DNA of 50,904 bases from an uncultured Bacteroidales bacterium (GTDB lineage: Bacteria > Bacteroidota > Bacteroidia > Bacteroidales > Paludibacteraceae): NCBI GenBank assembly GCA_902774995.1, contig CACYKR010000002.1, forward strand, positions 1 to 50,904, written 5' to 3'. The notes beneath the pieces are model-generated. The model searched no databases. It was not told the origin of the DNA and saw only the letters and a list, made by a program, of their open reading frames with translations. This document shows, one piece after another, positions 1-50,904 of the stretch; the first letter of the stretch is position 1, and each line of letters opens with the position of its first letter. Both the position numbers and the translations under genes were made by a program.

Positions 1-569
1 GCTGCCATCGTCCATGCCGGGTGCATCTCTGTAGCGCCTGTAGCGGAACTGTTGACACCGTTGTTGAGGTCCGAGTAGAGGAAACGAACCGCTACGGACA
101 TCGATACGTACTCATGGAGCTTGCGGAAATAGCTGAGGTCGAGCGCCCACTCGTTCGGACGAACGTTCTGGAGCGTGTTGCCCTGTGCATCGGTCAGGGC
201 GACGTCACCCATCGAGAAATAGGTAAACGAAGCACCGATACCACCGCCCAAATCACCGAAGTTATAGAATCCGGCGAGGTAAGCCAAGTCAATATCGCCT
301 ACCAGTTTGCGCAACCACGGCGTGTAGTTGGCTGTGATACCACCCTTGGAGTACATATAGGCGTACTTGGCGGGGTTCCAGTACTGGGAGTTAAAATCCG
401 CTTCGGTAGCTACACCTACGTCACCCAGACCGGCGGCGCGTGCGTCCGGCGCGATAGACATAGACGGCATTGCTGTGATCAGCGGGTTCATGGAGTCGTC
501 TGCAACAGCCTGAGCATAGCCCATCGTAGCGCACAGCACTGCTGCCAGAGAAATAAGAATCTTTTTCAT
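1..569 (-). CDS. porV: Type IX secretion system protein PorV (LptO), N-terminal part
   Basis: PorV is an outer-membrane beta-barrel of the FadL-like family. In the type IX system it collects cargo at the translocon and brings it to the PorU sortase on the cell surface. The frame is open from an ATG at 569 to the window edge (189 codons), so the C-terminal half lies outside. The product begins MKKILISLAAVLCATMGYAQ, a clear signal peptide, followed by a segment typical of PorV: residues near 28-60 read NPLITAMPSMSIAPDARAAG, then LGDVGVATEAD and the YWNPAKYAY stretch. It lies 110 bases downstream of porU in the same direction, the usual porU-porV order, and probably shares its transcript. The 110-base gap holds a short hairpin (610-625). 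The identification is firm; only the 3' end is unknown. Confidence 0.93.
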   Translation of the reverse strand, partial: MKKILISLAAVLCATMGYAQAVADDSMNPLITAMPSMSIAPDARAAGLGDVGVATEADFNSQYWNPAKYAYMYSKGGITANYTPWLRKLVGDIDLAYLAGFYNFGDLGGGIGASFTYFSMGDVALTDAQGNTLQNVRPNEWALDLSYFRKLHEYVSMSVAVRFLYSDLNNGVNSSATGATEMHPAWTMA

Positions 570-679
570 TGTTTTTTAGTTATGTTGTTAATAATTCATA
601 CAAGTATGGCGACGTTATTACGTCGGATAAATCTTCAAGCGATTTGCTTCATAGGCAATAGGTGTATAAACAGACTTTA

Positions 680-3600
680 TTATTTGGTTACTATAATTTT
701 TCCGGTAGAGGTAGCAAATTTGCTTGTCTCGGATTTGATGCGCACTGCATAGAAATACACGCCCGGCATAAGTCCCAACTGCGCTATATTGACAGCCACC
801 CGGTCGGGGTTCTCCTGGGTCTGTTTCCAAATCATCTGGCCGTTGGTGTTATACAGGTACACCTCCGTCTGAAGCAGTTCGTCCGGCTGGTCGTAGTTCA
901 CTACGAGGTTGAGTACGCCGGAAGCCTGTACCGGGTTGGGGTAGGAGGTAATGGAATAGATAGAAGGATCAAGACCTGCCTCTACAATGAAACTGAGCGA
1001 TTTGGTAGTGCTGTTATTGAGCATATCCCATGCGCGGAAAGTAAGGCTGTGCGCGCCGTCGGGCAGTTCGTTCATTAGATAGCTGACCTGCCCGCGCTGG
1101 TAGCTGTCTCCTTCGGCAGTGAAATAATCATTGAGCGAATAGGTCTGTTTGGCATCCTCGTCAATGACAAGCATCAGGTCATGACCAATACCGGCACCGG
1201 CAGTGTTAATACCATGTTCGTCGTGGAGGTCGGCAAAGAACCGCGGTGTGGAGTAGGTTTTGTCGCCATCCTTGAAGGCGGGGGTGTTCAGATAAATCGT
1301 CATCTCGGGTCCCGTAGTATCGGCAATAACGATATTGCCGGTTCCTCCGATAACGAGACGTTCATCGTGCCCGACCGCTTCCATCAGTCCTTCATCCTCC
1401 GTCGTACGCGCATAATAGACGATGCGCCCGTTACCATAGTTGTAGCGTATATCTTTGGGCACCATAAAGGTATATTTGAACAAGCCGTTTTCCACCGGAG
1501 TCTGGCCGGAGAAGAGGACGTTGGTATAATCCTTGTAATTGACCACCCGTTGTTCTCCGCCTTGCTGGTCATTGTCGCGGGTAGGAATGGTCTGTATCTT
1601 GTCGTAGATAGTAATATCCACCGTTCCGTTGAAATCGGGCACAAGGGTTTCATCTTCGTCCACTATCTGTCCCTCCACCTGCTGTACACTCAAGGCATTC
1701 AGGGTGTCTATTGGAGTGACGGTCTGAATATGGTAATCGGTCGGGAAATTGAGTAGCAACGCAGGGTCTCCCAAGAGGACGTATGCCAGTTTGTTGGAGT
1801 CATTACTTCCCAGTTCGTTCTTGCCGGCAGCGATGGCTTCACCCAGCGTAGTATTGTAATGGTAGGGCGTAGAATGGGAGAAAAGCGCTTTGCAGACGGC
1901 ACGGTTCAGGTTCGTGTTATAGGTGGCAAACACGGTACGGGAAGCCGACAGGATACTTACCGCTCCGCCTTTCGGGTTCAGCACCGCCGATTCCGCAGCA
2001 CAGCGTTTGCCTGTATCGAACTGGGCAAAGTTACAGGTTACAAAGAGCCAGAAAGCCAGGTTCTCGTTTCGCATGGCTTCTATCTCTTTCTGGTTGAGGA
2101 TAGATTCGTTAGTGATGGCATTATAGCCTCCATGCCCGGAGTAGTCGAAGAAGAGCACACCGTTCTTGAGCATACTTGCCACTTTGTTTTTGGCAATAGG
2201 ATAGCTCTCTCCGCTGGCGTTGACTTCCTGGGGGTAAGCATCCAGAAATATCTTCGTGACGATAAAATCCGGGTTCTGGATTCGTATGCGCTCCGCACTC
2301 TCTTCCGCTGTCTCGGTATGCGTACCATTCTCTCCGTCATCCGCCAGGTACATCAACCGGCTCTTCCATTTGCCGGCGTTCTCATTATGCATATACCGGA
2401 TAATCTTATCCACCGTTTCACGCGCTTCCGTGGTGTTATTTACCGGCAGACGGCCTACGCTGATGTCCATTGTACCTTTCCTGTCCTCTTCGCCTTCGTT
2501 GTCCTCAAGGAAGGTAAAATAGTCATCCGAGGCATAAGCGTTCACTTCGTTGGTGGAGTTTTTCGCCTGATAAGTCAACAGAAGAGAAGTACCGGAGTTA
2601 GGCAGCAGTTTGCGGTTGTCAAACGTACCATGTCCCATGAGGAGCAGCCACCGAGGCTTAGCAACGGCTTGTCCGTCCGCACGGTCGTAGAGCATTTTCA
2701 TAAGCCAGCGGTAAGCCGAAGCGTCCGGTGTGCCGGAGGAGAACTCGTTATAGACCTGTTGGTCTGTAACTACCGCCCAGGTGATAGCCTGTTTCTGCTC
2801 ATGCGCTTTAGCCAGATCGGTAGCTATCGCTTCGTAGCCCTCAGGGCAGATGATGACGTAGTCTATGTTCTTGAGACGGTGCAGGTTCTGGTTGGCAACC
2901 GTGCCTACGACGGTAGCAGATACGAAAGAGGAGCCTTGGGTATTCACTGCCACATATTCATGGATGCCGTCCGCCTGCGTACCCGTCCATTGAAGTTCGC
3001 TGTTGGTGAGTGTCGCCGGCATGCGCCGGATAGCGCTGAGGTCCGTGATATCCCATATTTGAACCGCACTATTGGCGTTGGTGAGATGGAACCGTACAGG
3101 GGTCGCAGAGCGGTAGTTCACCGTAGTACGGACAGGCATGTACGAGCCGGTCATGCGCAGGTTGGAGGGAGTGGCCAACTCAATGTAATTGAGCCATCCC
3201 AAAGCACCTCCGCTGCCCTGATAGGTCAGTTGTACCTGTTGGCTGTTGGCGGATACCGTTGCCGTGAAAGAGCCATATGCCGGATTAGCCATCGTATAAT
3301 GCTCCTTCGATTCAATCTCTTTTATGGTGATTGTTGTATTGAAGGTACTATTGATGTTGGCGCGGAATGAGGTTATTTCTCCGGACATGGCGGCAACATC
3401 GACATACACTTGTGTTTTCTCCCCACTGACGGCATTGGGAGTAGCGAAGGTGAAGGTCCGTTTCTGGTTGGGGTTAAACTGCTCTCCGTAGAAATCGCGT
3501 CCGCCTCCGCTGACGCCCGAGCGATCCACCAGGTTGATGGAGTCTTTGTCGTGTACCTGCAAGAAGGGGTAGGTAGTGATCTCCGCCGGTGTGCCGGTTA

Positions 3601-4033
3601 TCTCTTCGGCAAGGGTAGGCGCCAGCAAATCTCCCGTATTGTCCGTGAGGAAATAATATCCGTAATCGGAATAGGTGTTCCGCGTATGAGCAAAACGTGT
3701 GCCGTCATAAGACCAACTGACAGGTCCCTGAACCCAGAAGAGCACGTAGTCCGAACCTACGTACACCGGTACTTGTGGCAGATCATCTATCTTGGGTTGC
3801 ATGAAATCCTGGGGGAGCATAGCCCCTCCAAAACCGAATACGCGTAACTGGCGGGGGGTGAGTCCCGCTTCCTGGAGCTGGGCAAAGGTCATACGGCATA
3901 CACCGGACTCGCTCACGCGGATTTTGACCCACCGGCCGTTGCTCAGTACGGACTGCTCCGTATAGGTGTGAATACCCGCAGCCATAGGCAGACTGAGCAC
4001 CATGAGTAGTACTATAGACAGAATCTTTTTCAT
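680..4033 (-). CDS. porU: Type IX secretion system sortase PorU
   Basis: PorU is the gingipain-like (peptidase family C25) cysteine protease that removes C-terminal sorting domains of type IX cargo and attaches the mature proteins to surface glycolipid. The 1117-residue product is close to the usual PorU length. It starts with a signal peptide (MKKILSIVLLMVLSLPMAAG), then a beta-rich N-terminal domain. The C25 core carries the catalytic His in FFDYSGHGGYNAI (about residue 632) and the catalytic Cys in FWLFVTCNFAQFD (about residue 667). The last 90 residues resemble a sorting domain (SYPNPVQASG, then LMPGVYFYAV near the end), which PorU keeps. Its ATG overlaps the stop of the upstream FAH-like gene by 4 bases (ATGA), so the two are probably translationally coupled, and porV follows. 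Confidence 0.95.
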   Translation of the reverse strand: MKKILSIVLLMVLSLPMAAGIHTYTEQSVLSNGRWVKIRVSESGVCRMTFAQLQEAGLTPRQLRVFGFGGAMLPQDFMQPKIDDLPQVPVYVGSDYVLFWVQGPVSWSYDGTRFAHTRNTYSDYGYYFLTDNTGDLLAPTLAEEITGTPAEITTYPFLQVHDKDSINLVDRSGVSGGGRDFYGEQFNPNQKRTFTFATPNAVSGEKTQVYVDVAAMSGEITSFRANINSTFNTTITIKEIESKEHYTMANPAYGSFTATVSANSQQVQLTYQGSGGALGWLNYIELATPSNLRMTGSYMPVRTTVNYRSATPVRFHLTNANSAVQIWDITDLSAIRRMPATLTNSELQWTGTQADGIHEYVAVNTQGSSFVSATVVGTVANQNLHRLKNIDYVIICPEGYEAIATDLAKAHEQKQAITWAVVTDQQVYNEFSSGTPDASAYRWLMKMLYDRADGQAVAKPRWLLLMGHGTFDNRKLLPNSGTSLLLTYQAKNSTNEVNAYASDDYFTFLEDNEGEEDRKGTMDISVGRLPVNNTTEARETVDKIIRYMHNENAGKWKSRLMYLADDGENGTHTETAEESAERIRIQNPDFIVTKIFLDAYPQEVNASGESYPIAKNKVASMLKNGVLFFDYSGHGGYNAITNESILNQKEIEAMRNENLAFWLFVTCNFAQFDTGKRCAAESAVLNPKGGAVSILSASRTVFATYNTNLNRAVCKALFSHSTPYHYNTTLGEAIAAGKNELGSNDSNKLAYVLLGDPALLLNFPTDYHIQTVTPIDTLNALSVQQVEGQIVDEDETLVPDFNGTVDITIYDKIQTIPTRDNDQQGGEQRVVNYKDYTNVLFSGQTPVENGLFKYTFMVPKDIRYNYGNGRIVYYARTTEDEGLMEAVGHDERLVIGGTGNIVIADTTGPEMTIYLNTPAFKDGDKTYSTPRFFADLHDEHGINTAGAGIGHDLMLVIDEDAKQTYSLNDYFTAEGDSYQRGQVSYLMNELPDGAHSLTFRAWDMLNNSTTKSLSFIVEAGLDPSIYSITSYPNPVQASGVLNLVVNYDQPDELLQTEVYLYNTNGQMIWKQTQENPDRVAVNIAQLGLMPGVYFYAVRIKSETSKFATSTGKIIVTK

Positions 4034-4563
4034 TTGATCTTACAATATAATGTTTCTTTGCCGTTGGTTCCGGCGGATATTATTTCTTCTTTTTGTACGA
4101 GTCTCGGCTCTTTGCGTCGCTGGATATAGATGAGGTCCCCCTGCCGGATTGTCATTACGCGGCTGGCCTGCGCTATTGCTTCGTCCGGGGAGAGCACCCA
4201 TTCGTAGTCTGCGAGTATCTGCGGGTCTGTATTCCCGTCCAGCTCCGTCCACTCACCGAGCGCGAGGGAGTAGTCGAAGGCGATTGCCCTGGTCCACGGT
4301 AGTCCGGCCTGCTGCGCCTCGCGCAGGATATCCATGGCTATGAAATCCGCTCCGGGCGCTACGGCGTTATAATAACGCGAGGCGAACCGCGGGGCTATCT
4401 CCTTGCCCAAACGGCTGACCCGAAGGATGAGGCACTCCGTGACACCCAACTCTCGGGTCCAGTCCGGAATGAACATCGGTTTGCGGCCGTTGAGAAGGCA
4501 CGAGTCGCCTTTCAAAACCATTTGGGTTTGTCCTCCGTGATATATAAAGCCGATAATCTTCAT
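4030..4563 (-). CDS. Degenerate fumarylacetoacetate-hydrolase-fold protein
   Basis: A 177-residue protein related to the small FAH-family hydrolases (YcgM type) of Bacteroidales. The middle segment RVSRLGKEIAPRFASRYYNA followed by GADFIAMDILREAQQAGLPW and AFDYSLALG aligns by eye with the family. The family's acidic metal-binding pair (E-x-E just before the RLGK segment) reads T-E-C here, and the start, usually a G-x-N-Y motif, is IYHGG. The C-terminal half is shortened and lacks the usual TGTPAGVG loop. I infer that metal-dependent hydrolysis is lost and that the protein is a structural or regulatory derivative. The ATG at 4563 is preferred over an upstream TTG because the promoter puts the transcript start near 4577. 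It is first in a transcript with porU and porV and overlaps porU by 4 bases. Confidence 0.7.
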   Translation of the reverse strand: MKIIGFIYHGGQTQMVLKGDSCLLNGRKPMFIPDWTRELGVTECLILRVSRLGKEIAPRFASRYYNAVAPGADFIAMDILREAQQAGLPWTRAIAFDYSLALGEWTELDGNTDPQILADYEWVLSPDEAIAQASRVMTIRQGDLIYIQRRKEPRLVQKEEIISAGTNGKETLYCKIK

Positions 4564-4583
4564 TTTGTCATCCAAATCGCGTA

Positions 4584-4614
4584 CAAAGTTACAAAAAATA
4601 TTTCACGTACGCAA
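4584..4614 (-). promoter_or_regulatory. Bacteroidota-type promoter for FAH-like gene, porU and porV
   Basis: On the minus strand TTGC (4614-4611) is followed by exactly 19 bases and TAACTTTG (4591-4584). This matches the -33/-7 architecture of the Bacteroidota primary sigma factor. Expected initiation is near 4577, leaving a leader of about 14 bases before the ATG at 4563. It separates porU-porV from the lptD-slyD-der transcript. Confidence 0.75.
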
Positions 4615-4659
4615 GTGTTTAAGTAAAAAGTAGAACTTTTTCTTAAAATCCTAACTCTT

Positions 4660-5976
4660 TTACTTCGCACGGATGAAGAGTTGTACGGGTGTGCCGTTGA
4701 AGTCCCACCACTCGCGGAGCTTGTTCTCCAAGAAGCGGCGGTACGGCTCTTTGACGTACTGGGGCAGGTTGGCGAAGAAGACGAAGGTAGGTATCTGGGT
4801 GTTAGGCAGCTGGGTACAATACTTGATCTTGATGTACTTGCCTTTCCATGCCGGTGGCGGGTAGTTCTCTATGAGAGGGAGGAACTTCTCATTGAGTTGC
4901 GCCGTAGGCACTTTCTTGTTTTTGTTCTCATAGACATGAAGGGCGGTCTCCACCACCTTGAAGATACGCTGTTTGGTCAGTGCTGAGGTGAAGATGATGG
5001 GGAAGTCGGTAAACGGCGCTATGCGTTCGCGAATGGCGGATTCGTATGCCTTGATATCCTGATTCGTCTTGCTTTCCACCAAGTCCCATTTGTTGATACA
5101 GACGACGAGACCTTTCTTGTTCTTCTGGATGAGGGAGTAGATATTGAGGTCCTGCGCCTCAATGCCGCGTGTAGCGTCAATCATGAGGATACATACGTCG
5201 CTGTTCTCAATCGCCCGGATGGAGCGGACGACGGAGTAGTACTCCATATCTTCGGTCACTTTCGCTTTCTTGCGGATACCGGCTGTGTCCACAAGGTAGA
5301 AGTCCTTTCCGAACTTGTTATACCGCGTATAGATGGAGTCGCGCGTGGTACCGGGTATGTCCGTCACGATGGTACGCTCCTCGCCGATGAAGGCGTTGAG
5401 GATACTGGATTTGCCGGCGTTAGGCCGTCCTACGATGGCGAACCGGGGGAGGTCTTCGAGTTCTTCGTCGGAGTCATCCTCTTTGCGGAAGCGTGACACC
5501 ACTTCGTCGAGCAGGTCGCCGGTTCCCAGTCCGTTCTCCGCACTGAGGATGAAGGGTTCACCCAAACCAAGTTTGTAGAACTCCGCCGCTCCGTACTGGT
5601 TCTCGAACGTATCGACCTTGTTGACACACAGGATAGTGGGTTTCTTCGCCTGACGGAGGAGATGTGCCACTTCGGTGTCAAACTGGGTGACTCCTTCGTT
5701 GACGTCCACGACGAGCATGACCACGTCCGCTTCGCGTATGGCGAGATCGACCTGGCGGTTGATCTCCGACTCAAAGGTGTCGTCGCTGTTGACCACCCAT
5801 CCTCCGGTGTCGATGACGGAGAACTCGCGTCCGCACCACTCGGCTTTGCCGTACTGTCGGTCGCGTGTCGTACCGGCGGTATTCATCACTATCGCCCGAC
5901 GGGTTCCCGTGAGGCGGTTAAACAGTGTGGATTTGCCTACATTAGGCCTTCCCACGATCGCTACAATGTTAGCCAC
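4660..5976 (-). CDS. der: Ribosome biogenesis GTPase Der (EngA)
   Basis: Der is a double-GTPase that assists maturation of the 50S subunit. The 438-residue product has two G domains in tandem. The first has GRPNVGKS near residue 8, the DTGG Walker B and NKVD. The second has [12 protein letters not shown] and NKWD, followed by the C-terminal KH-like domain ending in the VQLFIRAK segment. A GTG at 5976 is chosen as start because the product then opens [12 protein letters not shown] like other Der proteins, has the usual family length, and has a strong AAGGAGG Shine-Dalgarno 8 bases ahead, unusual for this phylum. The gene start overlaps the end of slyD by 8 bases, so ribosomes finishing slyD probably restart here. 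The longer reading from 6054 would only add residues encoded opposite the Cys-rich tail of slyD. Confidence 0.95.
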
Positions 5977-6556
5977 AGTTACATCCTCCTTCGCAATTGT
6001 TACAGTTCTTTTTATCTTCGGAGCATCCTCCTCCTCCGCAACCACCGCAACCACCGCAGCCGTGGCGGGGATGACGAATAGCGTCCAGTTCGGCCGGGGT
6101 AGCCTCGCGGATGGAAAGTATCTTTCCCTTGAAATGCAGGTCTTCGCCTGCGTATGGATGGTTGAGGTCTATAGTGACCTGTTCGTCGGATATCTCACAT
6201 ACCTGGGCTTTGATGATCTGTCCGTCCACGGTATTCATCGGCACGACGGCACCGACATAGACGCGCTCGTCGTCAAACTCTCCGTCTCCGTTGAAGAACA
6301 TCTTTTTAGGCAGGTCCATGAGTCCCTCCTGAATATACTCGCCGTACGCATCTTTTGCAGGTAGTACAAAGTCAAAGGTGTCCCCTTCCTCTTTGCCCGC
6401 CATCTGCGCTTCAAAAGCGGGAAGCATCATGCCTTCTCCCTGGCACCAGGTGAGGGGCGTCTGCTCCGTAGCTTGTTCCATCAACTCTTCTTTTCCGCCT
6501 TCTCCGTTGATATACAACTCATACGTGGCGGAGACTACTTTTTGGTTCTCTATCAT
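5969..6556 (-). CDS. slyD: SlyD-type FKBP peptidyl-prolyl isomerase with Cys-rich tail
   Basis: A 195-residue cytosolic FKBP-family prolyl isomerase and chaperone. The N-terminal half carries the split FKBP domain ([20 protein letters not shown] near residue 31), interrupted by an insert-in-flap chaperone domain (about residues 70-125, containing [17 protein letters not shown]). The FKBP strand [18 protein letters not shown] then resumes. The final 30 residues are extremely rich in Cys and Gly ([14 protein letters not shown], then [11 protein letters not shown]), the kind of tail that binds nickel or zinc in SlyD. The ATG lies one base after the lptD stop and the 3' end overlaps der by 8 bases, so lptD-slyD-der look like one coupled operon. 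Confidence 0.9.
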
Positions 6557-6557
6557 A

Positions 6558-9398
6558 TTACCACCAGTTTATACGAGCATTAGTGCTCTGGTTACTACTT
6601 TTATCATATTTGAGGTCCGCGAGCATGGAAGCATTGACTCCGATGTGGAAGTTATAGCTCTTGAACGGACCAATGGGGTTGATGCTTGCCGTCATGTTCC
6701 AGCAGTGGAGATCACGACTGATATTAAAGGTGCAAGCGGTGACTTTCTTGTAATCAAAGTTATAGGTCATGGATGCGGACACTTTCCATCCCTTGCCGAG
6801 TCCGAGCGAGCCGTTGAGGGAGATGGAGTGGGTGAAGCGCATCTTATAATACATCTTCTCATAGTCAAACTGGCTGCCAGCCGCATAGGCGAGGGAGTAG
6901 TTGACCGACACACTCCAGGGGAAATCGGTTTTGACATAGCCGTCGTCCACTTCCTCCTCTTTCTTGGTGTTGAGTTTGGCGTTTTTGTCAAGTCCGTCGC
7001 TGTTTTTCTCCAGCGGATTCATAGACTCGTCCTCCTCCGTAGGTTCGGGATCGGGTGCCACTTTCTTGCCGTTGAGTTTATCCCTCCATTTCTTAATCGT
7101 CTGGTCAGAGAGGGTATAACTGAAGTTCCACCGGAGACCTGACCAGTGGGGGAAACGTCCGTGATGCCAGTATTGTTTGTTAGTCCGGACAGGGGTTCCG
7201 GCCGCGTTGAGCTGGTACATATACGGGTCAAGCGTCGTAGAGAGGTTGACGGAGTAGTTGTTGAGTTTCGGGAACTTGAGACGCAGGTTGACCTGGAAGA
7301 GCGACCAGTTCATGGAGTCCGCAGCGAAGTTGTAGCCTCCGTCAATACTGAAATTGTCTATCAGACTGACCACTTTGTAAGGGTTCTTGCCGGTGGTGTC
7401 GTCTTTGTTGACAATCTTCATCTCCAGGTTGTTTGATACGCCGAAGTTGAGTGTAGCCGACATACCGCCGGAAGGGGCGTTCCCGTATATGCCGTTGGAG
7501 AAACGGGAGGCAGTATGATGGACGAAGACGGGCTGTCCATTCTCGTCCAGTTTCTGAATCTTCCGTCCTGTGACAGAGTCAGTACCGCTATAGACGGGTT
7601 CGTCGTATTGGGTGTAATAGCCCCATCCGGAGGTTGTGAAGTCCGGGTGGTAGCTGATGGAGACATGGGGTGTGATGACATGACGGAATTTATCGACTTT
7701 GCTATTCGGGAAGAGTTTCTTCAACGGGGTGTAGAAACCGTACAATTTGGTCTGGATACTCAAACCGGCATTGAAGTCGAAGACGTTATAGAAGCCGTTG
7801 GTGGTATCCGTTTGAAGCCGTTGCTCCTCATAGTTCCAGCTATGGTCTATGCGTTGGAAATACATACGGTCCTTGAGTGTGACGGAGGGCGTGATACTGA
7901 GGTATTTGAAGAGCATGAACGAGGCGTTGATAGGCAGGTTGTGCTGTAGTCCGGTCTGCCAGTCGCGGAGGAAGTCGGATTTCACGAAGTCCCGCTCTTT
8001 AATACCGTTTTTGGTAGCTATACGTCCGTTCATGGAGTAGCTGATCTTGATCTTCTCGTACCACTGCTCCTTGCCAGCTATCTTGCCTTTCTTCTCCAGG
8101 ATTTTCTTTCTCAGCTCTTTGAAGGGATATACGCTGCTCATGTTGACCGCCAGTTCGGGTGCTGTGAGGGTGATGGTAGAGTCTTTGGTCCGCTGGGTGA
8201 GGCTGGCTGAAGCGGATAGCGACCATGGGCTGTCTGGGAAACGCTGCTGGTAGCTGATAGAACTGCTCTTGGTGTTCTCCGAATAGAGGGCTGCGTTGTA
8301 ATATCCGTTGATGTTACTGCGGCTGTAACCGCTGGTAGCGAAGTTGACGGAGGCGGAGAAGGTGCTATAGGGGTTGAACTTCGCGTCCTGGGAGTGGGTC
8401 CACTGGAGTTGGAAGTTCCTTACGGAAGAGTAGTCCGGCATACCTTTCTCCCCGGTGACATCGTTGCGGTAGCTGATATTGATGTTTCCGGAGAAATGGT
8501 ATCGCCAGATATATTTCGACTGCGCACGCACCGCCCATGTACCTTTGGTGTATATATCTCCGAGAACCTGGAGGTCCATGTAGTCGTTGATGGCGAAATA
8601 GTAGCCTCCGTTCGTGAGGCTGAGTCCGCGCGTGTAGTCATCTCCGAAGTTCGGAATGATGAGACCAGAGGAGTATGACTTGGAGATAGGGAAGAAGCCG
8701 AAAGGTATAGCGAGCGGCAGGGGCACTTCGCCGACCACCATATACGCCGGTCCGGCAGCGATGTACTCGCCGGGTTTGACCTTGGCTTTGGTCATCTTGA
8801 GGTAGAAGTGGGGGTGCTCGTGGTCATCGCAGGTAGTGTATTGCCCGCCCGCCATCATCATGGTGTTGTCGCTCTGTTTCTTGGTACGGTCGGCAATGAC
8901 ATATCCCTCTCCCTGCTGGGTGACCACATGACGGATATATCCCTTTTGGGATTTGATGTTATAGGTCATTTCGTTGGTCTCATAGCTGTCTTTTCCGTCC
9001 TTGAAGACCGGTTTGCCTTTCCATTCGTAGTTCACGGAATCGTACACTCCCCGGGCATAGACAAGACTGCTGTCGAGGTTCATGCGGATGTATTCGGAGG
9101 TGAGCTCCATGGACTCGTATTTGAGTTCGCCTTTGCCGTGGAGGTATGCGTTGCCGTTCTTGGTCATGACCATGGAGTCCGCCGACTGGTAGAAGACGGG
9201 CGCTTTGAGTTCACTCTGCTTGGGCTGCGGCTGTGCGAGAGAATCCATGGTGAGGGAGTCCATCGCGAGAGAATCCATGGTAAGGGAATCCATACGCAAG
9301 GAGTCCGCGGGAATGGAATCCAGCGGCATGGCTGCTGCCGTTTTTGCGAACAGCAGAAGCACTCCTATAATCCTATGTACACGAACACGTACGCGCAT
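6558..9398 (-). CDS. lptD: LPS-assembly outer-membrane protein LptD (OstA-like)
   Basis: A 946-residue outer-membrane protein. The N-terminal third is the periplasmic OstA/LptA-like beta-jellyroll (ADSMVMTKNGNAYLHGKGEL near residue 70, then SEYIRMNLDSSLVYARG). The rest is a long aromatic-rich beta barrel typical of Bacteroidota LptD, which inserts lipopolysaccharide into the outer leaflet with LptE. A signal peptide (RIIGVLLLFAKTAAA) is followed by a low-complexity stretch of DSL-containing pentapeptides (9231-9323). The ATG at 9398 is chosen because the promoter at 9418-9449 places initiation near 9411. An ATG at 9446 would lie inside the promoter. It ends one base before slyD. Confidence 0.88.
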   Translation of the reverse strand: MRVRVRVHRIIGVLLLFAKTAAAMPLDSIPADSLRMDSLTMDSLAMDSLTMDSLAQPQPKQSELKAPVFYQSADSMVMTKNGNAYLHGKGELKYESMELTSEYIRMNLDSSLVYARGVYDSVNYEWKGKPVFKDGKDSYETNEMTYNIKSQKGYIRHVVTQQGEGYVIADRTKKQSDNTMMMAGGQYTTCDDHEHPHFYLKMTKAKVKPGEYIAAGPAYMVVGEVPLPLAIPFGFFPISKSYSSGLIIPNFGDDYTRGLSLTNGGYYFAINDYMDLQVLGDIYTKGTWAVRAQSKYIWRYHFSGNINISYRNDVTGEKGMPDYSSVRNFQLQWTHSQDAKFNPYSTFSASVNFATSGYSRSNINGYYNAALYSENTKSSSISYQQRFPDSPWSLSASASLTQRTKDSTITLTAPELAVNMSSVYPFKELRKKILEKKGKIAGKEQWYEKIKISYSMNGRIATKNGIKERDFVKSDFLRDWQTGLQHNLPINASFMLFKYLSITPSVTLKDRMYFQRIDHSWNYEEQRLQTDTTNGFYNVFDFNAGLSIQTKLYGFYTPLKKLFPNSKVDKFRHVITPHVSISYHPDFTTSGWGYYTQYDEPVYSGTDSVTGRKIQKLDENGQPVFVHHTASRFSNGIYGNAPSGGMSATLNFGVSNNLEMKIVNKDDTTGKNPYKVVSLIDNFSIDGGYNFAADSMNWSLFQVNLRLKFPKLNNYSVNLSTTLDPYMYQLNAAGTPVRTNKQYWHHGRFPHWSGLRWNFSYTLSDQTIKKWRDKLNGKKVAPDPEPTEEDESMNPLEKNSDGLDKNAKLNTKKEEEVDDGYVKTDFPWSVSVNYSLAYAAGSQFDYEKMYYKMRFTHSISLNGSLGLGKGWKVSASMTYNFDYKKVTACTFNISRDLHCWNMTASINPIGPFKSYNFHIGVNASMLADLKYDKSSNQSTNARINWW

Positions 9399-9417
9399 AT
9401 ATACGCAAAATATCGTG

Positions 9418-9449
9418 CAAAGGTACGAAAAAAAAATGACATACACAAA
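9418..9449 (-). promoter_or_regulatory. Promoter of the lptD-slyD-der operon
   Basis: On the minus strand TTTGTGTATGTC (from 9449) leads through a T-run to TACCTTTG (9425-9418), with 19 bases between TTGT and the -7 box. Apart from one base (TTGT for TTGC) it is the same as the promoter at 46664-46694, including the T-run. Expected leader about 13 bases. Confidence 0.8.
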
Positions 9450-9470
9450 TAAAAAATCACGAACGAAAAG

Positions 9471-9495
9471 TATATATATACTATGTATATATATA
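9471..9495. repeat. Perfect AT palindrome, 11-3-11
   Basis: TATATATATAC, spacer TAT, GTATATATATA: two 11-base arms with a 3-base spacer, 22 bases upstream of the lptD -33 element, a position suited to an activator. The same geometry recurs at 33515-33539. Confidence 0.7.
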
Positions 9496-9574
9496 GAAAG
9501 TACCCTTTCGTGCGTGTTTTCCGGTTTGCTCCGATCGCCAGGGTTACTTTTTCCTTACTGTAACGGTATAGTAA

Positions 9575-9629
9575 TTACGCGCTAATATCGCGCTAATAAC
9601 GCGCTAATCACGCGCTTATCACGCGCTTT
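9575..9629. repeat. Tandem array of five 11-bp units
   Basis: Five consecutive 11-base units, each centred on CGCGCTWA (TTACGCGCTAA, TATCGCGCTAA, TAACGCGCTAA, TCACGCGCTTA, TCACGCGCTTT). The period is close to one helical turn, so each unit presents the same DNA face. A related array lies at 33562-33600 in the opposite orientation. Confidence 0.8.
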
Positions 9630-9642
9630 TTGGTCGGTAAAA

Positions 9643-9712
9643 GGGAGGGACACCCCCCAACCCCCTCTCAGAGGGGGAGGGGATAGGAGGACAAGGGGAG
9701 GAGAATAGGAGG
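9643..9712. repeat. GC-rich REP-like palindrome
   Basis: The core CCCCCTCT-C-AGAGGGGG (9661-9677) is a perfect inverted repeat, preceded by AGGGAGGGACACCCCCC and followed by purine-rich GGGGA stretches. It belongs to the CCCTCCCC-type intergenic palindromes common in Bacteroidota; relatives lie at 30227-30260 and 30310-30342. Confidence 0.65.
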
Positions 9713-9829
9713 AAAGCAGGTCGTGCTTTAGGGCACGATGCAATAAAGAGAGCCGACGGAAAGACACGCGACGGTCAGGACGCGGGGGAACGGCGGGCCG
9801 AGGTAGGTCAGACGGAGGGGCGAGGGAGG

Positions 9830-10759
9830 TCAGAACACGAAGGCGAGGCCGAGGGTGTTGACACCGGCGTTGAGACGCAATTCAAGGGGTTGGTATTGCG
9901 AGGTGCAGGAGGTGTTGAACGTGTTGATTGACTTACGTTTATTGATGAAACCGAAAGACCAGAGCGTGACACCCGCTGCGGCGGAGATGGTACCTACCGA
10001 GACGAGTGCGGCTCCGGCGGTGTGTACCTTGGATTTGGAGGATGAGAGCATTGGTGCTCCGACGCCGATGAGTACAACTCCGAGTCCGAAAGAACCGTAT
10101 CCGAAATACTGCATCAGCTTACCGGAGTGGTATTGCTTGTAGGCGGGCGTGCAGTTACGGAGGAGGAATTTCTCGTATTCCTTTCCGTTCATTTTGGCTC
10201 CGTCATAGACATAGTTGAGCAGACCGACGCGTGTGAGCAGTTCTTTGTGGCGTGCGGAGGGGTCTTCGGCGGCGATACGTTTGCCGTGGCGTTTCTTGTC
10301 AAGGAGCGTACTGGCGAGTGCGTCACAGCCCCGTTGCATCTCTTCGGAAGAGAGTCCCATCACGGCATTGTCGCTCATCTCGACTTTGGCGGTCTCTACA
10401 TCGACGAGTTTGACCGCGAGAACCAGCATTCTGTCGGGCGTTTTCGCCGCCTCGGAGATGAGAATGAACGAGGCACCGGTGATTTCTCCCAAGGCTTTGA
10501 TTTCCTTTTGGTTAACAAATCCCGAGCGCTGGAAATTATGCTCCTCCATGATTGCATCCAGGGAGGTGCGGTCGAAGGCTTCGTAGCCGGGGGTGTTGGC
10601 CACGGCTTTCGCCAGGGATGAACGGAGCATCAGTTTCTGACCATGATCCAGGACATTCTCCGTGTCCTCGATTTCCAGAATAGCGACTTTCTTTGTTTCC
10701 GCAGCGAAGAGGAGTGCCGAAGAGGCAATGAGCAGCGCGAAGAGTAAAGTTTTTTTCAT
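9830..10759 (-). CDS. CsgG/LpoB-like periplasmic protein with two C-terminal membrane segments
   Basis: A 309-residue exported protein. After the signal peptide (MKKTLLFALLIASSALLFAA), residues 24-165 have the CsgG/penicillin-binding-protein-activator fold pattern: VAILEIEDTENVL, a helix with LRSSLAKAVANTPGYEAFDR, then GEITGASFILISEAAK and LVLAVKLVDVETAKVEMSDN. Two glycine-rich hydrophobic segments follow (GSFGLGVVLIGVGAPML and ALVSVGTISAAAGVTLWSFG), so the C-terminus is probably membrane-embedded. The domain is known from curli export and from activators of peptidoglycan synthases, but nothing here indicates a curli system, so the specific role is unknown. The ATG at 10759 is chosen for the signal peptide and because its promoter is at 10820-10851. 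Confidence 0.7.
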   Translation of the reverse strand: MKKTLLFALLIASSALLFAAETKKVAILEIEDTENVLDHGQKLMLRSSLAKAVANTPGYEAFDRTSLDAIMEEHNFQRSGFVNQKEIKALGEITGASFILISEAAKTPDRMLVLAVKLVDVETAKVEMSDNAVMGLSSEEMQRGCDALASTLLDKKRHGKRIAAEDPSARHKELLTRVGLLNYVYDGAKMNGKEYEKFLLRNCTPAYKQYHSGKLMQYFGYGSFGLGVVLIGVGAPMLSSSKSKVHTAGAALVSVGTISAAAGVTLWSFGFINKRKSINTFNTSCTSQYQPLELRLNAGVNTLGLAFVF

Positions 10760-10819
10760 AAAGTATTTGAGTTTTATAGTTGTATGCCGTTTTTTCGTGT
10801 ATTTTCCCAAAAGTCGGCG

Positions 10820-10851
10820 CAAAGGTACGCATTTTTTTCCGAATATGCAAA
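10820..10851 (-). promoter_or_regulatory. Promoter of the CsgG-like gene
   Basis: Minus strand: TTGCATATTC (from 10850), 19 bases after TTGC, then TACCTTTG (10827-10820). Leader to the ATG about 54 bases. It is back to back with the GH3 promoter, less than 50 bases away. Confidence 0.75.
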
Positions 10852-10897
10852 TAAAATTGACAAAAAAGCGAAAAATCGCAAAAAAATGCGCGCGCGC

Positions 10898-10928
10898 TTG
10901 CACATATAAATTATTTGTTGTATCTTTG
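10898..10928 (+). promoter_or_regulatory. Promoter of the GH3-HAD-PlsC-EamA gene run
   Basis: TTGC at 10898-10901, 19 bases, TATCTTTG at 10921-10928. Expected initiation near 10935, so the transcript leader begins with the heptamer repeats at 10939-10973. Confidence 0.75.
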
Positions 10929-10938
10929 CGGAGAAAAT

Positions 10939-10973
10939 TGAAAGTCGAAAGTCGAAAGCTGAAAGTTGAAAGA
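10939..10973 (+). repeat. Five heptamer tandem repeats in the GH3 leader
   Basis: Units TGAAAGT, CGAAAGT, CGAAAGC, TGAAAGT, TGAAAGA. They fill most of the leader between the expected transcript start and the GH3 start codon. A similar run overlaps the end of the HAD gene (13404-13424). Confidence 0.75.
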
Positions 10974-11010
10974 GCGGTCGGCATGTATGCCGACGGTTAA
11001 ACAAAGACAA

Positions 11011-12873
11011 ATGGCAGAGCGAAAAAAGACATATATGGATCAGGAGGGCAGGGCGTTGCCCTATCCCTGGCTGATCAATATCATGCTGATGATTGTCGGC
11101 GGGATGCAGACGATCCGTCTGCGTTTCTGGAGCCGCAAGCCGCGTCATGCAGCGGAGAAGACGCTTCGCGATATACTGACCATCTCCAAAGACACGGTGT
11201 ATGGAAAGGAACACCATTTCGACCGGATACTGAGTGCCACGACGGCGGAGGACCTGTTCCGTCTGTACCGGTTGTACGTGCCGGTGAACAACAGTTTCGA
11301 GACGCTGCGCCCGTATGTGGAGCGTCACAAGAACGGCGAGGAAGACGTGCTTTTCCCCGGCAAGCCGGACATGTACGCGACGACGTCGGGCACGACGAGC
11401 GAGCCGAAATGGATCCCGATGACGCACAAATACCTGAAGGACGTCTATGGGAAGATGAGCCATATATGGACATGGAATTTCGTGAAACACCGGAGCCGGA
11501 TTTTCGGCGGGCATATCTTCACCACAGTAGGCAAGGAATGTGAGGGTTACGCCCCTGACGGAACGCTGTACGGGTCCGTGAGCGGCGTGCTGGTACGCGA
11601 CATCCCGCCAATCATCAAGAAACACTACACGGCACCGGCGGCGGTGATGTCCATCCCGGATTACGCGGCGCGGAACTACACGCTGATGCGTCTGGCGTTG
11701 CAGCACCGCGACGTGACGCTGTGGGCAACGGCGAACCCTTCGACCATCTTAGAGCTGCTGCGGGCGCTGAACGAGAACACGGAGGAGATGCTCAACGACA
11801 TCGAGAAAGGCACTATCTGCGACGATTTCGAGATACCTTTCGCCATCCGTGACGAGCTGGACGGATACCTGTTCCCCAACCCCGAACGGGCAGAGGAGTT
11901 ACGGAAGATTCTGGCGGAAAAGGGTCATCTGTACCCGAAGGACTTCTGGCCGTGGCTGCAATACCTGAGTACCTGGAAGTGTGGCAACACGAAAATCTAC
12001 ATGGACAAGTACATGGACCAGTTTGACTGGGACAAGACGTTCTATCAGGAGTTGGGATATATCGCCACGGAATGCCGTTTCGGCTTCGCGCTGGACGAGA
12101 CGAACGAGAGCGTGCTTTTTCCGCAGTTCCATTATTACGAGTTTGTGGAGGAGAGCGAGTTGGAGAGCCCGCGCAAGCATTTCCTGCAGATAGACGAACT
12201 GGAGGTAGGGAAGCGTTACTGCGCGTACGTGACGACCTATTCGGGTCTGTACCGGTACAACATGAACGACCTGGTGGAAGTAGGAGGCAAATACTACGCG
12301 ACGCCGACGGTCCACATGGTAAGCAAGGTGAACGGCATTGTGTCGATGACCGGCGAGAAACTGTACGAGCCGCAGTTCATGAACGCTGTTCACCAGGCGG
12401 AGGAAGAGACCGGCGTGAAGACGAAGTTCTTTGTGGGTTTTGCGGACGTAGAGGAGTCGAAATACCATTTCTACTACGAGTTCGAAGACGAGAAGATGAG
12501 TCAGGCAGCGGCGGAAGCGTTCACGAAAGTGGTGGACGCGAAACTGCAGCAGATCAATGTGGAGTACGAGAGCAAGAGGCAGTCGTTCCGTCTGCATGAC
12601 CCGGAGACGCATATATTACTGTCCAACGCGTATGCGCGATTCAAGGCGGCGTGCCTGAAAGACGGCTTCCGCGACGGCCAGTTCAAATTCAACCTGCTGA
12701 TGCAGGACGAGAAACGCCGCACGAAGTTCAACCTCCTCCAACGGCTGGAGACCGGTTTCGAGCGTTTCAGCGATACCATAATCGAACGAGCAGACAAGAT
12801 AGATGAGAGACGTAAAGAACGTGCCAAACGGCGTACGAACCGTCGTGTTCGATCTGGACGGGACGGTGTATGA
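11011..12873 (+). CDS. GH3-family acyl-acid-amido synthetase-like protein
   Basis: A 620-residue cytosolic protein of the GH3 branch of the ANL adenylating superfamily. In plants these enzymes join amino acids to carboxylic acids through an acyl-adenylate; bacterial substrates are unknown. Visible motifs are the ATP-binding TSGTTSEPKWIPMT (about residue 130), GYIATECRFGFALDE in the middle, and GLYRYNMNDLVEVGG with SMTGEKLYEPQF near two thirds. The protein is longer than many Bacteroidota GH3 proteins and ends in a very basic tail (KIDERRKERAKRRTNRR). The ATG at 11011 sits after an A-rich stretch; an in-frame ATG at 10987 is possible. The last 71 bases overlap the HAD gene in another frame. 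It heads a same-strand run that continues to the steroid-reductase operon. Confidence 0.85.
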   Translation: MAERKKTYMDQEGRALPYPWLINIMLMIVGGMQTIRLRFWSRKPRHAAEKTLRDILTISKDTVYGKEHHFDRILSATTAEDLFRLYRLYVPVNNSFETLRPYVERHKNGEEDVLFPGKPDMYATTSGTTSEPKWIPMTHKYLKDVYGKMSHIWTWNFVKHRSRIFGGHIFTTVGKECEGYAPDGTLYGSVSGVLVRDIPPIIKKHYTAPAAVMSIPDYAARNYTLMRLALQHRDVTLWATANPSTILELLRALNENTEEMLNDIEKGTICDDFEIPFAIRDELDGYLFPNPERAEELRKILAEKGHLYPKDFWPWLQYLSTWKCGNTKIYMDKYMDQFDWDKTFYQELGYIATECRFGFALDETNESVLFPQFHYYEFVEESELESPRKHFLQIDELEVGKRYCAYVTTYSGLYRYNMNDLVEVGGKYYATPTVHMVSKVNGIVSMTGEKLYEPQFMNAVHQAEEETGVKTKFFVGFADVEESKYHFYYEFEDEKMSQAAAEAFTKVVDAKLQQINVEYESKRQSFRLHDPETHILLSNAYARFKAACLKDGFRDGQFKFNLLMQDEKRRTKFNLLQRLETGFERFSDTIIERADKIDERRKERAKRRTNRRVRSGRDGV

Positions 12874-13420
12874 CAAACGCGGTTTGGCGGGCCGGATGGT
12901 AGGCAAACTATGGTGGTGCCTGCCGTTGTTAGCCGCCGAACGTCTGGCGCGGCGTAACATGCACTATGTGCAGTTTGCGGACGAGGAGGAGTTCTTCGGC
13001 TATTTTTTTGCGACGATGTCCCGCGGTCACTGGTGGGGCGCAGGCATCGCGGCGGAGTGGTACCGTCATGTGTATATCCCCACAATGGTGCGGCTGATAG
13101 GCAAGTACCAGAAGACACGTCCGGAGGTGCTGGCTCTGATGGCTGAATGCCGCGAGCGGGGGATACGGATGGCCGTCTATTCGGACTACGGCGCGGTAGC
13201 GGAGAAGTTAGAGGTGTTAGGCATCGATCCGGGGCAGTTTGAGTTGCTGGTGTCCGCTCCGGAGTTAGGTGCGCTCAAGCCCTGCGAGCCGTGCGTAAGA
13301 CGAGTGATGGAGATGCTGGGGGCGGAAGGCGAGAGCACGCTTTTCGTAGGCGACCGTGAGGACAAGGACGGAGCAAGCGCCCGGGCTGTGGGAGCGAAGT
13401 TTTGGAAAGTTGAAAGTTGA
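12803..13420 (+). CDS. HAD-family phosphatase
   Basis: A 205-residue cytosolic haloacid-dehalogenase-like hydrolase. Motif I is VFDLDGTVYDK (nucleophile Asp followed by Asp two residues on), motif II VYSDYG, motif III Lys in ALKPCEP, motif IV VGDREDKDGASA. Between motifs I and II lies an aromatic-rich insert with a likely amphipathic or membrane-associated segment (LWWCLPLLAAERLARRNMHY), suggesting a lipid-linked substrate; this is inference. The proposed ATG lies 71 bases inside the GH3 gene; a GTG at about 12821 would shorten the overlap. With a neighbouring acyltransferase it may act in lipid metabolism. It ends in heptamer repeats that supply its last codons. Confidence 0.8.
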   Translation: MRDVKNVPNGVRTVVFDLDGTVYDKRGLAGRMVGKLWWCLPLLAAERLARRNMHYVQFADEEEFFGYFFATMSRGHWWGAGIAAEWYRHVYIPTMVRLIGKYQKTRPEVLALMAECRERGIRMAVYSDYGAVAEKLEVLGIDPGQFELLVSAPELGALKPCEPCVRRVMEMLGAEGESTLFVGDREDKDGASARAVGAKFWKVES

Positions 13421-13485
13421 GAGTTCTTATCTCGGCAAGGCCTCGAACGATCGGCTGAAGCCGTATGGATAGTTGAAAGGCGAGA

Positions 13486-14337
13486 ATGAACAAACGATAT
13501 ATAGATTTAGAAGTGACGGAGGGGACGTATGTGCCTCCGGTGAGGCTGGATTATCCGGAGGAGAATCCGTATGAGGGGATGTACAAACCCGTCTATGACC
13601 GTCCTTATCCGGCGATAGATGCGAGTTATCCGTACGTAGATGACAGTTGGCAGAACAGGCTGCGTATTTGGTTCGGATACCATGTGGTTCTGCAGATTCT
13701 GAAGGTATTCGTGCTGTATGTCAAATACGGGTTGCGGTACAAGGGGCGCGGTTATCTGAAACAATACAAGGCGGCGCTGAAGGGCGGTGCTATCACGGTA
13801 TCCAACCACTGCTACCGTCACGACTGCGCGTCCGTGCTCTCTGCTATCGGTGCGAGCCACCGGACACGTATCCCGATGTTCGCTCCGAACTTCCGGACGA
13901 AGGACCAGTTTTACCTCCGTATCATCGGCGGTATTCCCATTCCTCCTGTGGAGGAGGGGTTGAGCGCCATGAAGGCGTTCAACGGCGCTTTCGACGAGTT
14001 CCACAAGAGAGGTTATTGGTTTCATATCTTCCCCGAGGCGAAGCGTTGGGACTGGTACAAGCCGCTTCGTCCGTTCCAGAAAGGGGCGTTCACGATGGCC
14101 TACAAATACGGAATGCCGATTGTGCCCTGTGCGGTGACCTACCGGCCGCGGACAGGTGTTTACAAGCTGTTCGGGAAAGCCGATGAGCCGCTGATTACCG
14201 TAGTCATCGGCGAACCGATTATGCCGGACACTACGGCTCCCAGAGCGGTAGAGACCATGCGATTGTTGGACGTTACCCATCAGAAAATATGTCAGTTAGC
14301 GGGAATAAAGAAAAATACGTGGCCTAGCTCGCTCTAA
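13486..14337 (+). CDS. PlsC-like lysophospholipid acyltransferase
   Basis: A 283-residue protein of the glycerolipid acyltransferase family. It has one hydrophobic segment near residues 65-80 (GYHVVLQILKVFVLYVKYGL), the catalytic NHxxxxD motif as SNHCYRHDCAS, a GGIPIPPV block II and the third block as FPEAKRWDWYK in place of the usual FPEGTR. A PIVPCAVTYRPR strand closes the core. The members of this family transfer acyl groups to lysophosphatidate or ornithine lipids; the substrate cannot be told from sequence. It follows the HAD gene by 65 bases. Confidence 0.82.
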   Translation: MNKRYIDLEVTEGTYVPPVRLDYPEENPYEGMYKPVYDRPYPAIDASYPYVDDSWQNRLRIWFGYHVVLQILKVFVLYVKYGLRYKGRGYLKQYKAALKGGAITVSNHCYRHDCASVLSAIGASHRTRIPMFAPNFRTKDQFYLRIIGGIPIPPVEEGLSAMKAFNGAFDEFHKRGYWFHIFPEAKRWDWYKPLRPFQKGAFTMAYKYGMPIVPCAVTYRPRTGVYKLFGKADEPLITVVIGEPIMPDTTAPRAVETMRLLDVTHQKICQLAGIKKNTWPSSL

Positions 14338-14373
14338 TTGCAAAACTGCGTTTTACATCCCGAGGAATTTGCA

Positions 14374-15315
14374 ATGAAAAAAACGATATTGCCCATAATA
14401 GCCCTGTTGGTGTCGATGGTGATTTGGTCCATCAGCGGGATTGCCATCAAACAGGCGATGGAGGTGCTGCCTCCGCTGACGCTGATTATCTTCCGGTTCA
14501 CGCCGTCGGTGCTACTGATGCTGATTGTCGGACTGGTATGGCGCAAGAGCGACCTGGTAGGCCTGCAGAAGTTCGACCGGAAGGATTTGCCGTTGTTTCT
14601 GACAGCGGGTTTCTGCCAGCCGTTTCTGTACTATCTGCTTGAGACGTTCAGTTACCAGGCTCTCGACAGTCCTACTATCGCGGAGGCGCTTCTGTCCACG
14701 GGTCCGCTGATGGCACCTCTGTTCGCCATGGTGCTTCTGCACGAAAGAGTGACAAGGAACAATATCTTAGGTATCCTGATTTCCACGGGCGGTATGCTTC
14801 TGCTTATCTTGGCCGGCAGCAAGGAGTTCTCCATCGGCAATTACTGGGGTATTCCTCTGGCTTTCGTTGCCGTCTCAGCGGCTACGGTGGATTCCGTGGT
14901 GATGAAGAAACTCCCCGCCCGGTACAGTCCCTTGAGTATTATCTTTTATGCGCAGATTATCAGTCTGTTATTCTTCTATCCTCTATGGTTTTGGAAGGAA
15001 GGTCCTGCGGTGCTTAACACCATTGAGTGGGGGCAGTTGGCGGATATACATTCGACGGTTTCCATGGCGGTGATATGCGTGCGGTATCTGACGATTTTCT
15101 CAAGCGTAATAGCATTTATATTGTTCTGCTATGCGCTGCGGAAGATAGGCGTGACACAGGCGAATGCGTTCAATAATATCCGTCCGGCATTCACGGCCTT
15201 GTGGATGTTCCTGTTCTTCGGGGAAATACTGCCGTTGGGCAAATGGGCAGGTATGATTTTAGTCATTTTCGGCCTGTTTGTGTGTCAAAAACAAGAAAAA
15301 AAGCACAAAGTTTAA
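14374..15315 (+). CDS. EamA-family (DMT superfamily) membrane transporter
   Basis: A 313-residue inner-membrane protein with about ten hydrophobic segments in two EamA repeats, for example PIIALLVSMVIWSISGIAIK at the start and NIRPAFTALWMFLFFGEILP near the end. The family exports small metabolites such as amino acids or nucleotides; no substrate is evident. The ATG at 14374 has GAGGA 7 bases ahead and is preferred over an upstream in-frame ATG at 14338 that directly abuts the PlsC stop. The gene is last before the steroid-reductase promoter, which starts only 7 bases after its stop codon. Confidence 0.88.
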   Translation: MKKTILPIIALLVSMVIWSISGIAIKQAMEVLPPLTLIIFRFTPSVLLMLIVGLVWRKSDLVGLQKFDRKDLPLFLTAGFCQPFLYYLLETFSYQALDSPTIAEALLSTGPLMAPLFAMVLLHERVTRNNILGILISTGGMLLLILAGSKEFSIGNYWGIPLAFVAVSAATVDSVVMKKLPARYSPLSIIFYAQIISLLFFYPLWFWKEGPAVLNTIEWGQLADIHSTVSMAVICVRYLTIFSSVIAFILFCYALRKIGVTQANAFNNIRPAFTALWMFLFFGEILPLGKWAGMILVIFGLFVCQKQEKKHKV

Positions 15316-15321
15316 GAAATA

Positions 15322-15353
15322 TTTGCATATACGAAATAAATTTCGTACATTTG
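15322..15353 (+). promoter_or_regulatory. Promoter of the steroid-reductase operon
   Basis: TTTGC at 15322-15326, 19 bases after TTGC, and TACATTTG at 15346-15353, predicting initiation near 15360 and a 25-base leader. Most of the spacer is a perfect palindrome (next entry), a feature not seen in the other promoters of this window. Confidence 0.8.
15330..15347. promoter_or_regulatory. Candidate operator in the steroid-reductase promoter
   Basis: TACGAAAT-AA-ATTTCGTA, 8-base perfect arms with a 2-base spacer, lying between the -33 and -7 elements and overlapping the first two bases of the -7 box. A dimeric regulator bound here would block polymerase. Inferred from position and symmetry; no regulator gene is adjacent. 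Confidence 0.55.
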
Positions 15354-15384
15354 CAGACTTTTTGAACAATAACAAGCAATCGAT

Positions 15385-16200
15385 ATGGATTTTTTGAATA
15401 CCTCTTTTGGCGACCTGCTGTTTATCATGTTTCTGGTAGGTTTCGTTGTGTTTGTTTCCCTGTATTTCGTGGATGCCGGCTACGGCAAGATGCGTACCGA
15501 GAAATGGGGTCCGAGTATGAACAACAAAGCAGGGTGGCTTCTGATGGAATGCCCGGTTTTCTTTGTCGTCTGGTACGAATATTTCAAGGCGATTGGCAGT
15601 CCTGATCCGGTGGTGTCGGAGGCGGTGAAGAACGCGCCGTACTGGCTGTTTTTCCTGTTTTTCGAGTTCCATTATTTTCAAAGGTCGTTTATCTTCCCGT
15701 TCCTGCTGAAAGGCAAGAGCAAGATGCCTTTCGCCATCATGATTCTATCGGTGGTGTGGAACCTGATCAACGGTTATATACAGGGCTTCTTCCTGTTCCA
15801 TATCGCTCCGAAGGACCCGTATTATGCGCAGCTTTATACCTCGTCATGGCTGACCGATCCCCGTTTTATCATCGGAACGGTGATTTTCTTCACGGGATGG
15901 GTGATCAACATGCACTCCGACTACGTGATCCGGCATCTGCGCAAGCCTGGTGACACGAACCATTACCTGCCTAAAAAAGGTCTGTACAAATACGTGACGA
16001 GTGCCAATTATTTAGGCGAAATCACGGAATGGCTGGGCTTTGCGATCCTGACCTGGTCGTTAGCGGGATTGCTGTTCTTCTGGTTCAGCTGCTGCAACCT
16101 CATCCCGCGGAGCCACGCCATTTACAAGAAATACGAGGAAGAATTCCCCGACGAGTTCGACCGCAAGAAACTGAAACGCATTATACCGTTTATTTATTAG
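15385..16200 (+). CDS. 3-oxo-5-alpha-steroid 4-dehydrogenase (steroid 5-alpha-reductase) homologue
   Basis: A 271-residue polytopic membrane protein that, by family, reduces the delta4 double bond of 3-oxo steroids with NADPH to the 5-alpha product. The C-terminal half has the family signature in order: HSDYVIRHLRKPGD, YLPKKGLYKYVTSANYLGE, ITEWLGFAILTW, then NLIPRSHAIYKKYEEEFPDE and a final KRIIPFIY. Glu in LGE-ITEW and the HAIYKKY segment match NADPH-binding residues of the eukaryotic enzymes. Homologues in gut Bacteroidales act on bile-acid intermediates. It is first in a three-gene operon with its own promoter and candidate operator. An alternative substrate such as another enone is possible, but the two following genes fit steroid chemistry. 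Confidence 0.85.
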   Translation: MDFLNTSFGDLLFIMFLVGFVVFVSLYFVDAGYGKMRTEKWGPSMNNKAGWLLMECPVFFVVWYEYFKAIGSPDPVVSEAVKNAPYWLFFLFFEFHYFQRSFIFPFLLKGKSKMPFAIMILSVVWNLINGYIQGFFLFHIAPKDPYYAQLYTSSWLTDPRFIIGTVIFFTGWVINMHSDYVIRHLRKPGDTNHYLPKKGLYKYVTSANYLGEITEWLGFAILTWSLAGLLFFWFSCCNLIPRSHAIYKKYEEEFPDEFDRKKLKRIIPFIY

Positions 16201-16229
16201 ACCGCTTCGCTCAAAGTAGAAAGAGTTAT

Positions 16230-17516
16230 ATGAAAGAGAATAAGCTTTTCAGCCCATACCAGTTGGGACCGGTGACGCTGCGCAACCGAATCGTGCGCAG
16301 CGCCGCTTTTGAGAATATGGCCCGGGGCAACGCTCCGACGCAAGAGTTACAGGATTATCATGTGAGTGTGGCGCGCGGGGGCGTAGGCATGACGACCGTA
16401 GCGTACTGCGCCGTGGATCTGAGCGGTGTGTCGTTTGACGGGCAGTTATACGTCCGTCCGGAGATTATCCCTGCGATGAAACGCATGACCGACGCCATCC
16501 ATGCCGAGGGTGCCAAGGCGAGCATCCAGTTGGGGCATTGCGGCAACATGACCCATTTTTATACCTGCCACTGCATGCCGGTGAGTGCCGACACATGGTT
16601 CAACCTCTACAGTCCTACTATCCACCGTCGGCTGAAAGTGGCGGAGATCAAAGGGCTGGTGAAGAAGTTCGGCGAGGCAGTCGATTGGGCCCGAGCGTGC
16701 GGTTTCGACTGCGTGGAGATCCATGCCGGTCATGCGTATCTCATCTCGCAGTTTATCAGCCCCCGCACCAACCACCGGCGTGACGAATACGGCGGGTGTT
16801 TTGAGAACCGCGTGCGGTTCATGAACGAGGTGCTGGACGAGGTGATGGCCCATGCGGGGAAGGACATGGCAGTTGTGGTGAAGACGAACATGTGGGACGA
16901 CTGCTGGCACGGCTCGGATATCGAAGAGGGTATCCGTATAGCCAAGGAGATCGCCAAACACAAGGTACACGGTATCGTGCTTTCGGGCGGTACAGTGAGC
17001 CGTTCGCCGATGACGATTCTCGGCGGCGCCATGCCGTACAAGACGCTGGCGCATTACATGAGTATGAAATCGTTCTGGTGGCTCAAGGCGGCATTGAATT
17101 TCCCCGGCGTAGCACCAATTATGATGCCGACCCAGCCGTTCAAGGAACTGTATTTCATGGATAAGGCGAAGCGTTTCCAGCAGGAGATCAAAGATGTGCC
17201 GCTGATTTATGTGGGCGGCGTGCAGAGCGGCGACAACTGCCAGCAGATTATGGACGAGGGTTTTGAGTTGTTCCAGATAGCGCACGTGCTGATCAAGGAT
17301 CCGGATTTCGTGAAACATGTCCAGGAGGATCCGCATTACCACGCCGGCTGCGGGCGGTCTAACTACTGCGTAGGGCGCATGTACACGCTCAATATGAAAT
17401 GCCACGAGTGCGTAGAGCGCGAGGGTGAGCCGATACCGAACCGGTTGAAGAAAGAGATAGCCACGCTGGAGGCGAAAGCGCGGCAGTCCGTAGAACAACA
17501 GAGAGAAGGGAAGTGA
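16230..17516 (+). CDS. Old-Yellow-Enzyme-type flavin oxidoreductase (5-beta-reductase/BaiCD-like N-terminal domain)
   Basis: A 428-residue FMN TIM-barrel enzyme. Evidence includes LFSPYQLGPVTLRNRIVRSA at the start, SIQLGHCGNM, the CVEIHAGHAYLISQFISP catalytic region, then NHRRDEYGGCFENR and the phosphate-binding YVGGVQSGDNCQ. It lacks the C-terminal FAD/NAD(P) domain of full-length BaiCD/2,4-dienoyl-CoA reductases and stops after a Cys cluster (CGRSNYC, then KCHEC) that may be a remnant or variant iron-sulfur site. In gut Bacteroidales a flavin oxidoreductase of this type beside a 5-alpha-reductase reduces 3-oxo-delta4 bile acids to the 5-beta form. The start is 29 bases after the reductase stop; a longer frame from 16029 merely reads across that gene. 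Confidence 0.85.
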   Translation: MKENKLFSPYQLGPVTLRNRIVRSAAFENMARGNAPTQELQDYHVSVARGGVGMTTVAYCAVDLSGVSFDGQLYVRPEIIPAMKRMTDAIHAEGAKASIQLGHCGNMTHFYTCHCMPVSADTWFNLYSPTIHRRLKVAEIKGLVKKFGEAVDWARACGFDCVEIHAGHAYLISQFISPRTNHRRDEYGGCFENRVRFMNEVLDEVMAHAGKDMAVVVKTNMWDDCWHGSDIEEGIRIAKEIAKHKVHGIVLSGGTVSRSPMTILGGAMPYKTLAHYMSMKSFWWLKAALNFPGVAPIMMPTQPFKELYFMDKAKRFQQEIKDVPLIYVGGVQSGDNCQQIMDEGFELFQIAHVLIKDPDFVKHVQEDPHYHAGCGRSNYCVGRMYTLNMKCHECVEREGEPIPNRLKKEIATLEAKARQSVEQQREGK

Positions 17517-17517
17517 G

Positions 17518-18345
17518 ATGTTAGCATTAGTGACAGGTGCGTCGTCCGGTATCGGATTGCAATACGCTACGGCTCTGGCGCGGGATTACAGATGCGACCT
17601 GCTGCTGGTAAGCAACCAGCAGGCGGAGCTGGAGCAGGTAGCGGCGGAGCTGAAAGCGCAATACGGCGTGCAGACCGTGGCGCATTTCGCCGACCTGAGT
17701 CTGCCGGATGCCGCAGAGCAGCTTCATGCGTGGTGTGAAGAAGAGGGCTATACGGTTGACATACTGATCAATAACGCCGGTGTGTTCTTCTTCAATCCCT
17801 ATTGTGAGACCTTGATGAAGCGGATCGAGCTGATGTTGCAGTTGCATGTGATGACGGTAGCGAAGCTGACGCGCCTTTTCGCCGAGGATATGTGCCGGCG
17901 GGAGCTGACGGAGGAGGAAGCGGCTGTGCGTCTATGCGGACGGAGACGCATGAAAGGTTATATCCTGAATATGAGCAGTATGTCGGCGTGGATGGCGATG
18001 CCGGGTATTCAGACTTACAATGCCACCAAGGCGTTTATCTATAATTTCTCCAAATCGCTGTGGTACGAGTTGAAGCCGAAGGGGGTAGGTATTACCGTGA
18101 TGGCTCCGGGTGCTGTCGATACGGCACTGTTCGGCTTGGCGCCCCGTCTGCGCAGGCTGGCGGTGAACCTGACGGTAGCCATCCCGCCGGAGAAACTGGT
18201 CAAGCGGGCTTTGAAGGATTTGTTCAGAAACAGGAAAGCCGACACGCCGGGGTTCCTCAACTGGCTGTCCACGCCGCTACTCAAACACACGCCGGATTGG
18301 TTGCTCTTTTGGGCAATGAAATATGTAGGCAGGTATCAAAAATGA
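17518..18345 (+). CDS. Short-chain dehydrogenase/reductase, candidate hydroxysteroid dehydrogenase
   Basis: A 275-residue classical SDR. It has the dinucleotide-binding TGASSGIG at residue 7, NNAG at about residue 85, catalytic Ser in LNMSSMSAWM, and the YxxxK pair in QTYNATKAF, followed by APGAVDT. The basic residue at the end of strand 2 is absent (VSNQQAE), so the cofactor preference cannot be called. Its start codon is one base after the preceding stop, so co-translation is likely. Next to a 5-alpha-reductase and a flavin oxidoreductase, interconversion of 3-oxo and 3-hydroxy groups is the natural role; this is inferred from context, since SDRs are functionally diverse. Confidence 0.82.
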   Translation: MLALVTGASSGIGLQYATALARDYRCDLLLVSNQQAELEQVAAELKAQYGVQTVAHFADLSLPDAAEQLHAWCEEEGYTVDILINNAGVFFFNPYCETLMKRIELMLQLHVMTVAKLTRLFAEDMCRRELTEEEAAVRLCGRRRMKGYILNMSSMSAWMAMPGIQTYNATKAFIYNFSKSLWYELKPKGVGITVMAPGAVDTALFGLAPRLRRLAVNLTVAIPPEKLVKRALKDLFRNRKADTPGFLNWLSTPLLKHTPDWLLFWAMKYVGRYQK

Positions 18346-18371
18346 ACACATAGTTCCCGTATTATAAAACG

Positions 18372-18411
18372 ACACGATTATTAAGATTTATATGATGATT
18401 AATCGTGTTTT
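18372..18411 (+). terminator. Probable terminator of the steroid-reductase operon
   Basis: Perfect 9-base arms ACACGATTA (18372-18380) and TAATCGTGT (18400-18408) followed by TTT, 27 bases after the SDR stop. The 19-base loop is long and the stem AT-rich, so it could instead be a binding site. Confidence 0.5.
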
Positions 18412-18431
18412 GAGGGGTGAGAAGGTGTACG

Positions 18432-18452
18432 ATTATTAACAATCTTAATAAT
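18432..18452. promoter_or_regulatory. Candidate operator upstream of the TonB receptor promoter
   Basis: ATTATTAA-CAATC-TTAATAAT, perfect 8-base arms with a 5-base spacer, 27 bases upstream of the promoter. The motif ACGATTATTAA also occurs in the preceding stem at 18374-18384, so two related sites flank each other. Confidence 0.4.
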
Positions 18453-18478
18453 TGGACACTTTTTCTTATTGGCGGCTC

Positions 18479-18509
18479 TATGCCATATCAAAAAAAAGCA
18501 GTACCTTTG
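18479..18509 (+). promoter_or_regulatory. Promoter of the TonB receptor gene
   Basis: A good -7 box TACCTTTG (18502-18509) with a weak -33 region TATGCCATATC (from 18479) that is a degenerate form of the TTGCATATG seen elsewhere. A weak -33 suits an activated promoter. Confidence 0.55.
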
Positions 18510-18536
18510 CACCGTTTTTTTGGAAATAAGGTATAT

Positions 18537-21284
18537 ATGAAGAAGATTTACACGATTATTTTTACTTTGGTATTAGTCTCTTCTCTGCAGGCTGAGAAGT
18601 TAACCGGTATTGTAACCGATGCATTCACCCGTGAGCCGCTGATAGGTGTCTCGATCATGAACCTGGCCGACAGTACGGGTACGGTGACGGACCTGGACGG
18701 AATGTTCGAACTTCAGGTCAAGAAGGCACCGGTGAAGTTGCAGTTCTCCTATGTAGGTTATCAGACAGAGAGCAGGACGCTGAAGACTATTCCTGCCAAG
18801 ACGTATATCATGGCGATGCAGGCCGATAACGAGGTGCTGGACGAGCTGGTGGTTACGGCAGGCCGATTCGAGCAACGTATGACCGACGTGACGGTCAGTA
18901 TGGAGTTGCTCAAGCCGGAAGCCATCCGTCAGCAGGCTCCTACGGATCTCTCTGCTACGTTGCAGACTCTGCCGGGCGTAGAGATCATCGACAAGCAGCC
19001 CAGTATCCGTGGTGGCGGCGGATGGACCTACAGTGTAGGTTCGCGATGCCAGGTGCTGATGGACGGAATGACGATACTGAACCCCAAGACGGGTGAAATC
19101 AACTGGAACAACGTGCCGCTGGAGAACGTAGCGCAGGTGGAGGTAGTGAAAGGTGCTTCGTCGGTGCTGTACGGTTCGAGTGCGCTGAACGGTGTGATCA
19201 ATGTGCTGACCCAGCGTCCGGGTCTGGAGCCGAAAACGAAGATAAGCGGCTATGTAGGCGTATACGACAATTACAACAATTATAAGTACACGGGTGCGCG
19301 TCTTCCGCTTTATTACGGTGCGGAGGCCTCTCACTCGCGTCGGGTAGGGGACTTTGATATATCCGCCGCTATCAGCGGATTCAAGGACGAGGGTTACCGC
19401 CAGCAGAGCTTCAACGACCGTGTCCGTCTGGGCGGTAACATGACTTACCACGTACCGATGCCGGCAGACAAATACATGTCCGTAGGCGCGAATGTGAACT
19501 ATGTAGCCAACCGCTACGGCGATTTCTTCATCTGGCGCAGTCCGAAGGATCCGATTCATCCTTCGCCGCTGACCAACATGGGCCGTAAGGAGCACAATTT
19601 CAATATCGACCCGTTCTTCAACTACGACGATGTAGAGAAAGGCATCTCCCACAAGGTACGTGCGCGTTTCTACATGACGGCGGACAACCTGACTACTCCG
19701 AGCGAGAATATCAGCACGGAGGATCTGGTCAAATGGGCTGCCACGAGTTTCGATATGGAGAAGATCAAAGGGTATTACGACGAGGTGAAGGGTTATACCG
19801 ATGCAGGTGTTGCAATAGAGGATGCATTGCTGGTGACTTTTCAGGATGTAGCTATCCCTGTGTTGAACGAAGACTGGTTGGGAGCTGTCGTGAACGGAAT
19901 CGACCTCGTGAAGAACGGCTTGGGTTACAGCGGTACGGTAGCGGAGTTGCAGGACGCAGCGGCGTATGCCATGGCGCTTATTGCGAATAACGAACCGACC
20001 CGTCCCGAGTTGACCTATAACGGCTATATCGACTACCAGTTTGCCAAGCAGTGGAAGTCGGGCGTCCGTCTGACTACCGGTATCAACTGGAATCATATCA
20101 CCAATACCGCCAATATCACGGGAACCCACCAGACCGACAACCTGGCGGCTTATTTGCAGTACGACCACCGTATTGCCGACCGCCTGTCGCTGAGTGCGGG
20201 TGTGCGGTTTGAGTACTACCGCATGGATAATGACCTCAAGGAAGCTAATATTCAGATCGGTAAATGGCTCTGCCCGGTACGTCCGGTATTCCGCGCCGGT
20301 CTGAACTGGGAGATCTACAAGGCGGGATTCCTCCGCGCCAGCTTCGGCCAGGGTTACCGCAACCCCTCTATCACGGAGAAGTTCGCCCGCAAGGATATCG
20401 GCGGCGTAGGTGTCTATCCGAACAAGGATATCAAGCCGGAGTCCGGGTATAACGCCGAGCTTGGTTACAAGCAGCTTTATAAGTTCGGTCCGGTGTCCGG
20501 TACGATTGACGTAGCTGCATTCTACACCGAATACCGGAATATGATTGAGTATCAGTTCGGTCTGTTCCGTAACTCGGATTTCTCGATGATCAATTCGATG
20601 TATGACGTTATCGAGGAGGGGAAGAAAATGATTGACGATATCAAAGAAACCAAGTCTCTGAGCAATGCCGGTATCGGTATCGGTGCGCAGTTCGTGAACG
20701 TCAGTCATGCGCGTATCTACGGCGCGGAGGTGAGCACGGCAGGCAAGGTGGATATCAAGAAAGATATGGGACTGATGTACTCTATCGGCTATACCTTCAC
20801 CGAGCCGGAGGATATGGACAACAGCAAACGCATGGAGGAGGAGAAGAACTATACAGACCCGTTGCAGATGAAGAACAAGTCCAACGACTCCAAATATCTC
20901 AAATACCGCAACAAACACTCCTTCAAGGCTACGATAGACTACAATTACAGGTGGCTTTCGTTAGGTCTTAATATGTCGTACCGCAGCAAGATGTTGGCGG
21001 TGGACTACCTGATGGTGGATGAGCGGGAAAAGGATCAGGCAGACCTGATGGACTATGCGCGCAAGTTTATCTTCGGTTACGAGGACGGCATGTCGCTCCA
21101 TGACTACTGGATGGACCATAACAAAGGTGTGTTCACGATGGATCTGCGTGCGGCAGTGCGTTTCAAGGAGCACGTAGAGATGCAGTTTATCGTAAACAAC
21201 CTGCTCAATACGGAGTACAGCTACCGTCCGATGGCGTTAGCCGCACCGCGAACCTTCGTTTGCCGGATGAATATCACGTTGTAA
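18537..21284 (+). CDS. TonB-dependent outer-membrane receptor with CarboxypepD-like N-terminal domain
   Basis: A 915-residue outer-membrane active transporter. After a signal peptide (MKKIYTIIFTLVLVSSLQA) come a carboxypeptidase-regulatory-like domain (KLTGIVTDAFTREPLIGVSI), a plug domain (LQTLPGVEIIDKQPSIRGGG, QVLMDGMTILNPKTGEINWN, VEVVKGASSVLYGSSALNGV) and a 22-strand-type barrel ending in an aromatic-rich strand (TFVCRMNITL). There is no SusD partner, so it is not a polysaccharide-utilisation SusC; substrates of such stand-alone receptors include metal complexes, haem and cobalamin. The ATG at 18537 follows the promoter at 18479. An upstream frame start at 18417 precedes the promoter and lacks a signal peptide. 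Three secreted proteins follow on the same strand with short gaps. Confidence 0.92.
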   Translation: MKKIYTIIFTLVLVSSLQAEKLTGIVTDAFTREPLIGVSIMNLADSTGTVTDLDGMFELQVKKAPVKLQFSYVGYQTESRTLKTIPAKTYIMAMQADNEVLDELVVTAGRFEQRMTDVTVSMELLKPEAIRQQAPTDLSATLQTLPGVEIIDKQPSIRGGGGWTYSVGSRCQVLMDGMTILNPKTGEINWNNVPLENVAQVEVVKGASSVLYGSSALNGVINVLTQRPGLEPKTKISGYVGVYDNYNNYKYTGARLPLYYGAEASHSRRVGDFDISAAISGFKDEGYRQQSFNDRVRLGGNMTYHVPMPADKYMSVGANVNYVANRYGDFFIWRSPKDPIHPSPLTNMGRKEHNFNIDPFFNYDDVEKGISHKVRARFYMTADNLTTPSENISTEDLVKWAATSFDMEKIKGYYDEVKGYTDAGVAIEDALLVTFQDVAIPVLNEDWLGAVVNGIDLVKNGLGYSGTVAELQDAAAYAMALIANNEPTRPELTYNGYIDYQFAKQWKSGVRLTTGINWNHITNTANITGTHQTDNLAAYLQYDHRIADRLSLSAGVRFEYYRMDNDLKEANIQIGKWLCPVRPVFRAGLNWEIYKAGFLRASFGQGYRNPSITEKFARKDIGGVGVYPNKDIKPESGYNAELGYKQLYKFGPVSGTIDVAAFYTEYRNMIEYQFGLFRNSDFSMINSMYDVIEEGKKMIDDIKETKSLSNAGIGIGAQFVNVSHARIYGAEVSTAGKVDIKKDMGLMYSIGYTFTEPEDMDNSKRMEEEKNYTDPLQMKNKSNDSKYLKYRNKHSFKATIDYNYRWLSLGLNMSYRSKMLAVDYLMVDEREKDQADLMDYARKFIFGYEDGMSLHDYWMDHNKGVFTMDLRAAVRFKEHVEMQFIVNNLLNTEYSYRPMALAAPRTFVCRMNITL

Positions 21285-21342
21285 GTAGGAAAGTAGAAAA
21301 ACCGCGGCAGAGCCGCTCAAAGACAAAAGATAAAAAGATACA

Positions 21343-24141
21343 ATGAAAAAGATTTTCAGTATAGTATTACTGGTTTGCGTATCGGCTGTTTCTGCGCTGG
21401 CGGTGACGGTAGATGATGTAGCAGGTACGTTCCAAGGTACGCTTACTATCGGAGACAAAAACTATCCGAATAAAGAGGTATATATCCTGCCGGGTACGAC
21501 CAACAATGCCGTTACGCTTGTGTTTCCGGATGTTTCCTTCAGCAGCAAGAATGCGGATCTCGTCTTGATGAACATGACCCTGAATAGTAATGGTACGTTG
21601 TCCATTGGTAACGCTGATGCGTACATTAAACAAATCAGTGCATCCTCTGTCTCGGCGAAATCGATGTCTTTTACGTTCAGTATCACCACTCCGGCTTTGA
21701 CACAACCTGCTACTGCAAGCTTTAACGGAAGTAAGGTTTCCGATGAGAACTATGCTGTCACCAATGGTGGTTTCGAGGGAGCATGGAGCAATAACGAAGT
21801 TGAGGGTTGGCACTCGTTCCATACGGCAACAGGTTCATATGCCGGTACGATAGATAACACCACGCAGTTTACGCAAGCTACAGATGTGCGCCCGGGATCG
21901 ACAGGATCTCATAGCGCCCTCATACAATCTAAATATATGACTGTAGCAAAAGCCAACGGCAACTGTACCAATGGACAAATCAATGCCGGTTCGATGACAG
22001 CCACTAATGCTGATGGTAACTATAACTTCTCCGATCCATCTAATAACGGCTACAATACAAAATTTGTAGGAAATCCGGACTCTATCATCTTCTGGGCAAA
22101 ATATATCCCCGCTGATAAAAATCCGTCGAATAGTGTGAACAAAGCACGTATGCACACGGTCATCACCACTAACGCACGCTATCAGGACCCGGAAGCAAGT
22201 AACTATTCTTCTGTGAAGGTTGCAGAAGCGACCATCAACTATTCCGCTACGTCTTCCATGGGTTGGCAACGTCTGTCGGTTCCCTTTATTTACTCTTCGC
22301 TTGATCCTAAAAATGCGGCATTTATGTTGATCACTTTTACGACCAACCAGACGCCGGGTGCCGGAACAACGGGCAGAGGTAAGGTGGATAATGTTTATCT
22401 GGATGATGTAGAGATGGTTTATAACCATAGTCTGACTTCGCTGAAGATGAACGGTTCGACTATCTCTTTCCAGAACGGCAAGGCAAACTCCACGGAATAT
22501 TTCAGCGACAGCGATTATACTTTTGCCGCTACAACCAATGGTAAGGGAGCCAAGACGTTTGTGGGCTATGACGCGGCGAACAACCAAGTGCATTTCTACG
22601 TAGTAGGCCACAACTACTCGCAGGCGGGCGCGAGCGCGTATTCCTTATATACATTACAGATGGTAGAACCTATCCGTGACACCTATTACGAGTATGCGGC
22701 ATCGACCTGCGATAACGAACCGTATTCGGATAACTTGTTTACGAACCTGACGAAGGCGGGTACGTACCACGCAACCATCAAGAATGCAGCGGGTTATGAC
22801 TCCATCGTGACTCTGACGCTGAGCGTGCTGCCGACTTATACCATGCCGGCTACGGCTACCATCAATATGGATGAGACCTATATCTGGCGCGGCAAGGAAT
22901 ACAAAGACCTTGTGCCGGGTGTATATCACTATACCGACTCGCTGCATACCAAGGCCGGTTGCGACTCCGTCTTTACTTTAGAGCTGACAGTCAAACCGAT
23001 AGGTTATCTGGTAGATGAAGTGATGACAACCTGCCGGAACGAGGCTGTGGAATGGCACGGCAAGAAGCTCTCTACTACTGTTTCCGGGACGGTTGTTGCC
23101 TATGACTCGCTCCGGTCGGTGTATGGCATGGATTCTGTAGTACGTATGACGCTCACTGTGCTACCCACCTATACGCTGCCTGCTACGGCTACTATCCGGA
23201 TGGATGAGTCTTATACATGGCGCAAGAAGGAGTACAAGGATCTCGTACCGGGCGAATATACCTATTTCGACTCGCTGCAAACCCAAGCCGGATGTGACTC
23301 CGTCTATGTACTGACGCTGACAGTGATACCTATCGCTTATTCTTTCAAGGAGGAGATGACAGCCTGCCAGAACGAAGAGACCTCCTGGCACGGCAAGGCA
23401 TTGGTAACCGGTGCTCCGGGAGCCTATATGGTGTATGACTCTCTTAAATCGGTATATGGCATGGACTCCGTGTATGCTCTCTCGCTGACGGTACTGCCTA
23501 CCTGGCTCTCCAAGCCGGAGACTCACTACTCCAATACCGGGGAGATCACTTGGCGCGGAAAGACGATAGAGGGTTTGGCTTATGCCAACGAACCGTATTA
23601 TTTCTATGACACGCTGACCGCCTCTAATGGCTGTGACTCGATTTATGTGCTGTGTCTGTATGTATCGGATCTGCCTATCACACACGGCGAATACGAGGCT
23701 GCTTTCTGCGAGGGCGAGTCGGTAACATTTGAGGATAGTACTTATACGGAACCCTTCGAGGGAGACATCCGTCTGGAGCAGAAGAATAGCTATGGAGGCG
23801 ACTCCATCGTGCATCTGACCGTGACGGTTTATCCCAACTATGTAGTAGATCAATACCTGACTATGGTGAAGGGCGATAACCGGACCTGGGAGGGATGGAA
23901 TCTGAGTACCATGCCTCTGGGAGAGTTGACGCTCCGTGCGTATTATTACAGCGATTATGACTGTGACTCGACGATCGTGCTGCATCTGACGGTGAAGACG
24001 GCAGAGGAGATAGCTACGGGTCTTCCGGATGCACCTGATGCTCATGCCCGTTATACACAGAAGGTGCTCCAGAACGGCAATCTATATATCATCCGCGAGG
24101 ATGAATCCATTTATACTATTATTGGTACAAAAATCAAATAA
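21343..24141 (+). CDS. Secreted calycin-like/PCMD protein with GCDS repeats
   Basis: A 932-residue exported protein. Signal peptide MKKIFSIVLLVCVSAVSALA; residues 21-130 a calycin-like lipid- or ligand-binding barrel (VDDVAGTFQGTLTIGDKNYP); residues 140-360 a PCMD-type domain (NGGFEGAWSNNEVEGWHSFH, GNCTNGQINAGSM, VDNVYLDDVEMVYN). Residues 445-900 hold tandem beta repeats of about 85-110 residues, each closing in GCDS(V/I)(Y/F)xLxLTV or a GMDSV/GGDSIV variant, with a second Cys near the repeat start. It ends in a short tail KVLQNGNLYIIREDESIYTI (last 29 residues) shared by the next two genes, possibly a secretion or anchoring signal. It lies 58 bases after the receptor gene and its first two domains are paralogous to the next gene. 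Confidence 0.8.
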   Translation: MKKIFSIVLLVCVSAVSALAVTVDDVAGTFQGTLTIGDKNYPNKEVYILPGTTNNAVTLVFPDVSFSSKNADLVLMNMTLNSNGTLSIGNADAYIKQISASSVSAKSMSFTFSITTPALTQPATASFNGSKVSDENYAVTNGGFEGAWSNNEVEGWHSFHTATGSYAGTIDNTTQFTQATDVRPGSTGSHSALIQSKYMTVAKANGNCTNGQINAGSMTATNADGNYNFSDPSNNGYNTKFVGNPDSIIFWAKYIPADKNPSNSVNKARMHTVITTNARYQDPEASNYSSVKVAEATINYSATSSMGWQRLSVPFIYSSLDPKNAAFMLITFTTNQTPGAGTTGRGKVDNVYLDDVEMVYNHSLTSLKMNGSTISFQNGKANSTEYFSDSDYTFAATTNGKGAKTFVGYDAANNQVHFYVVGHNYSQAGASAYSLYTLQMVEPIRDTYYEYAASTCDNEPYSDNLFTNLTKAGTYHATIKNAAGYDSIVTLTLSVLPTYTMPATATINMDETYIWRGKEYKDLVPGVYHYTDSLHTKAGCDSVFTLELTVKPIGYLVDEVMTTCRNEAVEWHGKKLSTTVSGTVVAYDSLRSVYGMDSVVRMTLTVLPTYTLPATATIRMDESYTWRKKEYKDLVPGEYTYFDSLQTQAGCDSVYVLTLTVIPIAYSFKEEMTACQNEETSWHGKALVTGAPGAYMVYDSLKSVYGMDSVYALSLTVLPTWLSKPETHYSNTGEITWRGKTIEGLAYANEPYYFYDTLTASNGCDSIYVLCLYVSDLPITHGEYEAAFCEGESVTFEDSTYTEPFEGDIRLEQKNSYGGDSIVHLTVTVYPNYVVDQYLTMVKGDNRTWEGWNLSTMPLGELTLRAYYYSDYDCDSTIVLHLTVKTAEEIATGLPDAPDAHARYTQKVLQNGNLYIIREDESIYTIIGTKIK

Positions 24142-24154
24142 ATTTATTACAACA

Positions 24155-25714
24155 ATGAAAAAAGTATTTTTTACTCTTTTGGCGGGACTGATGGTCTCCG
24201 CACAAGTAATGGCAGTCTCCGTAAAGGATGTCTGCGGCCAGTTTAAAGGACTCTTACAGATTGGATGGGAGCCTTATCCGGAAAGGACAATCTACCTGCT
24301 TCCCGGAACGGTTGAGAACACCGTTACCTTTGTCCTGCCTGATTTCTCTTTTGGAGCACAGAATCTTGGCAATATCGTATTGCCTAATATCACTTTAGCT
24401 GAGGATGGGAAGCTTTCATTAGCTCCCACAACCATGTACATGGATTCACTTCCCGAACCGCTGAGAGCCGGTATAACTCTGTTGGATTCTTATGTCGATG
24501 ACTATGAAGGCACAACCACAACATATTATTCTGTATTGTCTCAGGAAAGAGCACAAGTGACCTTGTCTATTGACGCTAATCTTGAAGAGGGGGATATTAT
24601 TGTAACGTTTGACGGAGCGGCTGTTAGAAACAAGAACTTCGCTCTGGTCAATGGCGGATTTGAAGGGGTTTGGACGAATAATGAGCCTGAAGGTTGGCAC
24701 TCTTTCTATTCTGCTACAGGTACCTTAGCAGATCTTATTAAAGGTACTGAACAATTCAAGCAGTCTGCAGTTGTACGCCCGGGAACAACCGGTAAGAATA
24801 GTGCCTTGATCTCTACCAAAATGGCAGCGGGTACGGTTCCTGCTAATGGTAACTGCACGAACGGTAGAATTAATGCCGGCTCGATGAAAGCTACTGAAGC
24901 AGCAGCAAACTACAACTTCTCTGACCCAGACAGCGTAGGTTATAACACTCCGTTCCAAGGTCGTCCGGACTCTATTGTATTCTGGGCTAAATACCAACCT
25001 GCTGACAAGAACCCTAATAATGAGGTAAACAAAGCACGTGTAAGCGCATTCATTACTACCAATGCCCGTTATCAGGATCCAGAGGATGCCGACAAGTACG
25101 GCGACGTGAAGATTGCAGCTGCAGTGAAGAACTACTCTGCTACGGCTGATCTGGGATGGCAGCGTATCTCTGTGCCGTTTGTGTACTATCCGAATAACTT
25201 AGATAAACAGCCGGCATATATCCTCACTACCTTCACTACTAACTCGACTCCTGGTGGAGGATCTTCTGCAAGAGGAAAAATGGATTCAGTGTATCTGGAC
25301 GATGTAGAGTTGATTTACAACAAGACCTTGAATTCCTTCTCGATTGATGCTAACAAGTTGCAGTTCAATCAGAATGTAGCAACGGTTAATGAGAATTACT
25401 GCGATAGCTGCGCAGCCTATATAGCACTTGGCAACGGTGTTTCTACCCAGACCTTCATCGCTTTCGATGCTGCGCATAAATGTATTTTTGTCTATGTGAT
25501 TGCTGACGACTATGCGCAGAGCGGCAAATATAACCTCTACCGCGTGGACTTCACCAATAGTAATACAGAGGATATTCTTCCGTTCAATCCGTCCGAGGGC
25601 GTAGAGAATATCTTCTCCGACAAAGCACGTGCAGAGAAGGTACTCATTAACGGCCAACTCTATCTCCGTCGCGGTGACGTATGGTACAACGTCTCCGGCG
25701 TGAGAGTAAAATAA
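24155..25714 (+). CDS. Secreted calycin-like/PCMD protein, short paralogue
   Basis: A 519-residue exported protein with signal peptide MKKVFFTLLAGLMVSAQVMA, a calycin-like domain (VKDVCGQFKGLLQIGWEPYP) and a PCMD-type domain (NGGFEGVWTNNEPEGWHSFY, GNCTNGRINAGSM, ITTNARYQDPE, MDSVYLDDVELIYN). These two domains match the previous protein almost block for block, so the pair arose by tandem duplication. It lacks GCDS repeats and passes directly to the tail VLINGQLYLRRGDVWYNVSG. The ATG at 24155 lies 13 bases after the preceding stop; the longer upstream frame overlaps that gene and is not credible. Likely a surface binding protein working with the neighbouring receptor; the ligand is unknown. Confidence 0.8.
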   Translation: MKKVFFTLLAGLMVSAQVMAVSVKDVCGQFKGLLQIGWEPYPERTIYLLPGTVENTVTFVLPDFSFGAQNLGNIVLPNITLAEDGKLSLAPTTMYMDSLPEPLRAGITLLDSYVDDYEGTTTTYYSVLSQERAQVTLSIDANLEEGDIIVTFDGAAVRNKNFALVNGGFEGVWTNNEPEGWHSFYSATGTLADLIKGTEQFKQSAVVRPGTTGKNSALISTKMAAGTVPANGNCTNGRINAGSMKATEAAANYNFSDPDSVGYNTPFQGRPDSIVFWAKYQPADKNPNNEVNKARVSAFITTNARYQDPEDADKYGDVKIAAAVKNYSATADLGWQRISVPFVYYPNNLDKQPAYILTTFTTNSTPGGGSSARGKMDSVYLDDVELIYNKTLNSFSIDANKLQFNQNVATVNENYCDSCAAYIALGNGVSTQTFIAFDAAHKCIFVYVIADDYAQSGKYNLYRVDFTNSNTEDILPFNPSEGVENIFSDKARAEKVLINGQLYLRRGDVWYNVSGVRVK

Positions 25715-25722
25715 CAATTAGT

Positions 25723-28572
25723 ATGAAAAAACGTTTTATTGCAATTATCCTGCCTCTATTGGCAAGTATGTGCGTTTCTGCCCAGACGTACAAAAACGGT
25801 ACGTGGTATTCGTATTACAGCGATGATACCCATACCATGAACACCCAAGGCGACTATAAGCACGGTGGCGTGTTTGCGCCTACTGCTGGCAGACTGAATG
25901 TCAAATGGAAATATGAGTGGGTTGATTGGTTGGGATTCGCCAGAAAGATCGACACCGAGGTTTTTGAGTCTGCCAATAACGGTAGTTCTACAAATAAAGT
26001 GGGTTCGTTTCAAGAGAAAACAGGCAATGGTAGTGATGTAACCGAGGCTTTCAATATCAGCACAAACATCAACTGGATAGAATACAACCGTTCAGGGTTG
26101 CCCACCCACAAGGTACATGTCTATCATGAGGACATTCCTCTGGCAAAGCACATTCTCTTGGCTTCCGGCGACTACGGCACCAAGGCCGCTTCGCACAATT
26201 TCGGAGAACTGGAAATATTTGCTGTTTCGGATGCTTATACCGTTAATCTGCGTTCGTTCCTCACCAACAGAGACATCACGGTGACCTCCTCCGACCCGGA
26301 GAACTTCCGCGTGGGTAATGCCGACAGCAAGGAGCCTGTTGTCTATGCCGTAGGCGCCAATGCGTGTGCTTCGGCAAACGGTACGGCTGCCACTGCCGGT
26401 GGCGGTACGCTGGGAAAGATTAGCAACTATAACTTCCCTGTCTATTTTGTTCCGCAGAAAGGCGGTTCGTTTGAGGCTACCATCACCATCACCGACGGCA
26501 CCTCTACCGCTACGGTGAAGGTATCTGGTACAGCGCCTAAACACGACCAGACGATCACTTGGGAGCCGGAACTGACCCTGCTCAGTAACGCTACTATAGC
26601 TTCTGCTACCGCTTCTTCGAAACTGGACGTTACGTATAGTTTCGAACCCGCAGGTGTTGTGGCTCTCGTGGACGGTGTGCTGACCCCGCTGACAGACGGT
26701 CGCGTAACCATCACTGCTTCCCAACCCGGAAACGACTTCTATAATCCGGCAGAACCGGTAGTGAAGACTTTCACGATCCATCCGGCAGTTACTTATTATG
26801 AGTATTCCGCAGCTATCTGTGAGGGTGAGACTTATTCGGATAACCTGTTCAACGAGCTGACGGCTTCGGATACATATACCTATAAGACGGCGAATGTGTA
26901 TGGTGGTGATTCGCTTATTTCGCTTGTGCTGACCGTCAATCCGGTATATCGTTTCGTGGAAGAGAAGCAGATTTATCTCGGTGCGCAAGAGACTTGGCAA
27001 GGTCAAGACCTCTCTGCCATTTCATTAGGCGACACCATTTTGACCGCCGAATATCCGACAATCTTGGGTTGTGACTCAATCTATACGCTCCACCTGACCG
27101 TCATCATACCGCCTACTACGTATGGCACCTATGAGGCTGCTATCTGCCAAGGTGACTCGGTGGAGTACGAAGGCAAGTGGTACTTCGGCGAAGCGCAGGA
27201 AGAGGTTACGCTGGCTCAGAAGAACATCCTTGGCGGCGACTCGATCGTTCGTCTGATGGTTACGGTCTATCCGGTATATGCGTTTGACGAATACCTGGAG
27301 ATAAATGCCGGTACCGATACGACTTGGCAAGGCCATGACCTGTCCGAAATCTTCCCTGTGGCGGATACCACGATTGTATCGGAGTATAAGTCTCTCAACG
27401 ATTGTGACTCGACCTACATGCTCCATCTGACTGTTCTGGCTCCTACCCGCCACGGCGTATATGACGCTGCTATCTGCCAAGGTGACTCGGTAGAGTACGA
27501 GGGCAAATGGTATTACGGCGCAGCGCAGGAAGAGGTTACGCTGGCTCAGAAGAACTACTACGGCGGTGACTCTATCGTGACACTGACCGTGGCCGTTCAC
27601 CCGGTATATGCCTTCAACGAAGAGATGACAATGTACGCCGGTGCGGATTCTGTATGGCAGAAGAAAAACCTCTCCGAACTGACGGTAGGCGATACCACGA
27701 TTGTGGCGGAGTACAAGACCATCCATGGTTGTGACTCGACTTACACGCTTCTCCTCCATGTTCTGACACCGCCTACTCATTACGGCGAGCTGAATGTCAG
27801 CCTCTGTTCAGGAGAGAAATTCGTGTACGAAGGCAAGACCTACAAGAAAACGACGACAGCTACGGTAGTGCTGGCGCAGAAGAATATGTACGGCGGTGAC
27901 TCTATCGTGGAGTTGACGGTGAATGTCTATCCGAAGATGCTGATGGAGTCCTCCATGACGATAATCATGGGTACGGAAACGACCTGGGAGAATATAGACC
28001 TCTCTGTCCTGCCGGTAGGCGATACGACCTTGGTAGCCGCATACAAGTCTATCCATGACTGCGACTCGACCTACACGCTTCATCTGACCGTTGAGCCTAT
28101 TCCTACGGCTTACGGCGAGTACGAGGCTGCGTTCTGCGAGGGTGACTCGGTGGAATATGCCGGTGTTTGGTATCACGAGGCTGCGGTGTATGAGATCCCT
28201 CTGGACGAGAAGAACACCCTTGGCGGCGACTCGATTGTCCGTCTCACCGTGACGGTTCACCCGGTAGAGAGCACCGAGGAGACACGCCAGATAATGCTCG
28301 GCACCCAGGAGACATGGAATGAGATTGATTTCTCGGCTCTGCCTCTGGGCGACACTACGCTGGTAGTGAAAGGCACCACGGAGTATGGCTGTGATTCTAC
28401 CTATACTCTGTATCTGACGGTAGTGGAGAATACCGCCACGGCGATAGACCAAACGCAGGCAGACCTCCAGCCCGCAGCGGCGAAGGAACTCCGTAACGGT
28501 CTCATCTACATCCGCAAGGGCGATGACCTGTATGACGTTTGCGGCAGAAAGGTAGAGACCGTACGTCTCTGA
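25723..28572 (+). CDS. Large secreted protein with tandem GCDS/GGDS repeats
   Basis: A 949-residue exported protein. Signal peptide MKKRFIAIILPLLASMCVSA; residues 20-270 a beta-rich region of unknown type (WYSYYSDDTHTMNTQGDYKH, then ASGDYGTKAASHNFGELEIF); residues 270-350 an Ig-like stretch (SSKLDVTYSFEPAGVVALVD). From about residue 355 to 910 come roughly five copies of a 110-residue repeat with AAICQGDSVEYEGKWY, then LAQKNxxGGDSIVxLTVxVxPVYAF, TTWQGxDLS, and GCDSTYTLxLTV. Each full repeat has one Cys near its start and one near its end. It closes with the tail ELRNGLIYIRKGDDLYDVCG found in the two preceding proteins. It starts 9 bases after the previous stop, and a terminator follows. Confidence 0.8.
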   Translation: MKKRFIAIILPLLASMCVSAQTYKNGTWYSYYSDDTHTMNTQGDYKHGGVFAPTAGRLNVKWKYEWVDWLGFARKIDTEVFESANNGSSTNKVGSFQEKTGNGSDVTEAFNISTNINWIEYNRSGLPTHKVHVYHEDIPLAKHILLASGDYGTKAASHNFGELEIFAVSDAYTVNLRSFLTNRDITVTSSDPENFRVGNADSKEPVVYAVGANACASANGTAATAGGGTLGKISNYNFPVYFVPQKGGSFEATITITDGTSTATVKVSGTAPKHDQTITWEPELTLLSNATIASATASSKLDVTYSFEPAGVVALVDGVLTPLTDGRVTITASQPGNDFYNPAEPVVKTFTIHPAVTYYEYSAAICEGETYSDNLFNELTASDTYTYKTANVYGGDSLISLVLTVNPVYRFVEEKQIYLGAQETWQGQDLSAISLGDTILTAEYPTILGCDSIYTLHLTVIIPPTTYGTYEAAICQGDSVEYEGKWYFGEAQEEVTLAQKNILGGDSIVRLMVTVYPVYAFDEYLEINAGTDTTWQGHDLSEIFPVADTTIVSEYKSLNDCDSTYMLHLTVLAPTRHGVYDAAICQGDSVEYEGKWYYGAAQEEVTLAQKNYYGGDSIVTLTVAVHPVYAFNEEMTMYAGADSVWQKKNLSELTVGDTTIVAEYKTIHGCDSTYTLLLHVLTPPTHYGELNVSLCSGEKFVYEGKTYKKTTTATVVLAQKNMYGGDSIVELTVNVYPKMLMESSMTIIMGTETTWENIDLSVLPVGDTTLVAAYKSIHDCDSTYTLHLTVEPIPTAYGEYEAAFCEGDSVEYAGVWYHEAAVYEIPLDEKNTLGGDSIVRLTVTVHPVESTEETRQIMLGTQETWNEIDFSALPLGDTTLVVKGTTEYGCDSTYTLYLTVVENTATAIDQTQADLQPAAAKELRNGLIYIRKGDDLYDVCGRKVETVRL

Positions 28573-28588
28573 CCCGAAAAGGGAATGC

Positions 28589-28623
28589 AAAAATAGCGAC
28601 ACGCAAGTGCCGCTATTTTTTTT
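28589..28623. terminator. Bidirectional intrinsic terminator between convergent operons
   Basis: AATAGCG-a-CAC, loop GCAA, GTG-c-CGCTATT followed by TTTTTT; the opposite strand also ends in a T-run. It serves the receptor operon (plus) and the S41 protease operon (minus), whose stops are 16 and 18 bases away. Confidence 0.85.
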
Positions 28624-28640
28624 GTGCTGTGAGCTGTTTG

Positions 28641-30299
28641 TTACTTCAATTCCAGTAAGGCGCGTTTGAGTTCATCGTCATAGCGGAGGTTAAACGCCGC
28701 CTGACCTTTCTGGTAGTAATAGCGCAGAACAATCTCGCTGCCCAGCATCTGTTTTACCTCCTCTTTGTTACGGTTGATGGCTTCCCTGTAATCCGGTGTC
28801 AGTACCGGTTCAAACGCCTTGAGCTGTGCCAAGGTCGCAGAGTCGAAGTCTTCGTTCTTGGCCATCTTCATCATATCGGCGAAGAACTTGGAGGTCTCCG
28901 TCTCGTACTTGAATCCGCGCTCGTCGAGGAAAGTGCAGAAATCCGCAATCTCTTCGTCCGTCAGTTCAAACACCTCAGGAGCGGCAATGGAGTCATGGAG
29001 GCGGTGGTACCGCGTAGCGTAGTCAAAGAAGTAATGGTTGATATACAGCGAGTAGCATATATCTACTTTTGCCGAGTCGGACATTACGATGTCCGGCAGA
29101 ATACCTCCGGCGGTGTCTTTCTTGAGCTCGTGCCCTTTCTGGCGCTCGCTGTAGTCGATGGCCTGGATGCAACGGCCGGAGGGCAGGTAATACTTGCTGG
29201 TGGTCACTTTGACGTGCCCGCCGTAAGCTACAGGGCGCAGGTTCTGTACCAGACCCTTGCCGAACGTACGCTGGCCGATGAGCGTAGCGCGGTGCAGGTC
29301 CTGTAAGGCGCCGGAGACGATCTCGCTCGCAGAGGCGGAGTTCTTGTCCACCAGCACAACAAGCGGCATGTCTTTGTACCGCGGGTTGTTACGCGTCTTG
29401 TAAGTGCGGTTGCTGTTGGCGGTCTTGCCTTTGGTCTCCACAATCGTCACATCCCTGTCCACAAAGAGGTTCACCAGTTGCAATGCCTCATCCACGATGC
29501 CGCCGCCGTTCCCGCGCAGGTCGATGATAAGACTGCGCGCACCGCGCGTGTAATAAAGGTCGTCCAGGGCGTTGGTGAACGATTGGGCGGAACCCTCCGT
29601 GAACTCCCCGAAGGCGATATATCCCACCGGTTGCGCCAGACTGTCCGCCTCATAGACCGTGTAGTAGCTCACGGGATCCATGTGAATGTCCTCGCGCTCG
29701 ATAGAGACGGTGAAGGGCTTGTCTATCCCCTCGCGCTCCAGCTCCAGCACGACCGTCGTGCCCGGTACGCCGCGGAGGTTGTTGCTCACTTCGGACACGG
29801 AGAGACCTTTGGTCGTCTTGCCGTCCACGGAGAGAATCCGGTCGCCGGCCTGCACGCCTGCACGCTGCGCCGGCTTGCCCTCATAAGGGTTCACGGCATA
29901 CGTCCAGAGGGAGTCTTTGGATACTTTGCCTTTGTTCCTTTGTACTGCCCCCTTGTTACTTGGTCTGGGACGTTGCTGAATGATGGAACCTATACCGCCG
30001 TACTTGCCGGTGGTGAGCATACGCAGATCGCGGTCGTTCTTCTTGGGATAATAGACCGTATAGGGGTCTATCTTACGCAGCATGGCGTTGATAGCCGTCT
30101 CTGTCAGATCGCCGTAGTTCAGGGTGTCCACATAGTTGACATCCACCTGACGCATCACATCCGAGAAGATGTCGATGCACTCGTTCGCCCGCGTGGTCTT
30201 CTCACGGGGCTGGGCTTGGAGGAGAGAACCCCTCCCGGACCCTCCCCACAAAGGGAGGGCTACAAGCATCAATGCTAAAATCTTATGATAATTATTCAT
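28641..30299 (-). CDS. S41-family C-terminal processing protease with PDZ domain
   Basis: A 552-residue exported serine protease. The N-terminal segment MNNYHKILALMLVALPLWGG is an unusual signal peptide partly encoded by a GC-rich repeat. A PDZ domain follows (PAQRAGVQAGDRILSVDGKT near residue 150). The catalytic core has GDVTIVETKG-type strands, the nucleophile Ser in VDKNSASASEIVSGALQD (about residue 320) and the general-base Lys in RTFGKGLVQN (about residue 345). Such proteases trim C-termini of periplasmic proteins. The ATG at 30299 is preferred; the frame upstream of it (30389) reads through another copy of the repeat and the end of coaD. It is last in the run C1 peptidase-yigZ-PlsB-coaD-S41. 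Confidence 0.9.
   Translation of the reverse strand: MNNYHKILALMLVALPLWGGSGRGSLLQAQPREKTTRANECIDIFSDVMRQVDVNYVDTLNYGDLTETAINAMLRKIDPYTVYYPKKNDRDLRMLTTGKYGGIGSIIQQRPRPSNKGAVQRNKGKVSKDSLWTYAVNPYEGKPAQRAGVQAGDRILSVDGKTTKGLSVSEVSNNLRGVPGTTVVLELEREGIDKPFTVSIEREDIHMDPVSYYTVYEADSLAQPVGYIAFGEFTEGSAQSFTNALDDLYYTRGARSLIIDLRGNGGGIVDEALQLVNLFVDRDVTIVETKGKTANSNRTYKTRNNPRYKDMPLVVLVDKNSASASEIVSGALQDLHRATLIGQRTFGKGLVQNLRPVAYGGHVKVTTSKYYLPSGRCIQAIDYSERQKGHELKKDTAGGILPDIVMSDSAKVDICYSLYINHYFFDYATRYHRLHDSIAAPEVFELTDEEIADFCTFLDERGFKYETETSKFFADMMKMAKNEDFDSATLAQLKAFEPVLTPDYREAINRNKEEVKQMLGSEIVLRYYYQKGQAAFNLRYDDELKRALLELK
30227..30260. repeat. GC-rich REP-like repeat inside the S41 protease gene
   Basis: AACCCCTCCCGGACCCTCCCC followed by ACAAAGGGAGGG: inner arms CCCTCCC/GGGAGGG form a hairpin. 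On the minus strand it encodes LWGGSGRGS just after the hydrophobic core of the protease signal peptide. Inverted relative to the copy at 30310-30342. Confidence 0.65.
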
Positions 30300-30309
30300 T
30301 CTTTTTTTT

Positions 30310-30342
30310 CCTCCCTTGAGGGGAGGGCAGGTGGGGTTGTTA
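30310..30342. repeat. GC-rich REP-like repeat between coaD and S41 protease
   Basis: CCTCCCTTGAGGGGAGGG then CAGGTGGGGTTGTTA; the arms CTCCC/GGGAG form a hairpin. Its outer end coincides with the coaD stop codon. With the previous entry it makes an inverted pair enclosing the first 17 codons of the protease gene. Confidence 0.65.
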
Positions 30343-30789
30343 CCGCAGCTTGTTGGGGACAAAGGCGCTGACATCCTTGCCGTAGGCATACAGGTCGCGC
30401 ACGAGGGTGGAGGAGATATGCGCGTATTCGGGGCGGGTGTAGAGGATAATGGTCTCTATGCCTGCCAGCTGTTTGTTCGCCTCCGCCATGTTACGCTCGT
30501 ACTCGAAATCACCGATGCAACGCATGCCGCGGAGAATAAACTGTGCGCCCTGCTCCTGCGCAAAATCAACGGTCAGGCAGTCGTAGATGGCTACCTTCAC
30601 GCGTGGCTCGTCCGCAAAGATCTTACGGATGGCTTCTTCGCGTTCACGGATAGGGAAAGTCTCTTTTTTGGTACTGTTGCGGCCGAGGCCGATGATGATC
30701 TCGTCGAATATCTCCAGACCACGTTTGACGATGTCGTAGTGACCTACGGTAAAGGGATCAAACGATCCCGGGAAAATAGCTTTTTTCAT
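30340..30789 (-). CDS. coaD: Phosphopantetheine adenylyltransferase
   Basis: A 149-residue cytosolic nucleotidyltransferase that makes dephospho-CoA from 4'-phosphopantetheine and ATP, the fourth step of coenzyme A synthesis. It has the GSFDPFTVGHYDIV motif (the (T/H)xGH signature as TVGH) at residues 8-21, RNSTKKETF, ILRGMRCIGDFEYE, and the second nucleotide-binding motif AHISSTLVRDL near residue 125. Length is typical. It starts 4 bases after the upstream acyltransferase stop and its own stop codon lies in a GC-rich repeat. Confidence 0.95.
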   Translation of the reverse strand: MKKAIFPGSFDPFTVGHYDIVKRGLEIFDEIIIGLGRNSTKKETFPIREREEAIRKIFADEPRVKVAIYDCLTVDFAQEQGAQFILRGMRCIGDFEYERNMAEANKQLAGIETIILYTRPEYAHISSTLVRDLYAYGKDVSAFVPNKLR

Positions 30790-30793
30790 AACT

Positions 30794-31792
30794 CTAAACT
30801 CTTGTCTCTAAACTTTTACGGTGATTGATCACCGGAAATTGGTACATTTCATATAATTTCTCACGGAGGAAAGCTTCGTCCTTGTTCGGTATATCGATCA
30901 GGGCTAACCGGCTCTCTATGTATGCGTCAAAATCCGTGCCACGCTCGAAGATTTCATAGCCTTGATGGATATGACGGTCGATGATGTCGCAGATATGTTG
31001 CAGCTGCTCGGAGTGGGGCTGTTCCCTGTACTCGGGGTGGGCGGCGAGCATGGCGTCTATCTCCGGATTGATGCTCGGAGTCAGGCGGTAAACCACACGT
31101 CCTTTGTATCCCTCGATGCCGGTCTGCATGGAGACGACATCGTCCCGTTTGGACTTGTGCCAATTGGGAATGTCGCGTTTGAGTTGCATCTCTGCCGCCT
31201 TGAGGTAGTCGCATGGGTCGAACTCATAACTGATACTTACCGGACAGATATTCAGCGTTTTCACTTGTTCGTACAGGTCGCCTTCGCCTATGGTCAGCAT
31301 GTGGAGAACAGTGGTCTGGGTGAGGTCGTTGCTGTCCTTGGCGCGTCCTTCGCGTTGCGCCAGCCAGATAGACTTGCCTTTGCTGCGGAGCAGGCGGATA
31401 TAGGCGGAGAGCTGCTTGGAGTTCTCCAGCCGGGCATGCGGGCCTGCTCCGCGCTTCACCGCGAAACAACGCAGGTAGCGCATCACAAACTCGATCCACG
31501 GCTTGGCAAACAGGTTATTGCCGACGCCCATGTACGGACGGATGAAATAATGTATCCTCAGCAGGTACGACAGCCACGCCGCGTCCATGATGATGTCGCG
31601 GTGGTTGGTGATGAAGAGCGCACCGTGCCGGATATCTTTCTCAATCTGCTTGCGGTCGCCCAGGTAATCCAGTTTCAGGCTCTTCGTCCGCTTCCACGCC
31701 CATATCTGTAACAGCGGGAAGATAATCAGGAAATCCGTCAGCCATAGAATCCAGCCTACGCGGTACGCCCGTATGTCTTTGAAGTCAGTCAT
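30794..31792 (-). CDS. PlsB-like glycerol-phosphate acyltransferase family protein
   Basis: A 332-residue acyltransferase-fold protein. A hydrophobic N-terminal segment (WILWLTDFLIIFPLLQIWAW) anchors it. The catalytic motif is FITNHRDIIMDAAWLS, followed by KPWIEFVMRYLRCFAVKRG and the acyl-phosphate block IWLAQREGRAKDSND, characteristic of the PlsB/GPAT branch and distinct from the PlsC-like protein at 13486. The rest (residues 190-330) is a soluble extension. Role inferred: acylation of glycerol phosphate or a related head group. The ATG at 31792 gives a normal N-terminus; 11 extra codons upstream would overlap the intergenic stretch. It sits in a tight operon with coaD. Confidence 0.8.
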   Translation of the reverse strand: MTDFKDIRAYRVGWILWLTDFLIIFPLLQIWAWKRTKSLKLDYLGDRKQIEKDIRHGALFITNHRDIIMDAAWLSYLLRIHYFIRPYMGVGNNLFAKPWIEFVMRYLRCFAVKRGAGPHARLENSKQLSAYIRLLRSKGKSIWLAQREGRAKDSNDLTQTTVLHMLTIGEGDLYEQVKTLNICPVSISYEFDPCDYLKAAEMQLKRDIPNWHKSKRDDVVSMQTGIEGYKGRVVYRLTPSINPEIDAMLAAHPEYREQPHSEQLQHICDIIDRHIHQGYEIFERGTDFDAYIESRLALIDIPNKDEAFLREKLYEMYQFPVINHRKSLETRV

Positions 31793-31834
31793 AACAATTG
31801 ATCGTTTTGATGCAATCAAAACCATTTTAACTCA

Positions 31835-32209
31835 TTAACTCTTTAACTCTTTAACGAAGTTTTCAAGGGCATCTTTGGAAGCTTCCCGATAGGCTACCAT
31901 CAGACCGCCGGTGCCGAGGAGCGTGCCGCCGAAATAGCGGACTACTACCACTAAGATATTATCCAGCCCCCGTGCGTCTATAGACCGCAAGATAGGTGCG
32001 CCTGCTGTGCCGTGGGGCTCGCCGTCGTCTTTCGTGCGCCAGAGGTTCGGTCCCAGCCGGTAGGCGTAGCACACATGCCGCGCGTCGTGGTATTTCTTCT
32101 TGTACCACGCGATACGGGTCTTCGCCTCCTCCTCGTCCTTAATGGGCTCCGCGAACGCTAAAAACTTGCTGCCTCTGTCCTTATATATGCCTTGTGCGGT
32201 TGTTGCCAT
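31835..32209 (-). CDS. YigZ/IMPACT-family protein, N-terminal domain only
   Basis: A 124-residue protein matching the N-terminal UPF0029 domain of YigZ/IMPACT: SKFLAFAEPIKDEEEAKTRI, HDARHVCYAYRLG, DDGEPHGTAGAPIL, VVVVRYFGGTLLGTGGLMVA. YigZ proteins are usually about 200 residues and carry a second ferredoxin-like domain (DUF1949), absent here. The short form appears to end naturally, in tandem 8-base repeats whose codons give VKELKS before the stop. The function of the family is not settled. It lies 8 bases after the C1 peptidase stop. Confidence 0.85.
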   Translation of the reverse strand: MATTAQGIYKDRGSKFLAFAEPIKDEEEAKTRIAWYKKKYHDARHVCYAYRLGPNLWRTKDDGEPHGTAGAPILRSIDARGLDNILVVVVRYFGGTLLGTGGLMVAYREASKDALENFVKELKS

Positions 32210-32217
32210 TTCTTTCC

Positions 32218-33492
32218 CTATATTCCTAACTTCTTGCGGATGTCATCAGGGATGGCGTTCTTGTGAACGAGGATGTCGTTCGTCTTGTATTTCATGAACG
32301 CCTCGCTGATATACCAGATACCTTTGTAGTCCGAGCGGACGGTGCCCCAGCTGTTCTTGACCATGTAATAGCGCTTGCCGTTCTGGTCCTTGGCGGTACC
32401 GAAAATCTGCATGCCGTGGTCGTCTGTCGTCTCCCAGTTGTCGTATGCCTGCTGGCGCATCTCCTGGGTGATCTCTTTCTCCGGCAGAGGTTTCTTGGTC
32501 AGCTCCTCTTTCTTCTTGTCCGCCGTCATGCCCAGCCATTTGGCCATGTCGGAACCGGTGAGGTCTGCTCCTTTGTCGTCGTCCGGCATCACGCCTATGC
32601 CTTTGCGGGTGAAGCCTGTCTCACTCACGTCAGCCCCCCACGCCATGGTGTAACCGTTGGCGATGGCGTTGTCAATCACGCGCATGAGCTCGTCAATAGG
32701 CAGGTTGTACATCTGGTCCATGCGCCAGTTGTCGGGTACCTCTAATGCGAAAGTCTGGTAGAACGGGTGATGCGTGTAACTGGTCAGCGATACATAGTCG
32801 TCGGCATCCAGACCTAACGACTCCACGTAGCTCTGCGGAGTGTACATCTGACCCTCATAGAGGAACTCTTTCGGGCAGCGGCCCAGATACGTGTCGTAGA
32901 TCGCCTGCAGACCTTCGCGCCACACCGGCGTCAGTTTCTTGAGACCCGTCAGGGCGTTCAGATAGCCGGCGGCTACTTTGTCCAACTCGGTATGAACGGG
33001 CAGGGTGTCGGCCGGCGTGGAACCGTAACGGATACCCGGCATCACACTCTGCGGCACAAGACCGTAATGCTTCATGCAATAAATCACGTCATACGCGCTG
33101 CCGCCTGCCGCAAAATGCGGCTCGTTATACATCCGCACGCAGTAAGTGGCGCGGTCCATCATCGTCTTGCTCACTACGTACATCTCCGCGAAATCCACCT
33201 CGGTACCTTTCATGCGGAGCACTTCCGACTCTAAAAAACCGAGGGTGGAGAAGGCCCAGCAAGTACCGCTGCGGTGCTGGTCTTTGACCGGCGTGATAGC
33301 TACGCTGTCAACGGTGGTGAAATGCCAGCCCTCGGCGGTGTCCGCTTCCGCTTTCGCCGTGTCCGGAGTAACGGCGGTAATGGTGGTGTCGCTGGAGAGA
33401 ACGGTAGGAGCGGATACGACAAGGGTGGTGTCGGTTTGGGCTATGGCTGCCATACTCATGGCGGCGAAAAGGATAAAGATACTCTTTCTCAT
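32218..33492 (-). CDS. Secreted C1-family (bleomycin-hydrolase-like) cysteine peptidase
   Basis: A 424-residue papain-fold peptidase with a signal peptide (MRKSIFILFAAMSMAAIAQT), hence periplasmic or lipid-free outer location, unlike cytosolic PepC. The catalytic Cys is in PVKDQHRSGTCWAFSTLGFL (about residue 80), the catalytic His in TTDDHGMQIFGTAKDQ and the Asn in YYMVKNSWGTV. The middle contains the bleomycin-hydrolase-type GYTMAWGADVSETG. It probably degrades peptides for amino acid supply. It is first of a five-gene minus-strand operon. No standard -7 box is visible ahead of it; instead the region holds a perfect 11-3-11 palindrome and an 11-bp array. Confidence 0.88.
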   Translation of the reverse strand: MRKSIFILFAAMSMAAIAQTDTTLVVSAPTVLSSDTTITAVTPDTAKAEADTAEGWHFTTVDSVAITPVKDQHRSGTCWAFSTLGFLESEVLRMKGTEVDFAEMYVVSKTMMDRATYCVRMYNEPHFAAGGSAYDVIYCMKHYGLVPQSVMPGIRYGSTPADTLPVHTELDKVAAGYLNALTGLKKLTPVWREGLQAIYDTYLGRCPKEFLYEGQMYTPQSYVESLGLDADDYVSLTSYTHHPFYQTFALEVPDNWRMDQMYNLPIDELMRVIDNAIANGYTMAWGADVSETGFTRKGIGVMPDDDKGADLTGSDMAKWLGMTADKKKEELTKKPLPEKEITQEMRQQAYDNWETTDDHGMQIFGTAKDQNGKRYYMVKNSWGTVRSDYKGIWYISEAFMKYKTNDILVHKNAIPDDIRKKLGI

Positions 33493-33514
33493 ATTATTTT
33501 TTGTTTGTTCTTTA

Positions 33515-33539
33515 GTATTATATACATAGTATATAATAC
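33515..33539. repeat. Perfect AT palindrome, 11-3-11, upstream of the C1 peptidase
   Basis: GTATTATATAC, spacer ATA, GTATATAATAC, 22 bases upstream of the start codon. Arm and spacer lengths equal those of the palindrome at 9471-9495 near lptD, and both have C and G at the inner ends of the arms. Confidence 0.7.
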
Positions 33540-33561
33540 CGATAGGTTGAATGACTGATAA

Positions 33562-33600
33562 TTAGTGCGTGATAAGTGCGCGGTAAGTGCGCAATAAGTT
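33562..33600. repeat. 11-bp tandem array, second locus
   Basis: TTAGTGCGTGA, TAAGTGCGCGG, TAAGTGCGCAA and a partial TAAGTT. On the opposite strand the units are CGCGCACTTA-like, related to the CGCGCTWA units at 9575-9629. Confidence 0.7.
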
Positions 33601-33622
33601 TGTTATTTTTGGTCTAATCCCC

Positions 33623-34729
33623 TTATTCCGGGAACTCCATCAGGTACGCTTTGATGAAGGCGTCTATGTCTCCGTCCATCACGGCGTTGACATTCGACGT
33701 CTGGTAGTTCGTGCGGTGGTCCTTCACGCGGCGGTCGTCGAAGACATAGCTGCGTATCTGGCTGCCCCATTCGATCTTCTTCTTGCCTGCCTCCACCTTC
33801 GCCTGCGCCTGACGCCGTTTCTCCAGCTCTAATTCATACAACTGGCTTCGCAAGTGCCGCAAGGCGTTCTCGCGGTTCTTGGGCTGGTCGCGTGTCTCGG
33901 TGTTCTCGATGACAATCTCATCCGGCTGACCGGTCAAGGGGTTGACGAACTTGTAATGCAGCCGCACGCCGGACTCCACTTTGTTGACGTTCTGACCGCC
34001 GGCGCCCGAGGAGCGGAACGTGTCCCAACTCAGACCTGCCGGGTTCACCTCCACCTCGATGGTGTCGTCAATCAACGGTACTACGAACACGCTCGCAAAA
34101 CTCGTCATACGTTTGCCTTGGGCGTTGTACGGACTCACGCGCACCAGACGGTGAACGCCGTTCTCGCTCTTGAGATAACCGTACGCCATGTCGCCCTCGA
34201 TATTGAAGGTCACGGTCTTGATACCCGCCTCGTCGCCTTCCTGCAGGTTGGCAATCGTCACTTTGTAATCATGCTTCTCGCAATACCGCTGGTACATACG
34301 CATCAGCTGCTCCGCCCAGTCCTGAGCTTCCGTTCCGCCGGCGCCCGCGACGATCTTCAATACTGCCGGCATCTGGTCCTCCTCGTGGCTCAGCATGTTC
34401 TTCATCTCCAGGTCCTCCACCTCCTGCAGGGCCTTGGCGTAAGCGGCATCCACCTCTTCCTCGGTCACGAGTTCCTCTTTGTAATAATCAAAACTGAGCG
34501 ACAGCTCTTCCACTGCCGCGCGTACTCCCTCGTACCCGTCTATCCACCGCTTGATACCTTTCACCTTGCGCATCTGCGCCTCGGCGGCTTTCGCGTCGTC
34601 CCAGAATCCGGGAGCCTGGGTGTGCAACTCTTCTTCCTCCAACTGGATACGCTTCTCGTCTATCTGCAGATACGACTTCAGTTTGTCAGCTCGCTGCTGT
34701 ACATCTTTTAATTGTTCTATTGTTATCAT
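33623..34729 (-). CDS. prfB: Peptide chain release factor 2, no programmed frameshift
   Basis: A 368-residue class-I release factor recognising UAA and UGA. The catalytic GGQ is in SSGAGGQNVNKVES near residue 243. The codon-reading tripeptide region reads VSPYNAQGKRMTSFAS, SPY in place of the classical SPF; I believe this variant is common in Bacteroidota. In many bacteria the gene is interrupted near codon 25 by a CTT-TGA frameshift site that regulates synthesis. Here the corresponding KSYLQID region (TATCTGCAGATA) is uninterrupted, so the autoregulation is absent. ATG at 34729 lies 27 bases from the predicted transcript start. Monocistronic from its own promoter. Confidence 0.95.
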   Translation of the reverse strand: MITIEQLKDVQQRADKLKSYLQIDEKRIQLEEEELHTQAPGFWDDAKAAEAQMRKVKGIKRWIDGYEGVRAAVEELSLSFDYYKEELVTEEEVDAAYAKALQEVEDLEMKNMLSHEEDQMPAVLKIVAGAGGTEAQDWAEQLMRMYQRYCEKHDYKVTIANLQEGDEAGIKTVTFNIEGDMAYGYLKSENGVHRLVRVSPYNAQGKRMTSFASVFVVPLIDDTIEVEVNPAGLSWDTFRSSGAGGQNVNKVESGVRLHYKFVNPLTGQPDEIVIENTETRDQPKNRENALRHLRSQLYELELEKRRQAQAKVEAGKKKIEWGSQIRSYVFDDRRVKDHRTNYQTSNVNAVMDGDIDAFIKAYLMEFPE

Positions 34730-34762
34730 AAGCCTGTTTGTTGCCAATATACAAATCGGGTA

Positions 34763-34793
34763 CAAAGATACAAATAAATTTTCACATACGCAA
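34763..34793 (-). promoter_or_regulatory. Promoter of prfB
   Basis: Minus strand TTGCGTATGT from 34793, 19 bases after TTGC, TATCTTTG (34770-34763). Divergent from the nitroreductase promoter 38 bases away. Confidence 0.8.
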
Positions 34794-34830
34794 GCGCGCG
34801 TTCTTTTTTTGTGAATTTATGGGCAATTAT

Positions 34831-34861
34831 TTGCATATGTAAAAAAAAAGTCGTATCTTTG
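34831..34861 (+). promoter_or_regulatory. Promoter of the nitroreductase gene
   Basis: TTGCATATGT at 34831, 19 bases after TTGC, TATCTTTG at 34854-34861; leader about 13 bases. It may also drive pdxA, alaS and the genes after. Confidence 0.8.
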
Positions 34862-34880
34862 CACGCTAAATTGGAGTATT

Positions 34881-35393
34881 ATGGATTCATTTGAGGAATT
34901 ATGCCGCTCCCGGCGCTCTGTACGTCAGTACAAGGCGCAGCCGGTGGAGCAGGAGAAAATAGATTATATGCTGCGTTGCGCACTCATGTCGCCCTCGTCC
35001 AAACGGACCAATCCATGGGAGTTTGTCGTGGTGCGGGACGAGGCGAAGCTCCGTGCCATGGAGGGCTGCCGGACGTACGGCTCCGGGATGTTCAAAACGG
35101 CGATGGCGGCGATAGTCGTAGCGCTGGACACGACGCTGAGTGACACATGGATGGCGGACGGGGCTATCGCGGCCGAGCATCTGCTCTTGGCGGCGGAGGA
35201 ACAGGGACTCGGCGCCTGCTGGTGCCAGGTATATCAACGCGAGGGCGCGGAGGAACTGATTCGTTCGCTCTGCGGAGTGCCGGAGGACAGAACGATACTT
35301 TGCGTCATCTCCCTCGGATATAAAGACGAGGAGCGCAAGCCCTACGATCCCGCCAAACTGCGCTATGACAAAGTGCATAGCGAGAAATATTAA
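34881..35393 (+). CDS. Nitroreductase-family FMN oxidoreductase
   Basis: A 170-residue FMN-binding protein of the small nitroreductase family, acting as a dimer in the cytosol. Signature segments are ELCRSRRSVRQYKAQPV at the start (FMN phosphate-binding Arg-Arg-Ser), MLRCALMSPSSKRTNPWEFV, an AAEHLLLAAEEQGLGACW helix and VISLGYKDEERKP at the end. The reaction is NAD(P)H-dependent reduction of a quinone, nitro or enone group; the physiological substrate is unknown. The following pdxA starts 27 bases on across a 14-base direct repeat. Confidence 0.88.
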   Translation: MDSFEELCRSRRSVRQYKAQPVEQEKIDYMLRCALMSPSSKRTNPWEFVVVRDEAKLRAMEGCRTYGSGMFKTAMAAIVVALDTTLSDTWMADGAIAAEHLLLAAEEQGLGACWCQVYQREGAEELIRSLCGVPEDRTILCVISLGYKDEERKPYDPAKLRYDKVHSEKY

Positions 35394-35417
35394 TTATTCA
35401 TTGTTAATTATTCATTC
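35390..35417 (+). repeat. Two 14-base direct repeats ahead of pdxA
   Basis: TTAATTATTCATTG then TTAATTATTCATTC, ending 3 bases before the pdxA GTG. The first copy supplies the nitroreductase stop codon. One of several short repeats positioned directly before start codons in this window. Confidence 0.75.
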
Positions 35418-35420
35418 AAA

Positions 35421-36512
35421 GTGAAACCAACAATAGCAATCACAGCCGGCGATACGAACGGCATTGGATACGAAGTGATTATCAAGGCGCTGCTGGAGGC
35501 GCATATGTTTGAGTTGTGCAAGCCGGTGATTTACGGCAACGCCGTGGTGGCGAAGCAGCATATACAGACGCTGGGCGAAGAGTGGCGTAATATTCAGTGG
35601 AACGCCATCGACGACCCGGAGCAGGCGAAAGACGGCCGTCTGAACCTCATTACCTGCTATCCCGATACCACCCCGGTGACGCTCGGCGTCCCTTCGCCGG
35701 AGGCTAACAAAGCCGCCAAGGCGGCGCTCGACCGCGCGTGCAGCGATCTGAAGGAAGGCAAGGTGCAGGCCCTGGTGACTGCCCCAATCAACAAAGAGGC
35801 GCTCAATGGAGGCCATACGGAGTACCTGGAGAAGCTGTTCGGCGGTAATTCGCTGATGATGCTCTGCTCGGGCAACCTGCGCGTGGCGCTTGTTTGCAAC
35901 CACGTGGCGATAGCAGACATTCCTGCGCAGATAACAGAAGAGCGCATACTCGCCAAACTCACCCTCCTCAACGACAGTCTCAAACGTGACTTCGGTATGG
36001 AAAAACCCCGTATCGCCGTCCTCGCTCTTAACCCCCATGCCGGCGATGCCGGACTGCTGGGCAAGGAAGAACAGGAGATCATCGCACCGGCTGTTCAGAA
36101 AGCCAACGAGCAGGGCATATGGGCGTTCGGGCCTTACGCCTCTGACGGATTCTTCGGCAGCGGACATTTTGCGCAGTTTGATGCCGTGCTCGCTATGTAT
36201 CACGACCAGGGACTGATACCTTTCAAGACCCTGGACATGTCAGGTGTGAACTATACCGCGGGGCTCTCCGTGGTACGTACTTCCCCGGACCACGGCACCG
36301 GTTATGACATAGCCGGCAAGAACGAGGCGGACCCCTCATCTATGCGCAACGCCCTCTTCATGGCGGTTGATGTACTCCGTCAGCGTGCAGAGTACGACGA
36401 ACTGCGCGCCAATCCCCTGCCGTTTATCGAACGCGAAGACAAAGAGGGACGGCCCAGAAGAGAATTCATAGATTTCAAAACTACAAGATATAATGACAGC
36501 ACAAGAGATTAG
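35421..36512 (+). CDS. pdxA: 4-hydroxythreonine-4-phosphate dehydrogenase
   Basis: A 363-residue cytosolic enzyme that oxidises 4-phosphohydroxythreonine in DXP-dependent pyridoxal phosphate synthesis. It begins [20 protein letters not shown], matching the GDPAGIGPE motif of PdxA. The three metal-binding His are in [20 protein letters not shown] and [13 protein letters not shown], and the substrate-binding TAPINKEAL is present. It starts with GTG, needed because no ATG lies before the conserved beta strand. The last 20 bases overlap alaS. No pdxJ is adjacent. Confidence 0.93.
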
Positions 36513-39096
36513 AAAATCCTTTTTGGATTTCATGGCTTCGAAGGGACACCAAGTCGTTCCCTCCGCGCCGATGGTTATCAAAGATGACCCCACACTGATG
36601 TTCACCAACGCCGGCATGAACCCCTGGAAGGGTATCATCCTCGGCAACGACCCGATCAAATATCCGCGCGTGGCGGACAGTCAGAAATGTCTGCGCGTGA
36701 GCGGAAAGCACAACGACCTGGAGGAGGTAGGGCACGATACTTACCACCACACCATGTTCGAGATGCTGGGTAACTGGTCCTTCGGCGATTATTTCAAACA
36801 GGAGGCGATTGACTTCGCATGGGAGTATATCGTGGATGTGCTCAAGATAGACCCCGCCAACCTCTATGCCACGGTCTTTGAGGGCTCGGAGGAGGAAGGG
36901 CTGGCGCGCGACGATGAGGCGGCTGCTATCTGGGCAAAGCACCTGCCTGCCGACCATATTCTGAACGGCAACAAACATGATAACTTCTGGGAAATGGGCG
37001 AAACTGGTCCGTGCGGTCCGTGCTCGGAGATTCACGTGGACAGCCGTTCCGAGGCAGAGAAAGCCCAAGTGCCCGGACGCGAACTGGTTAACAAAGACCA
37101 CCCGCAGGTCATCGAGATATGGAATATCGTCTTCATGCAGTTCAACCGCAAGGCGGACGGCTCCCTCGAACCGCTGGCAAAGAAAGTGATTGACACGGGT
37201 ATGGGCTTCGAGCGTCTCGTGCGCACCATCCAGGGTAAGACCTCCAACTACGACACCGACGTCTTCCAGCCGATGCTGAAGAAGATCGGCGAGATCTGCG
37301 GTTGCGAGTACGGCAAGGACGAGAAGACCGACATCGCCATGCGTGTCATCGCCGACCATATACGTACGATCGCGTTTGCTATCACGGACGGTCAGCTGCC
37401 CTCGAACGAGAAAGCCGGTTATGTCATCCGCCGAATCCTCCGCCGCGCCGTGCGCTACGGATATACCTTCCTCAACATGCGTGAGGCGTTCCTCTATCAG
37501 CTGGTACCGCAACTGATAGCCGACATGGGCGAGGCGTACCCCGAGCTCGTCAAGCAGCAATCGCAGATAGTGCCGGTCATCAAATCCGAGGAAGAGGCGT
37601 TCCTCCGTACACTCGACAAAGGTATCGGACTCTTGGACAAACTCATGGACGAAGCTAAGAAAGCCGGTAAGACCGAGATCAGCGGCGTCGATGTGTTCAC
37701 TCTCAAGGATACCTACGGTTTCCCGCTCGACCTGACCGAACTGATTCTCCGTGAGAACGGTTTCACTACCAACGAGGAGGAATACAACAAAGCACTCGCC
37801 CATCAGAAAGAAATGGGACGTTCAGCGAACAAACAGGACCTCGGCGACTGGACCGTTCTTGCGGAAGGCGAGACCGAGTTTGTCGGTTACGACGAACTGA
37901 CTTGCGCCACACGCGTGCTCCGTTACCGCCAGGTAAGCCAGAAAGGCAAGACCTTCTATCAGGTGGTATTGAGCAAAACACCGTTCTACGCGGAGATGGG
38001 CGGTGAGATAGGCGATACCGGTACGCTCGGCAATGTTCGTGTGCTGGATACCAAGCGTGAGAACAACCTGCCCGTACACATCCTCACCGAACTGCCGGAA
38101 GGACTCGAAGGAGAACTGACCGCTACTGTGGACGCTGAGAAACGTCAGGCGATCATGTGCAACCACACGGCTACCCATATTCTCCATTACGCCCTGCGTC
38201 AAGTGTTAGGGCAGCATGTGGAGCAGAAGGGTTCGCTCGTTACTGCCGACAGCCTGCGTTTTGACTTCTCCCATTTCCAGAAAGTGACGCCCGAAGAGCT
38301 CCGCGAGGTGGAACGTCTGGCCAACCGGCTCATCCGTCAGGACCTCCGACTGGAGGAGAGCCGTCATACGCCTATAGCTGAGGCGAAGGCAATGGGGGCT
38401 ATGGCGCTCTTTGGTGAGAAATACGGCGATGACGTGCGCGTCATCAAATACGGTCCGTCCATCGAGCTCTGCGGCGGTTGTCACGTGCCTTCCACCGGTA
38501 AGATTGGCTCCGTGCGTATCGTGATGGAGACCTCCGTAGCAGCAGGCGTACGCCGTATAGAAGCAGTCACGGCGGCAAAAGCCGACGAACTCTACTACAC
38601 CCAGCAGGACATGCTTGTCGGGCTGCGCGCACTCTTCAACAACGCGCCGGACTTGGCTGGCGCTATCCGTAAGTCCATCGAGGAGAACGCCGGACTCAAG
38701 AAAGAGATAGAAACCTTCATGGCGGAGAAGGTTGAGCGCTTCCGCGACGAACTCGTCAACCGCGCTGAGGACTTCAACGGCATCAGACTGGTACGTCTGC
38801 AAGGGGAGATGAACCCGGAGATGATACGCGGTGTCATGCCGCTCCTCCGTGGTAAGTTCACCGACGTCAAGTTCGCCGTGGTGGGGGCTACCCAATACGA
38901 AGGCAAACCGACGATTGCCGTCTTCCTCTCGCAGCCGCTTGTAGAGGCAGGCAAGAATGCCGGCGCAATGATTAAGTCCGCTGCCAAACTCATTCAGGGA
39001 GGCGGTGGCGGTCAGCCGTGGATGGCTACTGCCGGCGGGCGTGACGTCAACGGACTCAATGCCGCTATGGAAGAGTTGCTCGCTGCGCTGCAATAA
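36493..39096 (+). CDS. alaS: Alanine--tRNA ligase
   Basis: An 867-residue class-II aminoacyl-tRNA synthetase charging tRNA-Ala. Catalytic domain: [15 protein letters not shown] and [20 protein letters not shown]; motif 3 region [14 protein letters not shown]. The editing domain carries the zinc site [13 protein letters not shown] and [10 protein letters not shown]. The C-terminal domain ends [14 protein letters not shown]. Length is typical. The ATG lies inside the 3' end of pdxA, giving a 20-base overlap and probable translational coupling. Followed after 32 bases by the GtrA-like gene. Confidence 0.97.
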
Positions 39097-39128
39097 ATGT
39101 GAAAATGCGTAAATGAATAAATGTGAAA

Positions 39129-39554
39129 ATGAAGCTCCCGACCCGATATCTCCCGGATAAGACCCGTAGTGCCGTGCGATTCTTCTTCGTCGGCACCACG
39201 GGCGCTGTACTGCAGACGTGGTTCTTCATGGCGGCGCTGACGGTCATGGGCGAACCCGATAAAGGCACGGCGTTGTACTACGTCGCTTTCGGCATCGGAT
39301 ATATCCTGGAGATGATCCCGAATTATTTCTTCTCGAATTGGTACACCTTCAACACGAAACCCACGAAGAAGAACGCAGGAGGATTCCTCTTTGCGCGGGC
39401 AATCAACCTCGTCGTGCAGTTCGGTCTGCTGCCATTAGCACTGGCAGCTTTCCCATCTTGGCGGGATGACCTCATCAGTATCTTCGTCATCTTCATCGGA
39501 GGCTGCATCAACTACTTAATCTGTCTTATCTTCTTTAAGAAACCCAAATCATGA
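39129..39554 (+). CDS. GtrA-family membrane protein
   Basis: A 141-residue inner-membrane protein with four hydrophobic segments, beginning with RFFFVGTTGAVLQTWFFMAA and containing the family's IPNYFFSNWYTFNTK loop and a GGCINYLICLIFF terminal helix. GtrA-like proteins are thought to flip or help transfer lipid-linked sugars. The ATG at 39129 is chosen; an alternative GTG at 39123 adds two residues. AAATGTGAAAATG occurs twice just before and across the start. It overlaps the deaminase gene by 4 bases. Confidence 0.88.
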   Translation: MKLPTRYLPDKTRSAVRFFFVGTTGAVLQTWFFMAALTVMGEPDKGTALYYVAFGIGYILEMIPNYFFSNWYTFNTKPTKKNAGGFLFARAINLVVQFGLLPLALAAFPSWRDDLISIFVIFIGGCINYLICLIFFKKPKS

Positions 39555-40831
39555 AAATCTACAGAGCCAATATTATCCATACCCCTACGCCCCATAAACT
39601 GGAGATCATTGAGCACGGGTATGTGGCGGTCAAATCGAACGGACTTATAGAGGGCGTGTACCGCGAACTGCCTGAAAACATGGACTGGCGGCGACAAGTC
39701 ATGGATTTCGGAGACCGTCTCCTCATTCCCGCCTTCAACGACCTCCATGTCCATGCGCCGCAGTACCGGAATATGGGACTGGCACTCGACCTCGAACTGC
39801 TCCCTTGGCTCAATACCTATACTTTCCCCGAGGAAACCAAATACGCTGACCCCGAATATGCCCGGCGACTCTATCGTCGTTTTGTACACGAGCTATGGAT
39901 GCAGGGTACGATGCGTTCTGCCGTCTTCGGTACGATCCATCCGGAGTCCACACGTATCTTGGCGGACCTCTTCGTCCAGGCGGGCATGGGCGCTTTTGTC
40001 GGACTCGTCGGCATGAACCGCAACAGCCCCGACACTTTGCAGAACACCACCGCCGGACTCATCGAAGGCATACGTATGCTCAAGACCCACCTCGACGAAC
40101 ACGGCAATGACGGACTCGTACGGCCGATTATCACGCCGCGCTTCGTGCCTTCCTGCTCTGATAAGATGCTGCGCGCCTTGGGCGAGTACGCCGCCGAGAC
40201 GGGGATGCCCGTACAGTCGCACCTCTCCGAGAACCGCTCGGAGATAGATTGGGTAAAAGAGCTCGAACCCGACTCCACCTGCTACGGAGATGCCTACAAC
40301 CGCTACGGACTCTTCGGACAGACGCCGACCCTCATGGCGCATTGCTGTTATACCGACGGAGAGGAAATGGAACTCATGCGCAAGAACGGCGTCTATGTCG
40401 TCCACTGCCCGATGTCCAACAGCAACCTCTCGTCCGGCATGGCGCCTATACGCAAGTTCCTCAACGCCGGTATCCACGTAGCCCTCGGTACAGACGTCTC
40501 CGCCGGACACCATATGTCTATGCTGCGCGTCATGCAGTACGCTATACAGGTCTCCAAACTCAACTACGCCCAGACGCGCGGCGAGATGTCTTTCCTGACG
40601 TTGCCGGAGGTCTTCTATCTCGCTACCAAGGCCGGAGGCTCGTTCTTCGGAAAAGTAGGCTCTTTCGAACCCGGTTACGAGTTCGACGCGTTGCTTATTG
40701 ACGACCGGTATCTCAATTTCGACAACTACACCCTCCCCCAACGGCTCGAACGGTATATCTACCTCGGCGACGACCGCGACATCAAACGCCGCTACTGCCG
40801 CGGCATCGAAATATCCGAACCCGTCTTCTAA
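39551..40831 (+). CDS. guaD: Guanine deaminase (amidohydrolase family)
   Basis: A 426-residue zinc hydrolase that converts guanine to xanthine. The metal site is FNDLHVHAPQYRNMG near residue 62; substrate-binding RFVPSCSDKM at about 196; HLSENRSEIDW near 222; AHCCYTDGEEMELM; and the catalytic Asp in LGTDVSAGHHMSML. The N-terminal strand sets the composite beta domain. These blocks together distinguish guanine deaminase from chlorohydrolase relatives. The start overlaps the gtrA stop (ATGA), indicating coupling. Confidence 0.92.
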   Translation: MKIYRANIIHTPTPHKLEIIEHGYVAVKSNGLIEGVYRELPENMDWRRQVMDFGDRLLIPAFNDLHVHAPQYRNMGLALDLELLPWLNTYTFPEETKYADPEYARRLYRRFVHELWMQGTMRSAVFGTIHPESTRILADLFVQAGMGAFVGLVGMNRNSPDTLQNTTAGLIEGIRMLKTHLDEHGNDGLVRPIITPRFVPSCSDKMLRALGEYAAETGMPVQSHLSENRSEIDWVKELEPDSTCYGDAYNRYGLFGQTPTLMAHCCYTDGEEMELMRKNGVYVVHCPMSNSNLSSGMAPIRKFLNAGIHVALGTDVSAGHHMSMLRVMQYAIQVSKLNYAQTRGEMSFLTLPEVFYLATKAGGSFFGKVGSFEPGYEFDALLIDDRYLNFDNYTLPQRLERYIYLGDDRDIKRRYCRGIEISEPVF

Positions 40832-40836
40832 TCCCG

Positions 40837-41352
40837 ATGACTGCTAAAGATAACATAGACCACCTCTGGGGCTTTGCACTGCTGCCTGACGCGTTTCCTT
40901 ACCCTTGCCGTGGTGAGGAGAACCCGATGACGCTTGTCTGCCAGGCTCGGTGGAATGAAGGTATCGTGTGTATCTTTGCCGATCTGGATTATTTCTTCGG
41001 CGACATAGAGGCGGACGGCGGACATCTGGGAGAGTGGGGCAGGGACTATTTCAAGGTGGTCTATACAGCAGCGGATAAGCCCCTGCACCTCCATGAGATC
41101 CGTTACCCGGACGGAACACCGGCGGTGCCGGAGTCACGGCCTTTGGGCGATACCTTCCTGCATCCGCCTACCTGTTGGCAGGACGAACTGGAACAGGATT
41201 TCCCCGGGTATGAAATATTGCTGCAACTGGAGGAAGATGAAGAGATAGGATTGCGGTTCTACGACTGCGGCACGCTGTTCTTCCTCATCCGCCCCGAAGA
41301 CCTCGCAGCGCACCATTTTGACCGCGTCCGGTGTGTCCTGTATTCCTACTAA
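40837..41352 (+). CDS. YwqG-like (DUF1963) protein
   Basis: A 171-residue cytosolic protein. The C-terminal third (EILLQLEEDEEIGLRFYDCG then FFLIRPEDLAAHHFDRVRCV) follows the DUF1963 pattern of a final LLQ strand, a small loop with an acidic residue, FFI, an acidic loop and V-x-x-x-x-x-Y. The middle matches too (NPMTLVCQARWNEGIVCIFA, then YFKVVYTA). The family is uncharacterised. It starts 5 bases after the deaminase gene and leads a group of four small soluble genes. Confidence 0.65.
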   Translation: MTAKDNIDHLWGFALLPDAFPYPCRGEENPMTLVCQARWNEGIVCIFADLDYFFGDIEADGGHLGEWGRDYFKVVYTAADKPLHLHEIRYPDGTPAVPESRPLGDTFLHPPTCWQDELEQDFPGYEILLQLEEDEEIGLRFYDCGTLFFLIRPEDLAAHHFDRVRCVLYSY

Positions 41353-41372
41353 TAAATCATAAATCATAAATA
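41352..41372 (+). repeat. Three heptamer repeats before the Sel1-like gene
   Basis: ATAAATC, ATAAATC, ATAAATA, 10-30 bases ahead of the ATG at 41382 and overlapping the previous stop by one base. Confidence 0.7.
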
Positions 41373-41381
41373 GTACTTGCA

Positions 41382-42566
41382 ATGACACCTCTTTTCACAG
41401 ATTATCTCGCCCAAAACGACATCAATGGGTACCTGACCGCGTTACACCGGGAAGCCGATAGCGGAGACGCTCCTTCGCTGCGTATCTTACTCTACCTCTC
41501 CGTCATGGTTTCCGAGGTGGAGGATGCAATGGACTACGTCGATAAACTCATGACTATTGACGATGACTATGTCTTTGCTGTATGGCCTTACATGTCCGCT
41601 GCTATTAACGAACTGAACGAGGAACTCGGTACCTGTGATGATGACGAGAAGTATAAATACGCCCTCGGTGCGAAGTTCAAGACCGCCCTCAACACCGGCG
41701 ACATGGAGTATGAGAAAGAGCATCCCGGCTTCGAGTCCCCCTTCCGGCTCTTTGGTGACAAGATTATTATCCTCCAGCGTGCCTACCTCCACCATGTAGG
41801 CCAGCAGACCTATCCCGTGATAGACGACAGCGTGGCGACCAAGCCCTGCGCGCCGAAGGAGAAAATAGACTACTGGTACAGCCTCTACCGTCGCAGTGAC
41901 TGCTCGGCGAACCAAGAGACGATCTACAACGACGCCAAGCCTTACGCCGAGCAGGGCGACCCGGACGCGATGCTTGTTGTCGGATACCTGCTCGCCCACG
42001 GCATAGAGACCAAATACGACAGCCCGCGCGTTACTATTCTTCGCGCCAACCCGGATTTCGCGTTGCCTTTTCTCCGCCGCGCTGCAGACGCCGGACTACC
42101 CGAAGCATGCTGGGAGACGGCGGCTGCTCTCTTCCGCAAAAAAGAGACTGAGAGCGAAGCACTGGGCTGGCAGTACGTGGAGAAAGGGGCGGAAATGGAT
42201 AATAAAGATTGTCTGCGTTGCCTGTTCGGGCGCTACGAAGGCAAGGACGACGCAACAGCGTTTGGCTATCTGGTGCGCCTTGCCGCCCAAACACACACCC
42301 ACGAATACAAACTCACCCTCGCCGAGTGGTACGAGAAAGGCCGCGGCTGCGAGAAGGACGAGAAGAAAGCCTTCGAGCTGGTAGAATACGTCTGGAAGAA
42401 CTCTTCCGCTTCCCCCTACGACAGCAGTCAGGAGGACTCCGTCGGAATGCTCTGCCGCTATCTGCGCGAAGGTATCGGTTGTACCCCTGACCCTAAGCGC
42501 GCAGAGGACATCTACCATTGGCACCAAGACGCCGAGGACCGCATGTGGGAAATGCTAACCAGGTAA
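41382..42566 (+). CDS. Sel1-like/TPR helical repeat protein
   Basis: A 394-residue cytosolic protein of helical repeats. Sel1-type pairs are visible in EQGDPDAMLVVGYLLAHG, then FALPFLRRAADAGLPEACWE, LTLAEWYEKGRGCEKDEKKA and LCRYLREGIGCTPDPKRAED. The N-terminal 150 residues are helical and acidic without a clear repeat. Sel1-like proteins are protein-interaction scaffolds; nothing identifies the partner. No signal peptide. Part of the group of small soluble genes from 40837 to 43533. Confidence 0.75.
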   Translation: MTPLFTDYLAQNDINGYLTALHREADSGDAPSLRILLYLSVMVSEVEDAMDYVDKLMTIDDDYVFAVWPYMSAAINELNEELGTCDDDEKYKYALGAKFKTALNTGDMEYEKEHPGFESPFRLFGDKIIILQRAYLHHVGQQTYPVIDDSVATKPCAPKEKIDYWYSLYRRSDCSANQETIYNDAKPYAEQGDPDAMLVVGYLLAHGIETKYDSPRVTILRANPDFALPFLRRAADAGLPEACWETAAALFRKKETESEALGWQYVEKGAEMDNKDCLRCLFGRYEGKDDATAFGYLVRLAAQTHTHEYKLTLAEWYEKGRGCEKDEKKAFELVEYVWKNSSASPYDSSQEDSVGMLCRYLREGIGCTPDPKRAEDIYHWHQDAEDRMWEMLTR

Positions 42567-42587
42567 TTGAGAATTAAATTATTGACT

Positions 42588-42908
42588 ATGGCTAAAATCA
42601 CTGTTACCGGCTACGAAGTAGCCTGCGATCCGGGTATCAATCATTTCACGACCTACAAAGGCGAACCGATTGACGTCAACGATATTCAGCCCGGTATGAA
42701 TCTGGAGCGACTGATTACCGATTCGTGGTGGCGCAGCGCAGTCAGTCATAAACTCGCAGCGCTGACCCTTGTCGAACTGCGTGACACCGGCGTAGTCCTC
42801 CACTACGGCATCAACGACATCTTCGTCGAGTTCGGCCACTCCAAACAGATTGACAAGGTCGGCCTGAGTTACGCCTACGGCGAACTGTGGGTCAAAGTAG
42901 AACCATAA
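42588..42908 (+). CDS. Small soluble protein of unknown function
   Basis: A 106-residue protein, not recognised. It is predicted to be mostly beta strand, for example MAKITVTGYEVACDPGINHF, and LAALTLVELRDTGVVLHYGI, with an aromatic strand GLSYAYGELWVKVEP at the end. No signal peptide, membrane segment or known motif is seen. The ATG at 42588 is preferred over a TTG at 42567. It lies between the Sel1-like gene and another unknown gene, 13 bases before the latter. Codon use resembles the neighbours, supporting a real gene. Confidence 0.7.
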   Translation: MAKITVTGYEVACDPGINHFTTYKGEPIDVNDIQPGMNLERLITDSWWRSAVSHKLAALTLVELRDTGVVLHYGINDIFVEFGHSKQIDKVGLSYAYGELWVKVEP

Positions 42909-42921
42909 AAAACTTACTGAT

Positions 42922-43533
42922 ATGGAAACACTACAATCTACTCCCGAGGCATTAGAGAAATATGCCCGGATCTGCTATGAGTATTGCGAGAAAGCCCAAA
43001 AGATTCTGCAAGAACAAGACGACCCCGGCCCCATTACCGGTTGGGCGCGTGAAGTGATTGTCTATGCCAAGCACCTCGGACAGTTCGAGCACATGCTGGG
43101 AGCGGCGTACGTCGTCACGCGAGATATGGCGGAGTGCCTCTTCGACCATCCGCGCCTCTTGCTCGAACTCAAGGAGACCGAACTGGAAATCCTGGAATAT
43201 ATAGAGGCGGTCGAGCACCATGATCTGGAAATCACCGATGACCTTCGTGCCGAGGTCAACACCCTGCGCCATAATATACAGGCCGCAGATGAAGGACGAT
43301 GGGAGGCCATTATTACGAACAGTCATTTGAACCACGACCCCGTGGAGTGGACCAAAGAGTACGAAGAGGTCATTGACGAAGCCGACCACGAAGCGTATTC
43401 GCACCTCACGGACGTACCTCGCGGAATGGGTTTCTGCTTCGCCTATTGGGCGGAGAAAAGCAAAGCCCTCGCACGCCGCGGCATCGACTGGAGCAGCCCC
43501 TCCCGCATGAACCCCGGAGTCTTGTTTGATTAA
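42922..43533 (+). CDS. Acidic helical protein of unknown function
   Basis: A 203-residue protein, not recognised. It is acidic and probably all-helical (PEALEKYARICYEYCEKAQK; LLLELKETELEILEYIEAVE; WTKEYEEVIDEADHEAYSHL) and ends in a less helical stretch WAEKSKALARRGIDWSSPSR. No export signal. With the three genes before it, it resembles the loose clusters of small acidic soluble proteins found near toxin-immunity loci, but there is no toxin in view, so this is only a thought. A 42-base A-rich gap follows. Confidence 0.7.
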   Translation: METLQSTPEALEKYARICYEYCEKAQKILQEQDDPGPITGWAREVIVYAKHLGQFEHMLGAAYVVTRDMAECLFDHPRLLLELKETELEILEYIEAVEHHDLEITDDLRAEVNTLRHNIQAADEGRWEAIITNSHLNHDPVEWTKEYEEVIDEADHEAYSHLTDVPRGMGFCFAYWAEKSKALARRGIDWSSPSRMNPGVLFD

Positions 43534-43575
43534 TTACAATGAAAAGTGAAAAATGAAAAAACGAAAGGCATAGTT

Positions 43576-46020
43576 ATGAAAAAGACAATCATCTTGCTTG
43601 CATGGACAATGACTGCGCTTACTGCCTACGCGCAGACCTATCTCATTGAAGCACTCAAACCGACGGAAGAAAATCGCATCAAAATCATCTCTTCCAAAGT
43701 GGGGTTGAATGATTTTGACGCCCAGCGTATTGCGCATATCTATCATGTCAACACTACGCTGGTCATCCGGGGTGCGGCACACGGGCTCATCGGTTCCGAC
43801 GACCACGGATATGTGACCTACAACCTCAAGGGGAAGTACTCCAAACTCACTTTCTGGTTAGGACCCACTTCGCGTGCAGGCGGCACTACCGCCAAAACGC
43901 TGCTCACTATTACGGCGGACGGCAAGCGGATATTTGACCGGCCCGTCTTCAATTACGACCCGCCGCGGTTCGTCACTCTGGATGTCACGGGCGTGGACGA
44001 GATCAAGTTCAAAGTGCTGGTCGGAGAGATTGACCTCGCACTCGCATACGCCCAGCTATGGAATGAAGGAGCGAATATAGTGCAACCCCAACTGCCGGTG
44101 ACCTATCCGCAGGGCAAACTCAAACTCGTGGAACAACTCATCCCTTATTATACCAGCGGACAGATACATACTATCCAACCGAAGGACAAAGCCCCGGACT
44201 CGCTGGAGGAGTACCCCGGCATCGAGGAGAGCATCAGCATGTGCCGCCACGAGTTCAACAGCGGTCTTCAGTTCACCTCGGACCAGAAACTCATCGGCAA
44301 CCCCTCCTACTATTCCTATTTCTGGTTGGGCAAACGCTACGAGAAACTGTCCTTTATCGTCGGTCCGCGTGACAACCAGAGTTCCAACACCTCCGCCTGG
44401 CTCGTCATCTACGGCGACAAGAAAAAGATTCTCTATGAGGAGATTGTCCGCCAGACCGACCTGCCGCGGCAAGTCGTCGTCGATGTCAAGGGACAGGAGA
44501 GCGTCTGTTTCTCCTGCGAACTGCGTTCCAGTGACTTCTTGGGTTCTATCACTTTCGGAGCGGTGGATATATACGCGTATCCTGCCGGCGACACCTCCGT
44601 GCCGCAGGAGGGATTGGCTAATATCAATAAAGAACAGGTCGCCAAACTCAAATCGCCGGCATCTCTTATGACCAATATCCTGCCGTACTCCGTAAGAGGC
44701 GTGGCGAAAGCAAAGAACACCCTCTTTACCGGCGAGTCGTCTTATATCACTTTCTCCATGGGTGGAGAGAAATTCTCCGAGGGACTGATACTCGCCTCGG
44801 GTGCCACTTTCTTCGACGATAATATAGACGCTTACGCCACTTTCGACCTCGCCGGAGAATTTGACTATATCTCTTTCTATGCTGGTATGCTGACTAACAG
44901 ACGCGTGCTCGAAGACGACAGACTGCGTATCTATGCAGACGATAAACTCATCTTCGATACGGTTATCCATTGCACCGAGCCTAACAAGTACTTCGAGGTG
45001 CCTGTCAACAAATGCCGCTCGCTTCGGTTCGCTAAACCCGGTAACAAGAAACAAAAACAATGTTTCATCGGTGTGGGAGATATAGCTCTCTACCGCGGCA
45101 AACCGGTCAAGAACGACCTTTTCTACCACGAATATCCTGACTTCCCGGAGGAAGCAGACCTCATTGACCTCTGCCAGCGACCGTATTTCCACTACGTGGG
45201 ACGGTATCTCTCCTCACTCACCAACTTCGATTTCAATGACTGCTTCAAACCCGGCGGCACCAAACGGGACTGCTTCAATATGAAAGACGGTTCTCAAATC
45301 TGCAAAGGTGTCATGCTTGAAGCAAACGTGCCGCTCGCATTCGAGGATATTACCATGACAGACGCAGCTATCATGTTCCTCGTTGGAGCGGGATCAGCGC
45401 TCAGCCAGAGCGATTTCGCTGCCTATTCAGGGACGTCTGCCGGTGGTGGTCTCACAGGCGATTTGGCTATACTCAGGCTCATGAATCCCGACAACAAAGG
45501 GCAAGCATCTGTAGTCGCCTTCAATCCTTACGGAGAATACCAAAGCTGCACCTTCTCTATCGCCAACAAAGCGGAGTACTGGGACGAAGTGGATAAACTC
45601 GTTAACCTCGGCGAACGCAAAGACCATCCGTTCCGCCTCAATGTCATCGCCGACCAGCGCCTGGTCAAGCAGATCGAACTGACCAACCGCATTGAGCCGC
45701 AGACCTTTACCGTACCTATTCACAACTGCCACTCGCTCGTCTTCTGGCTCGAACCCGGAGACACCCGTTCCGGCCAGTTCGTGCTCTATGACATGACCGT
45801 CAGCAAGAAACCCTATACGCCCGCCAAACAATGCTGGGAGGTGACGTTCACGCAAGACGGTGCGGCGCAGACCGTCTATGGCTGGCTCACCGAGCAGGAA
45901 CTTCTGGAGAACATTGCCGAGATGCGCGCTGACTCATCCATCAGCAATATATCCTACCGTCCTGCCAAGGCTGATGACCGCGACGGATGCGAGAAACTGT
46001 TTGATAGTGCGAAAGAGTAA
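43576..46020 (+). CDS. Secreted protein of tandem NPCBM-like beta-sandwich modules
   Basis: An 814-residue exported protein with signal peptide MKKTIILLAWTMTALTAYA. Three modules of 150-170 residues share the NPCBM-like pattern: a Gly-rich 'YxTF' strand (DDHGYVTYNLKGKYSKLTFW; SYYSYFWLGKRYEKLSFIVG; DAYATFDLAGEFDYISFYAG), an 'ITADGK/IYGDKK/IYADDK' strand with a following 'I-x-D' and a closing 'GDIALY' type strand. A fourth region (residues 540-765) is similar but longer and interrupted. No catalytic domain is visible. Such modules bind carbohydrate, so a glycan- or matrix-binding role is inferred. No C-terminal sorting tail like that at 21343-28572 is present. The ATG at 43576 gives a clean signal peptide. 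Confidence 0.72.
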   Translation: MKKTIILLAWTMTALTAYAQTYLIEALKPTEENRIKIISSKVGLNDFDAQRIAHIYHVNTTLVIRGAAHGLIGSDDHGYVTYNLKGKYSKLTFWLGPTSRAGGTTAKTLLTITADGKRIFDRPVFNYDPPRFVTLDVTGVDEIKFKVLVGEIDLALAYAQLWNEGANIVQPQLPVTYPQGKLKLVEQLIPYYTSGQIHTIQPKDKAPDSLEEYPGIEESISMCRHEFNSGLQFTSDQKLIGNPSYYSYFWLGKRYEKLSFIVGPRDNQSSNTSAWLVIYGDKKKILYEEIVRQTDLPRQVVVDVKGQESVCFSCELRSSDFLGSITFGAVDIYAYPAGDTSVPQEGLANINKEQVAKLKSPASLMTNILPYSVRGVAKAKNTLFTGESSYITFSMGGEKFSEGLILASGATFFDDNIDAYATFDLAGEFDYISFYAGMLTNRRVLEDDRLRIYADDKLIFDTVIHCTEPNKYFEVPVNKCRSLRFAKPGNKKQKQCFIGVGDIALYRGKPVKNDLFYHEYPDFPEEADLIDLCQRPYFHYVGRYLSSLTNFDFNDCFKPGGTKRDCFNMKDGSQICKGVMLEANVPLAFEDITMTDAAIMFLVGAGSALSQSDFAAYSGTSAGGGLTGDLAILRLMNPDNKGQASVVAFNPYGEYQSCTFSIANKAEYWDEVDKLVNLGERKDHPFRLNVIADQRLVKQIELTNRIEPQTFTVPIHNCHSLVFWLEPGDTRSGQFVLYDMTVSKKPYTPAKQCWEVTFTQDGAAQTVYGWLTEQELLENIAEMRADSSISNISYRPAKADDRDGCEKLFDSAKE

Positions 46021-46026
46021 TAGCTC

Positions 46027-46638
46027 ATGAAGATTTTGAAACCCATAGAGCACCTCCCGCTGGAGGATTATCTCGACCTTGAGGCGGAGATGGTGAAGAA
46101 CGTGCAGGAGCCGGTGTTCTTCACCTGGATCGTCGCTCCTACCGTCATTTACGGACGCCACCAGGTTCGCTCGCAGGAGGTCAACGACGCCTACTGCGCT
46201 GCCCACGGCGTACGAGTCGTGCAGCGCAAGAGCGGAGGCGGATGCGTCTATGCCGATGCCGGAAACCTCATGGTCTCCTATATCGACCCATCCACCCGCT
46301 CGCAGGAGGTCTTCGGGACCTTCCTGCAATACCTTGCTTCCGCGCTGCGCATGCTGGGCTACGAGGCGGTCACCACGGCGCATAACGATATATTGGTGGC
46401 AGACCGCAAGGTAGCCGGCACTGCCTGTTATACCACCCCCACGGGCACCGTCGTCCACGCCTCCATGCTATACGACGTCAACCTCGACGCGCTGGAACAG
46501 GCGATCACGCCTTCCGAGGCGAAGTTGGCGAAACATGCTGTCGCCTCCGTCCGCCAGCGCATCCGTAACCTTAGAGCGATAACCGACCTCGGCGACATAA
46601 CCGCCTTCCGGCAACTCATCGAAGAGGCAATGCGGTAA
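46027..46638 (+). CDS. Lipoate-protein ligase A-type catalytic domain protein
   Basis: A 203-residue protein with the biotin/lipoate ligase core only. Motifs: the adenylate-binding RKSGGGCVYADAGNL, the catalytic Lys in NDILVADRKVAGTA, HASMLYDVNLDAL, and a helix AKHAVASVRQRIRNL. LplA proteins attach lipoyl groups to E2 and GcvH subunits; the short form without the C-terminal accessory domain may need a partner or may be an octanoyl/lipoyl transferase. It starts 6 bases after the NPCBM protein gene. No lipoate-dependent complex is nearby. Confidence 0.85.
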   Translation: MKILKPIEHLPLEDYLDLEAEMVKNVQEPVFFTWIVAPTVIYGRHQVRSQEVNDAYCAAHGVRVVQRKSGGGCVYADAGNLMVSYIDPSTRSQEVFGTFLQYLASALRMLGYEAVTTAHNDILVADRKVAGTACYTTPTGTVVHASMLYDVNLDALEQAITPSEAKLAKHAVASVRQRIRNLRAITDLGDITAFRQLIEEAMR

Positions 46639-46663
46639 TTTCCTATAAAAATGACGTGCGCCC

Positions 46664-46694
46664 TTGCGTATGTCATTTTTTTTTCGTACCTTTG
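46664..46694 (+). promoter_or_regulatory. Promoter of the aminotransferase gene
   Basis: TTGCGTATGTC at 46664, T-run, TACCTTTG at 46687-46694, spacer 19. Near-identical to the lptD promoter over its whole length. Initiation expected near 46701, so the leader starts with the heptamer repeats that follow. Confidence 0.85.
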
Positions 46695-46700
46695 CACTCA

Positions 46701-46735
46701 AATTCGTAATTCGTAATTAGTAATTCGTAATTCAT
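46701..46735 (+). repeat. Five heptamer repeats forming the aminotransferase leader
   Basis: AATTCGT, AATTCGT, AATTAGT, AATTCGT, AATTCAT, ending one base before the ATG at 46737. They account for practically the entire predicted 5' untranslated region. Confidence 0.85.
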
Positions 46736-46736
46736 C

Positions 46737-47927
46737 ATGGAGATTTCAGTACGTGCGCAATCCATGCCGGAGAGCCCTATCCGTAAGTTGGCGAAATACG
46801 CCGACGCGGCGAAGTTGGCCGGCGTGCATGTGTATCATCTTAATATCGGCCAGCCGGATATCCAGACCCCGCCGCAGGCGCTGGAGGCGGTGAGGCATTT
46901 CAAACAGGATATCCTCTCTTATTCCCCTTCTCAGGGACTCAAATCCCTTAGGACGAAGATGGTCAGTTACTACGCCGACTATGGCATCGACCTCTCCCCC
47001 GACGAGATTATCATCACTTCCGGCGGCTCCGAGGCGATTATGTTCGCTTATATGAGCTGCCTCAACCCCGGCGATGAGATCATCGTCACCGACCCTTCGT
47101 ACGCCAACTATATGGCGTTCGCTATCTCATGCGGAGCTGTCGTCAAGTCCGTCAAGACGGATATCAAGAACGGCTTCAAACTGCCGCCGGTGGAGGAGTT
47201 TGAGAAACAGATCACGCCCAAGACAAGGGCTATCCTCATCTGCAACCCCAATAACCCCACAGGCTACCTCTATACCAAGCAGGAAATGCGCCAGATACGC
47301 GACCTCGTGAAGAAATACAACCTCTATCTTATCTCCGACGAGGTCTATCGCGAGTTCATCTATACCAAGTCGCCTTATATCTCCGCCTGCCACTTGGAGG
47401 GCATTGAGGAAAACGTCATCCTCGTCGATTCCGTCTCGAAGCGTTATTCGGAGTGCGGTATCCGTATCGGTGCACTCATCACGAAGAACAAAGCCGTCCG
47501 CGAGGCGGTCATGAAGTTCTGCCAGGCGCGTCTCTCGCCCCCTCTCTTCGGCCAGGTCGTCGCAGAGGCGTCCCTCTCCACGCCCGAGGAGTACATGCAG
47601 GAGGTCTATGACGAGTACCTCACCCGCCGTAACTTCCTCATCGACCAGCTCAACCAGATACCCGGTGTCTTTGCGCCGGCGCCGACAGGTGCGTTCTATG
47701 TCATGGTGGAACTGCCGGTGGATGACGTGGAGAAGTTCTGCAAGTGGTGCCTGACCGACTTTACCTACGAAGGCGCGACGGTTATGATGGCGCCGGGGAC
47801 GGGTTTCTACACCAACCCCGAGGACGGACGCCACCAGGTCCGCATGGCCTACGTGCTCAACAAAGAGGATTTAGGCAAAGCCATGATTGTCCTCCGCAAA
47901 GCCCTTGAGGCCTACAATGAGAAATAA
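46737..47927 (+). CDS. Pyridoxal-phosphate aminotransferase (aspartate aminotransferase family, fold type I)
   Basis: A 396-residue cytosolic class I/II aminotransferase. Evidence: YHLNIGQPDIQTPPQALEAV, ITSGGSEAIMFAYMSCLNPG, the AILICNPNNPTGYLYTKQEM substrate/PLP loop, LISDEVYREFIY, the Schiff-base Lys in LVDSVSKRYSECGIRIGAL and the substrate-carboxylate-binding Arg in RHQVRMAYVL. Length and order match the aspartate/aromatic aminotransferase subgroup; the precise amino acid cannot be told. It starts with its own promoter and heptamer leader and is followed after 32 bases by the flavodiiron protein. Confidence 0.92.
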   Translation: MEISVRAQSMPESPIRKLAKYADAAKLAGVHVYHLNIGQPDIQTPPQALEAVRHFKQDILSYSPSQGLKSLRTKMVSYYADYGIDLSPDEIIITSGGSEAIMFAYMSCLNPGDEIIVTDPSYANYMAFAISCGAVVKSVKTDIKNGFKLPPVEEFEKQITPKTRAILICNPNNPTGYLYTKQEMRQIRDLVKKYNLYLISDEVYREFIYTKSPYISACHLEGIEENVILVDSVSKRYSECGIRIGALITKNKAVREAVMKFCQARLSPPLFGQVVAEASLSTPEEYMQEVYDEYLTRRNFLIDQLNQIPGVFAPAPTGAFYVMVELPVDDVEKFCKWCLTDFTYEGATVMMAPGTGFYTNPEDGRHQVRMAYVLNKEDLGKAMIVLRKALEAYNEK

Positions 47928-47959
47928 AAAAATGACTAAATGATTAAATAAATGATAAA

Positions 47960-49117
47960 ATGGTAAATGACAAAATGATAAAATATGTCGGCTGCGATGA
48001 CGCCGAGTTGGATTTGTTCGAGAGCCAGTACGAGTTGCCGGAAGGCATGTGCTACAACAGTTACGTGGTGCTCGGAGAAGAGAAAGTGGCAGTGATGGAC
48101 GCAATGGACGCCCGTTGCTGCGACGAGTGGTTGAAGAAAGTAGAAGAGGCGTTGGACGGCCGCAAGCCGGACTACCTCGTCTGCCAGCACATGGAGCCCG
48201 ACCACAGCGGTTCGATGGGTGCTTTCCTTGCCAAATACCCGGAGACGACGGTTGTCTGCTCCAAGCAGGCCGTGGTGATGATGAACCAGTTCGGTATCGA
48301 GGCAAAGAACGTGCAGGTGGTAGCTGAAGGACAGACGCTCGACCTCGGCGGACTGACGCTGCAGTTCATCGCCGCGCCGATGATCCACTGGCCCGAAGTC
48401 ATCATGACCTACTGCCCGGAGGAGCAGGTGCTCTTCTCTGCGGACGCTTTCGGTAAGTTCGGTGTCTATCACGCCGACGAGGACGACTGGGCATGTGAGG
48501 CGCGCCGCTACTATTTCAATATTGTCGGCAAGTACGGCATGCAGGTTTCCAATGTGTTAAAGAAATTAGCGGACAAGCCTGTAAAGGTTATTGCCCCCCT
48601 CCACGGCTATATGCTGGAGGGCGAGAAGAAAGACGAAGCGCTACGCCTGTATTCGATCTGGAGCGCCTACGGCGTGGAGACCGAAGGTGTCCTCATCGCT
48701 TATGCCTCCATCCACGGCAACACCCGCCGTGCCGCCGAGCAACTCGCTGAGATACTCAAGGCCAAGAATGCCGGTAAGGTTGCTATCACTGATTTGAGCC
48801 GCGACGACATGGCGGAGGCTATCGAAGACGCGTTCCGCATGAACAGGCTTGTGCTCTGCTGCGCCACCTACGATGGTGACATCTTCCCGCCGATGCACAT
48901 GTTCCTGCATAAGCTCCGCCTCAAAGGTTACCAGAACCGCCGTGTGGCATTGATCGAGAACGGCTCCTGGGCTCCGCAGGCGGTCAAAGTGATGAAGGAA
49001 ATGCTCGCTCCCTGCAAGAACGTAGAGATAGTAGAGCCCACCGTCACCATCCGCGGCGCACTCAAACCTGCCCAACTCCCCGAACTCGAAGCCCTTGCCG
49101 ACGCACTCTTGGCGTAA
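47960..49117 (+). CDS. FprA-type flavodiiron protein
   Basis: A 385-residue cytosolic A-type flavoprotein that reduces oxygen to water, or nitric oxide to nitrous oxide, protecting anaerobes. The metallo-beta-lactamase-like domain has the di-iron ligands CQHMEPDHSGSMG (H-x-E-x-D-H), IHWPEVIMTY, FSADAFGKFG and IAPLHGYML. The flavodoxin domain begins EGVLIAYASIHGNTRRAAEQ near residue 245. All ligands are present. Start is uncertain: the leader is an A-rich repeat (AAATGATA-like units) that contains several ATGs; 47960 gives the usual N-terminal length, 47975 would begin MIKYVGCDD. RhuM follows after 34 bases. Confidence 0.93.
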   Translation: MVNDKMIKYVGCDDAELDLFESQYELPEGMCYNSYVVLGEEKVAVMDAMDARCCDEWLKKVEEALDGRKPDYLVCQHMEPDHSGSMGAFLAKYPETTVVCSKQAVVMMNQFGIEAKNVQVVAEGQTLDLGGLTLQFIAAPMIHWPEVIMTYCPEEQVLFSADAFGKFGVYHADEDDWACEARRYYFNIVGKYGMQVSNVLKKLADKPVKVIAPLHGYMLEGEKKDEALRLYSIWSAYGVETEGVLIAYASIHGNTRRAAEQLAEILKAKNAGKVAITDLSRDDMAEAIEDAFRMNRLVLCCATYDGDIFPPMHMFLHKLRLKGYQNRRVALIENGSWAPQAVKVMKEMLAPCKNVEIVEPTVTIRGALKPAQLPELEALADALLA

Positions 49118-49151
49118 AGGGTAATAGCAACCGGCAAAAGGTACAAACACT

Positions 49152-50186
49152 ATGCCTTCCAACGAAAGCAATATTATCATCTATAACACGCTTGACGGCC
49201 GTGCAAGTGTCGCTCTCTATGCCCATGACGGCAGCGTGTGGATGAGCCAAGCACAGCTCGCAGAACTTTTTGACACCTCAGTGCCGAATATGAGCATGCA
49301 CATAGCTAATGTGCTGAAAGAAAAAGAATTACAAGCGGATTCAGTTATTAAGAATTACTTAACAACTGCCTCTGACGGCAAGCAGTATAACGTCACTTTC
49401 TATTCTCTGGAGATGATTTTGGCGGTGGGTTTCCGTGTGCGGAGCAAGCGCGGTACGCAGTTCCGTATCTGGGCGAACCAACACCTCAGCGAGTATCTGG
49501 TCAAGGGCTTTACGATGGATGACGAGCGGCTGAAGAATCCCAACGGCAGACCGGACTATTTCGACGAGTTGCTGGAGCGCGTGCGTGAGATACGCGCCTC
49601 CGAGAAACGCTTTTATCAGAAAGTGCGTGACCTGTTGGCACTCAGCAGCGATTATGACAGCACGGACAAAGCGACGCAGATGTTCTTTGCCGAGACGCAA
49701 AACAAACTGCTGTATGCTGTGACAGGCGAGACGGCGGCGGAGTTGATCGTCCATCGGGCAGATGCTTCGCAACCGAACATGGCACTCACTTCGTGGAAAG
49801 GCAGCGTAGTCCGCAAACAGGATATCTATACTGCTAAGAACTACTTGCAGCAAAACGAGATAGACACCCTCAACCGCTTAACGACGCTCTTCCTGGATAC
49901 CGCCGAACTGCGTGTTCGTGAGCGCAAAGACCTGACGCTCCGTTATTGGCGCGAGACAGTGGACGGATTGTTGAATTTCCAGGGCAAAGTGGTGTTGCAA
50001 GGCGCAGGTTCGGTCAGCAACCGGCAGATGGAGGAACACGTGAATGCCATTTATGAGCAGTTCAATGCACGTCGCAAAGCCTTTGCCGCTGCCGAAGCCG
50101 ACCGCGAGGACCAATTGGAACTCTCCGCCCCCTCAGACGAAGATCTGTCCGCTTTGCAAAGTTTGGCAGAAAGAAGAGAGAACTAA
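49152..50186 (+). CDS. RhuM-family protein
   Basis: A 344-residue protein of the virulence RhuM family, named from a Salmonella pathogenicity island. It starts with a winged-helix-like domain (DGSVWMSQAQLAELFDTSVP, then MHIANVLKEKELQADSVIKN) and the block FYSLEMILAVGFRVRSKRGT followed by FRIWANQHLSEYLVKGF that also appears in phage antirepressor-like KilA/Bro N-domains. The rest is helical (KNYLQQNEIDTLNRLTTLFL). Function unknown; family members are common on mobile elements and in defence-rich regions. Here it is a lone accessory gene beside the flavodiiron gene and ahead of a structured gene-free interval. Confidence 0.85.
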   Translation: MPSNESNIIIYNTLDGRASVALYAHDGSVWMSQAQLAELFDTSVPNMSMHIANVLKEKELQADSVIKNYLTTASDGKQYNVTFYSLEMILAVGFRVRSKRGTQFRIWANQHLSEYLVKGFTMDDERLKNPNGRPDYFDELLERVREIRASEKRFYQKVRDLLALSSDYDSTDKATQMFFAETQNKLLYAVTGETAAELIVHRADASQPNMALTSWKGSVVRKQDIYTAKNYLQQNEIDTLNRLTTLFLDTAELRVRERKDLTLRYWRETVDGLLNFQGKVVLQGAGSVSNRQMEEHVNAIYEQFNARRKAFAAAEADREDQLELSAPSDEDLSALQSLAERREN

Positions 50187-50268
50187 CATCGCTCTTGGCA
50201 TAAGGGCCGGCACAACCTGCAACACAATCTACAAAAGGTAAAAAATATCTAAAAAATGGCATACACTA

Positions 50269-50299
50269 TTGCGTATGTCGTTTTTTTTGTGTACCTTTG
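50269..50299 (+). promoter_or_regulatory. Strong promoter upstream of the structured interval
   Basis: TTGCGTATGTC at 50269, T-run, TACCTTTG at 50292-50299, spacer 19. Closely similar to the lptD and aminotransferase promoters, yet no start codon of a credible gene follows for over 350 bases. Confidence 0.8.
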
Positions 50300-50318
50300 C
50301 CCCCGCAAAGGTTTTTTT
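50293..50318 (+). terminator. Terminator-like hairpin overlapping the -7 box
   Basis: ACCTTTGC-CCC-CGCAAAGGT type stem (arms CCTTTGC and GCAAAGG around CCCC) immediately followed by seven T. It could stop read-through from RhuM exactly where the next promoter fires, or the symmetry may be chance. Confidence 0.45.
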
Positions 50319-50376
50319 CGCCCCGCAAAGAGACCAAAAAGGGCGGACATAACCCCGGCAAAGACATATTTAATAA

Positions 50377-50394
50377 GGCACAAAGCGTTGTGCC
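50377..50394 (+). other. Short perfect hairpin
   Basis: GGCACAA, loop AGCG, TTGTGCC. Within the predicted transcript from 50269. The CAAAGCGTT inside recurs at 50401-50409. Confidence 0.5.
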
Positions 50395-50420
50395 ATAAAA
50401 CAAAGCGTTATAAGCCAGAC

Positions 50421-50557
50421 TTGATTACTTGGAAACTTCGACACTTTTTAAGTAATTTATTAATCTCAAGCAAAAGCCTATCGACGCTCGCGCCTACGGC
50501 GTGAGCTTTTGCGTAGAATTTGAGATTAATAGGTAGTCGAAGACCTCAAGTAATCAA
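50421..50557 (+). ncRNA. Long nested inverted repeat, candidate structured RNA or MITE-like element
   Basis: Four perfect arm pairs nest in order: TTGATTACTTG (50421) with CAAGTAATCAA (50547); TTCGAC (50437) with GTCGAA (50536), separated from the first by symmetric 5-base loops; TATTAATCTCAA (50458) with TTGAGATTAATA (50520); GCAAAAGC (50470) with GCTTTTGC (50505), capped by CGCC-TAC-GGCG. In all 37 base pairs plus the cap. It lies about 115 bases downstream of a strong predicted transcript start. It could be a small RNA, a leader element of the following peptide gene, or a non-autonomous mobile element with terminal inverted repeats. Confidence 0.5.
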
Positions 50558-50608
50558 ACGAAGCGGACAAAAGTTCACGTTTTTTTGTATGTCTATATTC
50601 CAATTAAC

Positions 50609-50622
50609 GTGGCGCAAGCCAC
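50609..50622 (+). other. GNRA-capped hairpin upstream of the 53-residue peptide gene
   Basis: GTGGC, loop GCAA, GCCAC; 31 bases before the ATG at 50653. No T-run follows, so it is more likely a leader structure than a terminator. Confidence 0.4.
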
Positions 50623-50652
50623 AAGTATTAACAATAAAAAACAATCAAAACA

Positions 50653-50814
50653 ATGAGGAAAAACTATTGTCAACCGACGACGGAAGTTGCCGAAGTAGTA
50701 ACGGTAAGCCGTGTACTGATGGCGAGCGGAGGCAGCGATCCGACACCGACACCGGCTACAAGTGTGAGCGCCACGCGTACGGCGTACAGCAACGGAGGTG
50801 GTAAAGTCTGGTAA
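50653..50814 (+). CDS. Small 53-residue peptide with Y-x-x-P-T-T-E-V start
   Basis: An open frame beginning MRKNYCQPTTEVAEVVTVSR, then a Gly/Ser/Thr/Pro-rich part (LMASGGSDPTPTPATS) and the end GGGKVW. No signal peptide. It resembles short uncharacterised Bacteroidales proteins that begin with a basic residue, Tyr, x-x-Pro, x-x-Glu-Val and often sit directly ahead of lipoprotein genes. The ATG follows an A-rich stretch usual for this organism, and the lipoprotein gene begins 15 bases after its stop. Function unknown; a leader-type or structural peptide is conceivable. Confidence 0.6.
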   Translation: MRKNYCQPTTEVAEVVTVSRVLMASGGSDPTPTPATSVSATRTAYSNGGGKVW

Positions 50815-50829
50815 AAAGGAGGAAGAAGT

Positions 50830-50904
50830 ATGAAAAAGAATGTATTGATCCTTAGTGCATTGTGCTTTGCCGCAATGACACTTGTTTTCTCGGGTTGCAA
50901 GAAA
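50830..50904 (+). CDS. Lipoprotein, N-terminal fragment cut by window end
   Basis: Twenty-five codons are visible: MKKNVLILSALCFAAMTLVF then SGCKK. This is a lipoprotein signal peptide with the lipobox FSGC, so the mature protein is anchored by its Cys. The AGGAGG at 50816 with a 7-base gap is one of the few strong Shine-Dalgarno sites in the window. What follows is unknown. Confidence 0.85.
   Translation, partial: MKKNVLILSALCFAAMTLVFSGCKK

Follow-up and report, generated by a model that had tools for sequence, protein, structure and literature searches.

A steroid-reductase-like operon from a Bacteroidales bacterium with foregut relatives and its probable role in steroid A-ring chemistry

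Gene clusters that join a membrane steroid 5-alpha-reductase (5AR) to an Old Yellow Enzyme (OYE)-type flavoenzyme and a short-chain dehydrogenase (SDR) are already known from work on bile acids in the human gut. Sato et al. (2021) is reportedly the source study of the Parabacteroides merdae cluster of 5AR, 5BR and 3-beta-HSDH, and of an Odoribacteraceae 3-beta-HSDH. According to the available text of a review, the P. merdae 5AR gene clusters with a predicted 3-beta-HSDH and an NADH:flavin oxidoreductase, P. merdae with a disrupted 5AR forms no alloLCA derivatives, and there are Bacteroidota strains with published bile-acid activity (PMC10382948). The literature that we found on the Bacteroidota 5AR/OYE/SDR cluster concerns hindgut bile acids and steroid hormones. 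Here we analyze an operon of this type from an uncultured bacterium of the Paludibacteraceae (contig CACYKR010000002.1); the window, the whole stretch of DNA analyzed, is 50,904 nucleotides long.

The initial annotation had read this locus as three adjacent genes between their own promoter and a probable terminator, and each of these elements is borne out. The open reading frames and Pfam matches, all above curated cut-offs, agree on three genes on the + strand separated by 29 and 1 nt. Upstream, positions 15322..15353 (+ strand) carry TTTG-N20-TACATTTG, which fits the consensus of a Bacteroidales-type promoter. In 32 of 81 sequences, the 160 nt preceding the 5AR frame contain this pattern (spacer 18–22), whereas 200 single-base shuffles gave 0.3 such sequences on average and never more than 4. 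A sigma-70 style scan was uninformative here (4 sites versus 5.1 expected). On the same strand, a terminator-like hairpin followed by T lies at 18371..18409; it is modest, at -11 kcal/mol and z -1.9 with equally good folding in 10 of 200 shuffles, and a short-loop scan did not list it. Comparisons with four relatives gave dN/dS values of 0.02–0.10 in the 8 of 11 cases where the ratio was computable; synonymous sites were saturated in 3 comparisons and close to saturation in a further 2.

The first gene (15385..16200, + strand; 271 aa) encodes an SRD5A-type membrane 3-oxo-steroid 5-alpha-reductase homologue, as had been proposed. It matches Steroid_dh (PF02544) at 135 bits, relative to a cut-off of 22.6, and its profile scores 230 bits to PbSRD5A (7c83) and 177 bits to human SRD5A2 (7bw1) versus 52 bits to the enoyl-CoA reductase art-1. 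We rejected an enoyl-CoA-reductase reading because these scores favor SRD5A1/2-like enzymes. The AF2 model (pLDDT 84) has only two Foldseek matches at E<=0.001, both SRD5A enzymes: 7c83 (TM 0.81) and 7bw1 (TM 0.72). Using residue roles given in the available parts of two studies (PMC7815742, PMC7591894), we found the catalytic pair E55/Y97 (human Glu57/Tyr91) in all 81 sequences, along with the equivalents of N160, D164, R171, N193, E197 and R227; that of Y235 is present in 80 of 81. The protein thus has in common with PbSRD5A and human SRD5A2 the membrane fold, the Glu-Tyr pair and 7 of 8 listed NADPH residues, and differs from them in carrying Met for Gln56 and Ile for His231. The His231 position is Ile or Val among the 5AR sequences, and H231A is described as an exception in which the human enzyme remains active (PMC7815742, available text). 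Gln56 of the human Q-E-Y motif, on the other hand, is reported as highly conserved, and the same study finds that Q56A/L abolishes activity. The equivalent residue is Met54 in 81/81 and 24/24 sequences, in 20/20 5AR proteins of the Parabacteroides group and in 6/6 distant relatives. Since Parabacteroides, a genus with published 5AR activity, carries the same Met, the substitution is probably tolerated. We treat Gln56 as a subtype mark and define the SRD5A fold family without it; the protein is a member of that family outside the Q-E-Y type.

The second gene (16230..17516, + strand; 428 aa) encodes an OYE-type FMN ene-reductase, a candidate 5-beta-reductase or delta4-dehydrogenase. It matches Oxidored_FMN (PF00724) at 190.9 bits, and its AF2 model (pLDDT 91) has the OYE/DCR fold. 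Our alignment of relatives holds 76 rows of 401–449 aa except for two (464 and 527 aa) with probable start errors, a contig-end fragment (L086) being omitted. The His-His-Tyr active site (H165/H168/Y170) is kept in 75 of these 76. The initial annotation had suggested 5-beta as well as 5-alpha products; a 5-beta direction is putative for this enzyme, which shows neither the tested marks of BaiCD nor those of the ci2350 clade. BaiCD (NF041087) and 2,4-dienoyl-CoA reductase (1ps9) have the FMN barrel domain in common with the flavoenzyme, but they run to 642 model positions and 671 aa; ours lacks the C-terminal FAD/NAD domain and has altered Cys spacing. Its cluster reads C374-x5-C380-x10-C391-x2-C394, with residue 394 Cys or His among relatives, and does not match Cx2Cx3Cx11C, which we take to be the cluster motif of Fe-S flavoenzymes of the BaiCD/dienoyl-CoA-reductase type (1ps9 shows the first three of these Cys). 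With a score of 173 bits to NF041087 against a cut-off of 825, BaiCD membership was rejected on length, Cys motif and cut-off alike. The steroid-hormone 5-beta-reductase ci2350 (PMC12238238) has the OYE superfamily and the catalytic Tyr in common with it (Y170 = ci2350 Y167), whereas Asn166 and Ser171 of ci2350, mapped through 1ps9, correspond to Ala169 and Gln174 here. Across the 76 aligned rows, position 169 is Ala in 42, Gly in 31, Ser in 2 and X in 1, and position 174 is Gln in 75.

Could this flavoenzyme instead be a general ene-reductase that, with the SDR, detoxifies dietary enones, the 5AR being a broad partner? Its nearest solved structures include OYE-fold YqjM and PETN reductase, and it is the sole PF00724 match in its own genome, as might suit such a role. 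Nevertheless, a general detoxifier would not be expected to be linked almost invariably to a steroid reductase of the membrane, and we regard xenobiotic reduction as very improbable.

The third gene (17518..18345, + strand; 275 aa) encodes a candidate 3-hydroxysteroid dehydrogenase (adh_short, PF00106, 120.3 bits). Classical SDRs carry TGxxxGxG, NNAG and S-YxxxK motifs. The translation contains TGASSGIG, NNAG and S154-Y167-K171, which identifies the protein, by its motifs, as a classical SDR. A search for a close solved structure found none, the best match being 4bmv (E 9.8e-19). In the tree, SDRs split into two clades (support 100/99): SDR-A, to which this protein belongs, and SDR-B, the type that accompanies 5AR in loci of Parabacteroides and Bacteroides.

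A survey of gene order, which the initial annotation had suggested, shows how general the arrangement is. Of the best 80 loci from named relatives, 76 have OYE downstream of 5AR, 70 of them with a gap of <200 nt, and 56 have an SDR-A that follows 5AR at a distance of <=5.5 kb. Across other genomes, OYE at E<=1e-40 is present in 22 of the 23 with a strong 5AR (>=47% identity) versus 8 of the remaining 174; judged by coordinates, 5AR and OYE are close neighbors in 19 of these 23. The pairing of 5AR and OYE exceeds chance. Among genomes with a weaker, full-length 5AR (36–43% identity), OYE is present in only 4 of 13.

Directly upstream on the same strand lie GH3, HAD, PlsC-type and EamA genes, with which the operon might instead serve one of the cell's own lipids, of a non-steroid (enoyl or polyprenyl) kind. 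Among 76 loci with >=1300 nt upstream, and with generous search distances, relatives of these genes occur near 5AR in 22, 18, 19 and 35, respectively. Certain SRD5A relatives reduce polyprenol, according to the available text of one study (PMC7591894), and art-1 is among the 5AR profile matches, although it scores far below the steroid reductases. However, GH3 is rare and unlinked to 5AR in an order-wide draw (10 of 198 genomes, own included). Of the 23 other genomes with a strong 5AR, just 4 contain GH3, and there on different contigs from 5AR. Patchy presence of 5AR in the Parabacteroides group (20 of 38 genomes; 13 of 26 near-complete ones) also misfits an essential lipid pathway. A lipid substrate therefore appears improbable. 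Of the 22 loci with GH3 near 5AR, 18 fall in the >80% identity group (the others are L060, L065, L066 and L076), and we rejected the upstream genes as part of the system: their linkage is genuine within this lineage without being a general feature. The downstream TonB receptor was also rejected as an operon member, as it carries a promoter-like TACCTTTG of its own and just one of 80 loci (L035) has a relative of >40% identity downstream.

Taken together, the operon probably encodes three enzymes that jointly interconvert A-ring forms of 3-oxo-delta4 steroids, with dietary plant steroids the most likely substrates here. The 5AR, judged by its fold and residues, would deliver NADPH hydride onto C5 from the alpha face. 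The soluble FMN enzyme may act on the 4,5 bond from the opposite face, giving 5-beta products, or run in reverse from 5-beta 3-ketones to the delta4-3-ketone; we infer this role from its almost invariable pairing with 5AR and from published Bacteroidota work. The SDR would oxidize or reduce the C3 oxygen. Acting jointly, the three could saturate delta4-3-ketosteroids, flip 5-beta to 5-alpha configuration and epimerize C3. Several observations count against this A-ring reading: Met for Gln56, an OYE without the FAD/NAD domain, an SDR without a close structure, weaker-5AR genomes mostly without OYE, and hindgut relatives with SDR-A.

Our reading of the substrate draws on habitat. Forestomach samples from cattle, sheep and deer yielded several of the closest relatives. 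Among the 20 loci of >80% identity, 12 are foregut-labeled (5 by organ name and 7 by the label RUG, which we take to mean foregut), 0 are hindgut and 8 carry no site. Because the foregut lies upstream of bile entry, these relatives suggest that plant steroids, for instance sapogenins or sterol ketones, are the most likely target in preference to bile acids, an ecological argument that is far less certain than the chemistry. The initial annotation had itself offered its substrate range as inference, plant sterols among the options. It had also carried over the bile-acid pathway of colonic Bacteroidales, in which secondary bile acids become allo- and iso-bile acids. Of that transfer, the steroid A-ring module and the likeness to P. 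merdae stand; the foregut relatives and the different SDR clade speak against it. The published bile-acid activity of Bacteroidota fits such a pathway, as does a 5AR-OYE pair shared with Parabacteroides, Bacteroides and Coprobacter loci. Hindgut species do appear among relatives at 50–73% identity (19 of 80 loci), several with the same SDR-A, and bile acids are present there. A bile salt hydrolase had no match in the operon's own genome (86.7% complete), a weak point against bile acids. We consider bile-acid conversion unlikely here, although its odds overlap with those of the plant-steroid reading because the chemistry is shared and the substrate differs. The available text of a paper on bile-acid microbes in dairy cows says nothing on 5-alpha or Paludibacter (PMC9750977).

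In the rumen, oxidation and reduction turn sapogenins into epismilagenin, smilagenone, smilagenin and tigogenin, according to the available text of one source (PMC10385484). This conversion needs A-ring steps of the operon's kind, and the literature matches listed name no genes for it. We tentatively suggest, as a speculative extension, that in Paludibacteraceae-like Bacteroidales of the rumen, operons of this family might be the missing genetic basis of ruminal sapogenin saturation and C3-epimerization. If so, it would explain the conversion of diosgenin to smilagenone, epismilagenin and tigogenin, a step that yields the compounds behind hepatogenous photosensitization of grazing sheep. Our results raise two questions: by which rumen microbes, and with which genes, plant sapogenins are reduced, and what function the 5AR-OYE pair of Bacteroidales originally served. 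They also caution that not every Bacteroidales 5AR cluster is a bile-acid operon. The altered motifs, namely Met for Gln56 and a short flavoenzyme with a changed Cys cluster, are specific targets for mutagenesis and spectroscopy.

In summary, the locus resembles the P. merdae cluster in that a membrane 5AR adjoins an OYE-type gene (here across a 29 nt gap) and is accompanied by an SDR. Identity to P. massiliensis is 55% for 5AR and 51–52% for OYE, with Cys394 and Ala169 here in place of His and Gly. The third gene does not support the initial claim of the same trio: it is SDR-A where Parabacteroides loci have SDR-B, with 23% identity to the SDR adjoining 5AR in Parabacteroides. Unlike the P. 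merdae system, the operon has foregut-labeled closest relatives, and this foregut-lineage version of a known cluster points to other substrates.

The three-gene operon placed here by the initial annotation is real and conserved. On the forward strand, ORFs at 15385-16200, 16230-17516 and 17518-18345 agree with the positions first given and encode an SRD5A-type membrane reductase (5AR; Pfam Steroid_dh), an FMN ene-reductase (OYE; Oxidored_FMN) and a short-chain dehydrogenase (SDR; adh_short), all above cut-off and separated by 29 and 1 nt. In the ORF list the OYE gene begins at 16029, but ATG 16230 agrees with homologue starts. Upstream of 5AR, the promoter pattern TTTG-N20-TACATTTG (15322-15353) occurs in 32 of 81 upstream regions, compared with 0.3 in shuffles, and a terminator-like hairpin downstream of SDR (18371-18409) beats shuffles only modestly (z -1.9). 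In comparisons with four relatives, dN/dS was 0.02-0.10 in 8 of 11 cases, with synonymous sites nearly saturated in 2 of these 8 and saturated in the other 3.

A survey of gene order, proposed in the initial annotation, covered the best 80 of 581 confirmed 5AR relatives. OYE lies downstream of 5AR in 76 of these loci, with a gap below 200 nt in 70 and the largest gaps in loci L106 (1.4 kb) and L108 (1.9 kb), and is absent from 4. Within 5.5 kb downstream of 5AR, an SDR of the window's clade (SDR-A) occurs in 56 loci, the SDR typical of Parabacteroides-type loci (SDR-B) in 9 and both in 4; OYE is present without an SDR in 15, six of which have less than 3 kb of downstream sequence. In a draw of 198 genomes from the same order, 23 besides the window's own contain a strong 5AR (at least 47% identity). 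All of these except G001 have an OYE at E<=1e-40 (22/23 vs 8/174 others), and in 19 of the 23 the coordinates place 5AR and OYE as close neighbours on one contig. This pairing is the best evidence that both enzymes serve one pathway. Weaker full-length 5ARs (36-43% identity) are accompanied by OYE at the same threshold in only 4 of 13 genomes (G075, G100, G152 and G179), and G145, G164 and G195 have an OYE match with no listed 5AR; thus, the pairing is a trait of this 5AR clade and not of the whole family. Individual loci vary: a four-helix-bundle ORF (TIGR02436) lies between 5AR and OYE at L068:7814-8203, L059 and L075 have gaps similar in size to that of L068 (459-464 nt), and in L033, the closest named relative, the OYE frame (8222-9542) is seemingly broken near its end, perhaps through assembly error.

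Directly upstream on the same strand (10966-15315), profile matches identify a run of GH3, HAD, PlsC-type acyltransferase and EamA transporter genes, retained as a block in most of the closest relatives among the best 80 of 581; the GH3 gene is lyso-ornithine-lipid-synthetase-like (89 bits vs a cut-off of 620), and the run is possibly a separate amino-lipid pathway. Downstream, a TonB-dependent receptor gene (18417-21284) has a promoter-like TACCTTTG of its own near 18502 and probably starts at ATG 18537 rather than the listed GTG. An NCBIfam search found nothing for the 932-aa ORF at 21343-24141, which contains repeated similar segments.

Structure prediction and comparison with characterised reductases bore out the assignment of 5AR as an SRD5A homologue. 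A profile of 24 relatives scored 230 bits against PbSRD5A (7c83), 177 against human SRD5A2 (7bw1) and 52 against the enoyl-CoA reductase art-1, and the predicted structure (pLDDT 84; poor at 33-36, 188-204 and 267-271) had no match at E<=0.001 other than 7c83 and 7bw1. In a hand-read profile alignment, with the 7bw1 chain offset by 4, human E57, Y91, N160, D164, R171, N193, E197, R227 and Y235 correspond to window E55, Y97, N175, D179, R186, N208, E212, R242 and Y250. These residues are kept in 81/81 sequences, except Y250 (80/81); in a 24-sequence set (A1), the N160 position varies in one sequence and the N193 position in two. In contrast, the window 5AR has Met and Ile where human SRD5A2 has Q56 and H231. 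The Met is present in 81/81 sequences, 24/24 of A1, 20/20 Parabacteroides-group 5ARs and 6/6 more distant relatives; the Ile is present in 80/81, the remainder having Val. According to mutagenesis reported for the human enzyme, Q56A/L abolishes activity, whereas H231A is an exception that retains it, and the QEY motif shows high conservation across the enzymes examined there (PMC7815742). Nonetheless, we infer, by extension from the genus to P. merdae, that M-E-Y is probably a working Bacteroidota variant of Q-E-Y: this Met recurs throughout the Parabacteroides group, and disrupting the 5AR of P. merdae is reported to remove alloLCA derivatives (PMC10382948).

The flavoenzyme model has an OYE fold (pLDDT 91), with YqjM, dienoyl-CoA reductase and naphthoyl-CoA reductase among its top ten structure matches, and the protein is the sole PF00724 match in its own genome. 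H165, H168 and Y170 are kept in 75/76 sequences, as are C374, C380 and C391; at position 394, 67 sequences have Cys, 7 have His and 1 has Thr, while 1 lacks the residue. The cysteine spacing differs from that of BaiCD, a bile-acid flavoenzyme, and of dienoyl-CoA reductase. Past the barrel the protein has only a Cys-rich C-terminal segment, and 74/76 aligned rows are 401-449 aa long. Lacking an FAD domain, it may be reduced by NAD(P)H directly, by a ferredoxin-like donor or through steroid-to-steroid hydride exchange. At the two positions described as distinguishing steroid-hormone from bile-acid reductases (PMC12238238), it has Ala169 and Gln174, which match neither group as described there.

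The source genome is 2.18 Mb and 86.7% complete. Among the best 80 of 581, the best named 5AR relatives are titled Bacteroidales or Paludibacteraceae, with RUG715 at 94% and rumen MAGs from sheep and dairy cattle at 85-86%. Titles assign 30 of the 80 to the foregut (17 via the RUG label, which we take to mean rumen or foregut origin, and 13 via an organ name), 19 to the hindgut and 31 to no site. The 20 loci above 80% identity comprise 12 foregut (7 RUG, 5 organ name), no hindgut and 8 without a site; hindgut-labelled relatives sit at 50-73%. These labels hint strongly, short of proof, at a foregut habitat for the closest relatives, since part of the foregut count depends on this reading of RUG and public collections of herbivore MAGs are possibly skewed towards the rumen. 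In a separate comparison of G041 with G081 and G185, the window 5AR and OYE are nearer to those in genomes of another family (74% and 80%) than to those in a genome labelled as the window's own family (51% and 60%), a hint of either transfer or differential paralogue loss.

These labels bear on the bile-acid role initially proposed. The cluster type is known from Bacteroidota in which 5-beta 3-oxo bile acids are reported to pass through 3-oxo-delta4 to iso-allo forms via 5BR, 5AR and 3-beta-HSDH (PMC10382948, PMC9645264, PMC11271093), but the apparent foregut habitat speaks against bile acids being the main substrate of the window lineage. Bacteroidetes from other guts commonly have 5AR genes as well: nearly all Bacteroidetes isolates of a chicken-caecum collection reportedly carried one (PMC6069880), and in women gut 5AR gene abundance is reported to be associated with the DHT/testosterone ratio (PMC12589954). 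The simplest reading is that the operon would apply Bacteroidota bile-acid A-ring chemistry to other steroids. Among candidate products, smilagenin is 5-beta and tigogenin 5-alpha. Rumen studies describe hydrolysis of plant saponins and oxidation and reduction of the sapogenins to epismilagenin, smilagenone, smilagenin and tigogenin (PMC10385484), with diosgenin converted to epismilagenin, whose conjugate is lithogenic, by saturation and epimerisation (PMC5535167). Forming these products would take steps in both the 5-beta and the 5-alpha direction plus redox chemistry at C3; none of the matches listed in literature searches named genes for ruminal sapogenin conversion. Entry of a 3-beta-hydroxy-delta5 sapogenin would further require oxidation and delta5-4 isomerisation, beyond the genes shown here.

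Finally, the operon is a further member of an already known cluster type, although the Parabacteroides group does not bear out the first suggestion of the same trio: the 5AR-OYE pair is common to both, but the SDRs fall in separate clades. SDR-A and SDR-B (62 and 8 rows) separate with support of 100/99 in a tree whose long branches were flagged by the program, and are 23% identical. SDR-B adjoins 5AR-OYE in Parabacteroides, Bacteroides and Coprobacter loci. The genus of G105 is treated as Parabacteroides on the strength of one member whose 5AR and OYE are 100% matches to those of P. massiliensis. Of its 38 genomes, 20 have a 5AR; OYE is adjacent in 18 of these loci (one of them truncated by a contig end), SDR-B is next in 17, and the 1.5 kb of flank at each locus contained no SDR-A, although one lying further out would escape notice. 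Four other named loci (best 80 of 581) carry both SDRs in tandem, so the two may have been early neighbours that were then lost differently. The window's own genome has one SDR-A paralogue (39% identity) and no close SDR-B (best match 27%). In L038, L056, L059, L063, L095 and L100, two SDR-A copies stand in succession; the second has 48-54% identity to the window SDR in all of them but L095, where the match is weak. Thus, the third gene is SDR-B in the Parabacteroides group, whereas in the window operon it is the non-orthologous SDR-A.
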